Below are positions 1 to 64,000 of a stretch of DNA of 64,000 nucleotides, piece by piece. How positions within the stretch are numbered: position 1 is the first letter of the stretch; each line of letters begins with the position of its first letter. Below the pieces are notes generated by a model that worked only from the letters and a program-made list of their open reading frames with translations, did not search any database and was not told the origin of the DNA. The stretch comes from Firmicutes bacterium HGW-Firmicutes-16 (lineage in GTDB: Bacteria > Bacillota > Clostridia > Oscillospirales > Oscillospiraceae), in NCBI GenBank assembly GCA_002841545.1, contig PGZZ01000003.1, positions 1 to 64,000 on the forward strand, written 5' to 3'. Both the position numbers and the translations under genes were made by a program.

Positions 1-65
1 TTGTCAAGCCTTTTCTTCAACCACTTTCTGGCTTTTTGGCCTGCCCCCGTGGCGAGAGCTTGTTT

Positions 66-94
66 ATAATAACACCTCACCTACCTCTTGTCAA
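66..94 (-). promoter_or_regulatory. Strong leftward sigma-A promoter at window edge
   Basis: On the minus strand TTGACA (94-89) is followed after exactly 17 bases by TATTAT (71-66). A second CTTGACAA (8-1) lies about 85 bp further on, suggesting tandem promoters reading out of the window to the left. Tandem TTGACA promoters are typical of rRNA or tRNA operons near Gram-positive origins, but the transcribed gene is not in view, so that identity is inference. Confidence 0.6.
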
Positions 95-229
95 GTTGTT
101 TATGTGCTCTTTTTTTCCCTTTTTGAACTTTATTTTACATTGCTTTTTCATTCGCTAAATATAGTGTTCTCTTAACCCGGAAATCCCTCCATACTGTATT
201 TTCCCATATGCACTATTAATATATAAGAA

Positions 230-257
230 AAGGAACGCGCAAATTGACGCGTTCCTT
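230..257 (-). terminator. Intrinsic terminator of the foldase gene
   Basis: A perfect 10-bp stem (230-239 with 248-257) and an 8-base loop lie 26 bp past the foldase stop codon. On the minus strand it is followed by a T-rich tract. Nothing else recognisable lies between this hairpin and the promoter at 66-94. Confidence 0.8.
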
Positions 258-282
258 GCTATATATTTAATATAGTAAACAA

Positions 283-1476
283 TCAGCTAGCGGAAGAAGT
301 CCTTGTTGCTTTAGCGAAAACGTCCGCAAGGTCCATCTTATCATAGGCTTTCGTTGTTTCGACCTTACTCTCTTTCGCCCAGTTATCGGCCTCGGCACTG
401 AATATCTCCTGTGCGACATAATAGGAAAGTGGGGACATCTCGGTCTCGCTCGTATATTCGACCGCCGCTGCCGCCTTAAGCGGTAGACGCAGGATTATAT
501 GGTAGCCGAAGTCCGTCTTGACGACATCGGAAAGTTCGTATTCGCCGAGACCGGTTGACGCAGCTTCGAAGGTGCTGTCCATGGTACCGGAGCCGGTCTG
601 GAATGTATAGCCGTCTGTATAATACTGTGTTCCGGGATCCTCACCGTTTGCTGCGATAATCTCGTCGAAGCGGGCCTCGAGCTTAGTTTTGTCAGCTATG
701 TCCTTGAGTTCAGCCAACAAACTATCGGCGGTGGCTTTCTTAGCGGCTATTTGATCGTCCGGAAGCGCAGCTCTCGTATCGTCCAGCGTTGAAAGGAGGA
801 TGTGCTTTACGCGGATATAGCCCATTTCGATAGCCTTCTGGGCAACTTCGTCCTCGCTGAGCTTTTCGCCCTTTTCGCCAAACATGTTCTCAAGCAAGCG
901 CTCATAGAGCTTGTTGGCTTCGCTCAGGTGATTAAAAAGGTCTTTGGTAAGATACGCTTTTTTAAGGTATTCAATGAAGGCTGCCTCATCGCCGTTTCCA
1001 TAGCTATCGACATTATTCTGCCATGTAGTCTGGAGAGCCGCTTTATCTTCATCCGTCAGCGTGACGCCCATATCCTTTGCCTTGCTTTGGAGGGCGCAAT
1101 AGTGCTTAATTGTGTCAAGCGCGTTTTCCATCACATATTCGCGGTTGGTTTTTCCGGCAGCAAAGCTGCAGTCGGCATCCCAGTCTGTTATATCTCCGCT
1201 TTGGTTTTCGATATTACTGACGTCGAATTCATACCAATAGAAAAGCTCGCTCCATGTAACATCTATTCCGTTAACCGTGAGCATCACCTCGTCCGGGTCG
1301 TATGCTTCATAGCACGGAGTGTAGTCCTTCGTCGTCTGCGAGGTGTCGGTTGACGGCGAGGGGCTTGCGCTCGCCGCGTCCTCGGAAAGAGACTTGAGCT
1401 CGCTGCTCTGGCAGCCAGCAAACAGTCCGAGGCAAACCGTTGCCGCAAGGACGAAAGGAATTAGTTTTGTTTTCAT
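283..1476 (-). CDS. PrsA-type foldase lipoprotein (parvulin peptidyl-prolyl isomerase)
   Basis: A 397-aa exported lipoprotein predicted to catalyse cis-trans prolyl isomerisation and help fold secreted proteins at the outer face of the membrane. The N-terminus has a Lys-rich start, hydrophobic core and lipobox LFAGC. A Ser/Thr/Pro linker follows, then a SurA/PrsA-like helical region and a parvulin domain at about residues 220-335 (YIRVKHILLS ... VKTDFGYHIIL). The ATG at 1476 is chosen because an AGGAGAACACA ribosome site precedes it and the signal peptide begins there; an in-frame start at 1551 would add 25 residues ahead of the signal. It lies just downstream of mfd on the same strand. The parvulin motif is divergent, so isomerase activity is inferred, and a pure chaperone role is possible. 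Confidence 0.85.
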   Translation of the reverse strand: MKTKLIPFVLAATVCLGLFAGCQSSELKSLSEDAASASPSPSTDTSQTTKDYTPCYEAYDPDEVMLTVNGIDVTWSELFYWYEFDVSNIENQSGDITDWDADCSFAAGKTNREYVMENALDTIKHYCALQSKAKDMGVTLTDEDKAALQTTWQNNVDSYGNGDEAAFIEYLKKAYLTKDLFNHLSEANKLYERLLENMFGEKGEKLSEDEVAQKAIEMGYIRVKHILLSTLDDTRAALPDDQIAAKKATADSLLAELKDIADKTKLEARFDEIIAANGEDPGTQYYTDGYTFQTGSGTMDSTFEAASTGLGEYELSDVVKTDFGYHIILRLPLKAAAAVEYTSETEMSPLSYYVAQEIFSAEADNWAKESKVETTKAYDKMDLADVFAKATRTSSAS

Positions 1477-1568
1477 TGTGTTCTCCTTAGTTCTCCTAAT
1501 TATAATGTATAATGCTTTTTCGATAATAGCACAGTGCTGCGTGAGGAACAAGTCGGAAATTGTAAATA

Positions 1569-4500
1569 TTATTCTACGGGCGGCGCCGCCGCGGCCTTAT
1601 AGTCTGCAACAAACTTTCTCGCGGTTTCGATAATCCGTTTCCCAGAGCGCAGATGAACGCTTATGCAGGGTTTCGCTCCGGGCTCAACCTTTACCCTACC
1701 TTTATAATCTGGCTGTCCGTGTAATACGGACACTTTTGTCAGGTCGAACTCAGCCAGCGTAAAGAGCAGGACTCCTGATTTTTGTGAAATCTCACTGATG
1801 CCGGCCTCCTCCGCCTCTCCGCGCAATAGCGCGACGTGTATGAGCGAATTTACGCTCTGCGGAGGGTCTCCGAAGCGATCTATGAGCTCGTCTGTGAGGT
1901 CATCCGCCTCCTCCTCGGATCGTATCATTGCGATTCGGCGGTAGAGGTCCATGCGCTGCTCAGAGCTCGCTACATAGCTGTCGGGAATGTTTGCCGAAAC
2001 TGCGAGGTCAGCGCTGCAGGAGGTGTGGACTCTCGGTTTTTGACCTCTTTCCTCCAAAACTGCATCTTCTAGCAATTTCAGGTACAAATCGTATCCTACA
2101 TCGATAAGGTGACCTGACTGCTCTGCTCCGAGAAGGTTTCCCGCACCGCGTATCTCAAGATCGCGCATCGCGATTTTGAAGCCCGAGTTAAACTCCGCAA
2201 ATTCGCGGATCGCGGAGAGGCGCTTTTCAGCGATCTCAGTCAGCACCTTATCCTTGCGGAATGTAAGATATGCGCTCGCCCTTCTCGACGAGCGTCCGAC
2301 TCTGCCACGGAGCTGGTGGAGTTGGGCAAGTCCGAGCTTGTCGGCATCCTCGATTATGAGCGTGTTGACGTTCGGAATATCAATGCCGGTTTCAATTATC
2401 GTGGTGCAAACGAGTACCTGTGTATCGCCCGCGACCATGCTTTCCATCACGCCCGAAAGCGTTTCTTCGTCCATCTGTCCGTGAGCTACAGACACGGTTG
2501 CATCTTCAAGCGTTTTCTTTATCCGTGACGCGGTGCGTTCAATGCTCTCGATTCGATTGTGAACGTAATAGACCTGTCCGCCTCGCAGTATCTCGCGCCT
2601 CATTGCGTCGCATACTACGCCCCAGTCATGCTCCATGACATAGGTTTGAACAGGCTGTCTGTCCTGCGGTGGCTCCTCAATCGTGGACATATCTCGAAGG
2701 CCGGAAAACGCCATATTGAGCGTCCTCGGTATAGGCGTTGCCGAAAGCGTGAGGCTGTCGACCTGCCGGCTCATCTCCTTCAGGCGCTCCTTGTGGGAAA
2801 CTCCGAAGCGCTGCTCCTCGTCCACAACCAGAAGACCGAGGTTTTTGAAAACAATGTCCTTCTGTAGAAGCCGATGTGTGCCGATGATGAGATCAGCCTT
2901 ACCGCTTTTAACGTCCATAAGCGTCTGTTTCACCTGAGCAGGAGAGCGGTAGCGGTTGAGAAGGTGGATGCTCACCGGAAACCCGTAAAAGCGCTGCAAC
3001 GCAGTCTGGTAGTGCTGCTGGGCAAGCACCGTAGTCGGGACGAGGATCGCCGCCTGCTTGCCGTCAAGTATGCATTTCATCACGGCTCGGAGCGCAACCT
3101 CAGTCTTTCCGTAGCCCACGTCGCCACAAAGGAGCCTATCCATCGGCAGCACTTTCTCCATGTCTGCTTTTATCTCTGCGATGCTCCGAAGCTGGTCGTC
3201 AGTCTCCTGATAGCCGAAATTTTCCTCAAATTCTATCTGCCAAGGAGAATCCGGCGCAAAAGCGTGCCCTTCTAGCTTCTGCCTTTCAGCGTATAACTGG
3301 ATGAGCCCTTTAGCAAGCTCTTTGGTTGAGGCCTTTGCTCGAGCTTTTGTTTTGGTCCACTCGGCACCACCCATTCTCGAGAGCCTGACAGGGCTGTCCT
3401 CGCCGCCTCCAATGTATTTGGAGACAAGATCTAGCTGGGTTGCGGGAACATAGAGGCTGTCCGTGCCCGCGTAGCATATCTTTATATAGTCCTTATCGAT
3501 TCCGTCCACGGGCATTTTGAAGATGCCCGCAAAGCGTCCGATTCCATGGTATTCGTGTACGACGAGGTCACCAACCGAGAGATCGGCATAGTTTAAAATG
3601 CCCTGTCTATCCTTGAGAGCTTTTTTCTTCTTTGACTTTCGTAGTCCGCCCTGAACTATCTGGTTGTCTGTCAGCACCGCAAACTTCGCGTCGGGGTATT
3701 CATATCCCGTTGTGAGGGCTCCGACCGTTATGACGCAGCTTCCCTCCGGCGGTAGTCTTTTTAGCTCGGTATCAAGCGATACTTTGACCCCTTTACCGAC
3801 AAAATGATCACATAGAAGCTCAGCCCGACGCTTATCCGAGGCAAGCACGACAACGCTAAACTTCTGGCTGATGTAATGTTTAACGTCCTCAATTGCGGTC
3901 TCCGCGCTGCCGCCATAGGACGGGAGCTGCTTGACAGTTGCTGAGACTATGCTTTTAGGTTCGACAGGGTAACGCCCCGAAGTAAAATTGTCCGCCATGA
4001 GAAGCGCAAAGTCACGCAGCCTTTCTCCTGCCATCTCCCACGGAAGGAAAAACTGCGCAGCTTTGCCCGCGATAAGTCCGCTTTCGAGGAGTATGTTCAA
4101 ATCCTCCGCGTGCTGTTTAAAAAACGATGTCGCCGTCTCTGTAATCTTCGCGGGCTTGTCAAGAAAGACGAGTGCTTCCTGCGAAATATAATCAAGCGCG
4201 GTGATGAAGCTGGGATATATTATGCCGGCATATCTGTCCGAGGCGGCGATACTGCCCGTTTCGGAAAACTTCTCCGCGTCCTCGCGCAGGGTTGCCACGA
4301 GCTTAGTGTTTCCGCGCTTTTCCGCCTGCTTAATAAGCTCGTGCAGTTTATCTATAAGTATCTCACTATTACTAAAGGTCGGAAGAACTTCTCTTGATGG
4401 GAGAATTTCACAGCTTTCCAGCCTATCAGTTCTTCGCTGACTGTCTGTGTCAAAAAAACCCATGGAGTCCACTTCGTCGCCCCAGAACTCGCATCTGACG

Positions 4501-5069
4501 GGGTTTTCATAGGCCGGGGAGAAAAAGTCCAGTATGCCTCCGCGCCGAGAAAACTGCCCGGCACCCTCGACCTGCGAACCGCGATTATATCCGCAACGGA
4601 CGAGCGCTTTTTCAACTTCCTGCGGTGGGACGCTCTTTCCGTCTTCAAGCGTGAAGGCAGACGCCAACAGCTCTTCCGGCGGTATCGTCCTCTGAAGCAG
4701 CCCCGTGACCGTACATACGACGACAGGTGCCTTGTTTTTCAAAAGGGCATAGAGGGTTCGGATGCGCTTTTGCTCGCTGCCTCGCGAGACGCCCTCCGCT
4801 CCATAAAAATTCATGTCTCGGGAAAGCAGGGTTTCGCAGGGTTCCTCGAGAAACAACTCTAGATCGCGCCTAAAATTATCCGCGGAGGTCTCGTCCGCAC
4901 AGACTACAAAAAGTGGCCTGCCTGTCCGGAGCCTTAGCCCTGCGGCAATGTTGGCTCTGCTCGTTTTGCCCGGGCCAACGATAAGGGCAGGCAAAGCGCC
5001 CCCTTCCACGTAGTCCGGGAGGCGGTTCAAATTTCTATCATTAAAGATAGCCTGTGCCAGTGTTCGCAT
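1569..5069 (-). CDS. mfd: Transcription-repair coupling factor Mfd
   Basis: A 1166-aa, full-length Mfd: an ATP-dependent DNA translocase that removes RNA polymerase stalled at lesions and recruits UvrA. The N-terminal third is the UvrB-like module. A CarD-like RNA-polymerase-interacting domain (LSVGDLVVHEYHGIGRFAGI) lies near residues 490-560. The RecG-like helicase follows, with Walker A GDVGYGKTE near 650, a DEEQ box near 749 and LSATPIPRTL. The TRCF C-terminal domain ends the protein. The ATG is preceded by AAAGGA at suitable spacing. It is transcribed away from dnaA, and the two genes share the intergenic space 5070-5317. Confidence 0.97.
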   Translation of the reverse strand: MRTLAQAIFNDRNLNRLPDYVEGGALPALIVGPGKTSRANIAAGLRLRTGRPLFVVCADETSADNFRRDLELFLEEPCETLLSRDMNFYGAEGVSRGSEQKRIRTLYALLKNKAPVVVCTVTGLLQRTIPPEELLASAFTLEDGKSVPPQEVEKALVRCGYNRGSQVEGAGQFSRRGGILDFFSPAYENPVRCEFWGDEVDSMGFFDTDSQRRTDRLESCEILPSREVLPTFSNSEILIDKLHELIKQAEKRGNTKLVATLREDAEKFSETGSIAASDRYAGIIYPSFITALDYISQEALVFLDKPAKITETATSFFKQHAEDLNILLESGLIAGKAAQFFLPWEMAGERLRDFALLMADNFTSGRYPVEPKSIVSATVKQLPSYGGSAETAIEDVKHYISQKFSVVVLASDKRRAELLCDHFVGKGVKVSLDTELKRLPPEGSCVITVGALTTGYEYPDAKFAVLTDNQIVQGGLRKSKKKKALKDRQGILNYADLSVGDLVVHEYHGIGRFAGIFKMPVDGIDKDYIKICYAGTDSLYVPATQLDLVSKYIGGGEDSPVRLSRMGGAEWTKTKARAKASTKELAKGLIQLYAERQKLEGHAFAPDSPWQIEFEENFGYQETDDQLRSIAEIKADMEKVLPMDRLLCGDVGYGKTEVALRAVMKCILDGKQAAILVPTTVLAQQHYQTALQRFYGFPVSIHLLNRYRSPAQVKQTLMDVKSGKADLIIGTHRLLQKDIVFKNLGLLVVDEEQRFGVSHKERLKEMSRQVDSLTLSATPIPRTLNMAFSGLRDMSTIEEPPQDRQPVQTYVMEHDWGVVCDAMRREILRGGQVYYVHNRIESIERTASRIKKTLEDATVSVAHGQMDEETLSGVMESMVAGDTQVLVCTTIIETGIDIPNVNTLIIEDADKLGLAQLHQLRGRVGRSSRRASAYLTFRKDKVLTEIAEKRLSAIREFAEFNSGFKIAMRDLEIRGAGNLLGAEQSGHLIDVGYDLYLKLLEDAVLEERGQKPRVHTSCSADLAVSANIPDSYVASSEQRMDLYRRIAMIRSEEEADDLTDELIDRFGDPPQSVNSLIHVALLRGEAEEAGISEISQKSGVLLFTLAEFDLTKVSVLHGQPDYKGRVKVEPGAKPCISVHLRSGKRIIETARKFVADYKAAAAPPVE

Positions 5070-5186
5070 TTTAAGTCCTTTCGGTTCTGAAACACGGATT
5101 TTCGGGCATACGCAATTATCCCCGAATGAATAATATCCGGGGTGCTCATATTTTACCCCTCCGATAAGTTTAAATCAAGCCAAAAA

Positions 5187-5266
5187 TGTTGAATAAGGTG
5201 GAATATACATTATATATATTTATGTATAAAAATTAGCTTGTAAAACTGGTGGTTTTTTGTTATAAT
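5187..5266 (+). promoter_or_regulatory. dnaA promoter region
   Basis: TTGTAA (5238-5243), a 17-base spacer and TATAAT (5261-5266) make a good sigma-A promoter 52 bp before dnaA. A DnaA-box-like TGTTGAATA (5187-5195) lies upstream, so DnaA autoregulation is plausible, though the box differs from TTATCCACA at several positions. An upstream in-frame GTG at 5249 falls between the -35 and -10 and cannot be the dnaA start. Confidence 0.75.
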
Positions 5267-5317
5267 GGATTAGTTATGATATGCACAATCCTTTCCGGAA
5301 AAGGAGATAACCTATTG

Positions 5318-6634
5318 ATGAATTCAGTTAACGACATTTGGAACAGTATAATGGGACTTCTCGCGACAGAGCTCACCAGTACTTCCATAAACACTTGGTT
5401 TTCCGACTGTAAGCCCGTCGAGATTTCCGAAACTCGCTTGGTAATCTATACACCGACGGAGTTTAAGCGCAACATCATCACGCAGCGCTTCGCCGGAGCA
5501 ATAACCTCCGCTCTGTCGGAGCTCTTTTCATGTCCTTTCGATCTTCTTGTTCTGGCGGAGGACGAGCTTGATGACTACGAGCAGAGCTGCGAAAGCGACG
5601 ACAGCCTTCCTGAAGTCGCGGGCTACACCTTTGATAAGTTCATTGTCGGAAACTCGAATAAGTTCGCTCACGCCGCCGCGGTCGCCGTTGCGGATAATCC
5701 CGGCATAGCCTATAACCCTCTCTTTATCTACGGCAACTCCGGTCTCGGCAAGACTCACCTTCTTCTCTCAATTGGGCAGAAGATCCACGAAACCAATAAC
5801 CAGGCGTCGATTGCCTATGTTAAGGGCGACGACTTTATAAACCAAATGGTTCAGTCCATTAAAGACAACACTCAAGAGGAATTTCGAAATAAATACCGCT
5901 ATGTGGACCTGCTCCTCGTAGACGATATCCAGTTCATCGCGGGAAAAATCGGAGTTCAGGAGGAATTCTTCCATACTTTTAACAACCTCTATGAATCGGG
6001 AAAGCAAATTGTCATTACCTCCGACCGTCCGCCTATGGAGATGGTTAAGCTTGAGGACAGACTCCGCACCCGCTTTGAGGGCGGTCTTATGGCGGATATC
6101 CAGCCCCCCGATATGGAAACACGTATGGCTATCATCAGGAACAAGGCAGCACAGCTTGGAATGGGCTTGCCGGACGATGTTGTTGAGTACATAGCGGATA
6201 CTATTAAGTCCAACATCCGCCAGATTGAGGGCGTTGTGAAACGCCTTACTGCGTATAATTCCATTCTTAACGACGAAATGAATATCGGTTCCGCAAAAAG
6301 AGCCATTAAGGACGTCATACGCGTAGGCGAATTTGTTCCGACACCCGATATCATCATCGAGGAAACGGCCAGATATTTTTCGCTCGAGCCGGTTGATCTG
6401 CGCGGACAGCGCCGTTCAAAAAACACCGCGATGGCTCGTCAAATTTCGATGTATCTTATGCGGAGCCTCACAAATCTCTCACTCAAGGATATCGGAGAAC
6501 AGTATGAGGACAGAAACCACTCCACCGTTCTAAGTTCCATACGAAAGGTTGAAGAGCTCATAATTAAAGACGCATCCGTCGGCAGCACAATTCGTGACAT
6601 TACTAGCAACATCAATACATCACACGGACAGTGA
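5318..6634 (+). CDS. dnaA: Chromosomal replication initiator DnaA
   Basis: A 438-aa initiator that binds DnaA boxes and opens oriC. Domain I (MNSVNDIWNSIMG...) is followed by a short linker. The AAA+ module carries Walker A GNSGLGKTHL near residue 141 and Walker B LLLVDDIQF near 200. The C-terminal DNA-binding domain has the DnaA signature DRNHSTVLSSIRK near 400. ATG 5318 is chosen with AAGGAG 11 bases upstream; the TTG at 5315 directly before it is in frame and has tighter spacing, so the start could be one codon earlier. It is first in the dnaA-dnaN-recF-gyrB-gyrA order. Confidence 0.98.
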   Translation: MNSVNDIWNSIMGLLATELTSTSINTWFSDCKPVEISETRLVIYTPTEFKRNIITQRFAGAITSALSELFSCPFDLLVLAEDELDDYEQSCESDDSLPEVAGYTFDKFIVGNSNKFAHAAAVAVADNPGIAYNPLFIYGNSGLGKTHLLLSIGQKIHETNNQASIAYVKGDDFINQMVQSIKDNTQEEFRNKYRYVDLLLVDDIQFIAGKIGVQEEFFHTFNNLYESGKQIVITSDRPPMEMVKLEDRLRTRFEGGLMADIQPPDMETRMAIIRNKAAQLGMGLPDDVVEYIADTIKSNIRQIEGVVKRLTAYNSILNDEMNIGSAKRAIKDVIRVGEFVPTPDIIIEETARYFSLEPVDLRGQRRSKNTAMARQISMYLMRSLTNLSLKDIGEQYEDRNHSTVLSSIRKVEELIIKDASVGSTIRDITSNINTSHGQ

Positions 6635-6917
6635 TGATTTATATCTTTAACGTTCGTAGTTTTCAACGTCCGTCTGTGGATTGACGAAAACACCTCTGTT
6701 GAAAACTTTTGTATTGCAGGCAGTTAAATAATCAGTGTTCAAAACCTTTTTCTTTTGAACTTTTTTATCAACACGGTTTTCTCTGGGATTTCAGAGCTTC
6801 AGCTAACTTTTCAACACTTTTTCTTACTACTACTAACACTACTACTTATTATTCTATCTATCTGTCTATCTTTCTATAAAGATAAGCAGCACAATTCAAA
6901 TTGACGGAGGAAACGAT
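6635..6917. other. oriC: Probable oriC (dnaA-dnaN intergenic region)
   Basis: This 283-bp AT-rich spacer holds several DnaA-box-like 9-mers, each one or two mismatches from TTATCCACA: TTATCAACA at 6765-6773, TTTTCAACA at 6808-6816 and, reversed, 6697-6705, plus a TGTGGATTG at 6675-6683. Next to the last box is a run of triplets (6825-6852) whose lower strand reads 3'-GAT GAT GAT-5', matching the DnaA-trio unwinding motif. It is followed by a pyrimidine-rich AT tract up to the dnaN ribosome site. Position, boxes and trio together make this the likely unwinding site; function is not shown by sequence alone. Confidence 0.8.
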
Positions 6918-8024
6918 ATGAAATTTACCTGTGAAAAATACCTGCTTCAAACTGCGGTAGCCACGACTTCCCGAGCCGCCGCCTCAAAAAGTCCGAATCC
7001 GGCTCTTGAGGGACTTCTGGTAGAGGCAGCGGACGGAGTCAAAATCACCGGTTATGATTTAGTAAAGGGCATCTATACAAGCTTTGCTGCCGACGTAGCA
7101 GAGCCCGGCTCAGTCATAATTTCCGCCAGACTTTTTGATAATATCATCCGCAGTCTGCCGGATGATATCGTGACCGTTTCGACAGACGACAATAACCTCA
7201 CCCGTATCACCTGCGGCAATGCGGACTTTTCAATAATGGGCCTATATTCTGAGAGCTATCCTGAGCTTCCGTCCGTTGAGCATCAAAAGGCGGTGTCTAT
7301 ACCTCAAAAGACCATGAAAGAAATGATAGATCAGACGATTTTTGCCGTAAGCGATAATGAGGCAAGACCGGTATATACCGGAGCGCTCTTTGAAATCGAG
7401 AGCGGTAAGCTGACAGTTGTCGCTGTGGATGGATACAGGCTCGCTCTGCGCCGCGAAACTCCCGAATCCTCCGATATGAATGACTGCAGCTTTATCGCAC
7501 CGGGAACGGCGCTGACAGATCTTGTAAAAATATGTTCGGATGCAGACGAAACGGTTAAGATAGTTGTAGGTAGTAAACACATATCCTTCTCCGTCGGAAA
7601 CTGTGTTCTGATAACCAGAAGACTTGAGGGTGAATTTTTAGATTACAAAAAAGCTATTCCGAAGGACTTTACTTACACGATAAAGGCAGAGCGTACAAAG
7701 GTTCTCAAGGCAGTAGACCGCGTTTCGCTGATTATTGACGATAGAGTCAAAAACCCCCTCCGCTGTATTTTCGGAAGAAACAAGCTCAGCTTGCACTGCG
7801 TGACAGCCATCGGCAAGGGCGAGGATATCTGCGAATATGAAGGCGACGGCGAAGGACTTGAAATCGGCTTCAATAACCGCTATCTGCAGGACGCGTTAAA
7901 GGCCGCACCGGCTGAAAAAATCGAGATCGGGCTGAATTCCGGCTCAACCCCCTGCGTAATTGTTCCCGAGGGCGGGAGCGACAAGTTCCTTTACATGATT
8001 TTACCCGTCAGACTCAAGGCATAA
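6918..8024 (+). CDS. dnaN: DNA polymerase III beta sliding clamp
   Basis: A 368-aa processivity clamp of usual length, formed of three repeated clamp folds. It encircles DNA and tethers polymerase III and other partners. Typical clamp sequences include the N-terminal MKFTCEKYLLQTAV, a central YTGALFEIE segment and the C-terminal YMILPVRL tail that forms the partner pocket. GGAGG lies 8 bases before the ATG. It is the first gene after oriC and is probably cotranscribed with the S4-domain gene and recF. Confidence 0.97.
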   Translation: MKFTCEKYLLQTAVATTSRAAASKSPNPALEGLLVEAADGVKITGYDLVKGIYTSFAADVAEPGSVIISARLFDNIIRSLPDDIVTVSTDDNNLTRITCGNADFSIMGLYSESYPELPSVEHQKAVSIPQKTMKEMIDQTIFAVSDNEARPVYTGALFEIESGKLTVVAVDGYRLALRRETPESSDMNDCSFIAPGTALTDLVKICSDADETVKIVVGSKHISFSVGNCVLITRRLEGEFLDYKKAIPKDFTYTIKAERTKVLKAVDRVSLIIDDRVKNPLRCIFGRNKLSLHCVTAIGKGEDICEYEGDGEGLEIGFNNRYLQDALKAAPAEKIEIGLNSGSTPCVIVPEGGSDKFLYMILPVRLKA

Positions 8025-8061
8025 AACGCGGCTTATACCCCGAAAGGAAGGGTCATAAATA

Positions 8062-8292
8062 ATGACTTCATCACAAGAACCTATAGAAATAAAGACAGAG
8101 TTCATCCGCCTTGACGCTCTCCTGAAATTTGCAGCTGCCGTTGAATCGGGCGGCGCGGCAAAACTCCTGATACAGGACGGACAGGTCAAGGTCAACAGGG
8201 AAACCTGCACGCAGCGCGGAAAAAAGCTCTATGAGGGCGACACCGTCGTAGTGGAAGGAAATAATTATATTATCCGCGGAGGCGCGAAATGA
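8062..8292 (+). CDS. yaaA: S4-domain RNA-binding protein YaaA
   Basis: A 76-aa protein that is almost entirely an S4 fold (IRLDALLKFA ... LIQDGQVKVN). This small RNA-binding family sits between dnaN and recF in many Bacillota and is linked to ribosome assembly or quality control. Its last four bases, ATGA, overlap the recF start, indicating translational coupling. GAAAGGAAGG supplies the ribosome site. Confidence 0.9.
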   Translation: MTSSQEPIEIKTEFIRLDALLKFAAAVESGGAAKLLIQDGQVKVNRETCTQRGKKLYEGDTVVVEGNNYIIRGGAK

Positions 8293-9395
8293 TTGTTAGG
8301 TCCGTCCGAATGGAGGGCTTTCGCAACTATCTGGATGAAACCGTCGAATTGTCGCCAGGGATTAATGTTATAACGGGCGAGAATGCGCAAGGGAAGACAA
8401 ATTTTCTTGAGGCGGTGTATCTTCTTAGCTGCGGGCGCGGCTTTCGTACGCGGCTTGATAGCGAGCTCCTAGCCTTCGGTAGCGATTATACAAAAGTGAC
8501 CGGAAAGGTCTTTTCGGCGGAACGTGAGCAGAGCATCGAAATCAGCATGAGGAGCGGGACGAGGAAACAGATACTTGTAAACGGCGTACGGAAAAATTCC
8601 TCTGACCTAAGCGAGATACTGCGCGTGGTTTTGTTTTGTCCGGATGATCTGAATATGATAAAAGATGGAGCAAAGGCCCGCCGCCGGTTCATGGACATGG
8701 CCATCTCCCAACTACGCCCCTCTTATGCGGCACTCATTTCGGAATATACGCGGCTTTATGAGCATAAAAAGCGTATCCTCTCGGACTGGCGCGAAAAACC
8801 GTCACTTCTCGATACGCTTGACGAGTTTTCGGACAGCCTGAGCCGCTGCTCGGCGCAGATAATCAGATACCGCGCTGCGTTCGCCAGAAGGCTCACCGAA
8901 ACGGCAGTGCCGATTCACAGCGAGTTTTCCGGCAACGGAGAAACGCTTTCTCTCGATTATCAGACCGTCGGCACGGTCACTGACTCCTTTGCTGCGGCAA
9001 GCGAGATATATGCCGAACTTCTAGAGCACCAAAAAGCTCACAGGGAGGCGGAAATTGCCTCGGGAAACGTCCTTTCGGGTGTCCACAAGGACGACCTTGA
9101 TATTGGCATAAACGGCGTGAACGCCAGAGTATTCGCCTCTCAGGGACAGACCCGAACAGCCGCGCTCTCGCTAAAAATGGCGGAGCGCGAAATCTCGCTA
9201 GAGGACACTAATGACTGCCCGATTCTACTTTTGGACGACGTTCTAAGCGAGCTTGACGCGAAACGTCAAGAATTCGTCCTCAACCGTATCGGCGGAGGGC
9301 AGACGCTAATTACCTGCTGCGAGAACGGACAGCTCCGAGAGCGCACAGGCGGAAAGATAATCGGCATTGCCGGAGGAAAGACAATCCGGCTTTAA
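8289..9395 (+). CDS. recF: Recombination mediator RecF
   Basis: A 368-aa SMC-like ATPase that loads RecA at single-strand gaps together with RecO and RecR. Walker A GENAQGKTN lies at residues 30-38, the ABC signature region in the last third (SQGQTRTAALSLKMAE), and Walker B ILLLDDVLSELD near 309-320. Length is normal. It overlaps yaaA by four bases and remB follows 10 bp later, so the genes are one transcription unit. Confidence 0.96.
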   Translation: MIVRSVRMEGFRNYLDETVELSPGINVITGENAQGKTNFLEAVYLLSCGRGFRTRLDSELLAFGSDYTKVTGKVFSAEREQSIEISMRSGTRKQILVNGVRKNSSDLSEILRVVLFCPDDLNMIKDGAKARRRFMDMAISQLRPSYAALISEYTRLYEHKKRILSDWREKPSLLDTLDEFSDSLSRCSAQIIRYRAAFARRLTETAVPIHSEFSGNGETLSLDYQTVGTVTDSFAAASEIYAELLEHQKAHREAEIASGNVLSGVHKDDLDIGINGVNARVFASQGQTRTAALSLKMAEREISLEDTNDCPILLLDDVLSELDAKRQEFVLNRIGGGQTLITCCENGQLRERTGGKIIGIAGGKTIRL

Positions 9396-9405
9396 GGAGA
9401 CTGGA

Positions 9406-9669
9406 ATGTATTTGCATCTTGGAAAAAACGTAGTTGTGGCGTATTCGGAAATAGTTGCTGTTTGCGACCTAGACAATTCGTCACACTCGCATATTACCCG
9501 CGCCTATCTCACAACCGCTGAAAAAAGCGGTCAGGTCGTCAATGTTTGCGACGATCTTCCGAAGTCCTTTGTCGTCTGCCAGAAAAAAGATGGCAGTCGA
9601 ACCCTATATCTGTCCCAGCTCGCGTCCTCGACGCTTCTCAAGAGAGCGAACACGCTGAGCTTTGAATAA
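9406..9669 (+). CDS. remB: RemB-like extracellular matrix regulator (DUF370)
   Basis: An 87-aa protein of the RemA/RemB family (MYLHLGKNVVV...IVAVCDL), known in Bacillus as YaaB/RemB; RemA relatives are DNA-binding activators of matrix genes. ATG 9406 is chosen because AAGGAGA precedes it and homologues begin MYLHLG; an earlier in-frame start at 9367 lies inside recF. It sits between recF and gyrB exactly as in Bacillus. The specific target genes here are unknown. Confidence 0.88.
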   Translation: MYLHLGKNVVVAYSEIVAVCDLDNSSHSHITRAYLTTAEKSGQVVNVCDDLPKSFVVCQKKDGSRTLYLSQLASSTLLKRANTLSFE

Positions 9670-9684
9670 TAACGACCCCGATAA

Positions 9685-11634
<1,950 letters not shown>

Positions 11635-11759
11635 TCCGCACTTCCCCATTAAATTTCCCCTCGAATGTTGGGGCAGATAATTATGGCTCAGAGCCGCTAT
11701 GCGGCAGGCCTTAAAAAAGACGGATAGTTCTATCCATAAAAATAAGGTGGTCACAAAAA

Positions 11760-14270
11760 ATGGCAAAAGATTATAAGCCGGAGGACATCCGGTACCCAGA
11801 TCAAAAAATCATCGCGTCTGAACTTGTCAGCGAGATGCAGACTTCATACATTGACTACGCAATGAGCGTCATTGTCGGACGCGCTCTTCCCGATGTGCGC
11901 GACGGCTTAAAGCCCGTACACCGCCGCATACTTTACGCAATGTACGAGGATAATCTTACTAACGACCGTCCCTTCAAAAAGTCCGCCACCTGCGTCGGCG
12001 ACGTGCTGGGACGTTATCATCCGCACGGCGACCAGTCCGTTTACGATGCCTTGGTACGTCTGGCGCAGGACTTTTCCATGCGCTACCCGCTGGTAGACGG
12101 ACACGGAAACTTCGGATCTATCGACGGCGATCCCCCGGCAGCTTACCGTTACACAGAAGCCAAACTGGCTAAGATTTCCGATGAGCTTTTAAGGGACATA
12201 GATAAGGACACTATTGACTGGGACCCGAACTTTGACGAAACTCGCAAGGAACCTCGAGTTCTGCCTAGCCGCTTCCCGAATCTGCTCGTGAACGGTTCGA
12301 GCGGCATCGCGGTCGGCATGGCAACGAATATTCCTCCACATAGCCTCCGGGAGGTAATCGGCGCGTGTGTCTGCGTTCTGGAAAACCCCGATACGGATAT
12401 TTCAGAGCTCATGGAGCACGTAACGGGACCCGATTTCCCGACTAAGGGTATCATTATGGGAAGAGCCGGAATCAGGGCCGCCTATGCAACCGGAAAAGGC
12501 CGCGTCGTTATCCGCTCGCGTACGGAAATCGAGGAATATGGACAGGGACGTTACCGCATTATTGTGACGGAACTGCCCTATCAGGTGAACAAGAGAACAC
12601 TAATCGAGAACATCGCCGACCAGGTGCGGGACAAGCGACTGGACGGTATCTCGGGTCTGCGCGACGAATCCGACCGAAACGGTATGCGCATTGTCATAGA
12701 GCTCAAAAAGGACGCGAATTCTCAGGTCGTTTTGAACCGTCTGTTTGCTCAGACACAGCTGCAGGCATCCTTTGCAATCAATATGCTTGCGCTTGTTAAC
12801 AACCAGAGCCAGCCGAAAATATTGTCTCTACGTCATATTTTGGACGAGTATCTCGCTTTCCAGAAGGAAATCATCGTCCGCCGCACAAAGTTCGACCTTC
12901 GAAAGGCACTCGAGCGCGCACATCTGCTGGAAGGACTACTCATTGCGCAGGACCACATAGACGAAGTAATCCATATAATCCGCACCAGCTACGACAACGC
13001 AAAGCTGAACCTGATGGAACGATTCGGACTTTCTGAAATACAGTCTCAGGCGATTCTCGACATGCAGCTCAAGCGTTTGCAGGGTCTTGAAAAAGAAAAG
13101 CTTGAAAATGAATACCACGAGCTCGAAGAAAAAATTGCCTATTTCAACAAACTGTTAGCTTCTGAGGAGTTGCTTCGCGAAGTTCTGAAAAAGGAGCTTA
13201 TGGAGATCAGTGACAAATTCGGCGACAATCGTAAAACAGAGATTCAGGACGTTGAGGACGATATCGACATCGAGGACCTTATTGATGAAGAGGACTGCGT
13301 ATATACCCTGACCCACGCGGGATATATCAAGCGTCTGCCGGCTGACACCTACAGAGCGCAGCGTCGCGGAGGCAGGGGCATCACGGCTCAGACCCTTCGC
13401 GAGGAGGACTATATCGAGACTGTGTTCACCGCCTCGACCCACGATTTTATCCTCTTCTTTACGAATTTCGGCAGGGTCTACCGCAAGAAGGGATATCAAA
13501 TTCCCGAGGCGGGACGTACCGCGAAGGGCACCAATATTGTCAACCTCCTGCCCATTGAACCGGGTGAAAAGGTAAGCGCGATGATTCAGACGCGCGACCT
13601 TGAGGCCAAGGACGAGTATCTTGTTATGATAACAAAAGACGGTACGGTCAAGAGAATGTATCTCAACGAGCTAAAAAACATTAGAAATGTCGGCATACGC
13701 GCGATTAACATCGAGGATGGCGATGAGCTTATATCCGTCCGCCGGACAGACGGCAACCAAAACATACTCATTGCAACGCATGAAGGTATGGCAATCTGCT
13801 TTGACGAAAAAGACGTTCGTCCGATGGGTAGAACAGCAACGGGCGTGCGTGGAATCCGTCTGCGCGAGGGCGACTATGTTGTCGGCGCGGCGCGTGCAAG
13901 AGTGGGCGGAGCCCTGCTCTCCGTAACCGATAACGGCTACGGTAAACGTACGGAGATTGAGGAATATCTCCGCGGCAACGACGGCACGCCTCAGCGCCGG
14001 GGCGGCATGGGGCTTCGAAACTATAATATTACCGATAAAACAGGTAAGGTCGCGGATGTGAAGGTGGTCGACGGAAACGACGACGTTCTGCTCATATCTG
14101 ATGACGGAACAATAATCCGCATGGATGCCGACGCAATCAGTACCTTCGGCAGAGCCACGCAAGGCGTCCGCCTAATGCGGCTTTCTGAAGGCTCGAAGGT
14201 TATTTCCGTGGCTAGAACTGATAAGGAAGAAGCGGAAGATGAAATTGCGCAGGCCTCTGAGGAAGTCTGA
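11760..14270 (+). CDS. gyrA: DNA gyrase subunit A
   Basis: An 836-aa DNA-cleavage and wrapping subunit of gyrase. The winged-helix region begins [18 protein letters not shown], the catalytic tyrosine lies in [10 protein letters not shown], and the C-terminal beta-pinwheel carries the GyrA box QRRGGRG. AAGGTGG precedes the ATG. At the quinolone-determining position equivalent to E. coli Ser83, the codon at 12033-12035 encodes Gln ([10 protein letters not shown], residue 92), while the Asp87 equivalent is kept. A short acidic tail ends the protein. Residues diagnostic for GyrA rather than ParC (the GyrA box) are present. Confidence 0.98.
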
Positions 14271-14356
14271 TATCCGCCTGGCGGCTTCGCGATTTTAAGC
14301 GGGGAATAATCCCCCTTAAAGCCCCCCAGCTCTCCGAGGTAATAAAGAGGACTACT

Positions 14357-14794
14357 ATGAAAAAGATTACTATCTATACTGACGGCGCCTGTTCGGGAAA
14401 CCCCGGACCCGGCGGCTGGGGGGCAATCCTCCGCTATCAGGACACCGAGCGCGAGCTTTCCGGCGGAGAAAAGCAAACCACAAATAATCGAATGGAGCTT
14501 CTTGGCGCGATTTCCGCGCTCGCAGCTCTCAAAGAGCCCTGCGAGGTTGAGCTTTTCACCGATTCGCAGTATATCGTGAAGGCAATAAACGAGGGTTGGC
14601 TGAAAGGTTGGAAAGCGAAGAACTGGACGCGCAAGGGCGGTGAGCTGAAAAACATCGACCTCTGGCAGGAGCTAGACAGATTACTTGCCCAACACACGGT
14701 CAGCTTTCACTGGGTCAAAGGGCACGCCGACAACAAATTCAACAACCGCTGTGATGAGCTTGCCGTAAAAGAACGCGACAGGTACGCAGGATAA
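14357..14794 (+). CDS. rnhA: Ribonuclease HI
   Basis: A 145-aa single-domain RNase HI that cleaves RNA in RNA-DNA hybrids. The catalytic acidic residues are visible in [28 protein letters not shown] and the C-terminal RCDELAV; the basic protrusion ([14 protein letters not shown]) is present as in the E. coli type. AGAGGA precedes the ATG. The 86-bp gap after gyrA has an imperfect hairpin (around 14290-14325) without a T tract, so readthrough from gyrA is possible. Confidence 0.95.
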
Positions 14795-14796
14795 AA

Positions 14797-14828
14797 AAAT
14801 CCCTTCGTTCGATCGAACGAAGGGATTT
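14797..14828. terminator. Bidirectional terminator between rnhA and asnS
   Basis: A perfect palindrome (14797-14811 with 14814-14828) is flanked by A7 on the left and T4 on the right, so it can act as an intrinsic terminator for both convergent genes. It begins three bases after the rnhA stop and ends nine bases before the asnS stop. Confidence 0.9.
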
Positions 14829-14837
14829 TACTTGTTA

Positions 14838-16232
14838 TTAGAATTCCGCAGTACCGACCGTCCTCGGATGCAGTTCCACGTCGCGGATGTTGCTCACGCC
14901 TGTTAAATACATGATGAGGCGCTCAAAACCGAGACCGTAGCCCGCGTGGCGGCAGGAACCGTAGCGACGAAGGTCAAGATACCACCAGTAGTCCTCCTTG
15001 TTGAGTCCCAGGTCCGCCATGCGCTTTTCCAGCATTTCAAGGCGCTCCTCGCGCTGGCTGCCGCCGACAATCTCGCCGATCGCGGGTACGAGGCAGTCCG
15101 CCGCCGCGACGGTTTTTCCGTCGTCGTCCAGACGCATATAGAAGGCTTTTATCTCTTTGGGATAATTAGTTACGAAAATAGGCTTCATGAATATCTTCTC
15201 GGTCAAGTAACGCTCGTGCTCGGTCTGAAGGTCAGTGCCCCACTCGACCTTGTAGTCAAACTCGTCATTGTGCTTTTTCAAAATCTCAACAGCCTCGGTA
15301 TAGGTGACCCTGCCGAAATCGGAGCTTGCGACGTGGTTCAGGCGTTCGAGCAGTCCCGTGTCCACGAAGCTGTTGAAAAACTCCATATCCTGCGGGCATC
15401 TTTCCAAAACTGTGCGAATGACATATTTTATTAGGCCCTCAGCGTTGTCCATATAGTCGTTAAGGTCGGCGAAAGCCATTTCAGGTTCGATCATCCAGAA
15501 TTCGGCGGCATGGCGTGCTGTGTTAGAGTTTTCGGCACGGAAGGTCGGGCCGAAGGTGTAGACGTCGCCGAAAGCCATCGCAAAGTTCTCGGCGTTGAGC
15601 TGTCCGGAGACCGTGAGGTTCGTTACCTTGCCGAAGAAATCCTTGGAATTGTCGACCTTGCCATCCTCAGTGCGGGGCGGATTGTCTATATCGAGCGTCG
15701 TTACGCGGAACATCTCGCCCGCACCCTCGCAGTCCGAGCCTGTGATAATCGGCGTATGAACATATACGAAGCCCTGCTGCTGAAAATACTCATGTATAGC
15801 GGCGGCCGCGACACTGCGGACGCGGAACACGGCTGAAAACAGGTTCGTGCGCGGGCGCAGATGCGCAATCGTACGTAAATATTCAAGGCTGTGGCGCTTC
15901 TTCTGAAGAGGGTATTCCGGAGTGGACACTCCCTCAATCTCGACTGAAGATGCTTTTAGCTCGAAAGGCTGCTTCGCATCTGGCGTGAGCGAAAGATCTC
16001 CTTTTACAATGAAAGCCGCCCCTACGTTCTGGCGGGCAATTTCGTCATAATTATTCAATGTATTTCTATCAAAAACGACCTGCAGGCTTTTGTGTGAGCT
16101 GCCGTCGTTGAGCTCAGCGAAGGCAAAATTCTTCATGTCTCGGAGGGTGCGTACCCAGCCACAGACAGTGAGCTCTTCGCTTGTAAAAGCAGAGGCGTCC
16201 GCATACAGTGCGGAAATTTTCGTACGTTTCAT
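14838..16232 (-). CDS. asnS: Asparaginyl-tRNA synthetase
   Basis: A 464-aa class II synthetase that charges tRNA-Asn with asparagine. An N-terminal OB fold ([18 protein letters not shown]) is followed by class II motif 2 ([20 protein letters not shown]) and motif 3 ([14 protein letters not shown]...RDVELHPR). The ENSNT/EFWMIEP pattern separates it from AspS. ATG 16232 is chosen; an in-frame TTG at 16271 would add 13 residues absent from relatives and lies about 10 bp after a TATAAT (16286-16281, minus strand). The ribosome site before the ATG is weak (AAAGG at long spacing). Confidence 0.95.
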
Positions 16233-16341
16233 AATTTGACACTTGCCTTTCCGGTTTTTTACGCCGTTCAAATGCGGCGCATTATAAAACTTCTCCCTTG
16301 TTATTGAGGGTATAATGAAGTATTATACCTATTGAAACCGA

Positions 16342-16366
16342 TTATTTCAACAGTATGTTGAAATAA
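16342..16366. promoter_or_regulatory. Perfect 11-bp inverted repeat before cysK, likely operator
   Basis: TTATTTCAACA (16342-16352) and its exact reverse complement (16356-16366) are separated by three bases. The repeat lies 21 bp before the cysK ATG and downstream of TATAATG (16311) and TATTATAC (16321), both candidate -10 elements. The symmetry and lack of a T tract fit a dimeric repressor site better than a terminator. The regulator is unknown; a CymR-like cysteine repressor would be the obvious candidate but the sequence does not identify it. Confidence 0.55.
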
Positions 16367-16386
16367 AACTCGATGGAGTGATTAAA

Positions 16387-17307
16387 ATGGAGAAAATATA
16401 TCACAATATAACCGAACTGATTGGGAATACACCGCTTGTTGAGCTAGGAGTGTTTGGAAAGAAGCATTGCCCCGATGTGCGTTTTTTGGCAAAGCTTGAG
16501 AGAAACAATCCGGCAGGTAGCGCAAAGGACAGAGTTGCCCTCAGCATCATCAGAGCCGCGGAGGGTGAAGGTAAGCTCAAAAAGGGCGGCATGATAATCG
16601 AGGCGACAAGCGGTAACACTGGCGTCGGACTCGCGGCGGTCGCTTCCGTTCTGGGGTATGAAACGGTTATTGTTTTGCCCGATAATATGAGTGTCGAGAG
16701 AATAAAACTAATAAAAGCCTACGGCGCAAAGATTGTCCTGACAGAGGGCGCTAAAGGTATGTCGGGCGCACTCGATAAGGCGGAGGAACTCCACCACAAA
16801 AATGAGGGTAGCATCATCGCCGGACAATTTGAAAATCCCGCAAATCCTGAGGCGCACTATAAGACCACCGGACCGGAGATTTGGCGAGACACGGACGGCA
16901 AGGTAGATGCCTTTGTCGCGGGAGTCGGTTCCGGAGGCACGATTACTGGAGTTGGGAGATATCTCAAGGAAAAAAACTCGCTTATTAGGATAATTGCGGT
17001 GGAACCGGATAGCTCCGCCCTGCTTTCTGGAGAAAGCGCGGGAGCGCATAGAATACAGGGCATCGGCGCGAACTTTATCCCCGAAGTACTGGATCGGTTG
17101 GTATATGACGAGGTCGCCAGAGTCACCGATGATGAGGCGTTTGACGCAATGCGAGAGCTTGCGGAGACGGAGGGGCTTTTTGTGGGCATTTCGTCCGGCG
17201 CGGCTACGATTGCGGCAGCAAAGATTGCAGCACGATCCGAATACAAGGGCAAAACCGTGGTAGTTCTGCTCCCCGACACAGGAGAGCGCTATTTGAGCAT
17301 GCTGTAA
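16387..17307 (+). CDS. cysK: Cysteine synthase A (O-acetylserine sulfhydrylase)
   Basis: A 306-aa PLP enzyme making cysteine from O-acetylserine and sulfide. The PLP lysine lies in NNPAGSAKDR, the substrate loop is EATSGNTG, and the phosphate-binding glycines are VGSGGTITGVG. ATG 16387 has TGGAG directly upstream; an in-frame GTG three codons earlier overlaps that ribosome site. It is monocistronic and a tRNA promoter follows. The features fit CysK, and there is no C-terminal CBS domain, so cystathionine beta-synthase is unlikely. Confidence 0.94.
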   Translation: MEKIYHNITELIGNTPLVELGVFGKKHCPDVRFLAKLERNNPAGSAKDRVALSIIRAAEGEGKLKKGGMIIEATSGNTGVGLAAVASVLGYETVIVLPDNMSVERIKLIKAYGAKIVLTEGAKGMSGALDKAEELHHKNEGSIIAGQFENPANPEAHYKTTGPEIWRDTDGKVDAFVAGVGSGGTITGVGRYLKEKNSLIRIIAVEPDSSALLSGESAGAHRIQGIGANFIPEVLDRLVYDEVARVTDDEAFDAMRELAETEGLFVGISSGAATIAAAKIAARSEYKGKTVVVLLPDTGERYLSML

Positions 17308-17414
17308 TTCGTGTTAAATAAACGCCGCCTACGAAGACCGATAGTTCGTGCGGAGCTGCGCAATGGCGCGCAAAAAATGTCGATACTTTGCTTGATTATG
17401 CTCCGGGAAAAGCC

Positions 17415-17443
17415 TTGACTTTTAATTTGGTACGTGTTATGCT
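17415..17443 (+). promoter_or_regulatory. Promoter of the initiator tRNA gene
   Basis: TTGACT (17415-17420), 17-base spacer and TATGCT (17438-17443) lie 36 bp before the mature tRNA 5' end, giving a short leader that contains a small GCTCT/AGAGC hairpin. Confidence 0.75.
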
Positions 17444-17479
17444 GTTTAAGCTCTCAAAAGAGCGCAAGTATTTGAATAT

Positions 17480-17557
<78 letters not shown>

Positions 17558-17560
17558 CGA

Positions 17561-17595
17561 AACAGCCCTAAATCAATGATTTAGGGCTGTTTTTC
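17561..17595 (+). terminator. Terminator after the tRNA, inside the element
   Basis: A 15-bp perfect stem (17561-17575 with 17577-17591) is followed by TTTT. It begins five bases after the tRNA CCA. Because it lies inside the left boundary, the element brings its own terminator for the tRNA gene. Confidence 0.88.
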
Positions 17596-17634
17596 TAACT
17601 TTTTAGGGCGATTTGAAGTTAGCTGAAAGTGGGA

Positions 17635-17656
17635 TACGTTCAACAATACGTTCAAG
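17635..17656 (+). repeat. Left-end paired TACGTTCAA repeats (putative integrase arm sites)
   Basis: TACGTTCAA occurs twice, 12 bp apart start to start, and is followed by G. The same spacing and orientation recur at 34933-34954 near the right end. Tn916-type integrases bind paired arm sites (DR2) near element ends, so this is the likely role. Confidence 0.6.
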
Positions 17657-17824
17657 TGCTTTATAATTAGATAGTCGACCTTCTGTAAATACGCAGAAAG
17701 TCGGCTATTTTTTGCATCTTAAAATTAAATTATCGAGCTATTTGTTGGTACTTAGCAAGAAAGTTGATACTGTGACGAGAGAAAATGTGGGTAAGGGAGT
17801 CCAAGCTTTTTTTGAAAGCGCGCT

Positions 17825-18013
17825 TTATTCCTCAGGTAGCTCAATTTTGCCGTGCTCTTTTTCAAACTCCGCTATGCACCTACCGATTAAATACAAGATC
17901 TGGCCATTACCGCTGCGCCCCTCGTACTGGGAGATATATTGAAGTTTATAGTGAGTTTCACTGTCAATCCGTAGGCCTAAGTGCTTGTCCTTTTCCTTTT
18001 TCGGTGATTTCAT
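17825..18013 (-). CDS. Small ribbon-helix-helix-like DNA-binding protein
   Basis: A 62-aa basic protein (LGLRIDSETHYKLQYISQYEGR ...) with the short beta strand followed by two helices typical of Arc/CopG repressors. Such proteins control copy number or transfer of small mobile elements. ATG 18013 has AGGAGG eight bases upstream; a TTG codon precedes it. The gene is divergent from the 18134 gene, and three TTAAGTACA repeats lie in the shared promoter region, so it probably represses itself and its neighbour. The domain call rests on pattern, not on a search. Confidence 0.65.
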   Translation of the reverse strand: MKSPKKEKDKHLGLRIDSETHYKLQYISQYEGRSGNGQILYLIGRCIAEFEKEHGKIELPEE

Positions 18014-18052
18014 CAAAAGTGCCTCCTAAAAATGTGCTTTTAGTATGTCATA

Positions 18053-18112
18053 TTAAGTACATTTTAAGTACAAATTGTGTTATGATGTGAAAACGAACTT
18101 GAATTAAGTACA
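18053..18112. promoter_or_regulatory. Three TTAAGTACA operator repeats
   Basis: Identical 9-mers start at 18053, 18064 and 18104. The first two are 11 bp apart, one helical turn, as expected for cooperative ribbon-helix-helix binding. A candidate rightward -10 (TATGAT, 18081-18086) lies between them and the third copy. They occupy the divergent promoter region of the 17825 and 18134 genes. Confidence 0.6.
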
Positions 18113-18133
18113 CATTATTTGGAGGCAATTAGA

Positions 18134-18457
18134 ATGTCTGAGAATTTTGCTTTTTTTGTGGAGCATCCACGTAAGATAGATGAGCTTATAAAACCACATG
18201 ACATAAGGGATGAGAAGCAATTTGAGGTGGTCAAGCTAATTGTTCTTAGGCATATGGACTACGAAAATTTTGTCACAGATATGCTTGTGCAGAGGGATTA
18301 TCTCGAGAAAAACGCCGCCCTTTGTGGGGGCGGCGAAGATGTGAGGTGCATGCTTGTTACAGCCAGCAGTTGCGAAATCGGCGTTCTTGTAGTACCGGAT
18401 TATCGGGGATTTGTTGTCAAGGCAGGGTACTGGAAAAATTATGCCGAGAAAAAATGA
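18134..18457 (+). CDS. Conserved hypothetical protein of integrative elements
   Basis: A 107-aa soluble protein (MSENFAFFVEHPRKIDELI...). I recognise it as a type often found beside integrases in Clostridia elements (resembling the DUF6329 group), but no function is known to me. It has an acidic, mixed alpha/beta character and no membrane segment. ATG 18134 is chosen with TTGGAGG upstream; an earlier in-frame ATG at 18119 would overlap the ribosome site. It converges on the integrase, four bases separating the stops, and probably responds to the TTAAGTACA operators. Confidence 0.6.
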   Translation: MSENFAFFVEHPRKIDELIKPHDIRDEKQFEVVKLIVLRHMDYENFVTDMLVQRDYLEKNAALCGGGEDVRCMLVTASSCEIGVLVVPDYRGFVVKAGYWKNYAEKK

Positions 18458-18461
18458 GCAA

Positions 18462-19640
18462 TTATATATAAAATTTACTCACCAAATCCATAGCACTGCG
18501 CTTTTGCTCCGTTAGCACGTGGGCGTATTTGTTCAGCGTAGTTGAAACATCCGCGTGACCTAAGATTATGCTTAGAGTTTTTATGTCCATACCCGCCTCA
18601 ATTGCCCTTGTCGCAAAGGTGTGACGGGTGCAGTGGTAGTTAGCATTTTCTATGCTCGCTGCTTTTATGAGCCGCTGAAAGGTGTCTTGGAGGGTGCGTG
18701 GCTCTGTGCAGCACCCAAGCTCATTACAGATTACGAAGTTTTGGTTGTCGTAGGTCTCTTCTGCTCGGGACTTCTCTTTTTCTCTTTCGGCTCTGTATTC
18801 CTTTAGATAATCAATTAAAAAGTCTGGTAAAGGAATGTCGCGAACTCCGTTCTTGCTTTTGGGACTGCCGATTACAATTTCTGTTTTGCTCTTGGTGGTG
18901 TCCATGGATGGCAGCCTTCCGAGAGTTCGGCGAATCTTTAAAAGGTTATTGTTAAAATCAATATCATGCCACTGGAGACCGGCAAGTTCTCCCACCCTTA
19001 TTCCCGTTGCCAGACAAATCAGTATGCCAATTTTGTAGCGCTCCTTACTGACTTTAATTTCATCGAAAAGTCGCTGGTGCTCGTCCCGTGTTAATACACG
19101 CATTTCGACCTCAGTGACCGTCGGCAGCGAAACAAACTCGGCATAGTTTTTTGGAATAAGCCCGTTTTTGCATGCCTGCTTTAGCGCTGAGTGTATCATC
19201 AGGTATATGTTCCTTACGGTTTTGGCAGACAAGCCCTCGTCAGGATGCTTTGAATTACCATGCTCGTATTGTTCATTCAGAAAACGCTGCAGGGTGTCAA
19301 CCTTTAGCTTTTCAAGTCTTATATGACCTATCATTGGAATAATGCGTTTGTCGATATGTCCACGGTAATTAACATATGTAGACTGCTTGACCTTTGGCCT
19401 TGCATACATTTCAAGCCACTGCGTAAACCATGCGCCGACCGTTATTTTGCTCGGCTCTGTATATTCCCCATTAAGAAAAGAGGTGAGCTTCTGCTCCATT
19501 TTCTCCTCGGCTTCGTTCTTCGTTTTGCCATAGCAGGTAATTTTCTTTCGCTTACCAGTGATGTCGTCGGTGGAATAGTAGTAAATTACCTCCCAACCGC
19601 CGCTTTTGCGTTCGTGAGCCTTGGGGCTAATTTTTCCCAA
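18462..19640 (-). CDS. int: Tyrosine integrase (Tn916/ICE type)
   Basis: A 392-aa site-specific recombinase that inserts and excises the element at the tRNA end. An N-terminal arm-binding domain (WEVIYYYSTDDITGKRKK) precedes a SAM-like core-binding domain and the catalytic domain. Catalytic residues are seen in GIRVGELAGL (Arg), HCTRHTFATR (His-x-x-Arg) and LGHADVSTTLNKYAHV (His and Tyr nucleophile). The start is most likely TTG 19640, five bases after a full GGAGGTGA ribosome site; the in-frame GTG at 19649 overlaps that site. It reads toward attL, as usual. Confidence 0.95.
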   Translation of the reverse strand: MGKISPKAHERKSGGWEVIYYYSTDDITGKRKKITCYGKTKNEAEEKMEQKLTSFLNGEYTEPSKITVGAWFTQWLEMYARPKVKQSTYVNYRGHIDKRIIPMIGHIRLEKLKVDTLQRFLNEQYEHGNSKHPDEGLSAKTVRNIYLMIHSALKQACKNGLIPKNYAEFVSLPTVTEVEMRVLTRDEHQRLFDEIKVSKERYKIGILICLATGIRVGELAGLQWHDIDFNNNLLKIRRTLGRLPSMDTTKSKTEIVIGSPKSKNGVRDIPLPDFLIDYLKEYRAEREKEKSRAEETYDNQNFVICNELGCCTEPRTLQDTFQRLIKAASIENANYHCTRHTFATRAIEAGMDIKTLSIILGHADVSTTLNKYAHVLTEQKRSAMDLVSKFYI

Positions 19641-19786
19641 TGAGGTCACCTCCGTTATAAACTCATATGATGATAAAAAGTTGGTACAATTGTTCTTCCG
19701 ATGTGATTACCGCCGTCGCTTTGGAAGTAATTATGTATCAACTTTTTCGATTTTGTTGATACAGTACCGACTTTAATTCGGTATGG

Positions 19787-20989
19787 CTATTTTGCGTCCG
19801 GAATTTGAGTTTCCATGTCAAAATCCTCCGGAGACAGCTCGCCTCTATTCACCTGCTCCAGAAGTCCGCGTGCGCGCTCCTTCCACGCCTCATAATCTTC
19901 ATGAGAGTAACAACTCGGTGCACGACGACATCGCATTTGATAAGCGTTAGCCCTTTTGCGGTATAGCGCCAATGCCTCATTTTGACTAATCTTATCTGAG
20001 TACTTTTCCATAGCCGCAATGTCCTTGCAGGTTTTTTTGGTGTTAAGGTCGGCAAGGCGATCACAATACCTCGAGATTTTGGAAAATGGGAGAAAGTAGC
20101 GTTCGCAGCGTGCGCATCTTCTGACGTGAATATCGTTAACACACATATACTTGAATTCAAAGAAGGCGAGAGTGCAGAGGTTTTCGCTGTGGTATCCGAT
20201 GTATGCGGTGCCTTCGGTGATACGGCTTTGAACAATTAACTGAGAGTGTGCATTTTCGTATTTATTTATCAGCGTTCGAGGAATGGAGGAATACCGTTGA
20301 CCGACTGACAATTCGGATAAGTTTCCGTTGGCATCAAGAGCATAAGCAAGCAGCGTTTCGATTTCCTCTTGAAACGTAATTAGTTGCTCAAGCTGCCATC
20401 TAACATCGGCAACAAAACGAATTGCGAGGGCTGAAAGAGTGTTATCCTCCACATCTTCAAAGCCATAAAGACTTTTTTTATAACATGGATATTCCTTAAT
20501 CAGCTTTTGAAGAATATTTGCTCTGATGCACAAATCTCCAAGCTCCCTAAGCTTATTTATACGCCAGTCAGCGTAGTGCCAGTTTTCTTCCTGAGCAATA
20601 TCCGACACAATGTCGAAAACATCACCCTCATAGCTAAGCTTTTCCTGCTCCGCATCGAAGCTGTATCTAAAGTAATCCACGCGCTGCTCCGCAAAAAGAT
20701 GAAGCAGGTGGGGGTTGTTTTTGAAATAATCCTTCACGGCGCTGGAAAAGGCCGCGGCGGTGTAATATGGGCAAGTTTCAAGCTCTTGCATACGGTCACC
20801 GATGGTTATGCCTTCTGTGCCGCAGCAAGCCGACAATTTCCGCTCGGTTTCCTTTGCGAGCTGAAGCATTGGATGAAAGTCTGCGTCGAGTAGGGACAAT
20901 ATCAGTTGTCCTACATCTGCTTCGGCCGTGCCGCCCTCATACTCGATATATTCTGTTTTGCCCTCAAATCTCAAAGCATTAAACTGCAT
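19787..20989 (-). CDS. DUF6076-like protein with cysteine cluster
   Basis: A 400-aa cytoplasmic protein of unknown function, resembling the DUF6076 group found in Clostridia mobile elements. The first 300 residues are helical without recognisable motifs. The C-terminal part has a CGNR-like zinc site: RRCARCERYF then SRYCDR and KKTCKD between about residues 292 and 326, suggesting a nucleic-acid-binding end. It is divergent from the Xis-like gene, with the nested inverted repeats at 21061-21166 between them. It could be a regulator of excision or replication; that is inference from position. Confidence 0.55.
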   Translation of the reverse strand: MQFNALRFEGKTEYIEYEGGTAEADVGQLILSLLDADFHPMLQLAKETERKLSACCGTEGITIGDRMQELETCPYYTAAAFSSAVKDYFKNNPHLLHLFAEQRVDYFRYSFDAEQEKLSYEGDVFDIVSDIAQEENWHYADWRINKLRELGDLCIRANILQKLIKEYPCYKKSLYGFEDVEDNTLSALAIRFVADVRWQLEQLITFQEEIETLLAYALDANGNLSELSVGQRYSSIPRTLINKYENAHSQLIVQSRITEGTAYIGYHSENLCTLAFFEFKYMCVNDIHVRRCARCERYFLPFSKISRYCDRLADLNTKKTCKDIAAMEKYSDKISQNEALALYRKRANAYQMRCRRAPSCYSHEDYEAWKERARGLLEQVNRGELSPEDFDMETQIPDAK

Positions 20990-21060
20990 GGCGGCTCTCC
21001 TCTGTGTTGAATAGTTCCATGAAAATGTGTGACATCAGATAAATTCAACATCACACTGCA

Positions 21061-21166
21061 GTGTTATATCATTTTACACGCAATTATAATAACACCCGTT
21101 GACTTTGATGTCAATAGGTGTTACCTTGTAAGTGTAAAATAAATTAGCTGCTATTAGGTATAACAC
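21061..21166. repeat. Nested inverted repeats before the xis-rep genes
   Basis: Three near-concentric repeat pairs: GTGTTATA (21061-21068) with TATAACAC (21159-21166); ATTTTACAC (21071-21079) with GTGTAAAAT (21132-21140); and an interrupted palindrome 21091-21122 (AACACC, TTGAC / GTCAA, GGTGTT). They fill the gap between the divergent 19787 gene and the Xis-like gene. They could be an operator array, a replication origin for the DUF927-like protein, or a large cruciform. Confidence 0.6.
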
Positions 21167-21195
21167 GATAGTAGCAAGCACGAGGAGGAATATTA

Positions 21196-21411
21196 ATGAA
21201 AAAAGATAACAGCGCAGTAAACAGCTTTGATAATCTGCCCATAACGCTAACAGTCAGCGATATTAGCAAGGTGATGGGATTGAGCCTTGCAAAAACCTAC
21301 GAACTGACACGGCGAAGCGATTTTCCCTGCATACACGTTGGACGGAGATTAGTTGTTCCTAAAAGCAGCTTTATAAAATGGCTGGATAACACAGCCTCCA
21401 AGGAGGTGTAG
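21196..21411 (+). CDS. Excisionase-like helix-turn-helix protein
   Basis: A 71-aa protein of the MerR/AlpA-like excisionase class: LTVSDISKVMGLSLAKTYEL forms the winged HTH, followed by FPCIHVGRRLVVPKSSFIKWL, the wing and C-terminal helix typical of Xis and helix_turn_helix_17 proteins. It would bind near the element ends or its own promoter to steer the integrase to excision. GAGGAGG precedes the ATG. It is followed 12 bp later by the replication gene, so the two are probably coexpressed. Confidence 0.8.
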   Translation: MKKDNSAVNSFDNLPITLTVSDISKVMGLSLAKTYELTRRSDFPCIHVGRRLVVPKSSFIKWLDNTASKEV

Positions 21412-21423
21412 TTTGAAACGACG

Positions 21424-23205
21424 ATGGCAAAATTGAATAAGCAAGCGCAAATGGATGAATATTTGGCGGCACTTCCTGATTGCAAAATGGAGGAGGGATT
21501 ACTGAAACGGTTTTCGGAAAACAAGGTTTATCCCCTTTCAAACTTTTTGCCCGTACCGGTTGAGGAAATTGTTTATGACGATGGCAACACAATAGAACGT
21601 TTCTTTAAAATTACAGCCTACAAGCATTACGGGGAAGACGTCCTTGAACTTAACCCTGTACTGGTGAAGGCCGCCAATTTATCCTCTATGAACTGGGTGA
21701 GCGAGGCGTGGGGCTTTGAAGCGAATATACTACCGCCAATCCAAGCTAAAAAAGATTACTTACGCTCTATAATCTGTACAATAGGATCGAGATGGGTAGT
21801 TCGACGCACGGTTTATACCCACACCGGCTGGCGAAAAATCGATGGCGCTTGGTGCTTTCTTCATAAGGGCGGAGCCGTGGGCGGGAAAAATGTCTCGGTG
21901 GAGCTATCAAACAAAATGAGTGCTTATGATATGGGCGGTTGTGAAGCTACCATGGAGGAAAAAACGCAAGCGGTGATCAATTTATTCATAATATCTCCCA
22001 AGCAGATATTATATCCTCTTATTGGGATAGCTTTTCTCTCCCCGCTGAACGAATTCCTACGTCAAAGCGGCTTTGAACCGGCCTTTATTATGTATCTGCT
22101 GGGCAGAACACAGACAAAGAAAAGCACAATCGCTGCCATCATACTCTCCTTTTTTGGGAGGTTCACTGCCTCCAATTTACCAGGAAGCTTCAAGGACACC
22201 GAGAATGCCACCGAGAAAAAATGCCACGCCCTGAAGGACGTCTTGACGGTCATAGACGACTATCATCCCGTCGCCCATTACCGTGACAGGCAAAACATGA
22301 ATAAGTTGGCGCAGGCTCTTGCAAGGGGCTTTGGTGATCGCACGGGCAAGGATAGAATGCAGGCCGACACATCAATCCGGCAAGGCTATGCGCCGAGAGG
22401 GAACGCTATTATAACCGGAGAGGACTTCCCCCAAATCGGACAATCAGGCAGTGCCCGAAATTTTATAATTGAGCTTAACCCAGGCGATATTCCTGCAAGC
22501 AATGAGCTTGATAAAGCTCAAGAGGATGCCGCAAACGGTCTTCTTGCGGCATTCATGTGTGGCTACATAGAATGGTTGTTACCTCAAACGGATGACCTGC
22601 CGGAAAGGCTAAAGGCAAGCTTTCTTGAGTTTCGATCAAAGTCGATAAAGGAGAACATATCCGGTCTCGGGCGCACGGGAGACATCGTTGCTTGGTTGCA
22701 AATCGGAATGGATTTTTTCATAGACTACCTTGTAAATCTAAAAGCGATAACAGCTGCGGAGGCGAAAAAACAAAAGGATAAAGCGTGGGATGTCCTTTCC
22801 GGGCTATCCAATCTACAGCTTGAACGCTCAGAAGAGGACAAGCCGAGTTATATGTTTGTTGATGCTATCAAGGAGCTTTTGCAAAGTGGAAAAATTTATG
22901 TCAAACATCACCCGGAGGAAACGGAGTCCGAGCTTGATCGCCGCGGTGAAATGGTCGGATATGTGGACAAGGATAATTATTATTTTTTACCGGCAAACAC
23001 TTATTGTGCAGTTGCGCAGTTTTACAGCAAGCAGAATACTGTCTTTCCATTAACGAAAACCTTGCTTTTCAAACAGATGGAGAGCGAAGGAATTATTGAT
23101 GGGGAGACCTCCGGTGGCAAGAAAAGCTATGCAAAGCAAAAGCGTTTTGGGAAGGAAAAGGGTCGATATTTAGTAATACGGCGGGAGCTTTTTGAAGAAG
23201 ACTAA
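21424..23205 (+). CDS. DUF927-like replication protein (helicase-type ATPase)
   Basis: A 593-aa protein resembling the DUF927 helicase/primase proteins of mobile elements, probably supporting autonomous replication of the excised element. The ATPase core spans about residues 170-400, with Walker B VLTVIDDYHP near 275. The P-loop region reads LLGRTQTKKST near 220, where the second glycine of the consensus is Lys, so it is a noncanonical P-loop. The C-terminal 150 residues look like a winged-helix tail. ATG 21424 follows the Xis-like gene by 12 bp; AAGGAGG at its stop codon is the nearest ribosome site, at rather long spacing. Confidence 0.7.
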   Translation: MAKLNKQAQMDEYLAALPDCKMEEGLLKRFSENKVYPLSNFLPVPVEEIVYDDGNTIERFFKITAYKHYGEDVLELNPVLVKAANLSSMNWVSEAWGFEANILPPIQAKKDYLRSIICTIGSRWVVRRTVYTHTGWRKIDGAWCFLHKGGAVGGKNVSVELSNKMSAYDMGGCEATMEEKTQAVINLFIISPKQILYPLIGIAFLSPLNEFLRQSGFEPAFIMYLLGRTQTKKSTIAAIILSFFGRFTASNLPGSFKDTENATEKKCHALKDVLTVIDDYHPVAHYRDRQNMNKLAQALARGFGDRTGKDRMQADTSIRQGYAPRGNAIITGEDFPQIGQSGSARNFIIELNPGDIPASNELDKAQEDAANGLLAAFMCGYIEWLLPQTDDLPERLKASFLEFRSKSIKENISGLGRTGDIVAWLQIGMDFFIDYLVNLKAITAAEAKKQKDKAWDVLSGLSNLQLERSEEDKPSYMFVDAIKELLQSGKIYVKHHPEETESELDRRGEMVGYVDKDNYYFLPANTYCAVAQFYSKQNTVFPLTKTLLFKQMESEGIIDGETSGGKKSYAKQKRFGKEKGRYLVIRRELFEED

Positions 23206-23340
23206 TAGTGGGCTAAGTGCAAGGGAATTTTCTTGCAAGCATAGCACCTTTGCAGGCAAAGTGCGAAAAAGTCTGGGCAAACCGCCCAGACTTGTTTGTT
23301 AAGGGGGCGCCCCTTAATATCCCCGGCATGGCAATGTTTT
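23206..23340 (+). other. oriT: Candidate origin of transfer (oriT)
   Basis: The non-coding spacer directly before mobC holds CTAAGTGCAAGGG (from 23214; TAAGTGC is shared with the RSF1010/pIP501 nick region), a GCAAG/CTTGC repeat, AAGTGCG again near 23260, a 10-bp stem (23269-23278 with 23284-23293) and an 8-bp palindrome (23299-23306 with 23310-23317). Its position and stacked repeats fit an oriT. The 23269 hairpin could also terminate the replication gene. The nick site is not determined. Confidence 0.55.
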
Positions 23341-23354
23341 GAAAGGAGCGACAA

Positions 23355-23663
23355 ATGAAAATAATGCGAAACAAGATAATCACGGTGCGCCTCACTGAAG
23401 AGGAACTTGCCTTTCTCAAAACAAAGGCAGAGGAATCGTCAATGAAAATGGAGCCGCTAATAAGAGCTCTCATCGGTGGTCAAAGGTTTCAAAAATGTCC
23501 CCAGGAGGAAAAGCGAAGGCTGTTACGTCAATTGTCGGGTATCTCCAACAACCTAAGTCAAATCTTTAGATGTGCGGATTTGCATGACCCGGGTATGGCA
23601 GAAATGAAGGGAGAAATTGAGGCTTTGCAGACCAAAATCCTAAAGAAGGCAAAGGAACTTTGA
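23355..23663 (+). CDS. mobC: MobC-type relaxosome accessory protein
   Basis: A 102-aa DNA-binding protein: an N-terminal ribbon-helix-helix (ITVRLTEEELAFLKTKAEES) and the MobC-family segment LSGISNNLSQIFRCA. It would bind oriT and help the relaxase nick DNA for mobilisation. AAAGGAG precedes the ATG, and the relaxase begins one base after its stop codon. Confidence 0.85.
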   Translation: MKIMRNKIITVRLTEEELAFLKTKAEESSMKMEPLIRALIGGQRFQKCPQEEKRRLLRQLSGISNNLSQIFRCADLHDPGMAEMKGEIEALQTKILKKAKEL

Positions 23664-23664
23664 T

Positions 23665-24999
23665 ATGGCGATAACGAAAATATTCGCCATACGCGAGGGA
23701 CTAAAAAAGTCCGTTCAGTATGCCGCCAACGAGCAGAAAACCACCTTGGACGGAGCCATCGCGTATGCGATAAACCCCGACAAAACGGAGCAGAGACTTT
23801 TTGAAAGCACCCTCAATTGTGGCTCAGTGAAAACCGCTTATGACGATATGCAAGCCACGAAAGAGCGCTACGGCAAGACCGACGGTGTTTTGGGTTACCA
23901 CTTTATTCAGTCCTTCAGGCCAGGAGAAATAACGCCAGAAAAAGCGCATGAGTTAGGCGTTGAGTTCGCAGACCGTCTCTTTGGCAATCGCTTTGAGGCG
24001 GTCATCGGAACCCATTTAGATAAACAGCACCTACATAACCATGTGGTGATAAATTCCGTTTCATTTGAGGATGGGAAAAAGCTTCGATGTAACATTCAGA
24101 CCTATTTCAAAGAGGTGCAGCACGTCTCCGACGAGTTGTGTCGAGAGAACGGCTTGTCAGTGATTGTCCCCAAAGGCCACGGAAAACAGTATCAACAATG
24201 GAAAGCGGAAAAGGAGGACAAGCCCACCATCCGGGGTCAATTGCAAAACGATATAGACGGTTTGATTTCACAGTCACTCAACTTCACAACCTTTTTGGAT
24301 GCGCTGAGGAAAAACGGTTACACGGTGAAATACGGCAACGTGAAGCACACCGCCATCAAGCCGCCTTATAGTGAAAGGTTCATACGTCTGGATAGCTTGG
24401 GTGAAAACTACACCGATACGGCTATTTCGGATAGAATACAAACTATGAAAAGCTGGAACCGTAAACACTTACCAGAGCCCAAAAAGCTCTATCACTATAA
24501 CGGTAACTTCAAGAATACGTCCAAAATCACGGGACTACGGGCGCTGTATTTTCACTATGTTTACCTCCTCCGAGGGGCGACCAAGGGCACCGGAAACAAA
24601 AAGGTTAGCCGATACCTTTTAGAGGATACCGTCAAGTTTGATCGCTATCTTGCCCAACATAAGTTCTTGGTGAAAAAGCAAATTGAGAATACGAGCGAAC
24701 TACACATTATGAAAGAGAGCCTCGAAAAAGAAATAGCGTTCCAAATATCGGTGCGCAAGCCACTGTATAAAGTCAGGGCAAATGCCGAGGACAAGGAGGA
24801 GTGTAAGGCTGTGTCGAAGAAAATTGAGGAGCTAACAGGAAGCTTGAAAAACCTCCGAAGTGATATGCGAATGTGCGGGCAGATTGAGGCGGATTTGGAC
24901 AAAATACGTGAGAAGATAAGTCAAGTGATCGAGCTTGAGAAAGGGTCTGAGCCGAAAAAGAGTAAAGAAAGAGAAAAGACTCGAGGCTTAGCAATTTAA
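23665..24999 (+). CDS. Relaxase/mobilisation nuclease (Tn1549-like, MOBP type)
   Basis: A 444-aa relaxase that would nick oriT, stay covalently bound through a tyrosine and pilot the strand into a recipient. The nuclease domain occupies about residues 1-250: a candidate active-site Tyr lies in VQYAANEQKT, and the metal-binding triad is in GTHLDKQHLHNHVVINS near 115-131. The C-terminus is a charged coiled coil. AAGGAAC lies before the ATG, which follows mobC by one base. No coupling protein or secretion genes follow, so transfer would require a helper element. Confidence 0.92.
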   Translation: MAITKIFAIREGLKKSVQYAANEQKTTLDGAIAYAINPDKTEQRLFESTLNCGSVKTAYDDMQATKERYGKTDGVLGYHFIQSFRPGEITPEKAHELGVEFADRLFGNRFEAVIGTHLDKQHLHNHVVINSVSFEDGKKLRCNIQTYFKEVQHVSDELCRENGLSVIVPKGHGKQYQQWKAEKEDKPTIRGQLQNDIDGLISQSLNFTTFLDALRKNGYTVKYGNVKHTAIKPPYSERFIRLDSLGENYTDTAISDRIQTMKSWNRKHLPEPKKLYHYNGNFKNTSKITGLRALYFHYVYLLRGATKGTGNKKVSRYLLEDTVKFDRYLAQHKFLVKKQIENTSELHIMKESLEKEIAFQISVRKPLYKVRANAEDKEECKAVSKKIEELTGSLKNLRSDMRMCGQIEADLDKIREKISQVIELEKGSEPKKSKEREKTRGLAI

Positions 25000-25060
25000 A
25001 TCGTTGAATTGAGTTGCGGCATGTGCTATGCTTTTGTCATACTAAGGAAAGGGTGATAAT

Positions 25061-25459
25061 ATGACATCACAGTACGAGCGGCAAGGTGGCAGCTACACGG
25101 AAATAGATGGGATTATGTTCCCAAATTTATTGGAGCAAAAGCAGGAATACACAATCGGGAAATACGGTCGTCAGCACCTCCGCTACCTTATAGAGCATCG
25201 GCGCGTGTTGTTTACGAACCTAAAAACCACCGGCAAGCTGAACTCATATATCCATGATTTTGACACTCAAGCGAGGGCGCAAGAGGAGCGCATAGTCCGG
25301 CAAATGGCGGCAGCGGAGGGCACCGACGAACGACTAAAAGTCACCGATCCACTACGCTGGACCGGACTAATGAACAATTATAGGAGCTGTGCGGAGGAAA
25401 TTGCAACAAGTAAGGTGCTAGAACAAAACAGCACAATAAAGATAAAATATAAATTATAG
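25061..25459 (+). CDS. TnpV-like transposon-encoded protein
   Basis: A 132-aa protein of the TnpV group, common at the ends of Clostridia mobilizable transposons such as the Tn4451 class. Recognisable segments are RYLIEHRRVLFTNLKTTGKL and LRWTGLMNNYRSCAEEI. No biochemical function is established to my knowledge. AAAGGGTG precedes the ATG. It is the last gene of the left, transfer-related half; base composition drops sharply after it. Confidence 0.75.
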   Translation: MTSQYERQGGSYTEIDGIMFPNLLEQKQEYTIGKYGRQHLRYLIEHRRVLFTNLKTTGKLNSYIHDFDTQARAQEERIVRQMAAAEGTDERLKVTDPLRWTGLMNNYRSCAEEIATSKVLEQNSTIKIKYKL

Positions 25460-25511
25460 TGGAGATTTATCGACTTCTAAATATGATGTAAATGAATTAC
25501 ACTTAAAAAAC

Positions 25512-25540
25512 TTGACATTTCAATACAGGCCTGTTATAAT
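25512..25540 (+). promoter_or_regulatory. Consensus promoter of the restriction cargo
   Basis: TTGACA (25512-25517), 17-base spacer and TATAAT (25535-25540) match the sigma-A consensus perfectly. Transcription would start near 25547 and give a leader of about 135 nt before the gene at 25683. The leader can close on itself (GACAAC at 25548 with GTTGTC at 25647-25652) and is fully overlapped by the antisense unit below. Confidence 0.85.
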
Positions 25541-25551
25541 CACGCTAGACA

Positions 25552-25618
25552 ACAAAAAACTCCCGTCTATACACTGGGCATAGATGAGAGTTGTCCGCAT
25601 CTTGCGACACGGGTCGGC
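25552..25618 (-). ncRNA. Putative antisense RNA to the cargo leader
   Basis: On the minus strand TTGACA (25654-25649), an 18-base spacer and TATACT (25630-25625) form a strong promoter. About 65 nt downstream lies a textbook terminator: stem 25580-25592 with 25558-25570 (13 positions, three of them unpaired in the middle), 9-base loop, then six Ts (25559-25554). Between them a second hairpin forms (CGCA/TGCG around 25597-25608). The product would be a two-hairpin RNA of about 65 nt complementary to the leader driven by the promoter at 25512. No open reading frame of note lies in it. Countertranscribed RNAs of this design control plasmid replication and toxin genes; the target here is inferred. 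Confidence 0.65.
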
Positions 25619-25682
25619 AAACTTAGTATATCGCATCTAGTGGGCTGTTGTCAAATTAAAATTTGCAAGGAGATCCTAAAAT

Positions 25683-25982
25683 ATGGTCTATATTGACGCG
25701 GTACACTATGAAACGGATATTCATGGATGTGAAGTAATCAGTAAATTAAAATGGACGAACACCTTGACTGAACAAGCAGCAAATGTTTGCACAAAGAAAG
25801 AGATGATTGATTTCATCAATAAAAACCCTAATAGTACCAAAACCAAGTATTTAAAAAATAATGGTTGGCAGGGATATCAATGGGTTATTGGCGAAGATGT
25901 TCGTGTGGTTGATAATGCTTACTTAAGAACGGATGCTAATAACATCAAAAAAGACAATCTTGAATCATTGCCAAGGTTCTAA
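25683..25982 (+). CDS. DUF3892-like small protein heading the cargo
   Basis: A 99-aa protein resembling the DUF3892 family, function unknown. Two beta-rich segments (IHGCEVISKLKWT; YQWVIGEDVRVVD) are followed by the family tail VDNAYLRTDANNIKKDNLESL. AAGGAG lies 11 bases before the ATG. It follows the leader overlapped by the antisense RNA and precedes the half HsdS gene, with an 11-bp hairpin between. The tail pattern V-x-V-x-(D/N)-x-Y-(L/V)-R-T recurs in the 53-aa protein at 30717. It could sense or modulate the restriction operon; that is speculation. Confidence 0.6.
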   Translation: MVYIDAVHYETDIHGCEVISKLKWTNTLTEQAANVCTKKEMIDFINKNPNSTKTKYLKNNGWQGYQWVIGEDVRVVDNAYLRTDANNIKKDNLESLPRF

Positions 25983-25991
25983 TTAAATTTT

Positions 25992-26020
25992 AAGTAGCAC
26001 TGAGCCCAGCAGTGCTACTT
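25992..26020 (+). terminator. 11-bp hairpin between DUF3892-like gene and hsd genes
   Basis: A perfect stem (25992-26002 with 26010-26020) with a 7-base loop follows the stop by 9 bp. No T run follows, so it may be a weak terminator, an attenuator or an mRNA-stabilising element setting different levels for the first gene and the hsd genes. Confidence 0.5.
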
Positions 26021-26042
26021 AATACTATAATAGGAGGGTATT

Positions 26043-26606
26043 ATGCAAAAAAAATTAAAAGATGTTGCCGATATTAAATTTTGTTTGTCCGGAAGCGGCA
26101 AAGGTTCGGAAAGGACAAAATGGTTAATGCCGATAAATCTTCTGGAGAATAATATGGTTTCTGAAATTGTTACAAATGATAATTATCAGCGTGAAAAAAA
26201 CAGCAAAATAAGCAAAGAAGATATAATTATAAAAAGGATAAGTCCCTCGTTTATAAATTACATTGATAAAGTTGAAGATGATGTATACGCAAGTGGAAAT
26301 TTAATCATTGTAAGAGCAAAAAAAATTGAAGCAAAGTATCTTGCGTATCTTTTAAATAAAAACATCGGTAAAATGATTGATGCCTATTCTGGTTCCACTA
26401 TACCGTCAATAGGACGGAAAGATGTTGAAGATTTTATAGTACCTATATTACCTGCTGAAAGTCAGAAAGTCATAGGGGAATTATGGTTATCTAGCGGAGA
26501 ACTAAAAAAGCTAAGAAATAGATTATCTGAACTAGAAAAAATAAAAACAAATTATTTAATAAGTGATTTTATGAATCAGCAAATTGGAGGAAGAAAAAAT
26601 GGCTAA
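26043..26606 (+). CDS. Half-size HsdS-like specificity subunit
   Basis: A 187-aa protein with one target-recognition domain (about residues 1-140, ending PSIGRKDVEDFIVPIL) and one coiled-coil spacer (ELKKLRNRLSELEKIKTNYL). Full HsdS proteins have two of each. Single-domain HsdS proteins can dimerise and give palindromic specificity, or pair with the full HsdS. AGGAGGG precedes the ATG, and the gene overlaps hsdM by eight bases. Because a complete hsdS lies three genes downstream, this extra half subunit is unusual. It may be an alternative specificity module or a remnant kept in frame. Confidence 0.75.
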   Translation: MQKKLKDVADIKFCLSGSGKGSERTKWLMPINLLENNMVSEIVTNDNYQREKNSKISKEDIIIKRISPSFINYIDKVEDDVYASGNLIIVRAKKIEAKYLAYLLNKNIGKMIDAYSGSTIPSIGRKDVEDFIVPILPAESQKVIGELWLSSGELKKLRNRLSELEKIKTNYLISDFMNQQIGGRKNG

Positions 26607-28194
26607 TAAGAAAACAACTTTTGAAGATATAAAAAACGCATTGTGGGCAGGAGCAAATACATTCAGAGATAATATCGATGCATCTAATTATAAAGACTAT
26701 GTGCTTTCAATGCTATTTGTCAAATATTTAAGCGACACCTTTGAGGAGAGCGTAGAAAATCTAAAAAAAGAATATGAAGGTATTCGCCTGGAAAGGCAGA
26801 TTGATAACTTGCCATTTGTACTTAGAGAAGAGCACACATTTGATTATCTATTGAAAAACAAATATGCCGTTGATATTGGAACGAAAATCAGCGAAGCATT
26901 AACGGGCATTGAAAGCTCAAACTCTATACTTGGCGGAATATTTAGAGGTATTGATTTCAATAGCGAAAACAATTTAGGTAAAAAAGAGCAAAAAAATCCT
27001 ATTCTTAGAAATTTGCTCGACGACTTCGCTGACCTTGATTTAAGGCCGAGCAATATTGAAACCAACGAAAATCAAGTGCCTGCCGATGTTGTTGGTGATG
27101 CATATGAATATATGATTGGCGAATTTGCAACTATGGCTGGTAAAAAAGCAGGAAGTTTCTTTACGCCACAACAGGTATCAGAAATTATGGCACAAATAGT
27201 TGCACCACAAGAAAGCGATCGTGTATATGACCCCACTTGCGGTTCGGGTTCATTGCTTATTCGCGCGGCTCGTAAAGGTGGACTTGATAAAGTGTCTATC
27301 TACGGCCAGGAGGTTAACAATTCCGCTATCTCTATGGCAAGAATGAATATGTTTATCCATGACATTAAAGACGCGCATATCGCATGGGGTGATACACTCG
27401 CAAATCCTCAGCACCTTGATAGTGACGGAAATCTGATGAAGTTTGATTGTATCGTCGCCAACATGCCATTTAGCAAGGATAAATGGGCAGAAGGTTTTAA
27501 CCCGGGTGGAGAGGTATCCACAGATGATGGTGAAGAACTTAACGGAAAAAAAGGAAAGAAAAAAGAATTTAAGATGGAGCCTGCACTAGATAGGCACCAT
27601 AGGTTCGACGTGGGAGTCCCACCGACAAGTAAAGGGGACTGGGCATTCCTTCTTCATATGATTAACAGCATGAGCGGAAACGGAAGAGTGGCTGCGGTTG
27701 CACCCCACGGTGTGCTTTTCAGAGGTGCAGGGGAAGGCAGAATTCGTCAAGCTGTTATTGAAAAAAACTTAATTGATGCGGTTATTGGTTTGCCCGAAAA
27801 CTTGTTTTATGGCACTTCTATCCCTGCTTGTGTTGTTGTTTTTAAAAAAGGCAGAACCACGACCGATATTTTGTTTGTCGATGCTTCGAAAGATTTTTCC
27901 AAAGAAAAATCAAAAAACAAACTTAGTGACGATGATGTAAAAAAGATTGTTGACACTTATAAAGCATTTACAAAAGGCGAAAGTGTAGAATACGACAAGT
28001 ATAGCCATTCTGCTCCATTAACTGAGATTCAAGAAAATGAATATAACCTAAACATTCCACGTTATGTTGATACTTTTGATGAAGAAAAAATCATTGATAT
28101 TGAGGCCATCAACTCTGAAATAGCTATTATTAAAGTGCAAATTGCCGAAGTAGAAGCACAGATGGAAACGTATATGAAGGAGCTTGGAATATGA
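26599..28194 (+). CDS. hsdM: Type I restriction-modification methyltransferase HsdM
   Basis: A 531-aa N6-adenine methyltransferase subunit. The N-terminal helical HsdM_N domain (FRDNIDASNYKDYVLSMLFV) is followed by the AdoMet motif DPTCGSGSLLIRAAR near residue 210 and the catalytic motif IV near 287. Motif IV reads NMPF instead of the usual NPPF/Y. ATG 26599 is chosen because GGAGG precedes it; an in-frame start at 26584 would include the ribosome site. It overlaps both the upstream half hsdS and the downstream dinD (ATGA), a tightly coupled operon. Confidence 0.95.
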   Translation: MANKKTTFEDIKNALWAGANTFRDNIDASNYKDYVLSMLFVKYLSDTFEESVENLKKEYEGIRLERQIDNLPFVLREEHTFDYLLKNKYAVDIGTKISEALTGIESSNSILGGIFRGIDFNSENNLGKKEQKNPILRNLLDDFADLDLRPSNIETNENQVPADVVGDAYEYMIGEFATMAGKKAGSFFTPQQVSEIMAQIVAPQESDRVYDPTCGSGSLLIRAARKGGLDKVSIYGQEVNNSAISMARMNMFIHDIKDAHIAWGDTLANPQHLDSDGNLMKFDCIVANMPFSKDKWAEGFNPGGEVSTDDGEELNGKKGKKKEFKMEPALDRHHRFDVGVPPTSKGDWAFLLHMINSMSGNGRVAAVAPHGVLFRGAGEGRIRQAVIEKNLIDAVIGLPENLFYGTSIPACVVVFKKGRTTTDILFVDASKDFSKEKSKNKLSDDDVKKIVDTYKAFTKGESVEYDKYSHSAPLTEIQENEYNLNIPRYVDTFDEEKIIDIEAINSEIAIIKVQIAEVEAQMETYMKELGI

Positions 28195-29036
28195 GTAATA
28201 TTGCAAAATATGATGTTGAAACATTTGACAGCATTAAGCATATTAACGAAGATGGTCAAGAGTTCTGGTATGCGCGCGAGCTTCAAAAAGTTTTAGAATA
28301 TACCGAATGGCGTAATTTTGAAGGAGTCATCGGGAAAGCGCAAACCGCTTGTGAACAAAGCGGAAATCAGATCGATGATCATTTTGTTGATGTCAACAAA
28401 ACGATAGAGATGCCTAAAAAGGCAACAAAATCCGTTAATGACTACGAACTTTCCCGATATGCTTGTTATCTTATAGTTATGAACGGTGATCCTCGGAAAG
28501 AGGTTATTGCACTCGGTCAAACATATTTTGCTGTTAAAACAAGGCAACAGGAGATTATTGAGAATTATGAAAATCTTTCGGAAGCTCAAAAAAGGCTCGC
28601 TATCAGAAACGAAATAGTTAATCATAACAAGGCTTTGGCGGATGCCGCAAATAAAGCAGGCGTTAAAGAGCCCGTTGAGTTTGCTGTTTTCCAAAACTAT
28701 GGCTATAGAGGCCTTTATGGTGGAATGGATATGAAAGCTATTCATGCACACAAAGGGTTGAAAAAAAGCCAAAAGATACTTGACCATATGGGCAGTACAG
28801 AACTTGCCGCCAATTTATTCCGCGCAACACAAGCAGAAGAAAAATTGCGAAGAGATAATGTGCAAGGCAAAGCAAATGCGAACAAAACACATTATGAGGT
28901 TGGCGCAAAGGTTAGACAAACCATCAAAGAACTCGGCGGTACCATGCCGGAAGACTTGCCTACTCCCAACAAAAGCATACAGCAAATTGAGCGTGAAATC
29001 GAAAAGAAAAAGTTGCGAGGAAATGACAATGAATAA
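28191..29036 (+). CDS. dinD: DNA-damage-inducible protein D homologue
   Basis: A 281-aa DinD-family protein. The N-terminal Bro-N/DinD-like domain (DGQEFWYARELQKVLEYTEW) is followed by the conserved LSRYACYLIVMNGDPRKEVI block. E. coli DinD binds RecA and disassembles its filaments, and is SOS induced. Here its ATG overlaps the hsdM stop by four bases, so it is translated with the methyltransferase. DinD homologues inside type I loci may protect the host during restriction or limit RecA at cut ends; that role is inferred. No LexA box was seen directly upstream. Confidence 0.88.
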   Translation: MSNIAKYDVETFDSIKHINEDGQEFWYARELQKVLEYTEWRNFEGVIGKAQTACEQSGNQIDDHFVDVNKTIEMPKKATKSVNDYELSRYACYLIVMNGDPRKEVIALGQTYFAVKTRQQEIIENYENLSEAQKRLAIRNEIVNHNKALADAANKAGVKEPVEFAVFQNYGYRGLYGGMDMKAIHAHKGLKKSQKILDHMGSTELAANLFRATQAEEKLRRDNVQGKANANKTHYEVGAKVRQTIKELGGTMPEDLPTPNKSIQQIEREIEKKKLRGNDNE

Positions 29037-29433
29037 CATAGATGGGTTTGATTTTTCAAAATCAAGCTTACCTAAACTCGATTTTGATACCTCAGCAATA
29101 ACAAGACAGTTTGCTCAACAGCAGGAGGCAATGAATGCTTCCCTGAACGCTATATCGGAACATAACCGCAAAAAAGATGCTGCTTTGTTTGAAACGGCTG
29201 AAGCAAGCGTTGCGCAAAAAGAATTATTGAAGCAACAACTTGTTGAAGTGAAAGAGCAAAACCAGTTTCTTAAAGACAACTACACAACGTTAAAAGAACT
29301 TTACGAAATGACAAAGAAAGAAGCTGCAAGTAGTGCAAAAGATGCAAAGGTGAATAGAGTTTTTGGTTGGGTATCTTTTTCCGTTGGCACACTTATAGGC
29401 GTCGCCGGTGTAGTTGTTGGAATTATAATTTAG
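29029..29433 (+). CDS. Tail-anchored coiled-coil membrane protein
   Basis: A 134-aa protein I cannot assign to a family. A polar N-terminus (GFDFSKSSLPKLDFDTSAIT) leads to a long heptad region (residues about 35-100, LLKQQLVEVKEQNQFLKDNY and flanks). A single hydrophobic segment lies at the extreme C-terminus (GWVSFSVGTLIGVAGVVVGI), so the bulk would face the cytoplasm. ATG 29029 has GAGG eight bases upstream and overlaps the dinD stop by eight bases; an ATG two codons earlier is possible. It lies between dinD and hsdS. It might hold the restriction complex or damaged DNA at the membrane; this is speculation. Confidence 0.65.
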   Translation: MNNIDGFDFSKSSLPKLDFDTSAITRQFAQQQEAMNASLNAISEHNRKKDAALFETAEASVAQKELLKQQLVEVKEQNQFLKDNYTTLKELYEMTKKEAASSAKDAKVNRVFGWVSFSVGTLIGVAGVVVGIII

Positions 29434-29444
29434 GAGGTCTACTC

Positions 29445-30701
29445 ATGACCCAAGAAATAAAACGGCGAATTGAACAAATCAATTGTGGTGAAGTTCCGCA
29501 AGGATATAAAAAAACAGCAGTTGGTATAGTGCCGGCTGAGTGGCAAAAAGTCAATTTAAATACCTTGCTGGAATTTAAAAACGGTATAAATGCAGAGAAA
29601 GGAAAGTTTGGAACAGGAATAAAGATGATTAGTGTTATGGACATTTTGGAGAATGAGCCGATATACTATTCTACTATTAAAGGGTCTATTGATATTGATG
29701 CCGATACATTAGAAAAATATTGTGTGAACTTTGGGGATATATTATTTCAACGCAGCTCTGAAACTTTTGATGACGCGGGGAAATCCAATGTATACTTGGA
29801 TGAAGAACACACGGCTACGTATAGTGGATTTGTAATACGAGGTAAAAAGATATCAGACTATGATCCCTCATATTTGAATGAGTTACTTAAAACGCAGAGC
29901 ATTAGAAAGCAAGTAATTCGACTATCAGCCGGCTCTCAGCACATCAACATAGGACAAGACGCCCTTTCTGAAATCGTCTTAAATATGTCCAAGATAGATG
30001 AGCAACACGATATTTCAGAAGTTCTTTCCAAGTGGGTCGAGGCCGTTTCTTTACAAAAAAAGTTGATTGAGAAACTGGAATTACAGAAAAAAGCCCTAAT
30101 ACAGAAACTACTTACCCCTAAAAAGGGGTGGAACCCCGTTTCTCTTGGAGAGATTTTAAAGGAAGCAAGTACGAAAACTGAGATTATCAACCAATATCCG
30201 ACGATTTCTTCGACGAAAAAGGGGCTGTTTTTGCAAAGTGAATATTTTGATAAAGACGTGGCTTCAGAAGATAATGTGGGATATAAAGTATTAAAACTCG
30301 GGCAAATAGTACTTAGTCCTCAAAATTTGTGGTTAGGAAATATCAATTTCAATAACAAGTATGAGTTTGGAATGGTGTCACCATCATATAAAATATTTGA
30401 CATAAGCGAGAACTGTAATAGGGTGTTGATTTCTACAATCATGCAAACGCCAAGGATGTTATATCAATATGTTTTATCTTCGGAGCAAGGAGCAAGTGTT
30501 GTTCGCAGAAATCTTAATATGGATCTATTTAATCAAATTGTAATACATCTTCCCATAATAGATAAGCAAAATTGTATTGCAAATCAAATCGAAAAATTTA
30601 ATACGTTGTTTGAACTTGAAACCCAAAAGCTCGACAAACTAAAACAGCAGCAAAAAGCTATGCAACAGCTTTTATTAACAGGAATTGTAAGAGTAAGTTA
30701 A
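29445..30701 (+). CDS. hsdS: Type I restriction specificity subunit HsdS
   Basis: A 418-aa subunit that reads the two halves of the recognition sequence. Two target-recognition domains (about 25-200 and 235-390) are separated by a coiled coil (SLQKKLIEKLELQKKALIQKLL) and closed by a second one (LETQKLDKLKQQQKAMQQLL). The repeated KAL/AMQ-Q-KLL/LLL tail is the usual type I conserved region. TAGGAGG lies four bases before ATG 29445; upstream in-frame ATGs fall inside the coiled-coil gene. The assembly would be M2S with HsdM, plus HsdR. Confidence 0.93.
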   Translation: MTQEIKRRIEQINCGEVPQGYKKTAVGIVPAEWQKVNLNTLLEFKNGINAEKGKFGTGIKMISVMDILENEPIYYSTIKGSIDIDADTLEKYCVNFGDILFQRSSETFDDAGKSNVYLDEEHTATYSGFVIRGKKISDYDPSYLNELLKTQSIRKQVIRLSAGSQHINIGQDALSEIVLNMSKIDEQHDISEVLSKWVEAVSLQKKLIEKLELQKKALIQKLLTPKKGWNPVSLGEILKEASTKTEIINQYPTISSTKKGLFLQSEYFDKDVASEDNVGYKVLKLGQIVLSPQNLWLGNINFNNKYEFGMVSPSYKIFDISENCNRVLISTIMQTPRMLYQYVLSSEQGASVVRRNLNMDLFNQIVIHLPIIDKQNCIANQIEKFNTLFELETQKLDKLKQQQKAMQQLLLTGIVRVS

Positions 30702-30716
30702 CAGGAGAGATATGCT

Positions 30717-30878
30717 ATGACAAAAACTAAGCAAGAAGTTCTTAATGACATTAGCAAAGGATACAATGTAAATGCATTTGACAATCACAACCATAAAACT
30801 AAGGTTATTAATGTTAACGATGAATATGTACGGACTGTACACGACAAAAAAGATTGCGCTAAATTAGGGGATTTATAA
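30717..30878 (+). CDS. 53-aa protein with DUF3892-like tail
   Basis: A small open frame between hsdS and hsdR with a good ribosome site (AGGAGA) and no overlap with other genes. Its second half, VINVNDEYVRTVHDKKDCAK, matches the tail pattern of the DUF3892-like protein at 25683 (V-x-V-x-D-x-Y-[LV]-R-T then a Lys/Asp-rich stretch). The N-terminal half is polar and unrecognised. It may be a miniature paralogue that competes with or partners the larger one. A 7-bp hairpin follows (30890-30911). Confidence 0.6.
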   Translation: MTKTKQEVLNDISKGYNVNAFDNHNHKTKVINVNDEYVRTVHDKKDCAKLGDL

Positions 30879-30889
30879 GATAAAGATAA

Positions 30890-30911
30890 GCAGAGCCGTT
30901 TAATGCTCTGC
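30890..30911 (+). terminator. Hairpin before hsdR
   Basis: GCAGAGC (30890-30896) pairs with GCTCTGC (30905-30911) across an 8-base loop, 30 bp before hsdR. It lacks a T run, so partial attenuation of the nuclease gene relative to the methylase is possible, but unproven. Confidence 0.4.
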
Positions 30912-30940
30912 TATATCTGCATATAGAGGAGATAGCCGAA

Positions 30941-33900
30941 ATGCCAAGTCATACCATTTTTAATGAAAGACCTGAATGCCAAGACAGGTTTATTCAGTTT
31001 CTTATCAATATGGGCTATGAGTATGTTTCACGCAGTGAGGCGGAAAGTAAAAGAAAAAATTTGAATACAGTTTTGTTTGAAGATGAGCTCATTCGTTTTC
31101 TTAAAAAACAAACTTATAAATATAATGGTCACGAACTGCTTTTTTCGGGTGAGTCTATTACCAAAGCGGTAAATGCTTTAGATGCGTCGCTTTTACAGGG
31201 GCTTTCGATGGCAAGCAAAGAAATATATAACCTCATTACATTGGGAATTAGCTTAGAGGAAAGCATTGCCATCGATAAAGATATTCCTGTAAGGCAATCC
31301 TTCGATTTGCGTTATGTGGATTTTGAGCATCCTGCCAATAATATCTGGCAAGTAACAGAGGAATTTAGCGTGCAAAGATCAAACGGAAGTTATTCACGAC
31401 CTGACGTTGTACTTATGGTAAACGGCATTCCTTTTGTTGTCATCGAGTGCAAAAAATCAAGCATTGATGCAAGAGAAGGTATTTTACAAAATGTCAGAAA
31501 TATGATGCCCGACTATATTCCTCAGCTTTTCAAATTTAGTCAGCTGGTTATGGCATTAAATCCCCAAAAAGTAGTTTACGGTACCAGTGGCACAACTGCC
31601 GATTATTTTGTGGAATGGCGCGAAGATGACTACGAATGGCAAAATGAGGTGTGTCGCAAATGTTCTCCAGATGGGCAGATTTTGGAACAGGATAAAATAG
31701 CCGCTTCTATGCTTGATAAAAAGCGTTTGCTTGACCTTGTGCAAAACTTTATTTTATACGATAACAATATCAAGAAAATTGCAAGACACCAACAATATTA
31801 TGCTGTAAATAAATCTATGGGCAGAATTAACGGAATAGATGGAAAGGACAGCAAGGGTGGTGTTATTTGGCATACCCAAGGTAGTGGAAAATCTCTCACT
31901 ATGGTTATGCTTGTGAAAAAAATTCAGCTTGAAAAGGGCAAGGAAAACCCAAGATTTATTATTATTACTGATAGGGTTAATTTGGATAAGCAGATTAGGG
32001 ATAACTTTGCAAACTCTCAAATGGCACCCGTTCGTGCGGCAACCGGAAAAGGTCTAAAAACACTTTTGAAAGACAAAAGCAATATTGTCATAACTACCCT
32101 TATCAATAAATTTGAAACTGTTTGCAAAAACAAATATCTCGAGCCTGATAGTGACCGCTTTTATGTTCTTATCGACGAGGCTCACCGTTCGCAGTATAGC
32201 TCTATGTATAACTATATGCGTGAAGTCCTGCCCAATGCCACCTTGATTGCCTTTACAGGTACACCGCTTATATCTAAATCGAAGAAAAACACTTATAACA
32301 AATTCGGAGAACCTATTCATAATTACACAATGAGAAGATCCATAGAAGATGGAATTACCGTTCCTCTTGTTTATGAAGGACGAAAAGTGCAGCAGGAAGA
32401 GCCAACGCTTAAAATTAACGACTATTTTGACAGTCTAACAAGCGATTTGCCTAAAGAATTAAAGGACAAACTATCAGATAAATTCAGCAGGTTTAAAGCT
32501 ATTTCCGAAGCTCGGAGCAGAATTAACCTAATCGCCTTTGATATTATAGACCATTATAAAAACTATTGTATTCCAAACGGCTTAAAAGCAATGGTTGTAT
32601 GTTCGTCTCGTGCTGCAGCTGTTGAGATGTACCACATTTTAAAAAGCGATCCGGCAATCACCCCTCGTGTTGTTATTACATTTGGAGATAAACGAGAGGG
32701 TGACGATGATGAAGCCACAACAGAGGCTATTAAAATAATTAAAGATTATCGTGAAAAAATGGTGAAACCACTGTTTGGCGATAGCGTTGAAAAATATGAT
32801 GACCACGTCTGTGAAGATTTTAAAAATCCTGAAGGCGCCATCAATATTTTGATTGTAAAGGATAAATTGTTGACCGGTTTTGATGCTCCTGTTGCAGGCG
32901 TGCTATATCTTGATAAGCCTATTCAAAGTCATTCTTTGTTGCAGGCAATTGCGAGAGTAAACCGAGTATACAAAGGCAAAGATTTTGGCCTTGTAGTCGA
33001 TTACTGGGGTGTTTTTGGAAAGCTCAATTCTGCAATTGATATATATGATGATGCGGAATCGGGAATGAATGGCTTTGACAAAGCCGATATTGACGGTGCT
33101 ATTTTTGGACCGGTAGATGAAAAAAACAAACTTGCAAAAGCCTATAAAGAATTAGTAAATATGTTTAAGGAACTCGGTAAAACAGCATCATCAGATGTTT
33201 GGCAAAAGAGCCTAGCCGAAGAATCTAAGCGAAAAGAGTTTTATAATCGATTAAAAACTTTTGCTAATTTATTGAATCTCGCATTATCAAATAGGGATAT
33301 ATTTATTGAGGTAGGTTCTGAACATATAGATAAATATCGTAGTGAATATCTGTTTTACAAAAAACTAAAAGATGCTGTTGCTTTGCGTTATGATGACGAA
33401 CCTGACCTTTCAAAATATGAGCAAGGAATGAAAAACTTGATTGATACTTTTGTCAATGCAACGGAGATATTTACAGTTGTAAGGCCTATATCAATAGGTG
33501 ATGAAAAAGCAATGAGAAAATTGCTTGAAAATATGGGTTCCAACGAATCAAGGGCAGATGCTATCAAAACAAGAATTGAATCTACACTCAAGCAAATAAG
33601 ATACGATGATCCATTGTTATTTGAAGAATTCTCGCATAAAATCAAAAAGACAATCGAAATTTATAACCTAACTCGTGATGCTGATCAATATTATGCAACT
33701 ATGGAAGTAATGGCAGACGATTTTCGAAATGGAATTACATCACAGGATTATCCGTCTCAAATTGCCAGTGACAGCGATGCAAAGGCTTTTTATGGTGCTG
33801 TTGTTACAAACATTAAGAAAAGCAATATGATAACCATTACACCAGAAAAAGAAGAAATCATTGCGGAATATTCTTTTAAAATCAAAGAGGCCGTGAGCCA

Positions 33901-34078
33901 AAATGCAAAACGAGATTGGAAACATAACGAAGTTGCACATAAGGCAATACACAGAAATCTTGACGACTGTTTGTTTGATATGTTTGAAGCGTTAGGGGTT
34001 GTTATTGATAAATCTAATGTTGATATGCTGGATTTGATTATCGATGAAACAATGAGAGTGGCGGTGGCGCGATACTAA
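30941..34078 (+). CDS. hsdR: Type I restriction endonuclease subunit HsdR
   Basis: A 1045-aa motor and nuclease subunit that cuts unmodified DNA. The PD-(D/E)xK nuclease lies near residues 153-171 (RPDVVLM...VVIECKKS). The helicase has Walker A TQGSGKS near 311, DEAH box LIDEAHR near 410, FTGTPL near 440 and motif VI QAIARVNRVYKG. The C-terminal region is helical and docks HsdM. AGAGGAG precedes the ATG. All key residues are present, so restriction should be functional. It overlaps the next gene by one base. Confidence 0.96.
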   Translation: MPSHTIFNERPECQDRFIQFLINMGYEYVSRSEAESKRKNLNTVLFEDELIRFLKKQTYKYNGHELLFSGESITKAVNALDASLLQGLSMASKEIYNLITLGISLEESIAIDKDIPVRQSFDLRYVDFEHPANNIWQVTEEFSVQRSNGSYSRPDVVLMVNGIPFVVIECKKSSIDAREGILQNVRNMMPDYIPQLFKFSQLVMALNPQKVVYGTSGTTADYFVEWREDDYEWQNEVCRKCSPDGQILEQDKIAASMLDKKRLLDLVQNFILYDNNIKKIARHQQYYAVNKSMGRINGIDGKDSKGGVIWHTQGSGKSLTMVMLVKKIQLEKGKENPRFIIITDRVNLDKQIRDNFANSQMAPVRAATGKGLKTLLKDKSNIVITTLINKFETVCKNKYLEPDSDRFYVLIDEAHRSQYSSMYNYMREVLPNATLIAFTGTPLISKSKKNTYNKFGEPIHNYTMRRSIEDGITVPLVYEGRKVQQEEPTLKINDYFDSLTSDLPKELKDKLSDKFSRFKAISEARSRINLIAFDIIDHYKNYCIPNGLKAMVVCSSRAAAVEMYHILKSDPAITPRVVITFGDKREGDDDEATTEAIKIIKDYREKMVKPLFGDSVEKYDDHVCEDFKNPEGAINILIVKDKLLTGFDAPVAGVLYLDKPIQSHSLLQAIARVNRVYKGKDFGLVVDYWGVFGKLNSAIDIYDDAESGMNGFDKADIDGAIFGPVDEKNKLAKAYKELVNMFKELGKTASSDVWQKSLAEESKRKEFYNRLKTFANLLNLALSNRDIFIEVGSEHIDKYRSEYLFYKKLKDAVALRYDDEPDLSKYEQGMKNLIDTFVNATEIFTVVRPISIGDEKAMRKLLENMGSNESRADAIKTRIESTLKQIRYDDPLLFEEFSHKIKKTIEIYNLTRDADQYYATMEVMADDFRNGITSQDYPSQIASDSDAKAFYGAVVTNIKKSNMITITPEKEEIIAEYSFKIKEAVSQNAKRDWKHNEVAHKAIHRNLDDCLFDMFEALGVVIDKSNVDMLDLIIDETMRVAVARY

Positions 34079-34806
34079 TGAATGAGTATAGATTTAATTT
34101 AGGGCCACCATTTAATGAAGCCGTGATTGAAGTGCAACATAAAAACGTTAAGAATGTTAATCTTAAAGTGTTTAGAGATTTGAGAATTGTTCTATCTGTT
34201 CCGCATAGCGTTCCCAATGAATGGATTATTTTATACTTAAATAAAAAATCTGAATGGCTGACAAAACAGCTTTCAAAGTACAAACAATCAAGTGGTTACA
34301 ACAACTTAAATAATATTAAAAGCGGAAGCTCTACCCAACTTTTAGGCAAAGACCGAAGAATTAAAAAAGTTCAATCATCAACCAACTATGTTGGAGAAGA
34401 TGAAAAGAATATTATCTTATACCAACTAAATGTTGACGATGAAGAACTATCTCAAAGAATACTTGCAAAATGGTGGAGAGATAAAGCAAACGCCGTATAT
34501 TCAAATGAACTAGATATGCTATATGACAAAATATTTCGTAAATATAATGTTGATAAGCCCGCCTTACAAATACGAAAAATGAAAACCCAATGGGGCAGTT
34601 GTACACCTTCTAAAAGCAAAATAACACTAAATGAATATTTATTAAAAGCGGATTTGCGTTGCATTCAATATGTAGTTTTGCACGAACTTACACACCTACT
34701 GTATCAGTATCACAATAACAATTTTTACGATTTTTTAACGATACAGCTACCAGATTGGAAAACAAGAAAAGAACAGCTCGATAAAGAAGTTGTGCAAGGG
34801 CTATAA
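34078..34806 (+). CDS. YgjP-type zinc metallopeptidase of the restriction locus
   Basis: A 242-aa protein of the YgjP/SprT-like family (PF01863 type). The active site is HELTHLLYQYHNNNFY near residues 201-216, two His and Glu plus a downstream polar segment; the preceding KTQWGSC is the family hallmark (WGSC). Such M48-like proteins regularly accompany type I hsdR genes. They are related to the DNA-protein crosslink protease SprT, which suggests a role at covalent or stalled protein-DNA complexes, but this is not proven. It starts within the hsdR stop (TAATG). Confidence 0.82.
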   Translation: MNEYRFNLGPPFNEAVIEVQHKNVKNVNLKVFRDLRIVLSVPHSVPNEWIILYLNKKSEWLTKQLSKYKQSSGYNNLNNIKSGSSTQLLGKDRRIKKVQSSTNYVGEDEKNIILYQLNVDDEELSQRILAKWWRDKANAVYSNELDMLYDKIFRKYNVDKPALQIRKMKTQWGSCTPSKSKITLNEYLLKADLRCIQYVVLHELTHLLYQYHNNNFYDFLTIQLPDWKTRKEQLDKEVVQGL

Positions 34807-35067
34807 TGAATATAAATTTAAACGGGTTTGAGGTTTGCGAAAATAATGCCGCGTTGGAATAAAGCGGGGTAACACCTGTCCCACCATTTCCACCCCTAAG
34901 CCAAAGGCTAAACTTTTTAGGTAAAAATAGTGTACGTTCAAAAGCACGTTCAAGACGACGAAATCACATAGTGTTAGGTGAAATTAAATGGTGCCAAAAG
35001 TTCTGAATATTGACTAAAAATATAATAAAATAACCATTTAAGGCCATACAACATGCTGATAAGGAAA
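34807..35067. other. Right end of the element, non-coding
   Basis: No convincing gene. The stretch includes CTAAACTTTTTAGG (34908-34921), which resembles CTAACTTTTTAGG at the left end (17595-17607), and the paired TACGTTCAA/CACGTTCAA repeats (34933-34954). AT-rich sequence leads to attR. It is the likely right-hand attachment region containing integrase and Xis binding sites. Confidence 0.6.
34933..34954 (+). repeat. Right-end paired TACGTTCAA repeats (putative arm sites)
   Basis: TACGTTCAA then CACGTTCAA, start to start 12 bp, followed by G: the same arrangement and orientation as 17635-17656. It lies 113 bp inside attR, compared with 77 bp inside attL for the left pair. Confidence 0.6.
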
Positions 35068-35318
<251 letters not shown>

Positions 35319-35662
35319 TTGTTAGTATCAAGACTTCGAGGGCTATCCATAACAGTCGACAGCACTCACCTTAATAGACACATGGCAAAGAAATTTGCGA
35401 AAGAAGTAGAAATAAAGTTTCTATAATATGTACATTTTGAGCACAATTAGCAGCAGTTGCATTTTTGTGAGATTCGCATTATCCATAAAATACGAGATAA
35501 GTTTTGGCGGTATAATATGAAAAACGAACATACTGAACTATTATCCCAAATGATAGCGTCTTACAAAGAAAAGGCTAAGATGCTTCTTCAATCTGATGCA
35601 GATTATACTGAAGTCTGTTATTTGTCAAAGAAAAATAAGGAATATGGTAAATATGATGGAAA

Positions 35663-35854
35663 TTACATAAACCGATCCATTACGGCTATTACGCTTTCTC
35701 CAAAGAATTTCAACAGGAAAAGCAACGATTGCAGTTCTGATGCAGTATGCGCTATGCCTCTTGGCTGAACAATGACTTCGTCGTAGGATTTCATTATGCA
35801 GACTGTACTTTTTCCTTTTGCAGCATCAAACGGGAATGAGCGATACAGCCACAT
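35663..35854 (-). pseudogene. N-terminal remnant of an IS110-family transposase
   Basis: The 63-codon frame includes FDAAKGKSTVCIMKSYDEVI and HTASELQSLL...GESVIAVMDRF, resembling the first 60 residues of IS110 transposases (typically GIDVSKGKSTVCI...). The first catalytic Asp of the DEDD set is kept, but the frame stops before the other catalytic residues and the rest of the gene is missing. An open frame on the other strand (35517-35768) overlaps it, lacks a ribosome site and is not called. Confidence 0.6.
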
Positions 35855-35872
35855 TAGTGGCTGTATATTTTT
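35843..35872 (+). terminator. Hairpin with T tract before the GLUG/SLH gene
   Basis: A 10-bp stem (35843-35852 with 35857-35866), 4-base loop and then ATTTTTG. It would stop rightward readthrough from the element debris before the SLH protein gene. It overlaps the start of the IS110 remnant. Confidence 0.65.
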
Positions 35873-35987
35873 GCCAGGATGTCAGCACGCATTGACAATT
35901 TCCTAATTTACATGGTAATATTATTCTACAAAATATGGCATATTTTGCCGATATTTGCTTTTTATTCTAATAAATTGGGGAGAGCAT

Positions 35988-38900
35988 ATGAAAAAGAAAA
36001 TTACAGGCACATTACTGATCATTGCAATGCTCATAACACTTTTACCAAACTTCACCATTCCGGCCTTTGCAAAGTTAGCAACATGTTGGGCGGAGCTAGG
36101 AGCATCTGCTGACAGCGGCGTGGACTATATCGTCAGCGAGGACGGAAATACCTATACGATAAAAACCGAGCTTGGACTCGGCTGGTTGGCGTATCAGGTT
36201 GACTACGATAGTGAAAAAGTTATTATTTCTGACAGCTCTCAGACAGCCCAAATTGACTTTACGGGAAAAACTATTATTTTAGAAAAAGCTGACGGCGACG
36301 CGTTTGATATGTCTAATTACGAAGGTTATCCAATGGATTGGATACCCATCGGCAACTGCTTTACTAACTTTAATGCGACGGCGTTTTATGGCGAGGGGAA
36401 TCAGACCATTAGCAATCTACGTATTATTGCAGACAAAACGAACGAGTGCAATGGCTTTTTCGGAAATTATTCATCTGATTCAGCGGCGTCGATTTATAAT
36501 TTGACATTTATAAATGCTAATATTACTGCGGACTTCGATGATGAGGTTGGTGTTTTACAAACAATTGGCGTACTTGCGGGTAAATTTATGAATGGAACTG
36601 TCTCAAACGTGTCAGTTATAGATAGCTCAATCGATTATTCAAGTGCATCAAGTAATAGTGTAAACATCGGCGGTCTAATCGGTTATTCTACCGGGGTAGC
36701 TTTGGAGAACGTATCAGTATTAAGCACATCCGGCACTTCGTTCACTTCTATCACAGCTTCTACAACTTCTACACAGTCCGGCACAGGTTATTTCGGCGGT
36801 ATTATCGGTAGATTAAGAGACGGAAGCATGAACAAGTCTTTCTGCAATGCCGATATTCAGATAAACGACGTTTTATCCGATAACACAGCGGGAGGCGGAT
36901 TGGTAGGCCAAAATAATGGCGTGATTTACAATTCCAGTGCAACAGGCACGCTTTCGCTGTTATCAGGGGGAAACGCAGATGACAGTGTCGGAGCTATTGC
37001 CGGAGGAATAGCTGGAAATAATCCAGAAAGTATATACAACTGCTATTCAACTGTTACAGTATCGGGTTCTGACAGTGTTTATGTTGGAGGGATAGCAGGG
37101 TATAATGCCGCAGTTGAAACAATTCAGAATTGTTACGCGATGGGAACACTGTCTGGAGCCGTCGGAAAAGTCGGCGGTATTTCAGGCAAGGGAACAGGCA
37201 CAATAAAGGACTCCTATTGGTTGGAAGGTCAAATCGGAAGTGATGATATAGAGTTAACCTCAGGTTCTTATCTTGGTTCAAATTGCAGTGCAAAAACACT
37301 GTCCGACTTTAAGAACCCTGATATGGTCGCTTCACTAAACAGCAACATTAGCAAGCTCAACACATCGTACATATGGTTAAACTGGACTATCATTTCAAAT
37401 CAAAACAACGGCGCGCCTGTGTTTGATACGCCATGGGATGAAGTCGGAAAAACCGCCGTTCAAGATACCGACTACACCATTAGTTCAGACGGAAACACCT
37501 ATACGATACTTACCGAGAAGGGACTCGGCTGGGTTGCTTATCAGGTGAATTACACCGCGTTTGGGGAGCTCATAACAAACGACGGAATGACACCAGCGAA
37601 TAATTTCTCAGGGAAAACGATAATACTTAACGCTTCCGACGGCGAATTTAATATGTCCGGACACTTCTGGAATCCGATAGGCAACAGAATGAACGGATTT
37701 CGCGTAGCCGAGTTTAATGGCGGCGGACAGACAATAAGAAATATGAGCATACCTGCCGGAACAGGAAGCAGTTTTGGTGTCGTGGGATTCATAGGACAAT
37801 CGCATACTAAATCTAAAGCAAAATACCATGATCTGACTTTTTTGAATGCGACGATCATACAGATTGCTTCATCTGTATCGAGCAAAGAGGGATTATCCAT
37901 GGGAGTTTTCTGCGGAGCAATCGCCAATGCAGATATTACAAACATAAACGTTAAAAACAGCAGCATCAATTATTCATGTAGTGTAAATGACGCTATCTCC
38001 TATGTTGGCGGGCTTGTCGGTTTCTGCGAAGAAGATAAAGTTGAAGATGTAAGCGTTTCTGGTACAAAGATTACAACGCTCGGTTCTTCTGCTGTTGGCG
38101 GCGTTATTGGGGTTCTTGAATATGAAAGTCTGCTGAACAAAGCATACTGCGACGCAGATATTCAAGCAAATGCTTCCGGAGGAGAAGGATATGTAGGTGG
38201 TCTGGTAGGCGCAGCCGGAGTAATAATTAATTCCTACTCAACTGGAACAATATCACTCTCTGACGTTAATAGTAGTGATCTTGGGTTAATTGGTGGTATT
38301 ATAGGCTTTAACATGGGAAGCGTTTACAACTGCTATTCGACAACTGCCGTAACAGGTGTAGACAACGTATATGTAGGAGGCATAGCAGGAGCAAACGCCT
38401 CACCAAAAACAATACGAAACTGTTATGCCGCGGGGACACTTGTGGGAACGCTTGCAGTTGAAAGCACTTCGACTAACCATGTCGGCGGTCTTGCCGGCAT
38501 TGGAGATGGGGGCGCATTCAAGGATTCATACTGGCTTAGCAGCAATGGAACGGTAGCAACAGTAACAATCGATGGAGAGGTTGAATATATAGAAAACTGC
38601 GCTGCAAAAACTTTGTCCGAGCTTCAAAAAAAGGACGGCGTTCTAAAGGATTTAAACGCGAAAATAGACGGACTTCCGACGGAAAATGAAGAATATAAAT
38701 ATACATGGACGATTTGGATAATAAAATCCGGAGTGAATAACGGTATGCCGGTTTTGGAATGCTTCTACAAGGGTGATACGACTCAGCCAGACAACAGCAC
38801 AGGGGGTGTTTCCAATTCCGGAAGCAACGTGCCGGTGAAGATTGGAAATGAAACGGTTTATGCTGGACGCCAGACTACAGGCACAACAGCTGACGGAAGG

Positions 38901-40076
38901 TCGAGCACAACGGTCACGGTTGATCCCAAGCTAATCGATACACAACTGAAGGCGGCCGGAGAAAAAGCCACGGTTACAGTCCCGATATCCGGTTCTCAGG
39001 CAGAAAAAACCGGCGTTTTAACGGGGCAGATGGTTAAGGACATGGAGGCGAGAACGGCGGTCCTTGAGATTAAGACCGACAGCGTTTCCTACACACTGCC
39101 TGCATCCCAGATTTACATCGACGCAGTTTCGGCGCAGCTCGGTTCACAGGTGGCGCTCAAGGATATCAAGGTGAGCATAAGGATAGCTGAGCCACCAGCA
39201 GACACGGTGAAAATAGTTCAGGACACGGCAAACAAGAACAGCTATCAGCTCGTTGTTAAGCCGGTGGAGTTCGAGATTACATGCACAAGTGGCGGAAAGA
39301 CGGTTGATGTTAGCCGTTTCAACGGCTACGTTGAGAGAACGGTTGCAATACCCGATGGCATTGACCCTTCGAAGATTACGACAGGTATAGTGCTGAACAA
39401 TGACGGAACTTTCAGTCATGTTCCCACACAGATAGTCAAAATAGACGGCAAGTACTATGCAAAAATAAACAGTCTTACTAACAGCACATACTCGGTTTTA
39501 TTTAATCCCATAACCTTTACCGATGTTGCTAACCATTGGGCAAAGGATGCAATTAACGACATGGGCTCAAGAATGGTAGTGACAGGAGTGGGCGACGGTA
39601 GCTATGAACCTGACAGAAGCATAACGAGAGCAGAATTTGCTGCAATCGCAGTTCGTGCGTTGGGTCTGCAGAAGAGCACAACTGAGAGTAGCTTCGGCGA
39701 CGTTTCGGCAACAGACTGGTTCAACGGCTATGTTGATAAGGCAACGGAATATGGGATTATAACAGGATATAATGCAACGACTTATAGCCCTAACGACACT
39801 ATAACCCGCGAACAAGCAATGGCAATTCTTGCTCGTGCGATGAAGCTTACAGGTTTGAGTGTAAGTCTGACAAACAGCGAAGTGAGTACTCTGCTCGCAA
39901 GCTTCACGGACGGCGCTACTATTTCGGACTACGCTAAGGCGAGCGTTGCGTCTTGCATAAAAGAAGGACTCGTAACGGGAACAAGCTCAACGACAATTTC
40001 GCCAAAGGCATATGTTACACGTGCGGAGGTCGCAGTCATGGTTCAGAGATTGCTACAAAAATCAGGACTTATATAA
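35988..40076 (+). CDS. Large exported surface protein with GLUG repeats and three SLH domains
   Basis: A 1362-aa secreted wall-associated protein. A signal peptide (KKKITGTLLIIAMLITLLP...AFA) is followed by a duplicated module: about residues 30-480 and 490-920 both open with DGNTYTI-T-GLGW-AYQV and contain many GLUG-type repeats (GGIAGYN, GGLVG, VYNCYSTV). A linker of about 170 residues follows. Three SLH domains lie at about 1174-1362 (FTDVANHWAKDAIN; FGDVSATDWFNGYV; FTDGATISDYAKAS), which bind pyruvylated secondary cell-wall polymer. ATG 35988 has GGGGAG upstream and begins the signal peptide. GLUG proteins often act as adhesins; the ligand is unknown. Confidence 0.9.
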   Translation: MKKKITGTLLIIAMLITLLPNFTIPAFAKLATCWAELGASADSGVDYIVSEDGNTYTIKTELGLGWLAYQVDYDSEKVIISDSSQTAQIDFTGKTIILEKADGDAFDMSNYEGYPMDWIPIGNCFTNFNATAFYGEGNQTISNLRIIADKTNECNGFFGNYSSDSAASIYNLTFINANITADFDDEVGVLQTIGVLAGKFMNGTVSNVSVIDSSIDYSSASSNSVNIGGLIGYSTGVALENVSVLSTSGTSFTSITASTTSTQSGTGYFGGIIGRLRDGSMNKSFCNADIQINDVLSDNTAGGGLVGQNNGVIYNSSATGTLSLLSGGNADDSVGAIAGGIAGNNPESIYNCYSTVTVSGSDSVYVGGIAGYNAAVETIQNCYAMGTLSGAVGKVGGISGKGTGTIKDSYWLEGQIGSDDIELTSGSYLGSNCSAKTLSDFKNPDMVASLNSNISKLNTSYIWLNWTIISNQNNGAPVFDTPWDEVGKTAVQDTDYTISSDGNTYTILTEKGLGWVAYQVNYTAFGELITNDGMTPANNFSGKTIILNASDGEFNMSGHFWNPIGNRMNGFRVAEFNGGGQTIRNMSIPAGTGSSFGVVGFIGQSHTKSKAKYHDLTFLNATIIQIASSVSSKEGLSMGVFCGAIANADITNINVKNSSINYSCSVNDAISYVGGLVGFCEEDKVEDVSVSGTKITTLGSSAVGGVIGVLEYESLLNKAYCDADIQANASGGEGYVGGLVGAAGVIINSYSTGTISLSDVNSSDLGLIGGIIGFNMGSVYNCYSTTAVTGVDNVYVGGIAGANASPKTIRNCYAAGTLVGTLAVESTSTNHVGGLAGIGDGGAFKDSYWLSSNGTVATVTIDGEVEYIENCAAKTLSELQKKDGVLKDLNAKIDGLPTENEEYKYTWTIWIIKSGVNNGMPVLECFYKGDTTQPDNSTGGVSNSGSNVPVKIGNETVYAGRQTTGTTADGRSSTTVTVDPKLIDTQLKAAGEKATVTVPISGSQAEKTGVLTGQMVKDMEARTAVLEIKTDSVSYTLPASQIYIDAVSAQLGSQVALKDIKVSIRIAEPPADTVKIVQDTANKNSYQLVVKPVEFEITCTSGGKTVDVSRFNGYVERTVAIPDGIDPSKITTGIVLNNDGTFSHVPTQIVKIDGKYYAKINSLTNSTYSVLFNPITFTDVANHWAKDAINDMGSRMVVTGVGDGSYEPDRSITRAEFAAIAVRALGLQKSTTESSFGDVSATDWFNGYVDKATEYGIITGYNATTYSPNDTITREQAMAILARAMKLTGLSVSLTNSEVSTLLASFTDGATISDYAKASVASCIKEGLVTGTSSTTISPKAYVTRAEVAVMVQRLLQKSGLI

Positions 40077-40095
40077 AATATTATAAAACAATACA

Positions 40096-40127
40096 AAGCA
40101 CCGGCAGTGGAAACCCTGCCGGTGCTT
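40096..40127 (+). terminator. Terminator of the GLUG/SLH gene
   Basis: A 12-bp perfect GC-rich stem (40096-40107 with 40116-40127) and 8-base loop lie 20 bp after the stop codon. The following T tract is weak. Confidence 0.75.
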
Positions 40128-40363
40128 CATTAAAGGACTATGTATGATTGCATTTTGACTCCAAAGTCTTTGACAAGGTAAAGATACTTAAGAGAATAAA
40201 TGATTGAAATTCCCATGATGAGAAGAACGCGCCTGTTCCACACGTGCAATGAACTTCCCATTGGTACTATAACGCTGGGATGTTGAGGATTCCATACTGT
40301 CTTCTAGTTCATTGTAATCCACTCAAGTACCAAAACAGTATTTCAGGTAAACTATGTTGCGCA

Positions 40364-40412
40364 CCTCCGCAACCAAAAGAAACCCTGTATTCTCAATGGA
40401 TACAGGGTTTCT
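40364..40412 (+). other. Twelve-base tRNA-end match followed by a terminator
   Basis: CCTCCGCAACCA (40364-40375) equals the last 12 bases of the tRNA-fMet gene. Two bases later begins a perfect 13-bp hairpin (40378-40390 with 40400-40412) followed by a T-rich run. This tRNA-end plus terminator layout suggests the outer border of an older insertion at the same tRNA, with 35114-40363 as its remains; a chance match is possible. The rest of 40140-40602 shows no gene that I can support. Confidence 0.45.
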
Positions 40413-40602
40413 TCATTTCATTACACAGCTCACAAAAACGTTTGCTGGTGTTTGTTTGGTGTTTGCGTAAGCGAAAACATCATTTAATTTATTAACAATA
40501 GCTAAAAAAATTAAGAAACACTAATACTGAATTGTATTTCCATTTGTATTATTATAAAATATGACTACAGTTGCCAAATAATTAAAAAGGAGTTTCAGAG
40601 CC

Positions 40603-40929
40603 ATGTCTACAACTATACCTTCATATCATTCTCTAATGGTACCAGTGGTTCAAGCGTTACAAAAACTTGGTGGGACTGCATCAAATGATGAGATTGGGGA
40701 ATGAGTTTTCAGTACATTAGGACTGTCTGATGACGCAAAAGAAGAGGTGTTTTATCGCATAACATGGGCACGAACATATCTAAAGAAATATGGAATTATT
40801 CATAGTGAGAAGCGTACCGTCTGGTCAATAAGTAAAGACTATACCAGTACAAGCTCAGAGGAACTAAAAGAAATAATCAAAGCAAAAAAAGTTAAAGAAA
40901 GCCGGAGGTCTTTTGATCTCCGGCTTTAA
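40603..40929 (+). pseudogene. Mrr N-terminal winged-helix remnant with internal TGA
   Basis: After AAAGGAG, a frame of 108 codons encodes IPSYHSLMVPVVQALQKLGG...FYRITWARTYLKKYGIIHS, the winged-helix Mrr_N domain that precedes the nuclease in Mrr restriction proteins. An in-frame TGA at 40702-40704 (codon 34) splits it. The nuclease half is absent: the frame ends inside a strong terminator hairpin (40898-40927). It is probably a decayed piece of a restriction gene, and a reading in which TGA is recoded is unlikely without other evidence. Confidence 0.65.
40898..40927 (+). terminator. Terminator overlapping the Mrr remnant
   Basis: AAAGCCGGAG (40898-40907) pairs with CTCCGGCTTT (40918-40927), followed by AAATC on the plus strand; T-rich flanks exist only within the stem. 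It overlaps the last codons of the Mrr frame. Confidence 0.6.
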
Positions 40930-41036
40930 ATCTACTTAAGAGCTTTTTATCCAAGCTTACTCTGGCTAAGCTAAAAGAGGGAGTTTCAAATCTCATGGCA
41001 CGCAAAGACATAAAGGAAGTAATGACCCAAAAACGA

Positions 41037-41073
41037 AATAAGGTCTGCGGCGAGGTGAGCCGCAGACCTTATT
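41037..41073 (-). terminator. Terminator of the YcdB/SLH gene
   Basis: A perfect 15-bp stem (41037-41051 with 41059-41073) lies 65 bp past the stop at 41138. On the minus strand it is followed by TCGTTTTT. A 25-base part of it recurs, with two mismatches, on the other side of the gene at 43466-43490. Confidence 0.8.
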
Positions 41074-41137
41074 CGCGCACAAAGATGAAAAATGTATTGC
41101 AACAAAAGAGCGTTTGTGGTTCAAGGAAAAAACTGTT

Positions 41138-43303
41138 TTACTGTGCTCTTGACATGAAGTTATACAGCATTACAGCCGTGTCCTGACGGGTGATGACACT
41201 TGTGGGGTAAAACTTATTTTTTGAGTCGCCACTCACAATGCCCAGAGCCTTGGCAATTGCCACATAGCCATAATAATCCTTTGTTATGCTGCTGTCATCC
41301 TTGAAGCCGCATTTATATATTCCGTCCAGCTTCGCGGCGGAGCCATATTCCGTTGCACGTACGAGCATTTTGACAAATTCGGCGCGCGCTATTTGTTTAT
41401 CGGCGGCTCTTTCGGCCTTTGTCAACATTTTATTATTGTATGCCATCTGATAGAGACTGTCGTCATCGTCCGTTGAGTAACCCACAGCGGACAGAAGCAG
41501 CGTCAGTGCGTCCTTCTGAGTCAGAGGGGCTGTCGGCTTGAAGCTCGTTCCGGTGAAGCCGATACCGTACTGAGCCAGCTTTTCGATCTGTTGCTTTGCG
41601 GAGCAGCTGCCAATGTCGTCATAGGCAGAGGTCTGAGCCGGACTGCCGGTTTCGGTCAATACCTTGCCGGACTTGGCGTCGACGCCCGTGACATATCTGT
41701 CGGATTCAAACTTAAACGCCAGCGCCAGCTTGCTGTCGTTTCTGTATTTGGAGGTATCAGTCTTTGAAGTGTCAACCGCTACCGGCACATATTGAAGCAC
41801 TGTTTTGAAGCAGGAGATATAGGGGGTTATAGCGGCGTCCGCCGTAACAATGCCGTCCTTCGACGCGAAGGTCACGCCGTCCGTCCAGTTTGCAAAGAAG
41901 TTGTCGATAGTACCGTCGTACATGTTAACAGAAACAGAGATCGAGTTTGTCGGGAAAAGAATCCCGTTTGCCGTCTGAGAATATACGAAGTAGCCTTTGT
42001 CTGCTGAGCTTTCGTATTCATTGAAAGCGGACGCCTTGAATTTGTCAAGGAAATACTTGCCTAAGAACGACTCGGCAGTCGCCTTACACTGATCGTTTGT
42101 CTGCGAAACGGTTTCTTTGCCAACACTGTAGTAAGTATTCATTGAAATCAGAGCGCAGGTCTTCGCGTCCAGATTGATGGTTTTGCCAAAATGGACAGGA
42201 TAAATGCTGCCAGAGGATTTCATACTGCTGTACGCGGTAGGGAATCTTGCCTGAATTGTCGCTTCATCGCTAATATCCTTGACGTAGTCGAGCGCACACT
42301 GCACCGCGCTGGTTGTCTTGTCCGTCGAGTAATGCGCGGAATCCAGAGTGTAGGCGCTGTCTATCCCCAGAGAACCTATCGCACGCACGATGGTGTCAAG
42401 CTGAGCCTTGGAATATACACCCTTGAGGGTATCGACCGTGCTCTGCTCCACCTCGGTAAGGCCGGTCTCATTCTTGGCGAGATCTTCAGTAGAATTCTCA
42501 GATCTTCCGTAAGTGGGGTAGGGGTGATACCCGCCTTGATAAATGTCAATTAGAGCGCCTGTATTGGCGTCGACCGCCTTATCTGTCGAATAAACTGGCA
42601 GATACTGCAAAGTAGCCGTTTTACCGTCGTCACCAAGGACGTACTGAAGCCGTAACTTGACGATTCCCGTGAGCGCTGCCGTCGCTTTGTCCGTGGTTAT
42701 TACAGGCGTCTCCGAGGGAATAGAGCCGGTATAACTTCGGCTGAACTCATCCCTTGAAAAGCTGGTTATGCTCAGATCGCTTGTATGTACATTGACAGAA
42801 AAGGTGAGAGGCGATTTCAGACCGCTGAGATTGATGGTGCCATTGAATTGATAATACTCCATATTCTGTGCGCTGAGTCTCGAATTGTCCTTGCTAAAGC
42901 TTATCGTCTCGCCCTGCGAGAGCAGCTTTTCAACAAAAGCCTTCGCCGCCGACTGAGCCTGGTCGCGGCTCACCTTCTGAAAAGTCGGCGAATAATAGGG
43001 ATTGTAGTAATAAGTGTCTCCGTCCGTGCTCTTATAATAGGATATTACCTTCCCGTTCATATCCGCGCAGACGCTAACAGACTCTCCGTCCTTGCTCCAG
43101 TCCAGATTCCAATAGCTGAAGCTTCCTTCGGTTGAGAGGTTGCCGTTAAAGTCCGTATAGCTGTTGTCTATGCCCAGAGTATTCTTAACAAGCAGCGTAA
43201 CCTGCTTGAGCGCAGCATCCTGACTATCCTCCGCCATTACCGGAACCGCCATGGAGATAAGAAGCATTACGCTCAAAACAACTGAAATGATACCTTTCTT
43301 CAT
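41138..43303 (-). CDS. Exported YcdB/YcdC-domain protein with SLH domains
   Basis: A 721-aa secreted protein. The signal peptide MKKGIISVVLSVMLLISMAV...VMA is followed by two or more YcdB/YcdC-type repeats (about residues 25-270 and 285-550; for example SREQAQSAAK-like KVSRDQAQSAAKAFVEKLL). SLH-like domains (IGSCSAKQQIEKLAQYGIGF, ...KQIARAEFVKMLVRATEYG, KDYYGYVAIAKALGIVSGDS) close the protein and would anchor it to the wall. GGAGGAG precedes the ATG. YcdB-type proteins are extracellular and uncharacterised, with a PepSY-like fold that may inhibit or chaperone peptidases. Confidence 0.85.
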   Translation of the reverse strand: MKKGIISVVLSVMLLISMAVPVMAEDSQDAALKQVTLLVKNTLGIDNSYTDFNGNLSTEGSFSYWNLDWSKDGESVSVCADMNGKVISYYKSTDGDTYYYNPYYSPTFQKVSRDQAQSAAKAFVEKLLSQGETISFSKDNSRLSAQNMEYYQFNGTINLSGLKSPLTFSVNVHTSDLSITSFSRDEFSRSYTGSIPSETPVITTDKATAALTGIVKLRLQYVLGDDGKTATLQYLPVYSTDKAVDANTGALIDIYQGGYHPYPTYGRSENSTEDLAKNETGLTEVEQSTVDTLKGVYSKAQLDTIVRAIGSLGIDSAYTLDSAHYSTDKTTSAVQCALDYVKDISDEATIQARFPTAYSSMKSSGSIYPVHFGKTINLDAKTCALISMNTYYSVGKETVSQTNDQCKATAESFLGKYFLDKFKASAFNEYESSADKGYFVYSQTANGILFPTNSISVSVNMYDGTIDNFFANWTDGVTFASKDGIVTADAAITPYISCFKTVLQYVPVAVDTSKTDTSKYRNDSKLALAFKFESDRYVTGVDAKSGKVLTETGSPAQTSAYDDIGSCSAKQQIEKLAQYGIGFTGTSFKPTAPLTQKDALTLLLSAVGYSTDDDDSLYQMAYNNKMLTKAERAADKQIARAEFVKMLVRATEYGSAAKLDGIYKCGFKDDSSITKDYYGYVAIAKALGIVSGDSKNKFYPTSVITRQDTAVMLYNFMSRAQ

Positions 43304-43818
43304 ATATACTCCTCCATTAAATTATCAATTATTCGCTATCGGTATTTCCTGTATGACGAATTTAAAACGGCTTTGTTACGTGAACCTTAAAAACTTTTCA
43401 ATTTTTAAATAAACTTCACCGGTTTTGTATGTTTGCCTGTGTTCACCAAAAAACAGCAGGCCCGGGGCGAGGGGAGCCGCAGACCTGATTGAATTAGAGC
43501 GTTTTTAAGGGAATCCGATGACGGGAGAGCTTACTGATTTTTTATGGTGTTCAATACCCGATAGGGTTAACCGTTTTTTATTTAGTTCTTACACAAAAAA
43601 ACTAATCCCAAGCCACACAATATGTGCTTAGCTTAGATCATGTTTTGCGTTATTGTCTTTAACGTTTGACATATCACATCCCCAATCAGCTTAAGAGGTC
43701 ACACCTAAATGAAAGCCAATAATTGATGGTTTGTTTAATTGGATCATTTGACTGAAAATGTCAATCCGTTGCGCGAAATTCCGGCAAACATTATCTGTAC
43801 ACAGAAATAGGATAACAA
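43304..43818. other. 515-bp intergenic stretch without a recognisable gene
   Basis: It contains the promoter side of the YcdB/SLH gene and, at 43466-43490, a 25-base near-copy (two mismatches) of the terminator stem found at 41049-41073. No open frame with a ribosome site and no RNA gene were seen. Confidence 0.5.
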
Positions 43819-44196
43819 TTATTTTGACAGGTTCTTTAATATGACTTTTCCGCTTGCTCTTTTACCGCTTATTTGAATGATATACTCGTCAGCTTCGGAT
43901 ACCGTAACGGTGAATATACCTGTATCTAGACCACTACCCGTATAGGCTTCGGCGCCGTATTTTCCAAAGATTTCAAGGTCAATCCCCCCGCTTTCAGAGA
44001 CAATCTCAACCTGAAGCGTATCGTCCTTGTTTAGGAAAAGATTGCACTTGTTCTGCGCACTCCATTGATTAAACTCCATTTCACACCCTGTCCCTTGCAT
44101 GTTTTCGCGAATTATAATGCTGCCTTTGGTGATTGTACAGGCAGTTAGTGTCAAAATAATGGAAATTACCAGCGGCAGAAAAATAGCTATGTTCAT
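43819..44196 (-). CDS. Small predicted lipoprotein
   Basis: A 125-aa protein with a lipoprotein signal (NIAIFLPLVISIILTLTAC) and a beta-rich exported domain (LFLNKDDTLQVEIVSESGGI ... YIIQISGKRASGKVIL). No family is recognised; the fold could be a small pre-peptidase-like jelly roll. ATG 44196 is chosen as it begins the signal peptide, 15 bp after the stop of the hydrolase gene; an in-frame ATG at 44241 would overlap that gene. It is the last gene of the cluster beginning at 46692. Confidence 0.7.
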   Translation of the reverse strand: MNIAIFLPLVISIILTLTACTITKGSIIIRENMQGTGCEMEFNQWSAQNKCNLFLNKDDTLQVEIVSESGGIDLEIFGKYGAEAYTGSGLDTGIFTVTVSEADEYIIQISGKRASGKVILKNLSK

Positions 44197-44210
44197 TTTC
44201 TTTATATACC

Positions 44211-45416
44211 TTATCCCTGCGTTTTGTTGTCTAAAAAGCATGACAATACCTCCTTCACGAACTTATCCCGCTCGTTAATCCATGGGCTGTGACCCGAGTG
44301 TTCAAAGAATACGATTTCCTTGTGGGGCGCATCCAGCACCTCCATATATTCTTCGACCAAAGATGCGGGCGCATTGACATCGTGCCGTCCCAGAAAGAAG
44401 TAAACAGGGACTGACAGCTTAGTATAATCCGTTCTCATGTCAATGTCATATAGTTGTTGGTATACTTGGTTGAACGTATTGATAACACCTCTGGCATAGT
44501 TGATTTTATCAAGCAGTCCGTATTCTGAGGAAGTGATGTCGCGGTCGGTACTGTACCCCGGGTTGTGTATTGCTGGATTACTTGCCATGTAGGCGCTGAG
44601 GTAATTCAAATACACTGCACTTTTTAATGTAACATTCCGCCCGTAATAAGGGGGAATACCATTTGCCTCCATCTGTTTGATGATGGTCACATCATTTTTC
44701 TCTCCTGCGATTTCCATTGCTTTCACGTAATCCATTTGCTCTGTTTCGACAAAGTTTATCATCTGCGCCGTGCCGATGAAAGCATGATAGCACTCAGGGT
44801 ATCTGTCAATCAGGAAAATCCCAAGAGCGCTGCCCCATGATTCTCCTACTAGATAGATCTTTTCCTGCGAAAAGCGTTCCTTTAGGTATTCTGTCAGGGC
44901 ATAGCCATCGTGAATATAGGTGTCAACGGTGATGTTTTCAATTTTTTCGGCATAATACGATTTTCCGGAGCCGGGCTGATCCCAATTGACCACAACAAAA
45001 TACTTCTCAAGTTCTGAGAGCTCATGCCGCACAGCTGCCATCTGGGTGCCACCTGGTCCGCCCGCCAAAAACAACAGGACGGGCTTGCTCTTATCCCAGC
45101 CTCTGAGGCTAATCCACTGCTTACTGCCGCCAAGTTCAATCTCGATCAGCTCTGCTATGCTGTTCTCGGGGGTATTGCCGTTCTCGTCGACAATACGAGG
45201 CGTGGAAGCGGTGAATTGCGTGATCGTAACCAAGCCTACATTTAGAACCATTACCACTGCAAGGAATATTACGGTTTTTTTCAGGCGTGTGACTTGTTTG
45301 GAATTCGTCTTTTTCCTTATCAGAGCGATGATGCGGTAAATCGACAGAAATAAAACCCCTGCAAGGGCGACGACTGCCAAAACAGTCAAAAGTAAAAATA
45401 GTATTGTTTGAGTCAT
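44211..45416 (-). CDS. Membrane-anchored alpha/beta hydrolase (prolyl aminopeptidase-like)
   Basis: A 401-aa protein with two N-terminal membrane segments (TQTILFLLLTVLAVVALAGV and VIFLAVVMVLNVGLVTI) and an extracellular alpha/beta hydrolase domain. The oxyanion motif is LFLAGGPGGTQ, the nucleophile elbow VGESWGSALG, and the acid and base lie in FLGRHDVNAP and EHSGHSPW. The pattern resembles proline iminopeptidase, but the substrate is unknown. ATG 45416 follows GGAGG; the in-frame ATG at 45431 contains the ribosome site. It is coupled to the methyltransferase upstream (15 bp). Confidence 0.85.
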   Translation of the reverse strand: MTQTILFLLLTVLAVVALAGVLFLSIYRIIALIRKKTNSKQVTRLKKTVIFLAVVMVLNVGLVTITQFTASTPRIVDENGNTPENSIAELIEIELGGSKQWISLRGWDKSKPVLLFLAGGPGGTQMAAVRHELSELEKYFVVVNWDQPGSGKSYYAEKIENITVDTYIHDGYALTEYLKERFSQEKIYLVGESWGSALGIFLIDRYPECYHAFIGTAQMINFVETEQMDYVKAMEIAGEKNDVTIIKQMEANGIPPYYGRNVTLKSAVYLNYLSAYMASNPAIHNPGYSTDRDITSSEYGLLDKINYARGVINTFNQVYQQLYDIDMRTDYTKLSVPVYFFLGRHDVNAPASLVEEYMEVLDAPHKEIVFFEHSGHSPWINERDKFVKEVLSCFLDNKTQG

Positions 45417-45430
45417 ATGAAAATCCTCCA

Positions 45431-46003
45431 TTAAAGTTTAATATAAATGCTCTCAAGAGCGTTGCCCATATGCGGAACATCGGTGATACGGCTATCTTTT
45501 CTTGACAGTCCATTTTGCTCGGCCAGACGTTTAATAATGCTCAGTTTTTGAGCCTCTTTCAACGGTTCGCGGAAAGCGAGTATGCCGCCAGATTTCAAAC
45601 AATCTGCCAGCGCAGAAATAACGCGAGCCAATTCTTTTTCTGGTATATCGTGCAAAACATAGTGGAAATACGCTACATCAAAGCTTTTTTTACCCAATGC
45701 CGGAAATCCCGGGTTGCTATGCAGGAACACGACGTTGCCTTTTCGTCGCAGGGTTTTGCGGCAAGCACTTAACCACCGCTGTGAAATATCTGCACAAACC
45801 AGTTGTCCATGGGGAAGCCTTTTCGCAGCATAATACGCCACCGTCCCCATGCCACATCCAAAGTCAAGTACATATTCATTCCCCATGAGCGGCAGACGGT
45901 CTGCAAAGTCTTTGTATACTGACTTGCCGTATAGTAAAAATGCAAGCTTTGTCAACAGCGGCTTAAAAACAGAAGGTTCAACCTTACCCATCTGCCACCT
46001 CAT
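45431..46003 (-). CDS. Class I SAM-dependent methyltransferase
   Basis: A 190-aa enzyme. The AdoMet-binding motif I is VLDFGCGMGTVAYYAAKRLP, with the acidic motif II LVCADIS and the motif FDVAYFHYVLHDIP. The substrate is unknown; the family includes UbiE-like small-molecule methyltransferases. ATG 46003 overlaps the stop of the flavoprotein gene by four bases (ATGA), which decides the start over the in-frame GTG at 46012. Confidence 0.85.
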   Translation of the reverse strand: MRWQMGKVEPSVFKPLLTKLAFLLYGKSVYKDFADRLPLMGNEYVLDFGCGMGTVAYYAAKRLPHGQLVCADISQRWLSACRKTLRRKGNVVFLHSNPGFPALGKKSFDVAYFHYVLHDIPEKELARVISALADCLKSGGILAFREPLKEAQKLSIIKRLAEQNGLSRKDSRITDVPHMGNALESIYIKL

Positions 46004-46692
46004 GACAGCCACCCCTGACTGCGCCAGTACTGTGCGTCCGAAGACGGCGTGCAGGTGTTTTTTAAGCTTTTCTGAATCATCATTTTACTTATGGCAAAGA
46101 GAAAATGTACTTTTATGCTTTTTTTCGTAGGAGCTATAGAGCGGTAGTTGCAAGCCATTTTTCGCACGGTCCTGTCGATTTTTTTTATACGCTTTTGTGT
46201 TAATTCATCCCACAAATAGCTGTCCTTGAGCGTAAATCCCATCGATTTGATGTCGGATATACCAAGCCAGGTAAGGTTGTTTTCCACTTCTCTTTGTCCT
46301 GTACGGTTTGAAGACCGCAGGCTTTGCGAAAGGATAACCGCTCTTTTTGCAAACATGCCCTTGTCGGGTTTATGAACCATGTGATGACAGGCAAAATGAT
46401 CAAGAAGTGCTTTCAGTTGCCCCGGTATGCCTGATACATAGACCGGATAGGCAATTACAAGCAAATCCGCCTCCAGTATGGCGTCCCAGATTTTCATGGT
46501 ATGCTCGGCATGAGGGCATCTGTCTTCGCTTTGCATAAAACAGGTTTTGCACCCAAGGCAGAAATGCGGAAAATCCCCCGGCAGATAAAATTCCGTGATT
46601 TCATTGCCCTCCTGCAAAGGACTTAGAAAGCACTCCTTCAGATGAAAGGTGCAGCCCTTTTGTTCTGTTCCGTTGATTACGGTTATTCTCAT
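46000..46692 (-). CDS. Flavodoxin-like NAD(P)H-dependent oxidoreductase
   Basis: A 230-aa FMN reductase-type protein: MRITVINGTEQKGCTFHLKE is the FMN phosphate loop and ADLLVIAYPVYVSGIPGQLK the second flavin loop. Cysteines in FCLGCKTCF (plus RCPHAE) near residues 47-62 resemble those of iron-sulfur flavoproteins, so a redox cluster is possible. The C-terminal tail (60 residues) is basic. ATG 46692 has GGAG at good spacing. It leads the four-gene cluster and is separated from the sensor kinase gene by a long palindrome. Confidence 0.8.
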   Translation of the reverse strand: MRITVINGTEQKGCTFHLKECFLSPLQEGNEITEFYLPGDFPHFCLGCKTCFMQSEDRCPHAEHTMKIWDAILEADLLVIAYPVYVSGIPGQLKALLDHFACHHMVHKPDKGMFAKRAVILSQSLRSSNRTGQREVENNLTWLGISDIKSMGFTLKDSYLWDELTQKRIKKIDRTVRKMACNYRSIAPTKKSIKVHFLFAISKMMIQKSLKNTCTPSSDAQYWRSQGWLS

Positions 46693-46713
46693 AATTATCA
46701 CTCCAATAAAAAG

Positions 46714-46769
46714 TCAGCTGTATTTCAGGTTCAATGCTATCATAGCAACCGAACCTTTCATACAGCTGA
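46714..46769. repeat. 56-bp interrupted palindrome before the flavoprotein gene
   Basis: Nested arms: TCAGCTGTAT (46714-46723) with ATACAGCTGA (46760-46769), GGTTC (46728-46732) with GAACC (46751-46755), and GCTAT (46736-46740) with ATAGC (46742-46746). It occupies nearly the whole gap between the kinase stop and the cluster start. It may be an operator, an attenuator or a small non-autonomous repeat. Confidence 0.7.
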
Positions 46770-46788
46770 TTGGAGTCTTAAATTTACC

Positions 46789-48189
46789 TTAAATCGTTGG
46801 GATTGTTATGATAAAAATACTGCCCTTGTTGTGATTGGAACGCAGGGTCAGATCCCCACCGTGCGCCTCGGTAATTTTCTTAGCAATAGAAAGTCCGAGT
46901 CCGCTCCCGCCCGTTTTAAAATTGCGGGAATCATCTGCCCTCACAAATGGCTTGAAGATATCCTCCGCAATATGGGCGGGAATCCCGTATCCATCATCGA
47001 CAAAACGTATTATCGCCTGATTGTTTTGTTCCGTCATGCTCACAGAAACCGTTGTCCCTTGCGGATTATACCGCACAGCATTGTCTGCAAGGTTTTGAAT
47101 AATACGGCTAAATCGGTTTGTATCCAGCATGGCGAAGATGCTGTTTTCGGGAATATTAAATTCATACTCGAAGCCCGCGCGCTCAAGCTGCGGTACAAGC
47201 TCACCGCACATTTGCCTAAGATATTCGCATAGGTCTGTTTTTACAGGCTTTATTGAAAACTCGGGGCTGTCCATCTGAGAGAGCTCAAACAGCTCGGACA
47301 GCAACATGTTTGCTCTTTGGCTGTTTTGAAGGATGATTTGCAGATACTCCTCGCGCTCCCGCTCGGGCAGCTCCGGTTTCTTCATACAAAACTCTGCATA
47401 GCCCTGTATGCTGGACAGCGGATTTTTCAGGTCGTGGGAGATGTCAAGAATCAATCGCTTCCTGTCGTTTTCAGACTTCTTCCGTAGGGACATTTCATGC
47501 TCAATTCGGGCTGCCATGTCATTGAAGGTGTTTTGCAGCTTGGCAAATTCATTCTTCAGGCGCAGGTCTACCCGAGCCGAATAATCCCCTTCCCGTAGAA
47601 GCCTTGTACCCTCGCTCAGCTTCCGAAGGGGGACAGTAATCGCCGCCGCTGTAATCCGAGAATAGACAAAAGTGAACAGTGCAAGAAGCAAAAGGTAGAT
47701 AAGTGTGACCGTAGCAAGCACTCCACTCACTAGCGCTAAATCACCGGAAGTAGCCCCTTTATTATACACCAAAGAAAAACCCAACCTAATAGAGGTGGGG
47801 AAAGTTACAATCAGCCAGAACTCGCCTTTGGGCTGATAGAGAATATCGTAATTGTAAGGCTTCTCTCTGCTTTCTACCATAAAATCCGTAAATTCCTCGG
47901 CGTTCAGTTGGCTTTTTCCGATAGTGTCAAGCCCGCTTGAATAGACAACACGGTATGCCTTATCCACAACTTGTACACCACCGCCGTTTTTCACGACTTC
48001 GGATGAGTCAATCTGTGTATAATCCTCTTTAATAATAGCACTTGCGGGGTATCTGTTCTTGGCAAGGGTGTTTGAAATTAGTCCGTTTGCAAATGAAAGC
48101 ATGACAAACGCAAGCGCGGTCGCCAGTATCGTTAGCAGGAATACAGTCAGATAGTTGGTAAGAAATTGATTAGAGAGTTTTCTTTTCAT
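46789..48189 (-). CDS. Sensor histidine kinase
   Basis: A 466-aa membrane kinase. Two membrane segments (about residues 12-34 and 160-182) enclose an extracellular sensor domain; HAMP follows. The phosphoacceptor helix is LDISHDLKNPLSSIQGYAEF near 250, and the ATPase has NLADNAVRYNP, FVDDGYGIPAH and GGSGLGLSIAKKI. It overlaps the response regulator by four bases, so the two form a classical pair. The signal sensed is unknown; envelope stress or antimicrobial peptides are common for this layout. Confidence 0.93.
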   Translation of the reverse strand: MKRKLSNQFLTNYLTVFLLTILATALAFVMLSFANGLISNTLAKNRYPASAIIKEDYTQIDSSEVVKNGGGVQVVDKAYRVVYSSGLDTIGKSQLNAEEFTDFMVESREKPYNYDILYQPKGEFWLIVTFPTSIRLGFSLVYNKGATSGDLALVSGVLATVTLIYLLLLALFTFVYSRITAAAITVPLRKLSEGTRLLREGDYSARVDLRLKNEFAKLQNTFNDMAARIEHEMSLRKKSENDRKRLILDISHDLKNPLSSIQGYAEFCMKKPELPEREREEYLQIILQNSQRANMLLSELFELSQMDSPEFSIKPVKTDLCEYLRQMCGELVPQLERAGFEYEFNIPENSIFAMLDTNRFSRIIQNLADNAVRYNPQGTTVSVSMTEQNNQAIIRFVDDGYGIPAHIAEDIFKPFVRADDSRNFKTGGSGLGLSIAKKITEAHGGDLTLRSNHNKGSIFIITIPTI

Positions 48190-48887
48190 GTTTTTTCACC
48201 CGTGTAATGGAGTTTATAGCCGATTCCGCGAATGGTTTTTAAGTATTTGGGGTTCTGGGGGTCATCCTCAATCAGCTTTCTGATTCGGCTGATATGCACC
48301 ATCACAGTATTATCGTCAAAGTAAAACTCCTCCTCCCACACCGCGTGATAAAGCTGTCTTTTTGTGAAAATCCGCTCTGGGTTCTCTACAAAATGCAATA
48401 ACAGTTTATACTCCTTTGCGCCCAGTTCTATGGGATTTCCGGATTTGATGGCATAGCACTTTTCCTTATCTATTGTTAAATCACCGTATGTAATGATTGA
48501 GGCGTTCACTTCTTTGGGCGACAGGTACTCGTTATTGCGGCGTAGTTGTGCCCCCACGCGGGCAAGTAGCTCTGTGATTGAAAAGGGTTTTGAGAGGTAA
48601 TCGTCCGCTCCCAATCCAAGTCCAAGAACCTTATCCATATCGTCGTTTCTTGCTGTCAAAAAGATCACGGGGATTGTGCTTTTCTCCCTTATCTTCCTAA
48701 GCAGATTAAAGCCGTCCAACACCGGCATCATTACATCGAGAATCGCCAGGTGGATGGTCTGTGTTTGCAGGATGTCTAGGGCTTGCTTCCCGTTTTCCGC
48801 CGTGACAACCGTATATAAGTTTTCTTCAAGGCTGATTTTTAATAAGTTTCGGATATCGCTTTCGTCATCCGCTACCAAAATCGTCAT
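48186..48887 (-). CDS. OmpR-family response regulator
   Basis: A 233-aa regulator: receiver domain (TILVADDESDIRNLLKISL, phosphoacceptor in LDVMMPVLDG, conserved FLTARNDD and SKPF) and a winged-helix DNA-binding domain ending RIRKLIEDDPQNPKYLKTIR. ATG 48887 follows AAGGAGG at a long 13-base distance and starts exactly at the receiver; an earlier in-frame start (48935) adds unrelated residues. The four genes downstream of its kinase partner are likely targets, possibly through the palindrome at 46714. Confidence 0.93.
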   Translation of the reverse strand: MTILVADDESDIRNLLKISLEENLYTVVTAENGKQALDILQTQTIHLAILDVMMPVLDGFNLLRKIREKSTIPVIFLTARNDDMDKVLGLGLGADDYLSKPFSITELLARVGAQLRRNNEYLSPKEVNASIITYGDLTIDKEKCYAIKSGNPIELGAKEYKLLLHFVENPERIFTKRQLYHAVWEEEFYFDDNTVMVHISRIRKLIEDDPQNPKYLKTIRGIGYKLHYTGEKT

Positions 48888-49084
48888 AGCTGACGCTGCA
48901 CCTCCTTTTTCTATAAGTTTAGATTTATGAGGCATATGCCTCCACCGTCATCGGTAGCTCTTTATGATGCTGAACTGAAAAGGGCATATCTAGAGTATCC
49001 TGACGGTCGTCGGGACTATGAATTTGTGACCGAGTCGTTTTGATCTTCAGTTAACGAAGCAATTTTGGTTGGCCACAGAGAATA

Positions 49085-49738
49085 CTAACTGATCGTCGAT
49101 GACATTTCTTTAACTGTATCAGTTACACTCTCATGCCTAATGCTTTTTACATCAAAGCGCAGTAATTTAAAAGTCAACTGCAAAATGAGTCCAATGCCGA
49201 ATACAGATATAACTGTCCCAATGCCAATCTTTGCACCTAACAGCCATCCAACAAAAAGAACAGTGCCTTCTATTAAGCCTCGTATTGCGCCTATGGGTAC
49301 TTTGGGCATTCGCTTTCCCAGTGCAACCATGAGTGCATCACGGGGTCCACACCCGAGGGATGCACCAATATATAAATAGCTTGCAATAGAGATAACAACT
49401 TGTCCTATCAAAAGCATTAGTAAGCCAAGCCAAAAATTGGACATCATGGGAATAAAATTGAACAATTGAATCAGATCCACAAACGTTCCTATCAGTATGG
49501 CATTGAGAATTGTACCAAATCCAATTTTTTCTTTCAACACATAATCAATCGCAATGATTATAAATCCAGTAATAACAACGATATTTCCATACGATAAATG
49601 AGTCAGATAAGATCCACCCATGCTGAATGCTTCCCAAGGGGCTAGACCTATGTTAGCTTGTATGCTCAAAAAAATGCCGAGTGCATATAAAAACAGTCCA
49701 AATATCAATCTAATTGTTCGTTTCACATAGTTATTCAT
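49085..49738 (-). CDS. YczE/YitT-like integral membrane protein
   Basis: A 217-aa protein with five or six membrane helices, beginning RLIFGLFLYALGIFLSIQAN and including the family block IGASLGCGPRDALMVALGKR. Relatives (YczE/YyaS) are uncharacterised inner-membrane proteins; YczE affects surfactin production in Bacillus. The start at 49738 fits the family N-terminus, while an ATG at 49762 overlaps the upstream stop and may serve by coupling. It is cotranscribed with the XRE-cupin regulator upstream. Confidence 0.8.
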   Translation of the reverse strand: MNNYVKRTIRLIFGLFLYALGIFLSIQANIGLAPWEAFSMGGSYLTHLSYGNIVVITGFIIIAIDYVLKEKIGFGTILNAILIGTFVDLIQLFNFIPMMSNFWLGLLMLLIGQVVISIASYLYIGASLGCGPRDALMVALGKRMPKVPIGAIRGLIEGTVLFVGWLLGAKIGIGTVISVFGIGLILQLTFKLLRFDVKSIRHESVTDTVKEMSSTIS

Positions 49739-49754
49739 AGTAGAATACGTCTTT

Positions 49755-50303
49755 CTATTCATGAAATAGAAGCATAACAATATTTACTTCTTCATTAGTT
49801 TCATTCAAATATTTATGCTGGTAATTTGCAAGAAACTGTATTGCTTCACCTTCTTGCAAATGAAACGCTTCGTCTCCGACGTGTAAGCTAAAAACACCCT
49901 TTGTACAAATAATATATTCTCTGATGCCAGCTTCATGGCACTCGGATACACGTTCTGAATGGGGAGAAATTACATGACGGAATATTTCAAACTTTTTATT
50001 TGAATCAAATTCAAATAAAACAAATAGTTCAAATCCATCCCATGCAGAATAGTGTTTAACGGTATCATTCGTTGCAATAGATAATTGAGGCGTCTGTGTA
50101 TGCGTAAGTTGAGCGAGTGGAATATTAATCCCATCACATATTTTTTCAAGCACAGATATGGTAGGACTTTTCGTGCAACGTTCAATTTCACTCAGCATAC
50201 TTTTGCTGACTCCCGTTAAGATAGCTAGATCATCCAATGTAAGATTTCTTTCTTGCCGAACGCTTTTTATGTTTCTACTTATGGTTTCGCTTGCTGAAAT
50301 CAT
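49755..50303 (-). CDS. XRE-family regulator with cupin domain
   Basis: A 182-aa repressor-type protein: an N-terminal helix-turn-helix (LTLDDLAILTGVSKSMLSEI) and a C-terminal cupin (about residues 105-180, SECHEAGIREYIICTKGVFS). HTH-cupin regulators sense small ligands and typically control an adjacent transporter or enzyme, here the YczE-like membrane protein. ATG 50303 follows GGAGG by 6 bases. The region upstream (50379-50707) has only a hairpin and no gene. Confidence 0.88.
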   Translation of the reverse strand: MISASETISRNIKSVRQERNLTLDDLAILTGVSKSMLSEIERCTKSPTISVLEKICDGINIPLAQLTHTQTPQLSIATNDTVKHYSAWDGFELFVLFEFDSNKKFEIFRHVISPHSERVSECHEAGIREYIICTKGVFSLHVGDEAFHLQEGEAIQFLANYQHKYLNETNEEVNIVMLLFHE

Positions 50304-50551
50304 ACGCGCCTCCGTAGTGCTATGGTGGATATAATTCGTTATAGTGGAGAGACTACTATGATTTGAATTGTTTGTCAAGTGTTTCTTGCAATAACGCTCC
50401 TAATATCATGTTGATTATTAGCATATCACCCTCAGTGACCCGCCTGGGCACGTCTCACGAGATGGTTAATAAAATTCAACGTTAGGAACAGTCTCCGCTC
50501 TCACCAGTAGACAACCTCTTTGCAATAAGCAAAATTCTTGATGCACCAACA

Positions 50552-50587
50552 GAGGGCATCCTAGTTTAATGAAACCGGGATGCCCTC
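50552..50587. terminator. Isolated long hairpin
   Basis: GAGGGCATCC (50552-50561) pairs with GGATGCCCTC (50578-50587), with an inner GTTT/AAAC stem. No T run follows on either strand. It lies alone between the XRE-cupin gene and the VWA remnant and could be a weak terminator. Confidence 0.45.
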
Positions 50588-50707
50588 ACATATACTCAAG
50601 CTGGAAATATAATCTCTTTTCTTTTCTTACACCAAAAGAGCGCTTCTTCTGATGTAATGCAATGCTAAAAATCAATAACCACATTATTGTTGTAAGCGGT
50701 CCATTAC

Positions 50708-51034
50708 CTACCATCGCCTTTTATAGTCTTCGTCGATGAGTTGCTTCCACGCTGAGGATATTGGGCGGCTTGAGCACAGATTGCTTACCGTTTCACTTAC
50801 TACTTCAAAATTGTGCTGAGTGCCACGGCTGGCGTTTTCTATGTCGTCCGTCGTAAGGACAAAAATGATCTTTTCCGCTCGCTAGCTGTCGGTGGTGTGC
50901 TTCTGTGCCGTGTCAATCTTGCTAATGGTTTTCCCGATAGCGTCAAGCCTAGCTGTATAACCCCTAACATAGTCCTCGCGGTTAGTGGCTGGGGAAACCC
51001 CTTTAAGGCTTATACGGTCGCACCAACCAATCAG
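50708..51034 (-). pseudogene. Remnant of a VWA-domain protein
   Basis: A 109-codon frame with one internal TAG encodes VSPATNREDYVRGYTARLDA, IGKTISKIDTAQKHTTDS, stop, RAEKIIFVLTTDDIENASRG. This matches the core of small von Willebrand A proteins common in gut Clostridia (GCTALLDAIG...FVITTDGMENAS). The N-terminal MIDAS half is missing and no start or ribosome site is visible. A short downstream end (WKQLIDEDYKRRW) fits the usual C-terminus. Confidence 0.65.
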
Positions 51035-51092
51035 GAAAGGAAAGCATGAATCTCCATATTAATTGAACCATAACCATAACCGCAATTGTGCT

Positions 51093-51929
51093 TTATAATT
51101 TTTGTCCTACTTTACTAAGCATTGCTTCTCTATATATATAAATAAAACTGGCGCTCGTCGCGCACAAAACAAGAAGTAACACTACCGCTCCGCTTTTTGA
51201 AAAAATCAATGGTACGAATCCAAGCGATAAATTTCCCATGGTATGAAATAGTATGGAACCTAGTACGCTGCCATTGCTCTTGATATAAAGCAAGGTAATT
51301 AAAATCGAAATCATAACGGTATACAGCAAGTAACAAAAGAGCGCCGGAAGTAGTCCGAATTCAGTAAGGGCATTCTGCGTTGTACCATTTATAAAAAACA
51401 AAGGCAGATGCCATAACGACCAGACTATCCCAATCAGCACCGCCGACATTAACGGGGTAAAATTCCGCATAATCCGCTTAAGCGTAAAACCCCGCCAGCC
51501 TGCCTCTTCCCCCAGTGGCCCCATGAAAACAAGAATATATGCAAAAGCAACCGGGATAAACCATGGCTTAAACTGCAGCTGCGGCAAGCTACCGCCTGAA
51601 AGCGTAATAATTAGGAAGGAAACTGCCGAAACCCCGGGCAAAACAAGGAAAGCAAAAAACAGCCATTTTGGCTTGATGTGGTTATTCAACATGGACCTGA
51701 ACAAGGAATAGAGACCTGCTTTTCCTCCGAATACATATGCCAGAATAAAACCTAATACTGAAGGCCCGAAGCTACCGGCCTTCAAAAACAAATCGTAAGA
51801 AAAAGGAAGGAAAAGTCCATGGTTTTGTATCAGGAAAGCAGGAAGCCATAAGAGCCAGGAAACTGCAAACGTAGCTACAAAATACACCGTTAATTCCCGT
51901 TTAAATTCAAAACGAACCGGCAGCCCCAT
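51093..51929 (-). CDS. CPBP-family intramembrane metalloprotease (second copy)
   Basis: A 278-aa protein with about eight membrane helices and the three Abi/CPBP motifs: EEAGWRG, SLWHLPLFFING and LFHTMGN. The Glu pair and histidines would hold the zinc. Family members process prenylated or bacteriocin-related substrates, or give self-immunity. ATG 51929 begins two bases after the stop of the similar upstream gene, with AAGGAAAGG before it, so the two are cotranslated and probably arose by duplication. Confidence 0.88.
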   Translation of the reverse strand: MGLPVRFEFKRELTVYFVATFAVSWLLWLPAFLIQNHGLFLPFSYDLFLKAGSFGPSVLGFILAYVFGGKAGLYSLFRSMLNNHIKPKWLFFAFLVLPGVSAVSFLIITLSGGSLPQLQFKPWFIPVAFAYILVFMGPLGEEAGWRGFTLKRIMRNFTPLMSAVLIGIVWSLWHLPLFFINGTTQNALTEFGLLPALFCYLLYTVMISILITLLYIKSNGSVLGSILFHTMGNLSLGFVPLIFSKSGAVVLLLVLCATSASFIYIYREAMLSKVGQKL

Positions 51930-51930
51930 T

Positions 51931-52779
51931 TCAAACACCTTTCCTTATATAGTGGCAGTATATCATTCCCAATGCAATAACTATAAACGCTGCAGTTCTG
52001 ATCATTTCCGCCGCAGGGGTAAGCGGAATAAGCTCCCCCGTAAAGTTGATTGTAAAGTGGAACAGGATTGCCGGCAGGATGCTGCCGGTTCGTTTTGCGA
52101 TTTCCCCAATTATAACGCCGAGAGCCACTGTTGACAGAGCGAAGCATAGTACTGGTACCACCCCATGCATCAACAGAGAGTTTTGATAGGTACCATTTAT
52201 AAAAAACATTGGCAGATGCCATATTGTCCATATAAAGCCAATTCCGGCGCCGTAAAACAAAATCCCCTTATCCTTCCAGCAATCCAGCAGATATCCTCTC
52301 CAACCGATTTCCTCAGCGAAAGGACCAAAAATTAGCGTAAAGACCGCAAATGCTAAAAGTCCGGCGGGGTCATTTATATAAGCTCCAAGCGTAGACCAGT
52401 CCGGAGGCGTAGAAGTAAATAATTGATTTAAATAGGCAGACAGGACCGTTACGGCCGGAACCAGCGCGAACAGAACCGCTAACCCCTTTCCCCCCACTTT
52501 GCCCAACCCAACGATTCGGCAAAAGAAGCAGCGCTTGTATGCTATGTCGTCCGAAAGGAATACAAAGATCAGCCCTACAATGGATGGGGAAGCACCACCA
52601 AGCACATATGCGGCTTTGGTGACAGAGTTTTCGAAATCAAGCCCCAACAAGGCCGGAATAGACAGCGCGCCCCATGTCCAGAGTAATGTCACGGCAACAA
52701 ACAGGGTGGCGTGTCTTTTGCCTTTTATAAAGCACATAACACCATCAAACCTTTTATTTTCCAGATTTTCGATTGTCAA
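51931..52779 (-). CDS. CPBP-family intramembrane metalloprotease (first copy)
   Basis: A 282-aa membrane protein, like its neighbour, with EEIGWRG, TIWHLPMFFINGTYQN and LFHFTINF. TTG 52779 with GGGGAG six bases before is the probable start; an internal ATG 14 codons later is the alternative. It begins inside the end of the small membrane protein gene (26-bp overlap), again pointing to one operon under the LytTR gene. Confidence 0.88.
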   Translation of the reverse strand: MTIENLENKRFDGVMCFIKGKRHATLFVAVTLLWTWGALSIPALLGLDFENSVTKAAYVLGGASPSIVGLIFVFLSDDIAYKRCFFCRIVGLGKVGGKGLAVLFALVPAVTVLSAYLNQLFTSTPPDWSTLGAYINDPAGLLAFAVFTLIFGPFAEEIGWRGYLLDCWKDKGILFYGAGIGFIWTIWHLPMFFINGTYQNSLLMHGVVPVLCFALSTVALGVIIGEIAKRTGSILPAILFHFTINFTGELIPLTPAAEMIRTAAFIVIALGMIYCHYIRKGV

Positions 52780-52939
52780 TGATCGCTCCCCAAATAAGTC
52801 CTACTGCAGTACCTACGCCTGCCCATATAATATTGATTGAAATAATTATGCAGAATGCCGCTCCCAAGGCGGTCCCAAATATTAAACCCAGCCCAGTAAA
52901 TGAGGTCATATTAGAATTTGGCTTGTTGTTATTATTCAT
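52754..52939 (-). CDS. Small glycine-rich membrane protein
   Basis: A 61-aa protein with two hydrophobic segments (GLGLIFGTALGAAFCIIISI and WAGVGTAVGLIWGAII) and an Asn-rich N-terminus. It has the look of a bacteriocin-like or small structural membrane protein but no double-glycine leader. ATG 52939 follows AGGAG by 11 bases; an in-frame ATG at 52963 contains the ribosome site. It lies between DUF3021 and CPBP genes, so it could be a peptide substrate of the proteases; that is speculation. Confidence 0.6.
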   Translation of the reverse strand: MNNNNKPNSNMTSFTGLGLIFGTALGAAFCIIISINIIWAGVGTAVGLIWGAIIDNRKSGK

Positions 52940-52972
52940 ATAACTTAACACTCCTAATTTCATACAGAATTC

Positions 52973-53410
52973 CTATTTTTGTCTGGCCTTGTATTCCTTC
53001 AGTTTCTGATTCATGATTTTTTCGTCTTTGCTGTCACCAAGAAAATTCATTAACCAGACAATTAGATATACCGCGACAAGAAGCCCGAAGAAGGTAAGCA
53101 CAACACCGTTGTTTTCAAAAGAAAACCATTCGAAATATAAAGCGCAGCCGGTGACCGTTGATATAAGCAAAAAGAAATGAATCGTTGTCCTAATGATCAT
53201 AGATTTTTTGCTTATTGGATGCTCGGAATAATAGATAAAGTTCAATACCGACGATACGGCAGCAATAATGGCTGCCTGAGCAATAAGCTTAAACGGTAGA
53301 TATGGATTTGAATACAGTCTGATAAATATTGTACTTGCAATAATTACGCAGGTAAAAACCGATGTAAACGACATCAAAAATTTTCTGATGTAACCCAACT
53401 GTTTTTTCAT
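52973..53410 (-). CDS. DUF3021 membrane protein
   Basis: A 145-aa protein with four membrane helices and a charged C-terminal tail, of the DUF3021 type that pairs with LytTR regulators. In known systems the membrane partner restrains the LytTR regulator. Its ATG overlaps the regulator's stop by four bases (ATGA). The DUF3021-LytTR pair is found in LytTR regulatory systems controlling competence or bacteriocin immunity in streptococci. Confidence 0.82.
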   Translation of the reverse strand: MKKQLGYIRKFLMSFTSVFTCVIIASTIFIRLYSNPYLPFKLIAQAAIIAAVSSVLNFIYYSEHPISKKSMIIRTTIHFFLLISTVTGCALYFEWFSFENNGVVLTFFGLLVAVYLIVWLMNFLGDSKDEKIMNQKLKEYKARQK

Positions 53411-53859
53411 GACCTTTTCACCTTCATGCCAAGTTTTTGTTTCAGAGTCGGAACATTCTGACGAGAGATGATGATTTTTTCGCCGTTCAGCAAACGCGCC
53501 TCAAATCGGCCGTTAAAAACCGCCTGAAAGCTTGCAATTTTGGATATGTTTGCTACAACGGACTTGGAAGCCCTAAAGAAATCTGTGTCCTCGAAGCGCG
53601 ATTCGATTTCATAAAGTCGTAGAGAAGTTTCGTAGACCAGCTTTTGGGTATAAATAAAAACCTTATTGTCCACAGACTCAAAATAGTATACGTCCTCCGC
53701 ATCGATCACATGGGAGACTGTATCTTGCCTGCCGATTAACTTACCATTCACCAGACGTATGGCGGCAATTACCCTGCGCAGTGGCGAGTCAAGCTCCCTG
53801 CATCTGAGTATTACCTCGGGTTCATCATATAACAGCGACTCATCCACCGTAACCTTCAT
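53407..53859 (-). CDS. LytTR-domain transcriptional regulator
   Basis: A 150-aa regulator consisting of a short N-terminal part and a LytTR DNA-binding domain (YFESVDNKVFIYTQKLVYET ... FFRASKSVVANISKI...). It lacks a receiver domain, so activity is probably set by the DUF3021 partner rather than by phosphorylation. GGGGTGA precedes the ATG. It is first in a five-gene operon (LytTR, DUF3021, small membrane protein, two CPBP proteases) and likely autoregulates. Confidence 0.88.
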   Translation of the reverse strand: MKVTVDESLLYDEPEVILRCRELDSPLRRVIAAIRLVNGKLIGRQDTVSHVIDAEDVYYFESVDNKVFIYTQKLVYETSLRLYEIESRFEDTDFFRASKSVVANISKIASFQAVFNGRFEARLLNGEKIIISRQNVPTLKQKLGMKVKRS

Positions 53860-53888
53860 TACTTCACCCCAGTTTCATTACTGTTTAA

Positions 53889-53917
53889 AATATAGTTTAT
53901 ATTACATAGTCTTTCAA
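53889..53917 (-). promoter_or_regulatory. Promoter of the LytTR operon
   Basis: On the minus strand TTGAAA (53917-53912), 17-base spacer and TATATT (53894-53889) lie 30 bp before the LytTR start codon. It is the best promoter in the 466-bp gap 53860-54325. Confidence 0.6.
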
Positions 53918-53958
53918 TAGGTAAAATTGTAAGATGCAAATATAGCCATGTAAGGTGT

Positions 53959-54232
53959 ATAATGAGGAAGCGCTTAAAATGCTTGATTTTTATACATAGC
54001 AGTAATTTAATTGATAAATGTATATGCTCTTATTGATAAATACTTCATCATTGCTTGATCTTTTATCGGTTCCATTTGCAACCTTTTTTCGTTTATGTGA
54101 TCATCGATTCAGCCAATGGACGAAATTATTTCAGAGTAAATCTAAATATACTGAGAGCCCAGCCCCCTTCATTGCAAGCTTAACAATAGACCCTTATCGC
54201 CCATATCTCAAAAGATGAAAGCGCCTCATTAT
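53959..54232. repeat. Short inverted repeats enclosing 256 bp (possible MITE)
   Basis: ATAATGAGG (53959-53967) recurs inverted as CCTCATTAT (54224-54232), with similar GCGCTT/AAGCGC just inside each end. The enclosed sequence is AT-rich with no supported gene. No clear target-site duplication is seen, so a miniature transposable element is only a possibility. Confidence 0.35.
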
Positions 54233-54325
54233 GAAATGCGCGGTAATATTTAACGTTCTTACCACACATTGTAATATTATCTTATAATACTTAAAATCAG
54301 AAACAACGAGAAAGGTAACAAGTAT

Positions 54326-55432
54326 ATGAATTATGTATATGTTGACTGGGAAACAATGGAGAGCTTTGTTAACGATGTGTTTCGGGGCTATGGCATACCG
54401 GCAGAGGATGCGCGAATATGCACCGATGTGCTGATCGAATCAGACAGGCGCGGAATAGAGTCGCACGGAGTTAATCGTTTTAAGCCGATATATCTGGATC
54501 GGATCAAGGCAGGAATTCAAAAGCCCATTACGGAATTTGAGCTCGTCCGGCAGACGGATACAACAGCAGTCGTGGACGGGCATGATGGAATGGGACAGGT
54601 TGTTGGATATCGCAGTATGCAGCTGGCAATTAATAAAGCAAAAAAGCACGGCATGGGGATGGTAGCTGTTCGCAACTCCACGCATTATGGGATTGCCGGG
54701 TACTATGCTTCAATGGCGACAGAAGCTGGTTGCATAGGAATTACAGGTACCAATGCACGCCCCTCTATTGCACCGACGTTCGGGGTTGAAAATATGCTGG
54801 GCACGAACCCTCTGACATTCGGGTTGCCTACGGATGAAGACTTTCCGTTTTTGCTTGATTGCGCGACTTCAATAACACAGCGCGGAAAGATTGAATACTA
54901 TGCGCGTCTTGGAAAGGATACACCTGCCGGCATGGTCATCGGGCGAGACGGCAGTGCACTTACGGATTCGGAATCTATTTTAATCAGACTAAACGATGGT
55001 TCGGCCGCGCTTGCTCCGCTTGGAGGCATAGGTGATGAGCTCGCTGGCTACAAGGGATATGGCTATGCGACGGTCGTCGAGATTTTATCAGCGGCACTTC
55101 AGGCAGGCAACTATCTCAAAATGTTGACCGGTATTCATGACGGTAAGAAAGTCCCGTATCATCTGGGGCATTTCTTTATTGCGATTGATACCGAGGCGTT
55201 CATGGGGCTTGAATCGTTCAGGAAAACCGCAGGAGACATCCTGAGGCAATTGCGCGCCGCTCAGCTCGCTCCGGGCTATGACTGCATTTATACAGCCGGA
55301 GAAAAAGAGCATCTTGTATGGCTTGAACGCAAGGATAAGGGAGTACCCGTTAGCGAGGGCGTACAGAAGGAACTGATAGCCGTACGCGATGAGCTGAAGC
55401 TTTATCAGTACCGTTTCCCTTTTGAAAGGTAG
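54326..55432 (+). CDS. Malate/L-lactate/ureidoglycolate dehydrogenase family oxidoreductase
   Basis: A 368-aa NAD(P)-dependent 2-hydroxyacid dehydrogenase of the non-Rossmann Ldh family (YlbC/YiaK/ComC). Typical blocks are ESDRRGIESHGVNRF with the active-site His, RNSTHYGIAGYYA, and LGTNPLTFGLP. TATAAT at 54283-54288 may be the -10. The ATG has AAAGGTAAC upstream. It stands alone between divergent units; the hairpin at 55451-55485 terminates it. The natural substrate cannot be told from sequence. Confidence 0.9.
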   Translation: MNYVYVDWETMESFVNDVFRGYGIPAEDARICTDVLIESDRRGIESHGVNRFKPIYLDRIKAGIQKPITEFELVRQTDTTAVVDGHDGMGQVVGYRSMQLAINKAKKHGMGMVAVRNSTHYGIAGYYASMATEAGCIGITGTNARPSIAPTFGVENMLGTNPLTFGLPTDEDFPFLLDCATSITQRGKIEYYARLGKDTPAGMVIGRDGSALTDSESILIRLNDGSAALAPLGGIGDELAGYKGYGYATVVEILSAALQAGNYLKMLTGIHDGKKVPYHLGHFFIAIDTEAFMGLESFRKTAGDILRQLRAAQLAPGYDCIYTAGEKEHLVWLERKDKGVPVSEGVQKELIAVRDELKLYQYRFPFER

Positions 55433-55450
55433 ATACATGTGATAAGTAAA

Positions 55451-55485
55451 AGAAAGCGTTATCCATATTATGGATAACGCTTTCT
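55451..55485. terminator. Strong hairpin after the dehydrogenase gene
   Basis: AGAAAGCGTTATCCA (55451-55465) pairs perfectly with 55471-55485 across a five-base loop. There is no long T tract, but its position 18 bp after the stop suggests termination for the plus-strand gene. Confidence 0.7.
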
Positions 55486-55657
55486 GGCTTTATCTCAATT
55501 TTGTTAAGAGGCTCTACAAAAAACATTATATTCCCGGCACGGCGGCCGGCAACTTCCTGTTTATAAAATAGCTCATTCATGATGCCTATCAATTTAAATA
55601 TAAAAGCGGGCTACCTTCCGCTGGCTATTCAAAAAGAATTAACCCATATGCTGTATG

Positions 55658-56578
55658 CTAATCGCCTTTCAATCTCCGAGTAACAGTTGAAAGCATACTG
55701 TTAAGAATCATCCCGGACACAATTAAAAATATACCGATTGCACCCAGCAAATCCGGAGGGGTGTCCCCAAGGAACAGAATACCTCCCAACAGAGTAAATA
55801 TGACTTCCCCCGATTGTGTTGATTCTATCACCGCTAGCTGCTTATGGTTTGACTTCACCAAATCGGTGGCTTTAAAAAACATTAGAGTAGCAGCAGCCCC
55901 GGAAAGCATTGCAACACAAAAGGCCTGCAGGATCTGACTGACAGAGGGAGCTCCGGCCTTTACCAACCCGAATGTGGATAGAATAAGCCAAAACGGGAGG
56001 CTACATAATGTCATTCCGTATGTTCGTTCGACGGTAGTTAGCTGATCTCCACTGATTTCCATCATTTTTCTGTTTCCTAGCGGATAGGAGATGGCCGCCA
56101 AGAGGATAGGAACAAGTGTTAAGAGTGTCGTATGTATATCCAAATTCACAACATTTTGTGCCTGCAGGAGAAAAACTCCAATTAAAATGACTCCCGAAGC
56201 GCATAAATTTTTCATCGGCACACGCTTATGAAATAAAGGCGACATCAACACACCCATTACAATGGTCAGTTGCCAAGAGGCCGCAATCAGCCAGGATTCT
56301 CCGTAATCACCTGCATAAGAAAGCGACGCATAAAAAACCCCAAATCCAACCGTGCTCCATATAAGCCAAGTTGAGGGACTTTTTTGTATGACCTGATGGA
56401 CATGCTGAAATCCATGTCGTTTTCCAACAATCAGAGCCAAAATTGGAAAGACAAATAAGTAGCGAAGGCTTGCGCTCCAAATCCAGTTACCCCCGGACAG
56501 ATGCATGCTCCGATTGAGAACAAATGTAAACGCAAAGAAAAACGAGCCTGCAATACCTAAGAGAAATGCTTTTTTCAT
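55658..56578 (-). CDS. EamA/DMT-type membrane transporter
   Basis: A 306-aa protein with about ten membrane helices in two five-helix halves (MKKAFLLGIAGSFFFAFTFV...; ...LAVIESTQSGEVIFTLLGGI). It belongs to the multidrug resistance efflux transporter group of the drug/metabolite superfamily. The substrate is unknown. AAGGAG lies about 15 bases before the ATG. It is divergent from the SDR gene, with promoters for both in 56579-56830. Confidence 0.85.
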   Translation of the reverse strand: MKKAFLLGIAGSFFFAFTFVLNRSMHLSGGNWIWSASLRYLFVFPILALIVGKRHGFQHVHQVIQKSPSTWLIWSTVGFGVFYASLSYAGDYGESWLIAASWQLTIVMGVLMSPLFHKRVPMKNLCASGVILIGVFLLQAQNVVNLDIHTTLLTLVPILLAAISYPLGNRKMMEISGDQLTTVERTYGMTLCSLPFWLILSTFGLVKAGAPSVSQILQAFCVAMLSGAAATLMFFKATDLVKSNHKQLAVIESTQSGEVIFTLLGGILFLGDTPPDLLGAIGIFLIVSGMILNSMLSTVTRRLKGD

Positions 56579-56830
56579 GTTGGTTTCTGCTTACTCCTTT
56601 CGTGAAATCGCTGGATAGAAAGGGGGCTAATCTCACATCATGCTCTTTCACAATTCTGAGAATTATAACTGTTTTTTGCGTGGTTAATTTTTTATCTTAT
56701 CAATAAACTAATCATATTAAAAAATATCTGTTTCGATAAAAAATATTGTAGTATAATATCTCCGACCTTAACTTGTTATGAGGCTGTTTTACTGGGAGAA
56801 AATCGGACAATTAAGAGGAGAAGGGATTAT

Positions 56831-57616
56831 ATGAATATCGATAATAAGGTAATTCTGATCACTGGCGCTTCTTCAGGAATAGGGCGAGCGACGGCTTTAA
56901 TGATGGCCGGACACAACAATAGACTTGTTATAGTTGCTAGAAGAGAAAATCTGCTTCGGGAGGTATCCGCAAAAATCAGAGACCAGGGAAGCGAATGCCT
57001 GTACTTTGCAGGAGACGCAATGGATGAGCAGTTCGGCGAATACGTCGTGCGGAAAACCGTTGAAGCGTACGGAGGAATAGACATAGCCATCATGGTTGTA
57101 GGGATAGGGCCTCCTTCCAACACCTTGACCGCTTCCTCGGAGAAAATCAAATTTTGCATGGATGCGAACTTCGATACTTTCATAAATTTCTATGTGCCGA
57201 TAATGAGACAAATGAAAACCCAGAAGACCGAATGCATGATAAGCCATGTCAACTCGCTAGCTTCATTTTTCGGGGTGCCCATGCAGGGTGATTATGTGGC
57301 GGCAAAGGGCGGAGTCCGCCTTTTCCTTGATACTGCACGCATGGAGCTCAAGCACTTCGGATATAAAAACATTCACATTCAGACGATACATCCGTCTTTT
57401 GTAGATACAGAAGCTGTCCGGAACGACGGCATTCCAGCTCCAGGCGAAATCAGCGAAGAAAAATCCGCCGAGTACATAATCAAGGGAATAAAGAAAAACA
57501 CAAAGCGCAATATGTTCCCATTTACCCCCGCGCTGCTCACCAGGCTGTCGGTAAGAGTTTTTACCGACTGGCTGATAACGAAAGTCGAGCTTTCACAGAC
57601 TCCGAAAAATTACTAA
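56831..57616 (+). CDS. Short-chain dehydrogenase/reductase
   Basis: A 261-aa SDR. The cofactor motif is ITGASSGIGRATA, the acidic/basic residue pattern (IVARRENL) suggests NADP(H), and the catalytic residues are Ser in HVNSLAS and Tyr-x3-Lys in DYVAAKGG. The C-terminal stretch (TPALLTRLSVRVFTDWLI) is hydrophobic and amphipathic, as in membrane-associated lipid reductases such as 3-ketodihydrosphingosine reductase-like proteins. A -10 TATAAT lies at 56752-56757 and AGAGGAG precedes the ATG. The substrate is unknown. Confidence 0.9.
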   Translation: MNIDNKVILITGASSGIGRATALMMAGHNNRLVIVARRENLLREVSAKIRDQGSECLYFAGDAMDEQFGEYVVRKTVEAYGGIDIAIMVVGIGPPSNTLTASSEKIKFCMDANFDTFINFYVPIMRQMKTQKTECMISHVNSLASFFGVPMQGDYVAAKGGVRLFLDTARMELKHFGYKNIHIQTIHPSFVDTEAVRNDGIPAPGEISEEKSAEYIIKGIKKNTKRNMFPFTPALLTRLSVRVFTDWLITKVELSQTPKNY

Positions 57617-57650
57617 CTATTTACATTCTTTGATTTGTTTCAAAACCAGA

Positions 57651-57912
57651 ACTCATTTTATTGATAATAACATCGCCGAAGAATTGGAAACGCCTAAGCA
57701 GCCGAAACGCATCGTCAGATGCTGACGTTAGAGGGTTCCGCACGGCTGCTCATGAGACAAGAACCAGTTCCATGCGAGATAATAGCATTATTACAATTTT
57801 CTTGAACTGTCCTTTGCGCTTGTCCAAATTGGCATCATTAAATATAGACCAAGTGAATACAGATGTGTTATCGGTTATTGGCAAAGGCAAAAAAGACGAG
57901 AGATTTACATGA
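57651..57912 (+). pseudogene. Tyrosine recombinase (XerC-like) fragment
   Basis: Two pieces in the same frame, separated by a stop-ridden segment: IAEELETPKQPKRIV (before a TGA), and RDNSIITIFLNCPLRLSKLA...VIGKGKKDERF, which matches the start of a recombinase catalytic domain (usual RDYAIITLFLNCGLRLSEL). The catalytic Arg is kept, but the remainder of the gene is gone. It lies directly after the SDR gene. Confidence 0.65.
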
Positions 57913-58047
57913 CACAGGCTGTTAAGCAGTCTTTATCGCAGTGACTTCCACTAAGGGCATCGATTTCCGATAGGAATCAGGGATACTTTCCCGCTAGACA
58001 GCGCATCCCTGGCCACGGTTTCGTGCTATGGGATTATCCAACCAAAG

Positions 58048-58080
58048 GCAGCCGAGATGTTTCTTCTCGGTTGCTTTTTT
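58048..58080 (+). terminator. Intrinsic terminator after the recombinase scrap
   Basis: GCAGCCGAGA (58048-58057) pairs with TCTCGGTTGC (58065-58074, one G-U pair) and is followed by six Ts. It terminates rightward transcription from the SDR side. No other gene is seen in 57913-58193. Confidence 0.85.
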
Positions 58081-58193
58081 GCATGCCTTTACTCGAATAA
58101 TTCGCTAATCATAATGAGCAAATCAATCTGCTGGACTGCGCTGAAAAAAGGTCAGTGGTTACTGCAAAGTCATCTACATAGAAAACACTTGTT

Positions 58194-58370
58194 TTAAGCA
58201 GCTTCGCCGACTCGATTCTTTCTTCTGTATGCAACCGGACTCAGATAACCCAGCACTGAATGCATACGCTTCCGATTGTAAAAACAGCTCTACATACGAG
58301 AAAATCCCGCCTAACTTCTTCCATTGTAGCATAACGCCGCCGGTAGATGCACTCTTTTTTCAACGTTGCG
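58194..58370 (-). pseudogene. IS3-family transposase C-terminal fragment
   Basis: On the minus strand, LKKECIYRRRYATMEEVRRD, then IFSYVELF, then FYNRKRMHSVLGYLSPVAYR reads in three frames, ending EAA and stop at 58194. This is the end of an IS3-type (OrfB) integrase, disrupted by two single-base indels. The catalytic core and terminal repeats are absent. The following 58371-58598 is the promoter region of the acyl-CoA dehydrogenase. Confidence 0.75.
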
Positions 58371-58598
58371 AAAAATAGCTGTTACCTGCGTTTTTGGGCT
58401 TAATTTGTAGCCTGACGAAAAACCAAAAGTTCATCTATTTACACAAAAGCGTTGTTTGTTTTTGAATGATAGGCTTTAGCTATTGATTAATGTTTTAGGT
58501 ACTAGGAGTTCCGATTGGAGCTTGGCGGGCTGCAATGATATGATTTATACAGCAAATTACAATTATTTGTAAAATTACAACAGGAAGGATGAAGCGAT

Positions 58599-59741
58599 AT
58601 GAGTTTAATTTACACCGATGATCAAAAAGAACTCATCGAAATGGTCCGCAACATGGCCGAAAAGGAAATCAAGCCCCATGTAGCGGAATGCGATGAAAAG
58701 GGAGAATGCCCAATTGAGCTGTTTAAGCCTGCAATCGATATGGGTCTGCATCTCCTGGAAATACCGGAAGAATACGGCGGCGAAGGCATGAGCTTTGAGA
58801 CCACCGCCATGGTTTTCGAAGAACTGGCGAAGGTTGATGCCGGTTATGCCGATACCATAGTCACAAACTTCGTTGCTCTCCGCAACGTTATCCTCGCAGG
58901 CACCCCGGATCAGGCACGCCGCTTCGCGGATGTCGTAGTACCAGGCAATTTCGCGTGCTTTGCAATCACCGAGCCAGGTGCGGGCTCCGACGCAAGTGCT
59001 CTGCGTGCGACCGCTGTCCGCGACGGTGACGACTATATACTAAATGGCACAAAGACATTCGCTACAAATGGCGCGTGCGCAAGCATCTATGTCAGCTTTT
59101 TCAAAACCGACCCCGCTGCAGGCAAGAAGGGCATCTCCGCTTTCATGATTGACCGCAACAACAAGGGACTCATTGTCGGCGCGCATGAAAACAAAATGGG
59201 CTTCCGTCTGTCGAATACCACCGAGCTTGTCTTCGACAACGTCCGCGTTCCCGCGTCAAACCGTATAGGTGAAGAGGGTGAGGGCCTCCACATTGCGCTC
59301 AATGCGCTGAACCTATCCCGTGCGTTCATCGCGACCCTCGGCGTTGGCATAATGCAGCGCGCTCTCGATGAGGCTATGGCTTATGCCATGCAGCGTCAGC
59401 AGTTCGGTCAACCGATTATCAAATTCCAGATGGTTCAGTCGATGCTCGCTGACATGGCTATCAAGATTGAAGCCTCGCGCTGCCTTGTCAACAACACGAT
59501 GAAACTCATGGACGCAGGTCAGCTCGTTCAAAAGGAAGGCGCCATCACCAAAACTTTTGTAACGGACTGCATGCAGGAAGTTACCTCAAACGCCGTCCAG
59601 ATTTTAGGTGGCTATGGCTACAGCAAAGAATATCCGGTGGAGAAGCTTATGCGTGATTCGAAGATATTCCAAATCTTCGAAGGCACTAACCAGATACAGA
59701 GACTGACCATCGCAAAGGCACTCGAACGGGAATATAGATAA
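58599..59741 (+). CDS. Acyl-CoA dehydrogenase
   Basis: A 380-aa FAD enzyme that oxidises acyl-CoA to enoyl-CoA. The family signatures are AITEPGAGSDASALRATAVR, FATNGACASIYVSF and the C-terminal QILGGYGYSKEYPVEKLMRD, with the catalytic Glu in QIFEGTNQIQ near residue 366. Length is usual for short-chain/butyryl types. GGAAGGATG precedes the ATG. The acyl-CoA ligase follows, then a desulfoferrodoxin-like gene: a probable operon for activating and oxidising an organic acid. Confidence 0.93.
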   Translation: MSLIYTDDQKELIEMVRNMAEKEIKPHVAECDEKGECPIELFKPAIDMGLHLLEIPEEYGGEGMSFETTAMVFEELAKVDAGYADTIVTNFVALRNVILAGTPDQARRFADVVVPGNFACFAITEPGAGSDASALRATAVRDGDDYILNGTKTFATNGACASIYVSFFKTDPAAGKKGISAFMIDRNNKGLIVGAHENKMGFRLSNTTELVFDNVRVPASNRIGEEGEGLHIALNALNLSRAFIATLGVGIMQRALDEAMAYAMQRQQFGQPIIKFQMVQSMLADMAIKIEASRCLVNNTMKLMDAGQLVQKEGAITKTFVTDCMQEVTSNAVQILGGYGYSKEYPVEKLMRDSKIFQIFEGTNQIQRLTIAKALEREYR

Positions 59742-59787
59742 AATCCCATTTTCAGCGTTAAGCGCAGAATTGTGCGGAAAGGCGGCT

Positions 59788-61449
59788 TTGGTTTTGAACG
59801 GAGTAAAGATAAATAAGTCTCTGAAAAAGCTGTATGAAGAGAAGGGATACTGGAAAAGCGCAACACTGCTAAATCGCTGGAAAGATTCTGTTTCACAGTT
59901 CGGCGGTCGGGAATTCGTCTCGGATGATCACGGGATTCGCTATAACTATTCCCAGCTCGACGAAAAAGCGGACGCGCTCGCAGGCTTCCTTGAAAAGTGC
60001 GGCATAGGCCCTGAGGATGTGGTGAGCTTTCAAATACCGCCCCGAAGCGAATTTGTGATAACGCTCTTCGCTTGTCTTAAGATCGGCGCCGTGCCCGCTC
60101 CTCTGGGTATGTGCTTTGTTGACGACGAGCTGAAAGGCCTTCTTTCCATGCTGGGAAGCAGCCTGCATATCAGCACCGCTACTTACAGAGTCTCGAACCG
60201 CACAGAAATGATGCTGAGGCTAAAAAACGAGCTTCATTTGCTCCGCGACCTCATTTTCGTTTGCGATAGCGAATCCGAAATAGCTGCTCTGCCCGAAGGT
60301 GCGGGGGACTTAAAAGAGATAATTGCCTACACTACCCCTCCCCCAAAAGCATCGCCTGCGACTGGCGACGACGTAGCTCTGATACTCTGCACCTCTGGTA
60401 CGACAAAGGGTTGCAAGGCTGTGATGTACACCCACAACAACATCATTTACAGTGAGGAAGTATTCAACGAGACGCTGGGTCTGACGGACGAGGACAGTAT
60501 CTTCATGCCCGCGCCTTTGAGTCACGCGACTGGACTCCACCATGGAATAATCTCCCCTATGCTCCGCGGCGGCAGACTGGTTCTTGAGGAAAGGTTCAGC
60601 TGCTCTGAAGCCGTTAGGATCATGAACAGGGAGAGATGTACCTATTCCATGGGGGCAACCCCGTTCATCTATGACCTTTTGAAGCAGCTTGAGGAATCGG
60701 GAAGCAGTCTGCCCTATCTGCGCTTCTATATCTGCGGCGGTGCTCCGGTTCCCAAAGAACTTGTGCAGAGAGGTTGGAGCAAATTTGAGATACTCGTCTG
60801 CGAATGCTACGGCTCGACCGAGAGCGTTCCGCACGTTTGCGTACGCCCCGAAGAGTGCCTTGATAACCTCGGAAAATGGTCAGGGCGTGCAATGGGCGCA
60901 ATCGAAGTCCGCATCGTTGACAAGAACAGACAGCCTGTCCCTCCCGGTGTTATAGGAGAGGAAGCCTCACGGGGACCCAATGTTTTCGTGGGTTATCTTG
61001 GAGCGCCGGCTCTGACTGACGCGGCGCTCGACGATGAGGGCTGGTTCTATTCCGGAGACCTATGTGTTTCCGACGAAAATGGGAACATCAAGATGGTTGG
61101 GAGAGAAAAAGACATCATCATCCGTGGCGGCGAAAACCTGAACTCGAACGACATAAACGAGAATCTCGAGGGCTGTCCAGGTGTTGCCGACCACACGGTC
61201 ATCGGTGTGCCTGACGAGCGCCTTGGAGAGCGCATCTGCGCTTTCGTCGCGCTTGCCCCTGGAACTGAAACTGTTACTAAAGAGGATATCATCGCCTATC
61301 TACAGAGCAAAAAAGTACATAAGCGCCACTGGCCCGAACGCATTGAGATCATAGAAAAAATCCCGCGCACCGAGAGCGGGAAGGTAAAAAAACATGTACT
61401 TGCGGGTGAACTCGCAAAACGTATGAGTAGGGAGGCGGACAAAGCATGA
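59788..61449 (+). CDS. AMP-forming acyl-CoA synthetase
   Basis: A protein of about 553 aa in the ANL superfamily. The P-loop is LILCTSGTTKGCKA near residue 205, motif A5 ECYGSTESVP, then GWFYSGDL and GREKDIIIRGGENL, and the C-terminal Lys in TESGKVKK. N-terminal sequence YWKSATLLNRWKD resembles aryl/2-enoate ligases of the DhbE/CaiC type. Start is uncertain: TTG 59788 follows GGAAAGG by five bases; TTG 59794 and TTG 59770 are alternatives. Its last four bases overlap the next gene. The acid activated is unknown. Confidence 0.9.
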   Translation: MVLNGVKINKSLKKLYEEKGYWKSATLLNRWKDSVSQFGGREFVSDDHGIRYNYSQLDEKADALAGFLEKCGIGPEDVVSFQIPPRSEFVITLFACLKIGAVPAPLGMCFVDDELKGLLSMLGSSLHISTATYRVSNRTEMMLRLKNELHLLRDLIFVCDSESEIAALPEGAGDLKEIIAYTTPPPKASPATGDDVALILCTSGTTKGCKAVMYTHNNIIYSEEVFNETLGLTDEDSIFMPAPLSHATGLHHGIISPMLRGGRLVLEERFSCSEAVRIMNRERCTYSMGATPFIYDLLKQLEESGSSLPYLRFYICGGAPVPKELVQRGWSKFEILVCECYGSTESVPHVCVRPEECLDNLGKWSGRAMGAIEVRIVDKNRQPVPPGVIGEEASRGPNVFVGYLGAPALTDAALDDEGWFYSGDLCVSDENGNIKMVGREKDIIIRGGENLNSNDINENLEGCPGVADHTVIGVPDERLGERICAFVALAPGTETVTKEDIIAYLQSKKVHKRHWPERIEIIEKIPRTESGKVKKHVLAGELAKRMSREADKA

Positions 61450-61997
61450 GCGATGCAAAGCGTATCGGCCCTTGCCGTTATCTGGCTGCTTCAAAGCCGC
61501 AAATTAAGAGACCCCCAGTGTCGTTTTACCGCTGCCCCATCTGCGGTACGGTACTCAGGGGCTCGTTTCCTGAAGGCAAGGTCTGCGAGGTTCTTTGCTG
61601 CGGGACAAAAGCCGAAAGGCTTTTGACGAAGCCTACGGAGAAACTGCCGGATGACAGAACGCTCAGCTATGATATTGTCGGCGGCCTGAACGAAAACTGT
61701 GTACGTGTGTTCTGGGAAGGCAAAAAACCCGACTGGCTCTATCTAGAGACCTTCACGGGCGGACAGTATATGTATATAAAAAAGCGCCCTCCCGCGGTGT
61801 TCGCTCTCGCAGGTGAGGACGCCTATGCTTATTGTGACAAGAACCCGTGTGAAAAATGCAGCTTTCGCTGTAAAAATGGGTTCGTACTGTACGCGTGGTA
61901 CGAGGGCGAGGGGCTCTATTCCCTGCAGCTCAATCAAATTGCCTCCACCCCAGGAAGCTCGGCGAATACGACCAGAAAGCCGCAACGTAGTCAATGA
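61446..61997 (+). CDS. Desulfoferrodoxin-like protein lacking histidine
   Basis: A 183-aa protein. The N-terminal part has a rubredoxin-like four-cysteine site (YRCPICG ... CEVLCCGT). The second part resembles the superoxide reductase fold (VRVFWEGKKPDWLYLETFTG ... AYAYCDKNPC), keeping the cysteine ligand but none of the four histidines: the whole protein contains no His. Extra cysteines follow (CEKCSFRC). It is coupled to the acyl-CoA ligase (ATGA overlap) and its last 68 bp overlap the end of the convergent lysR gene. An electron-transfer or zinc role in the acyl-CoA pathway is possible; superoxide reductase activity is unlikely. Confidence 0.6.
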   Translation: MSDAKRIGPCRYLAASKPQIKRPPVSFYRCPICGTVLRGSFPEGKVCEVLCCGTKAERLLTKPTEKLPDDRTLSYDIVGGLNENCVRVFWEGKKPDWLYLETFTGGQYMYIKKRPPAVFALAGEDAYAYCDKNPCEKCSFRCKNGFVLYAWYEGEGLYSLQLNQIASTPGSSANTTRKPQRSQ

Positions 61998-62844
61998 AGC
62001 TCTCGACCGCGTGGCACTTATAGGCTTTCTGGTTGAATGCCATGTGAACGACGCGGAAATCATCCGGTACCTCGAGAAGTGGTATTGCGACGAGATCATT
62101 GAACTGACGTATGCTTGGAGTTTGCAGAATTACGGCGACGCTGTTTGAAATAGACGCGATACCGCTCATATCCAACTCGTTTGAATACTGGTGAGCGGCC
62201 TTGAGCCCGTGCTCCTCCAGAAGTTTCGCGATCTTTTTCCCAATTGGCTGCTCAGTATGGTAAGAAAGCAGCTCATAGCCGTGCAGTTGTGTGAACTTCA
62301 GATGGGGTTCCTTTGCAAGCTGATGATTCTTGCTTACGACTACCACCAGAGGCTGCTGGAGTACCGGCACGAAAAACAGGTCGGGGGCGTCTTCAACCGG
62401 CGAGCAGAACCCGATGTCCCAGACACCGCTCTGAATGGCGGAAACTATTGCGTTGGTCTGCTCCTGATGGATGATGAACTTCACGTTACTGCCCTTCTCG
62501 GAGATAAATGAGCGAATTACCATGGGCAGATAATCTCCCTGAATGGTAGAAATACTGCCGATATCCACAGTTCCGCTCAATGCCCCGGCGTGCTCTTTTG
62601 CCACCTCGATGCCTCTTTCGAGAAACTGCAGAGAATTGCAGACGTACTGGTAAAACTCCTTGCCGTATTTGGTCAGATACACGTTCCTGCCGCGCTTTTC
62701 AAACAGAGACATCCCCAGTTCGTCCTCCAAATTGGCGATTGCCCCGCTGAGACTGGGCTGAGTGATATAGAGTTCCTGAGACGCCTGCGTGTAATGCTGA
62801 AGCTCGGCGAGCTTGCGGAAATAGTAGAGCTGTGAGAGATTCAT
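61930..62844 (-). CDS. LysR-family transcriptional regulator
   Basis: A 304-aa regulator: N-terminal winged HTH (YFRKLAELQHYTQASQELYI...PSLSGAIANLEDELG) and a C-terminal two-lobe substrate-binding domain (about 90-295). The CysL/CatR-like architecture senses small ligands. GGAGGTG precedes the ATG. It lies between the acyl-CoA operon and a second acyl-CoA dehydrogenase, reading away from the latter, so it probably controls the 63194 gene from the shared 349-bp region, and perhaps the convergent operon too. Confidence 0.92.
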   Translation of the reverse strand: MNLSQLYYFRKLAELQHYTQASQELYITQPSLSGAIANLEDELGMSLFEKRGRNVYLTKYGKEFYQYVCNSLQFLERGIEVAKEHAGALSGTVDIGSISTIQGDYLPMVIRSFISEKGSNVKFIIHQEQTNAIVSAIQSGVWDIGFCSPVEDAPDLFFVPVLQQPLVVVVSKNHQLAKEPHLKFTQLHGYELLSYHTEQPIGKKIAKLLEEHGLKAAHQYSNELDMSGIASISNSVAVILQTPSIRQFNDLVAIPLLEVPDDFRVVHMAFNQKAYKCHAVESFIDYVAAFWSYSPSFLGWRQFD

Positions 62845-63193
62845 GTTTTCACCTCCGAGGTCTTAAATCGCTTATAATGATTATCCGTACAACCAACACC
62901 AGATAAATATATCGTTCTTTTTTGAGTATAAAGATACTTTGCCCGGAATGTCAATCCCCTATGGCCTTATTCCCATAAATTAGATTAGGAAAAATGGAGA
63001 TTTATAGGCTGTACCTATTAATTCTGCAAAGAATGTTAAATTAATTGCAATTGGACAGTTAATCCTGCGGAGACTACACTGATACTTGGAACTGACTAGA
63101 TAGAACAGTTTTTTTATTCCAATAACTACAGCAATATCGCTAATTTGCAGTGTATTTGATTGGTAATATTACATGAAATAAGGAGTGCTAACA
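62845..63193. promoter_or_regulatory. Divergent promoter region lysR / acyl-CoA dehydrogenase
   Basis: This 349-bp AT-rich gap has no gene. It holds partly symmetric TTATTCCCATAAATTAGAT (around 62965) of the T-N11-A type bound by LysR proteins, and the dehydrogenase ribosome site AGGAGTG at its right end. A specific operator is not proven. Confidence 0.4.
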
Positions 63194-64000
63194 ATGAAAA
63201 TGACTAAACAGGAATTCAATAACTATTTGCTGAAGATTCGCGCACTTGCCGAAGGTCCCTTTGACGAGATGCAGAAGGAAATTGAAGTAACAAATACCTT
63301 CCCTGCGGAATTCTATAAGCTCGCCATAGAGAATGACCTTTACCGCTTTGCTCTTCCGGAGAAATACGGCGGATTCGGACTTTCCGAAAAGCAGATACTA
63401 ATGGTTCAGGAAGAGTTCAGCCGTGGCCCCGGCGGAATGCGTATGCACCTCCATCACGCGGCAGACCTTGACTGGCGTATTCTCGATGATTTCGGTAGCG
63501 AAGAACTGAAGTCTCAGTATATGGACAAGTTCCAGGACAAGACCCTATATTCAAACTTTGCACTCACCGAAGCCTCTGGCGGCACGGGAGCCGACATTCA
63601 CACAACCGCTGTCAAGGATGGCGATTATTATGTGATTAACGGCGAAAAGACACTCATCTCCCACACCGACTGCTCTGACTTCACGTATCTTATAGTCTCC
63701 ACGGACCCTACCTCCGAAAAGGACAGCCGTCTTTCTGCGTTCTTTGTAGACGTTAACACTCCCGGCTATGAAATTGTTCCAATGTCCCACATGATGGGTT
63801 GCCGCGGTGCGGGTCACGCGGGACTTAAGTTCACCAACATGAGAGTACACAAGAATTTCCTTCTCGGCAAGGAAGGCATGGGCCTTGAGATCGCAATGCA
63901 TTCTCTGGCAGTTTCACGCGCTCACATAGCAGTTTCAAACCTCGGTATGGCACAGCGCATGCTCGAAATGACCATTCGCCGCGCAAAAGACCGTGTAACC
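63194..64000 (+). CDS. Acyl-CoA dehydrogenase, cut by the window end
   Basis: The first 269 codons of a second acyl-CoA dehydrogenase (MKMTKQEFNNYLLKIRALAE...). It shows ALPEKYGGFGLSEKQILMVQ, FALTEASGGTGADIHTTAVK with the FAD-binding pattern, and FFVDVNTPGYEIVPMSHMMG. It is not closely similar to the 58599 enzyme. AAGGAGTG precedes the ATG. The catalytic residue and C-terminus lie beyond 64000. It is divergent from the lysR gene, its likely regulator. Confidence 0.92.
   Translation, partial: MKMTKQEFNNYLLKIRALAEGPFDEMQKEIEVTNTFPAEFYKLAIENDLYRFALPEKYGGFGLSEKQILMVQEEFSRGPGGMRMHLHHAADLDWRILDDFGSEELKSQYMDKFQDKTLYSNFALTEASGGTGADIHTTAVKDGDYYVINGEKTLISHTDCSDFTYLIVSTDPTSEKDSRLSAFFVDVNTPGYEIVPMSHMMGCRGAGHAGLKFTNMRVHKNFLLGKEGMGLEIAMHSLAVSRAHIAVSNLGMAQRMLEMTIRRAKDRVT

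What the first reader, a model, noticed from the sequence alone, without database searches (positions are those of the whole stretch)
26043..34806. Type I restriction operon with DinD, an anchored coiled coil and a SprT/YgjP-like protease
Overlapping start/stop codons join half hsdS, hsdM, dinD and a tail-anchored coiled-coil gene, then hsdS, a 53-aa gene, hsdR and a metallopeptidase. A RecA-filament antagonist and a protease related to crosslink repair enzymes, in one operon with a DNA-translocating nuclease, suggest a managed response to restriction breaks or blocked translocation rather than bare restriction.
Basis: partly seen in the sequence, partly recalled or inferred. Interest (0 to 1): 0.65.

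Follow-up and report, generated by a model that had tools for sequence, protein, structure and literature searches.

The report
Mobile restriction system with break-binding cargo
A transferable bacterial DNA-defence operon carries, besides the usual three restriction genes, a conserved half-size target-recognition subunit, a dedicated protease, and a DinD protein whose tail is predicted to fold like a Deinococcus protein that holds broken DNA ends, which would make a link between DNA cutting and break handling directly testable.

Summary
The operon is real and intact at the stated coordinates, but the unit is larger and differently built than described. It is cargo of a 17.6-kb integrated mobilizable element (46-bp tRNA-Met repeats, integrase, relaxase). 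HsdM-centred sampling shows a recurrent core: half-HsdS, HsdM, HsdS, HsdR, YgjP-like metallopeptidase. The half-HsdS is no remnant: it precedes hsdM in 13 of 13 family loci of the window's phylum (9 of 14 in Pseudomonadota; at most 2 of 33 lower-scoring HsdM loci), and its sequence follows HsdM while the full HsdS is reshuffled (20 of 21 close pairs). YgjP follows hsdR broadly and is already reported in the EPEC RRDM island. DinD is exchangeable cargo between hsdM and hsdS, where DinD/BRO/RhuM/ORF6N-type genes recur (10 of 25 loci); other cargo prefers the S-R interval. New here: DinD's C-terminal domain matches Deinococcus DdrC, a DNA-end-protecting, circularising protein (Z 14.6, 1.9 A over 114 residues; a 58-sequence profile also ranks DdrC first in PDB, E 0.02). 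This supports, without proving, a break-handling role for DinD. DinD is dispensable, the coiled-coil gene has one relative, and nothing ties YgjP to crosslink repair. New variant of a known kind.

The parts
17512..17557 (+). left attachment repeat, 3' part of tRNA-Met(cat) gene 17480-17556
   Evidence: 46-bp perfect repeat with 35068-35113; ARAGORN tRNA
18462..19649 (-). tyrosine integrase of the mobile element
   Evidence: PF00589 110.7 bits
21424..23205 (+). DUF927-domain protein, probably replication or primase type
   Evidence: PF06048 30.9 bits; role inferred
23355..23663 (+). NikA/MobC-like mobilization protein
   Evidence: PF21983 49.8 bits; PF05713 20.6 bits, below its cut-off
23665..24999 (+). 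MobA/VirD2-type relaxase
   Evidence: PF03432 141.1 bits
25512..25540 (+). perfect sigma-70-like promoter, TG before -10
   Evidence: 12 of 12 matches, 17-nt spacer
25683..25982 (+). DUF3892 small protein, first gene of the unit
   Evidence: PF13031 27.7 bits; same gene at the same place in L046
25990..26022 (.). stem-loop between DUF3892 gene and half-hsdS
   Evidence: a stem-loop in the strongest 5% of random stretches in 7 of 31 loci only
26043..26606 (+). half-HsdS: one target recognition domain plus one long helix
   Evidence: PF01420 35.6 bits; AlphaFold2 pLDDT 87.3, helix 138-181; conserved in the family
26599..28194 (+). HsdM, type I N6-adenine methyltransferase
   Evidence: PF02384 344.8 bits, TIGR00497 299.4 bits
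28191..29036 (+). DinD: BRO-N domain plus DdrC-like C-terminal domain (about residues 128-250)
   Evidence: NF008573 419.6 bits; DdrC match
29029..29433 (+). coiled-coil protein with C-terminal transmembrane segment
   Evidence: hydropathy 2.27 over 19 residues at 115-133; one relative, L046 57%; coiled coil judged from sequence and weak matches
29445..30701 (+). full HsdS
   Evidence: PF01420, two stretches
30717..30878 (+). 53-aa ORF without known relative
   Evidence: (no family over a cut-off)
30889..30912 (.). stem-loop between the 53-aa ORF and hsdR
   Evidence: listed as terminator-like on the - strand
30941..34078 (+). HsdR, type I translocase/nuclease
   Evidence: TIGR00348 501.7 bits, PF04313, PF18766, PF22679; nuclease motif
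34078..34806 (+). YgjP-like zinc metallopeptidase
   Evidence: PF01863 159.4 bits; HELTHLLYQYH
35068..35113 (+). right attachment repeat (tRNA-Met 3' fragment)

Best explanation
This is a complete type I restriction-modification cassette carried by an integrated mobilizable element. Shown: a core of half-HsdS, HsdM, HsdS, HsdR and a YgjP-type metallopeptidase recurs as a unit; the half-HsdS is inherited with HsdM, its recognition domain included, while the full HsdS is exchanged; the gap between hsdM and hsdS is a recurrent entry site for DinD/BRO/RhuM/ORF6N-type genes, here DinD plus a membrane-anchored coiled coil. Inferred: HsdM2S (full S) gives the variable bipartite specificity; two half-S with two HsdM give a second, fixed, probably palindromic specificity that shares HsdM and perhaps HsdR. 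HsdR cuts unmethylated DNA; DinD, through its DdrC-like domain, binds the ends or single-stranded tracts so produced, protects or holds them, and so keeps RecA and nucleases off, limiting self-damage or repair of invading DNA. YgjP, coupled to hsdR, most likely processes or turns over HsdR or a protein bound near it.
For: Gene order across phyla. Half-S in 13 of 13 family loci of the window's phylum, detected in 9 of 14 Pseudomonadota, at most 2 of 33 lower-scoring HsdM loci. Half-S versus M identity: Spearman 0.70, against 0.41 and 0.52 for the two halves of full S, 23 loci (jackknife differences 0.29 +/- 0.11 and 0.18 +/- 0.09); in 20 of 21 pairs with HsdM identity of at least 0.75 half-S is more alike than either half of S; its TRD was more conserved than its helix in 8 of the 9 closest disjoint pairs (L039/L040: 0.99 against 1.00). 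YgjP-HsdM 0.88, YgjP-HsdR 0.83, 23 loci. DinD C-terminal domain and DdrC: Foldseek E 5.4e-6; Z 14.6, rmsd 1.9 over 114 residues, next unrelated row Z 6.0; sequence profile of 58 DinDs ranks DdrC first among 177,635 PDB sequences, E 0.022, same region. Repeated joining of DinD and cassette: 12 changes for 17 labelled rows on the DinD tree, 5 forced; 7 changes, 5 forced, on the HsdM tree. Slot preference in the 25 non-seed loci: DinD/BRO/RhuM/ORF6N type 10 loci versus 1 other in M-S, 1 versus 10 in S-R, Fisher p 3.5e-4, grouping chosen after seeing the data. A natural DinD-HsdS fusion is an active specificity subunit (Btr190I, passages of PMC4996451), and a PADLOC specificity model of 717 positions begins with a DinD-like part.
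Against: No biochemistry. DinD is absent from most family loci and truncated in L038, L039 and L040; its identity follows HsdM less well (0.42) than HsdR (0.78) or YgjP (0.90) in the same 10 loci. The DdrC match rests on one predicted model (pTM 0.56); the tool warns that mostly helical models without clear relatives reached a best Z near 14; an 8-sequence DinD profile did not list DdrC up to E 0.1; a profile comparison with a single DdrC segment gave probability 3.9%, pairwise E 0.011. RhuM, the other common occupant of the slot, shows no DdrC match by sequence, so the slot does not select for end binding as such. DinD-seeded loci also break the slot rule: AAA ATPases or AlbA-type genes in M-S (L047, L050, L062), ORF6N in S-R (L047). 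Half-S was not detected in 5 of 14 Pseudomonadota loci, and an E. coli locus of the family is just M-S-R-M48.
Confidence: 0.42

Rival explanations
1. Embedded-defence rival: DinD, RhuM, Abi and other cargo are independent defence or addiction genes that share the R-M promoter and travel with it, without a biochemical link to restriction ('guilt by embedding').
For: Cargo is diverse; DinD is often absent or truncated; DarTG2 embedded between hsdS and hsdR is reported in the EPEC RRDM island (PMC12255303, passages); DinD alone is a PADLOC candidate, PDC-S13.
Against: Cargo type depends on position (Fisher p 3.5e-4); DinD overlaps a neighbouring hsd gene or cargo gene in 15 of 18 family loci; a DinD-HsdS fusion works as an S subunit (PMC4996451); the 44 close same-strand neighbours of 66 DinDs without detected R-M genes show no family in more than 2 members.
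Confidence: 0.35
2. Regulator rival: DinD and RhuM act through BRO/KilA-type DNA-binding domains as regulators of the operon or of resident prophages (antirepressor-like), and the C-terminal domain only dimerises.
For: Bro-N, RhuM and ORF6N proteins share the slot; a small regulator, RptR, controls a related R-M island (PMC12255303, passages); here a perfect promoter and a stem-loop precede the operon.
Against: Truncated copies in L039 and L040 keep the C-terminal part and lose BRO-N, though these may be decaying.
Confidence: 0.12
3. Half-S is a spare specificity gene or a decayed hsdS used for switching by recombination.
For: Type I systems with duplicated hsdS genes for switching are numerous (PMC7394358, search listing only); NgoAV makes a half-S by a frameshift in a variable tract (PMC9577141, passages).
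Against: No shared repeats between half-S and S in the window; in 14 loci tested half-S has 18-27% identity to the S of its own locus wherever the match is longer than 70 residues; it is conserved while S varies.
Confidence: 0.05
4. YgjP is a crosslink-repair (SPRTN/Wss1-like) protease clearing HsdR or MTase stuck on DNA, rather than an HsdR turnover protease.
For: Weak profile matches to SprT-like, WLM and Wss1.
Against: Best family is YgjP (159 bits against 29 for SprT-like); no DNA-binding extension was found by Pfam; it accompanies HsdR generally.
Confidence: 0.12

Closest known systems
RRDM island of enteropathogenic E. coli (RptR-HsdM-HsdS-DarTG2-HsdR-M48), PMC12255303 (abstract and passages read)
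   Same: type I R-M with a zinc metallopeptidase gene after hsdR, a small gene in front, and defence cargo embedded in the operon
   Different: no half-HsdS and no DinD among the seven ORFs described; cargo in the S-R interval; small gene is RptR; whether its HsdM belongs to this family was not tested
BlihIA of Bacillus licheniformis, PMC12429846 (abstract, passages and section 2.1 read)
   Same: full HsdS plus a one-TRD HsdS in one active R-M locus; its authors say models for the interplay are lacking
   Different: the word peptidase does not occur in the text; DinD was not looked up there; family membership of its HsdM not tested here
hsdRSMS variant of Staphylococcus xylosus, PMC10030836 (passages read)
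   Same: a short, conserved HsdS beside a long, variable HsdS
   Different: gene order R-S-M-S; its short S is described as conserved throughout without typical TRD features
NgoAV, Neisseria gonorrhoeae, PMC9577141 (passages read); L085 is assumed to be this locus
   Same: dinD between hsdM and hsdS (L085); a half-S is active and recognises GCAN8TGC (paper)
   Different: half-S comes from a frameshift within one hsdS; no YgjP hit within the fetched 20.8 kb of L085
Btr190I, Bibersteinia trehalosi, PMC4996451 (passages read)
   Same: dinD attached to hsdS in a type I system
   Different: fused gene; its authors note only that the fusion does not prevent activity
DdrC of Deinococcus radiodurans, PMC5436757 (abstract and outline read)
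   Same: C-terminal domain fold matches DinD residues 129-248
   Different: N-terminal half is not superposed in the best alignments (recalled: winged helix, not BRO-N); described as Deinococcus-specific

Membership tests
Type I restriction-modification system | HsdM with N6-adenine methyltransferase and HsdM_N domains | tested here: met
   PF02384, PF12161, TIGR00497; motif NMPF instead of the usual NPPF, shared by 7 of 37 family loci
Type I restriction-modification system | HsdS with two target recognition domains | tested here: met
   29445-30701, PF01420 with two stretches
Type I restriction-modification system | HsdR with PD-(D/E)xK nuclease and SF2 motor | tested here: met
   PF04313, PF18766, PF22679; PD...ECK and DEAH motifs
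Type I restriction-modification system | bipartite m6A motif and restriction activity | not testable with these tools
   needs methylome and plaque assays
Half-S family described here | one-TRD hsdS directly upstream of hsdM | tested here: met
   26043-26606; 13 of 13 family loci of the window's phylum (with the earlier loci)
Half-S family described here | half-S inherited with HsdM, not reshuffled | tested here: met
   for the 23-locus set; window versus L046 alone does not show it (half-S 0.50, S halves 0.61 and 0.32)
RRDM/RptR islands | M48-type metallopeptidase after hsdR | tested here: met
   34078-34806
RRDM/RptR islands | rptR as first gene | tested here: inconclusive
   first gene is DUF3892; RptR's own sequence was not compared
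DinD family | NCBIfam DinD model over its cut-off | tested here: met
   419.6 bits, cut-off 242
DinD family | inhibition of RecA filaments | not testable with these tools
   known for E. coli DinD (recalled; cited in PMC10602874)
DdrC-like domain | DdrC C-terminal fold | tested here: met
   Z 14.6, rmsd 1.9, 114 aligned, on a predicted model; profile E 0.022; weak by hhalign
DdrC-like domain | DNA end protection, circularisation | not testable with these tools
   needs purified protein
SprT/SPRTN crosslink proteases | SprT as best-matching family | tested here: not met
   best family is YgjP-like, 159.4 bits, against SprT-like 29.3; SprT NCBIfam models far below cut-off
SprT/SPRTN crosslink proteases | cleavage of DNA-crosslinked proteins | not testable with these tools
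   needs an assay
Integrated mobilizable element | direct att repeats at a tRNA, integrase, relaxase | tested here: met
Integrated mobilizable element | no transfer apparatus of its own | tested here: inconclusive
   none recognised among the ORFs listed between the repeats and the proteins scanned; smaller ORFs not scanned

The most novel reading that the evidence does not exclude
DinD proteins are the widespread relatives of the supposedly Deinococcus-only DdrC: a BRO-N head on a DdrC-type end-binding domain. In this half-S type I R-M family DinD works as an accessory subunit that captures and shields the breaks made by HsdR, while a fixed half-S gives the cassette a second, constant recognition site beside its exchangeable one. 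Restriction and break handling would then be one machine.
Probability: 0.24. Interest if true: 0.78.

Novelty: new variant of a known kind. Interest (0 to 1): 0.58.

Why it matters
What happens to DNA ends after type I restriction, and how a cell survives its own nuclease, is poorly known. If cassette DinD binds those ends as DdrC does, the question becomes testable with one purified protein and one deletion. The DinD-DdrC link would also turn a protein described as Deinococcus-specific (abstract of PMC5436757) into one branch of a family found in many phyla and on viral contigs and plasmids. A constant half-HsdS beside a variable HsdS, seen in several phyla, calls for a dual-specificity or regulatory model of type I enzymes, which authors of a recent paper say is lacking (PMC12429846).

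Tried and rejected
Half-S as decayed or recombining hsdS: disfavoured. Bipartite palindrome shared upstream of half-S in L038, L067, L240 and L241: none in at least 3 of the 4 (part of the L038 stretch is masked). Stem-loop before half-S as a family mark: 7 of 31 loci only, so not claimed. Known RNA family in 25300-35400: none up to E 1. The coiled-coil gene as conserved part: one relative, L046; PDB matches to it are weak (best E 0.012). 53-aa ORF: no relative in the 205 loci; a different small ORF sits there in L046 and L048. L302 'DinD' dropped from the counts: 17.7 bits, in fact a Bro-N protein; it is still one of the 17 labelled rows, on a long branch, in the tree. RhuM as DdrC-like: no match by sequence. 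hhalign of the DinD profile with one DdrC segment: weak. A first, 8-sequence DinD profile did not find DdrC up to E 0.1. Recurrent partners of DinD without R-M genes: no family in more than 2 of 44 close neighbours (one of the 44 is an N6_N4 methylase); the 66 loci include some cut by contig ends. Paper searches: 'DinD' with 'type I restriction' 3 papers, with 'hsdM' and 'restriction-modification' 2, 'PDC-S13' none, 'YgjP' with 'restriction' 1, unrelated, 'DdrC' with 'DinD' 1, no homology claim; the library holds open-licence papers only, so absence from print is not shown. Not done: HsdM of BlihIA, S. xylosus and RRDM were not compared with the family; counts from the DinD-seeded scan (best 80 of at least 575 relatives) are not used as frequencies; the seed loci (window, L066) are left out of the 12- and 13-locus counts; 12 of the 45 lower-scoring HsdM matches were not fetched; the HsdM searches scored at most 5 or 3 candidates per genome in the rows listed; cargo after hsdS in L060 and L242, where no hsdR is in view, was not scanned or counted. 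On re-checking I lowered the best explanation from 0.45 to 0.42 and the novel case from 0.25 to 0.24, and raised the embedding rival from 0.33 to 0.35, because, the tool's warning on helical models and the slot exceptions in DinD-seeded loci.

Full report
What is there. The nine genes from 25683 to 34806 form one + strand unit: DUF3892, half-HsdS, HsdM, DinD, coiled coil with a C-terminal membrane segment, HsdS, a 53-aa ORF, HsdR and a YgjP-like metallopeptidase. Start/stop overlaps join half-S/M (8 nt), M/DinD (4 nt), DinD/coiled coil (8 nt) and R/YgjP (1 nt) (sequence). A perfect sigma-70-like promoter lies at 25512-25540.

Surroundings. A tRNA-Met gene at 17480-17556 and a 46-bp copy of its 3' end at 35068-35113 bracket a tyrosine integrase, a DUF927 protein, a NikA/MobC-like protein, a MobA-type relaxase and the R-M unit. 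The R-M unit is therefore cargo of an integrated mobilizable element of about 17.6 kb. The own genome shows no other DinD and no other HSDR_N match, but has a second, separate YgjP gene, so the cassette's YgjP is an extra copy.

How the neighbourhood was counted. A DinD-seeded scan of public genomes (best 80 of at least 575) showed the order half-S, M, DinD, S, R, YgjP in Spirochaetota, Bacillota, Pseudomonadota and others and, on a contig that ends in hsdR, in an archaeal MAG. Because that scan is biased to DinD, frequencies were taken from searches with HsdM. Of the 45 I fetched 33. In the high-scoring family the half-S precedes hsdM in 13 of 13 (in L242 only 52 residues are seen before the contig ends), YgjP follows hsdR in 11 of 11 in which hsdR is in view, and DinD is present in 6 of 13, or 5 of 12 without the window. 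Among the 33 others a half-size S precedes hsdM in 1 (L255), or 2 counting a 116-residue piece before a truncated hsdM (L261), and YgjP follows hsdR in 16, two of the 33 being cut before hsdR. In Pseudomonadota, 14 of 398 genomes, the centre G299 (L066) included, passed 1e-170: half-S detected in 9 of 14 (one only 105 residues), YgjP in 12 of 14, DinD in 2 of 14, of which one is the centre. A relative of this HsdM (query from L304, 60-80% DNA identity) is in 534 of 5426 complete E. coli genomes; the one region read is M-S-R-M48 without half-S or DinD.

The half-HsdS. Pfam finds one specificity domain; AlphaFold2 gives one target recognition domain and one long helix (pLDDT 87.3). In 23 loci with all five core genes, pairwise identity of half-S follows that of HsdM (Spearman 0.70) better than the halves of the full HsdS do (0.41, 0.52); jackknife differences 0.29 +/- 0.11 and 0.18 +/- 0.09. 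All of these pass a Mantel test, so this is a difference of degree. It is plain in close pairs: L039/L040 HsdM 1.00, half-S 0.99, HsdS 0.38; L237/L238 0.98, 0.95, 0.42. In 20 of 21 pairs with HsdM of at least 0.75 half-S is the more conserved; in disjoint pairs 9 of 11. In 8 of the 9 closest disjoint pairs the recognition domain is more conserved than the helix (in L039/L040 it is 0.99 against 1.00), the reverse of what is usual for HsdS (general knowledge). The window/L046 pair is not a good example: half-S 0.50, S halves 0.61 and 0.32. Half-S therefore behaves as a constant part of the enzyme. On the HsdM tree the half-S label needs 4 changes, not fewer than shuffles give often (90 of 500). 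NgoAV shows that a half-S can be active with a symmetric site (PMC9577141, passages), S. xylosus that a short S can be needed beside a long one (PMC10030836, passages); which of these applies here is open.

DinD. It belongs to the DinD family (419.6 bits) and is a PADLOC candidate, PDC-S13. The AlphaFold2 model (58 sequences, pLDDT 85.2, pTM 0.56) has a BRO-N head and a helical C-terminal domain. Foldseek ranks chains of three DdrC entries first (best E 5.4e-6); VIA-align gives Z 14.6, rmsd 1.9 over 114 residues, model 129-248, with de novo helical repeats next at Z 6.0. The tool cautions that helical models can reach such Z by chance; what speaks for a true match is the gap to the next rows and an independent result: the sequence profile of the same 58 DinDs ranks DdrC first among 177,635 PDB sequences (E 0.022 to 0.055), over 128-245, collinear with the structural match. 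Against: an 8-sequence profile did not list DdrC, and hhalign with one DdrC segment is weak (probability 3.9%). DdrC binds ss and ds DNA, protects it from nucleases, anneals strands and circularises linear DNA (abstract of PMC5436757). One paper in the library names both DdrC and DinD, without linking them.

DinD moves. On a tree of 89 DinDs the 17 rows labelled as lying in this R-M family need 12 changes, at least 5 forced by well-supported branches (shuffled mean 15.8, as low in 1 of 500; one of the 17, L302, is misassigned). On the HsdM tree DinD needs 7 changes, 5 forced (shuffled mean 12.6). So the two are partly inherited together and repeatedly joined or parted. In the 10 loci with full DinD, DinD-HsdM correlation is 0.42, against 0.78 for HsdR and 0.90 for YgjP. 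Copies in L039 and L040 keep only about residues 171-275, and L038 lacks the start and about 130-170. In the 18 family loci with DinD the gene overlaps the next one up- or downstream in 15.

Cargo position. In the 25 family loci other than the two seeds, the M-S interval holds a DinD, Bro-N, RhuM or ORF6N protein in 10 (L030, L038, L039, L040, L060, L295, L296, L300, L302, L304) and other cargo alone in 1 (Abi_C, L236); the S-R interval holds such a type in 1 (RhuM, L306) and other cargo in 10 (Abi_2, DUF3800, AAA_21/RloB/Fic, YhcG nuclease, UPF0149/CSD, DUF6119). Fisher p 3.5e-4; without L304, where no hsdS was found, 1.1e-3. The grouping was made after seeing the data, relatedness is not corrected for, tiny ORFs were not counted, and L060 and L242 carry unscanned genes after hsdS. 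DinD-seeded loci give exceptions: AAA ATPases in M-S of L047 and, by likeness, L050, an AlbA-type gene in M-S of L062, ORF6N in S-R of L047. The 44 close same-strand neighbours of 66 DinDs without detected R-M genes show no family in more than 2.

YgjP. The motif HExxHx5H is intact in 30 of 31 family proteins, the gene starts within 8 nt of the hsdR stop in 25 of 31, and its identity follows HsdM (0.88) and HsdR (0.83). It accompanies many type I systems, and an M48 gene ends the published RRDM island, where the passages I read report no separate test of it (PMC12255303). HsdR turnover is my preferred inference, since host ClpXP is known to limit HsdR (mentioned in PMC12255303); crosslink repair is possible but unsupported.

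Verdict. The break-management idea is partly supported, through DinD's DdrC-like domain and its position, not through YgjP or the coiled coil. As a system it is a new variant of type I R-M; embedded cargo, M48 and half-S each have precedents.

Noticed in passing
window 25061-25459: TnpV-type transposon protein just upstream of the R-M promoter (PF14198).
   Followed up: no
window 19787-20989: DUF6076 protein inside the mobile element, on the - strand next to the integrase.
   Followed up: no
window 35955-40076: Large repetitive protein beginning just after the element, ending in what look like S-layer homology repeats (by eye).
   Followed up: no
L307 (NZ_CP047635.1) 7998-17330: A Klebsiella plasmid carries M-S-YecA-cold-shock-domain protein-R-SprT-type protease; 344 of the 436 plasmid records with a match to this HsdM at 1e-100 are Klebsiella, and 380 of the 436 are predicted conjugative.
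   Followed up: partly
L308 (NZ_CP099557.1) 7451-17482: Aliarcobacter plasmid with a 180-residue S, hsdM, RhuM, hsdS, KAP NTPase, an ATP-binding protein (AlbA-like by eye) and hsdR: the same core with RhuM in DinD's place.
   Followed up: partly
L053 5613-8355: Treponema locus with half-S, a 396-residue S and a KilA-N protein before hsdM, so extra specificity genes can stack up.
   Followed up: no
   Followed up: no
window 27460-27471, HsdM: HsdM has NMPF instead of NPPF at the catalytic motif, shared by 7 of 37 family loci that form one clade.
   Followed up: partly
upstream of half-S in L058, L067, L240, L241, L046, L237 and window: A strong stem-loop before half-S (7 of 31 loci), in several of these after a small ORF; possible attenuator or terminator.
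   Followed up: partly
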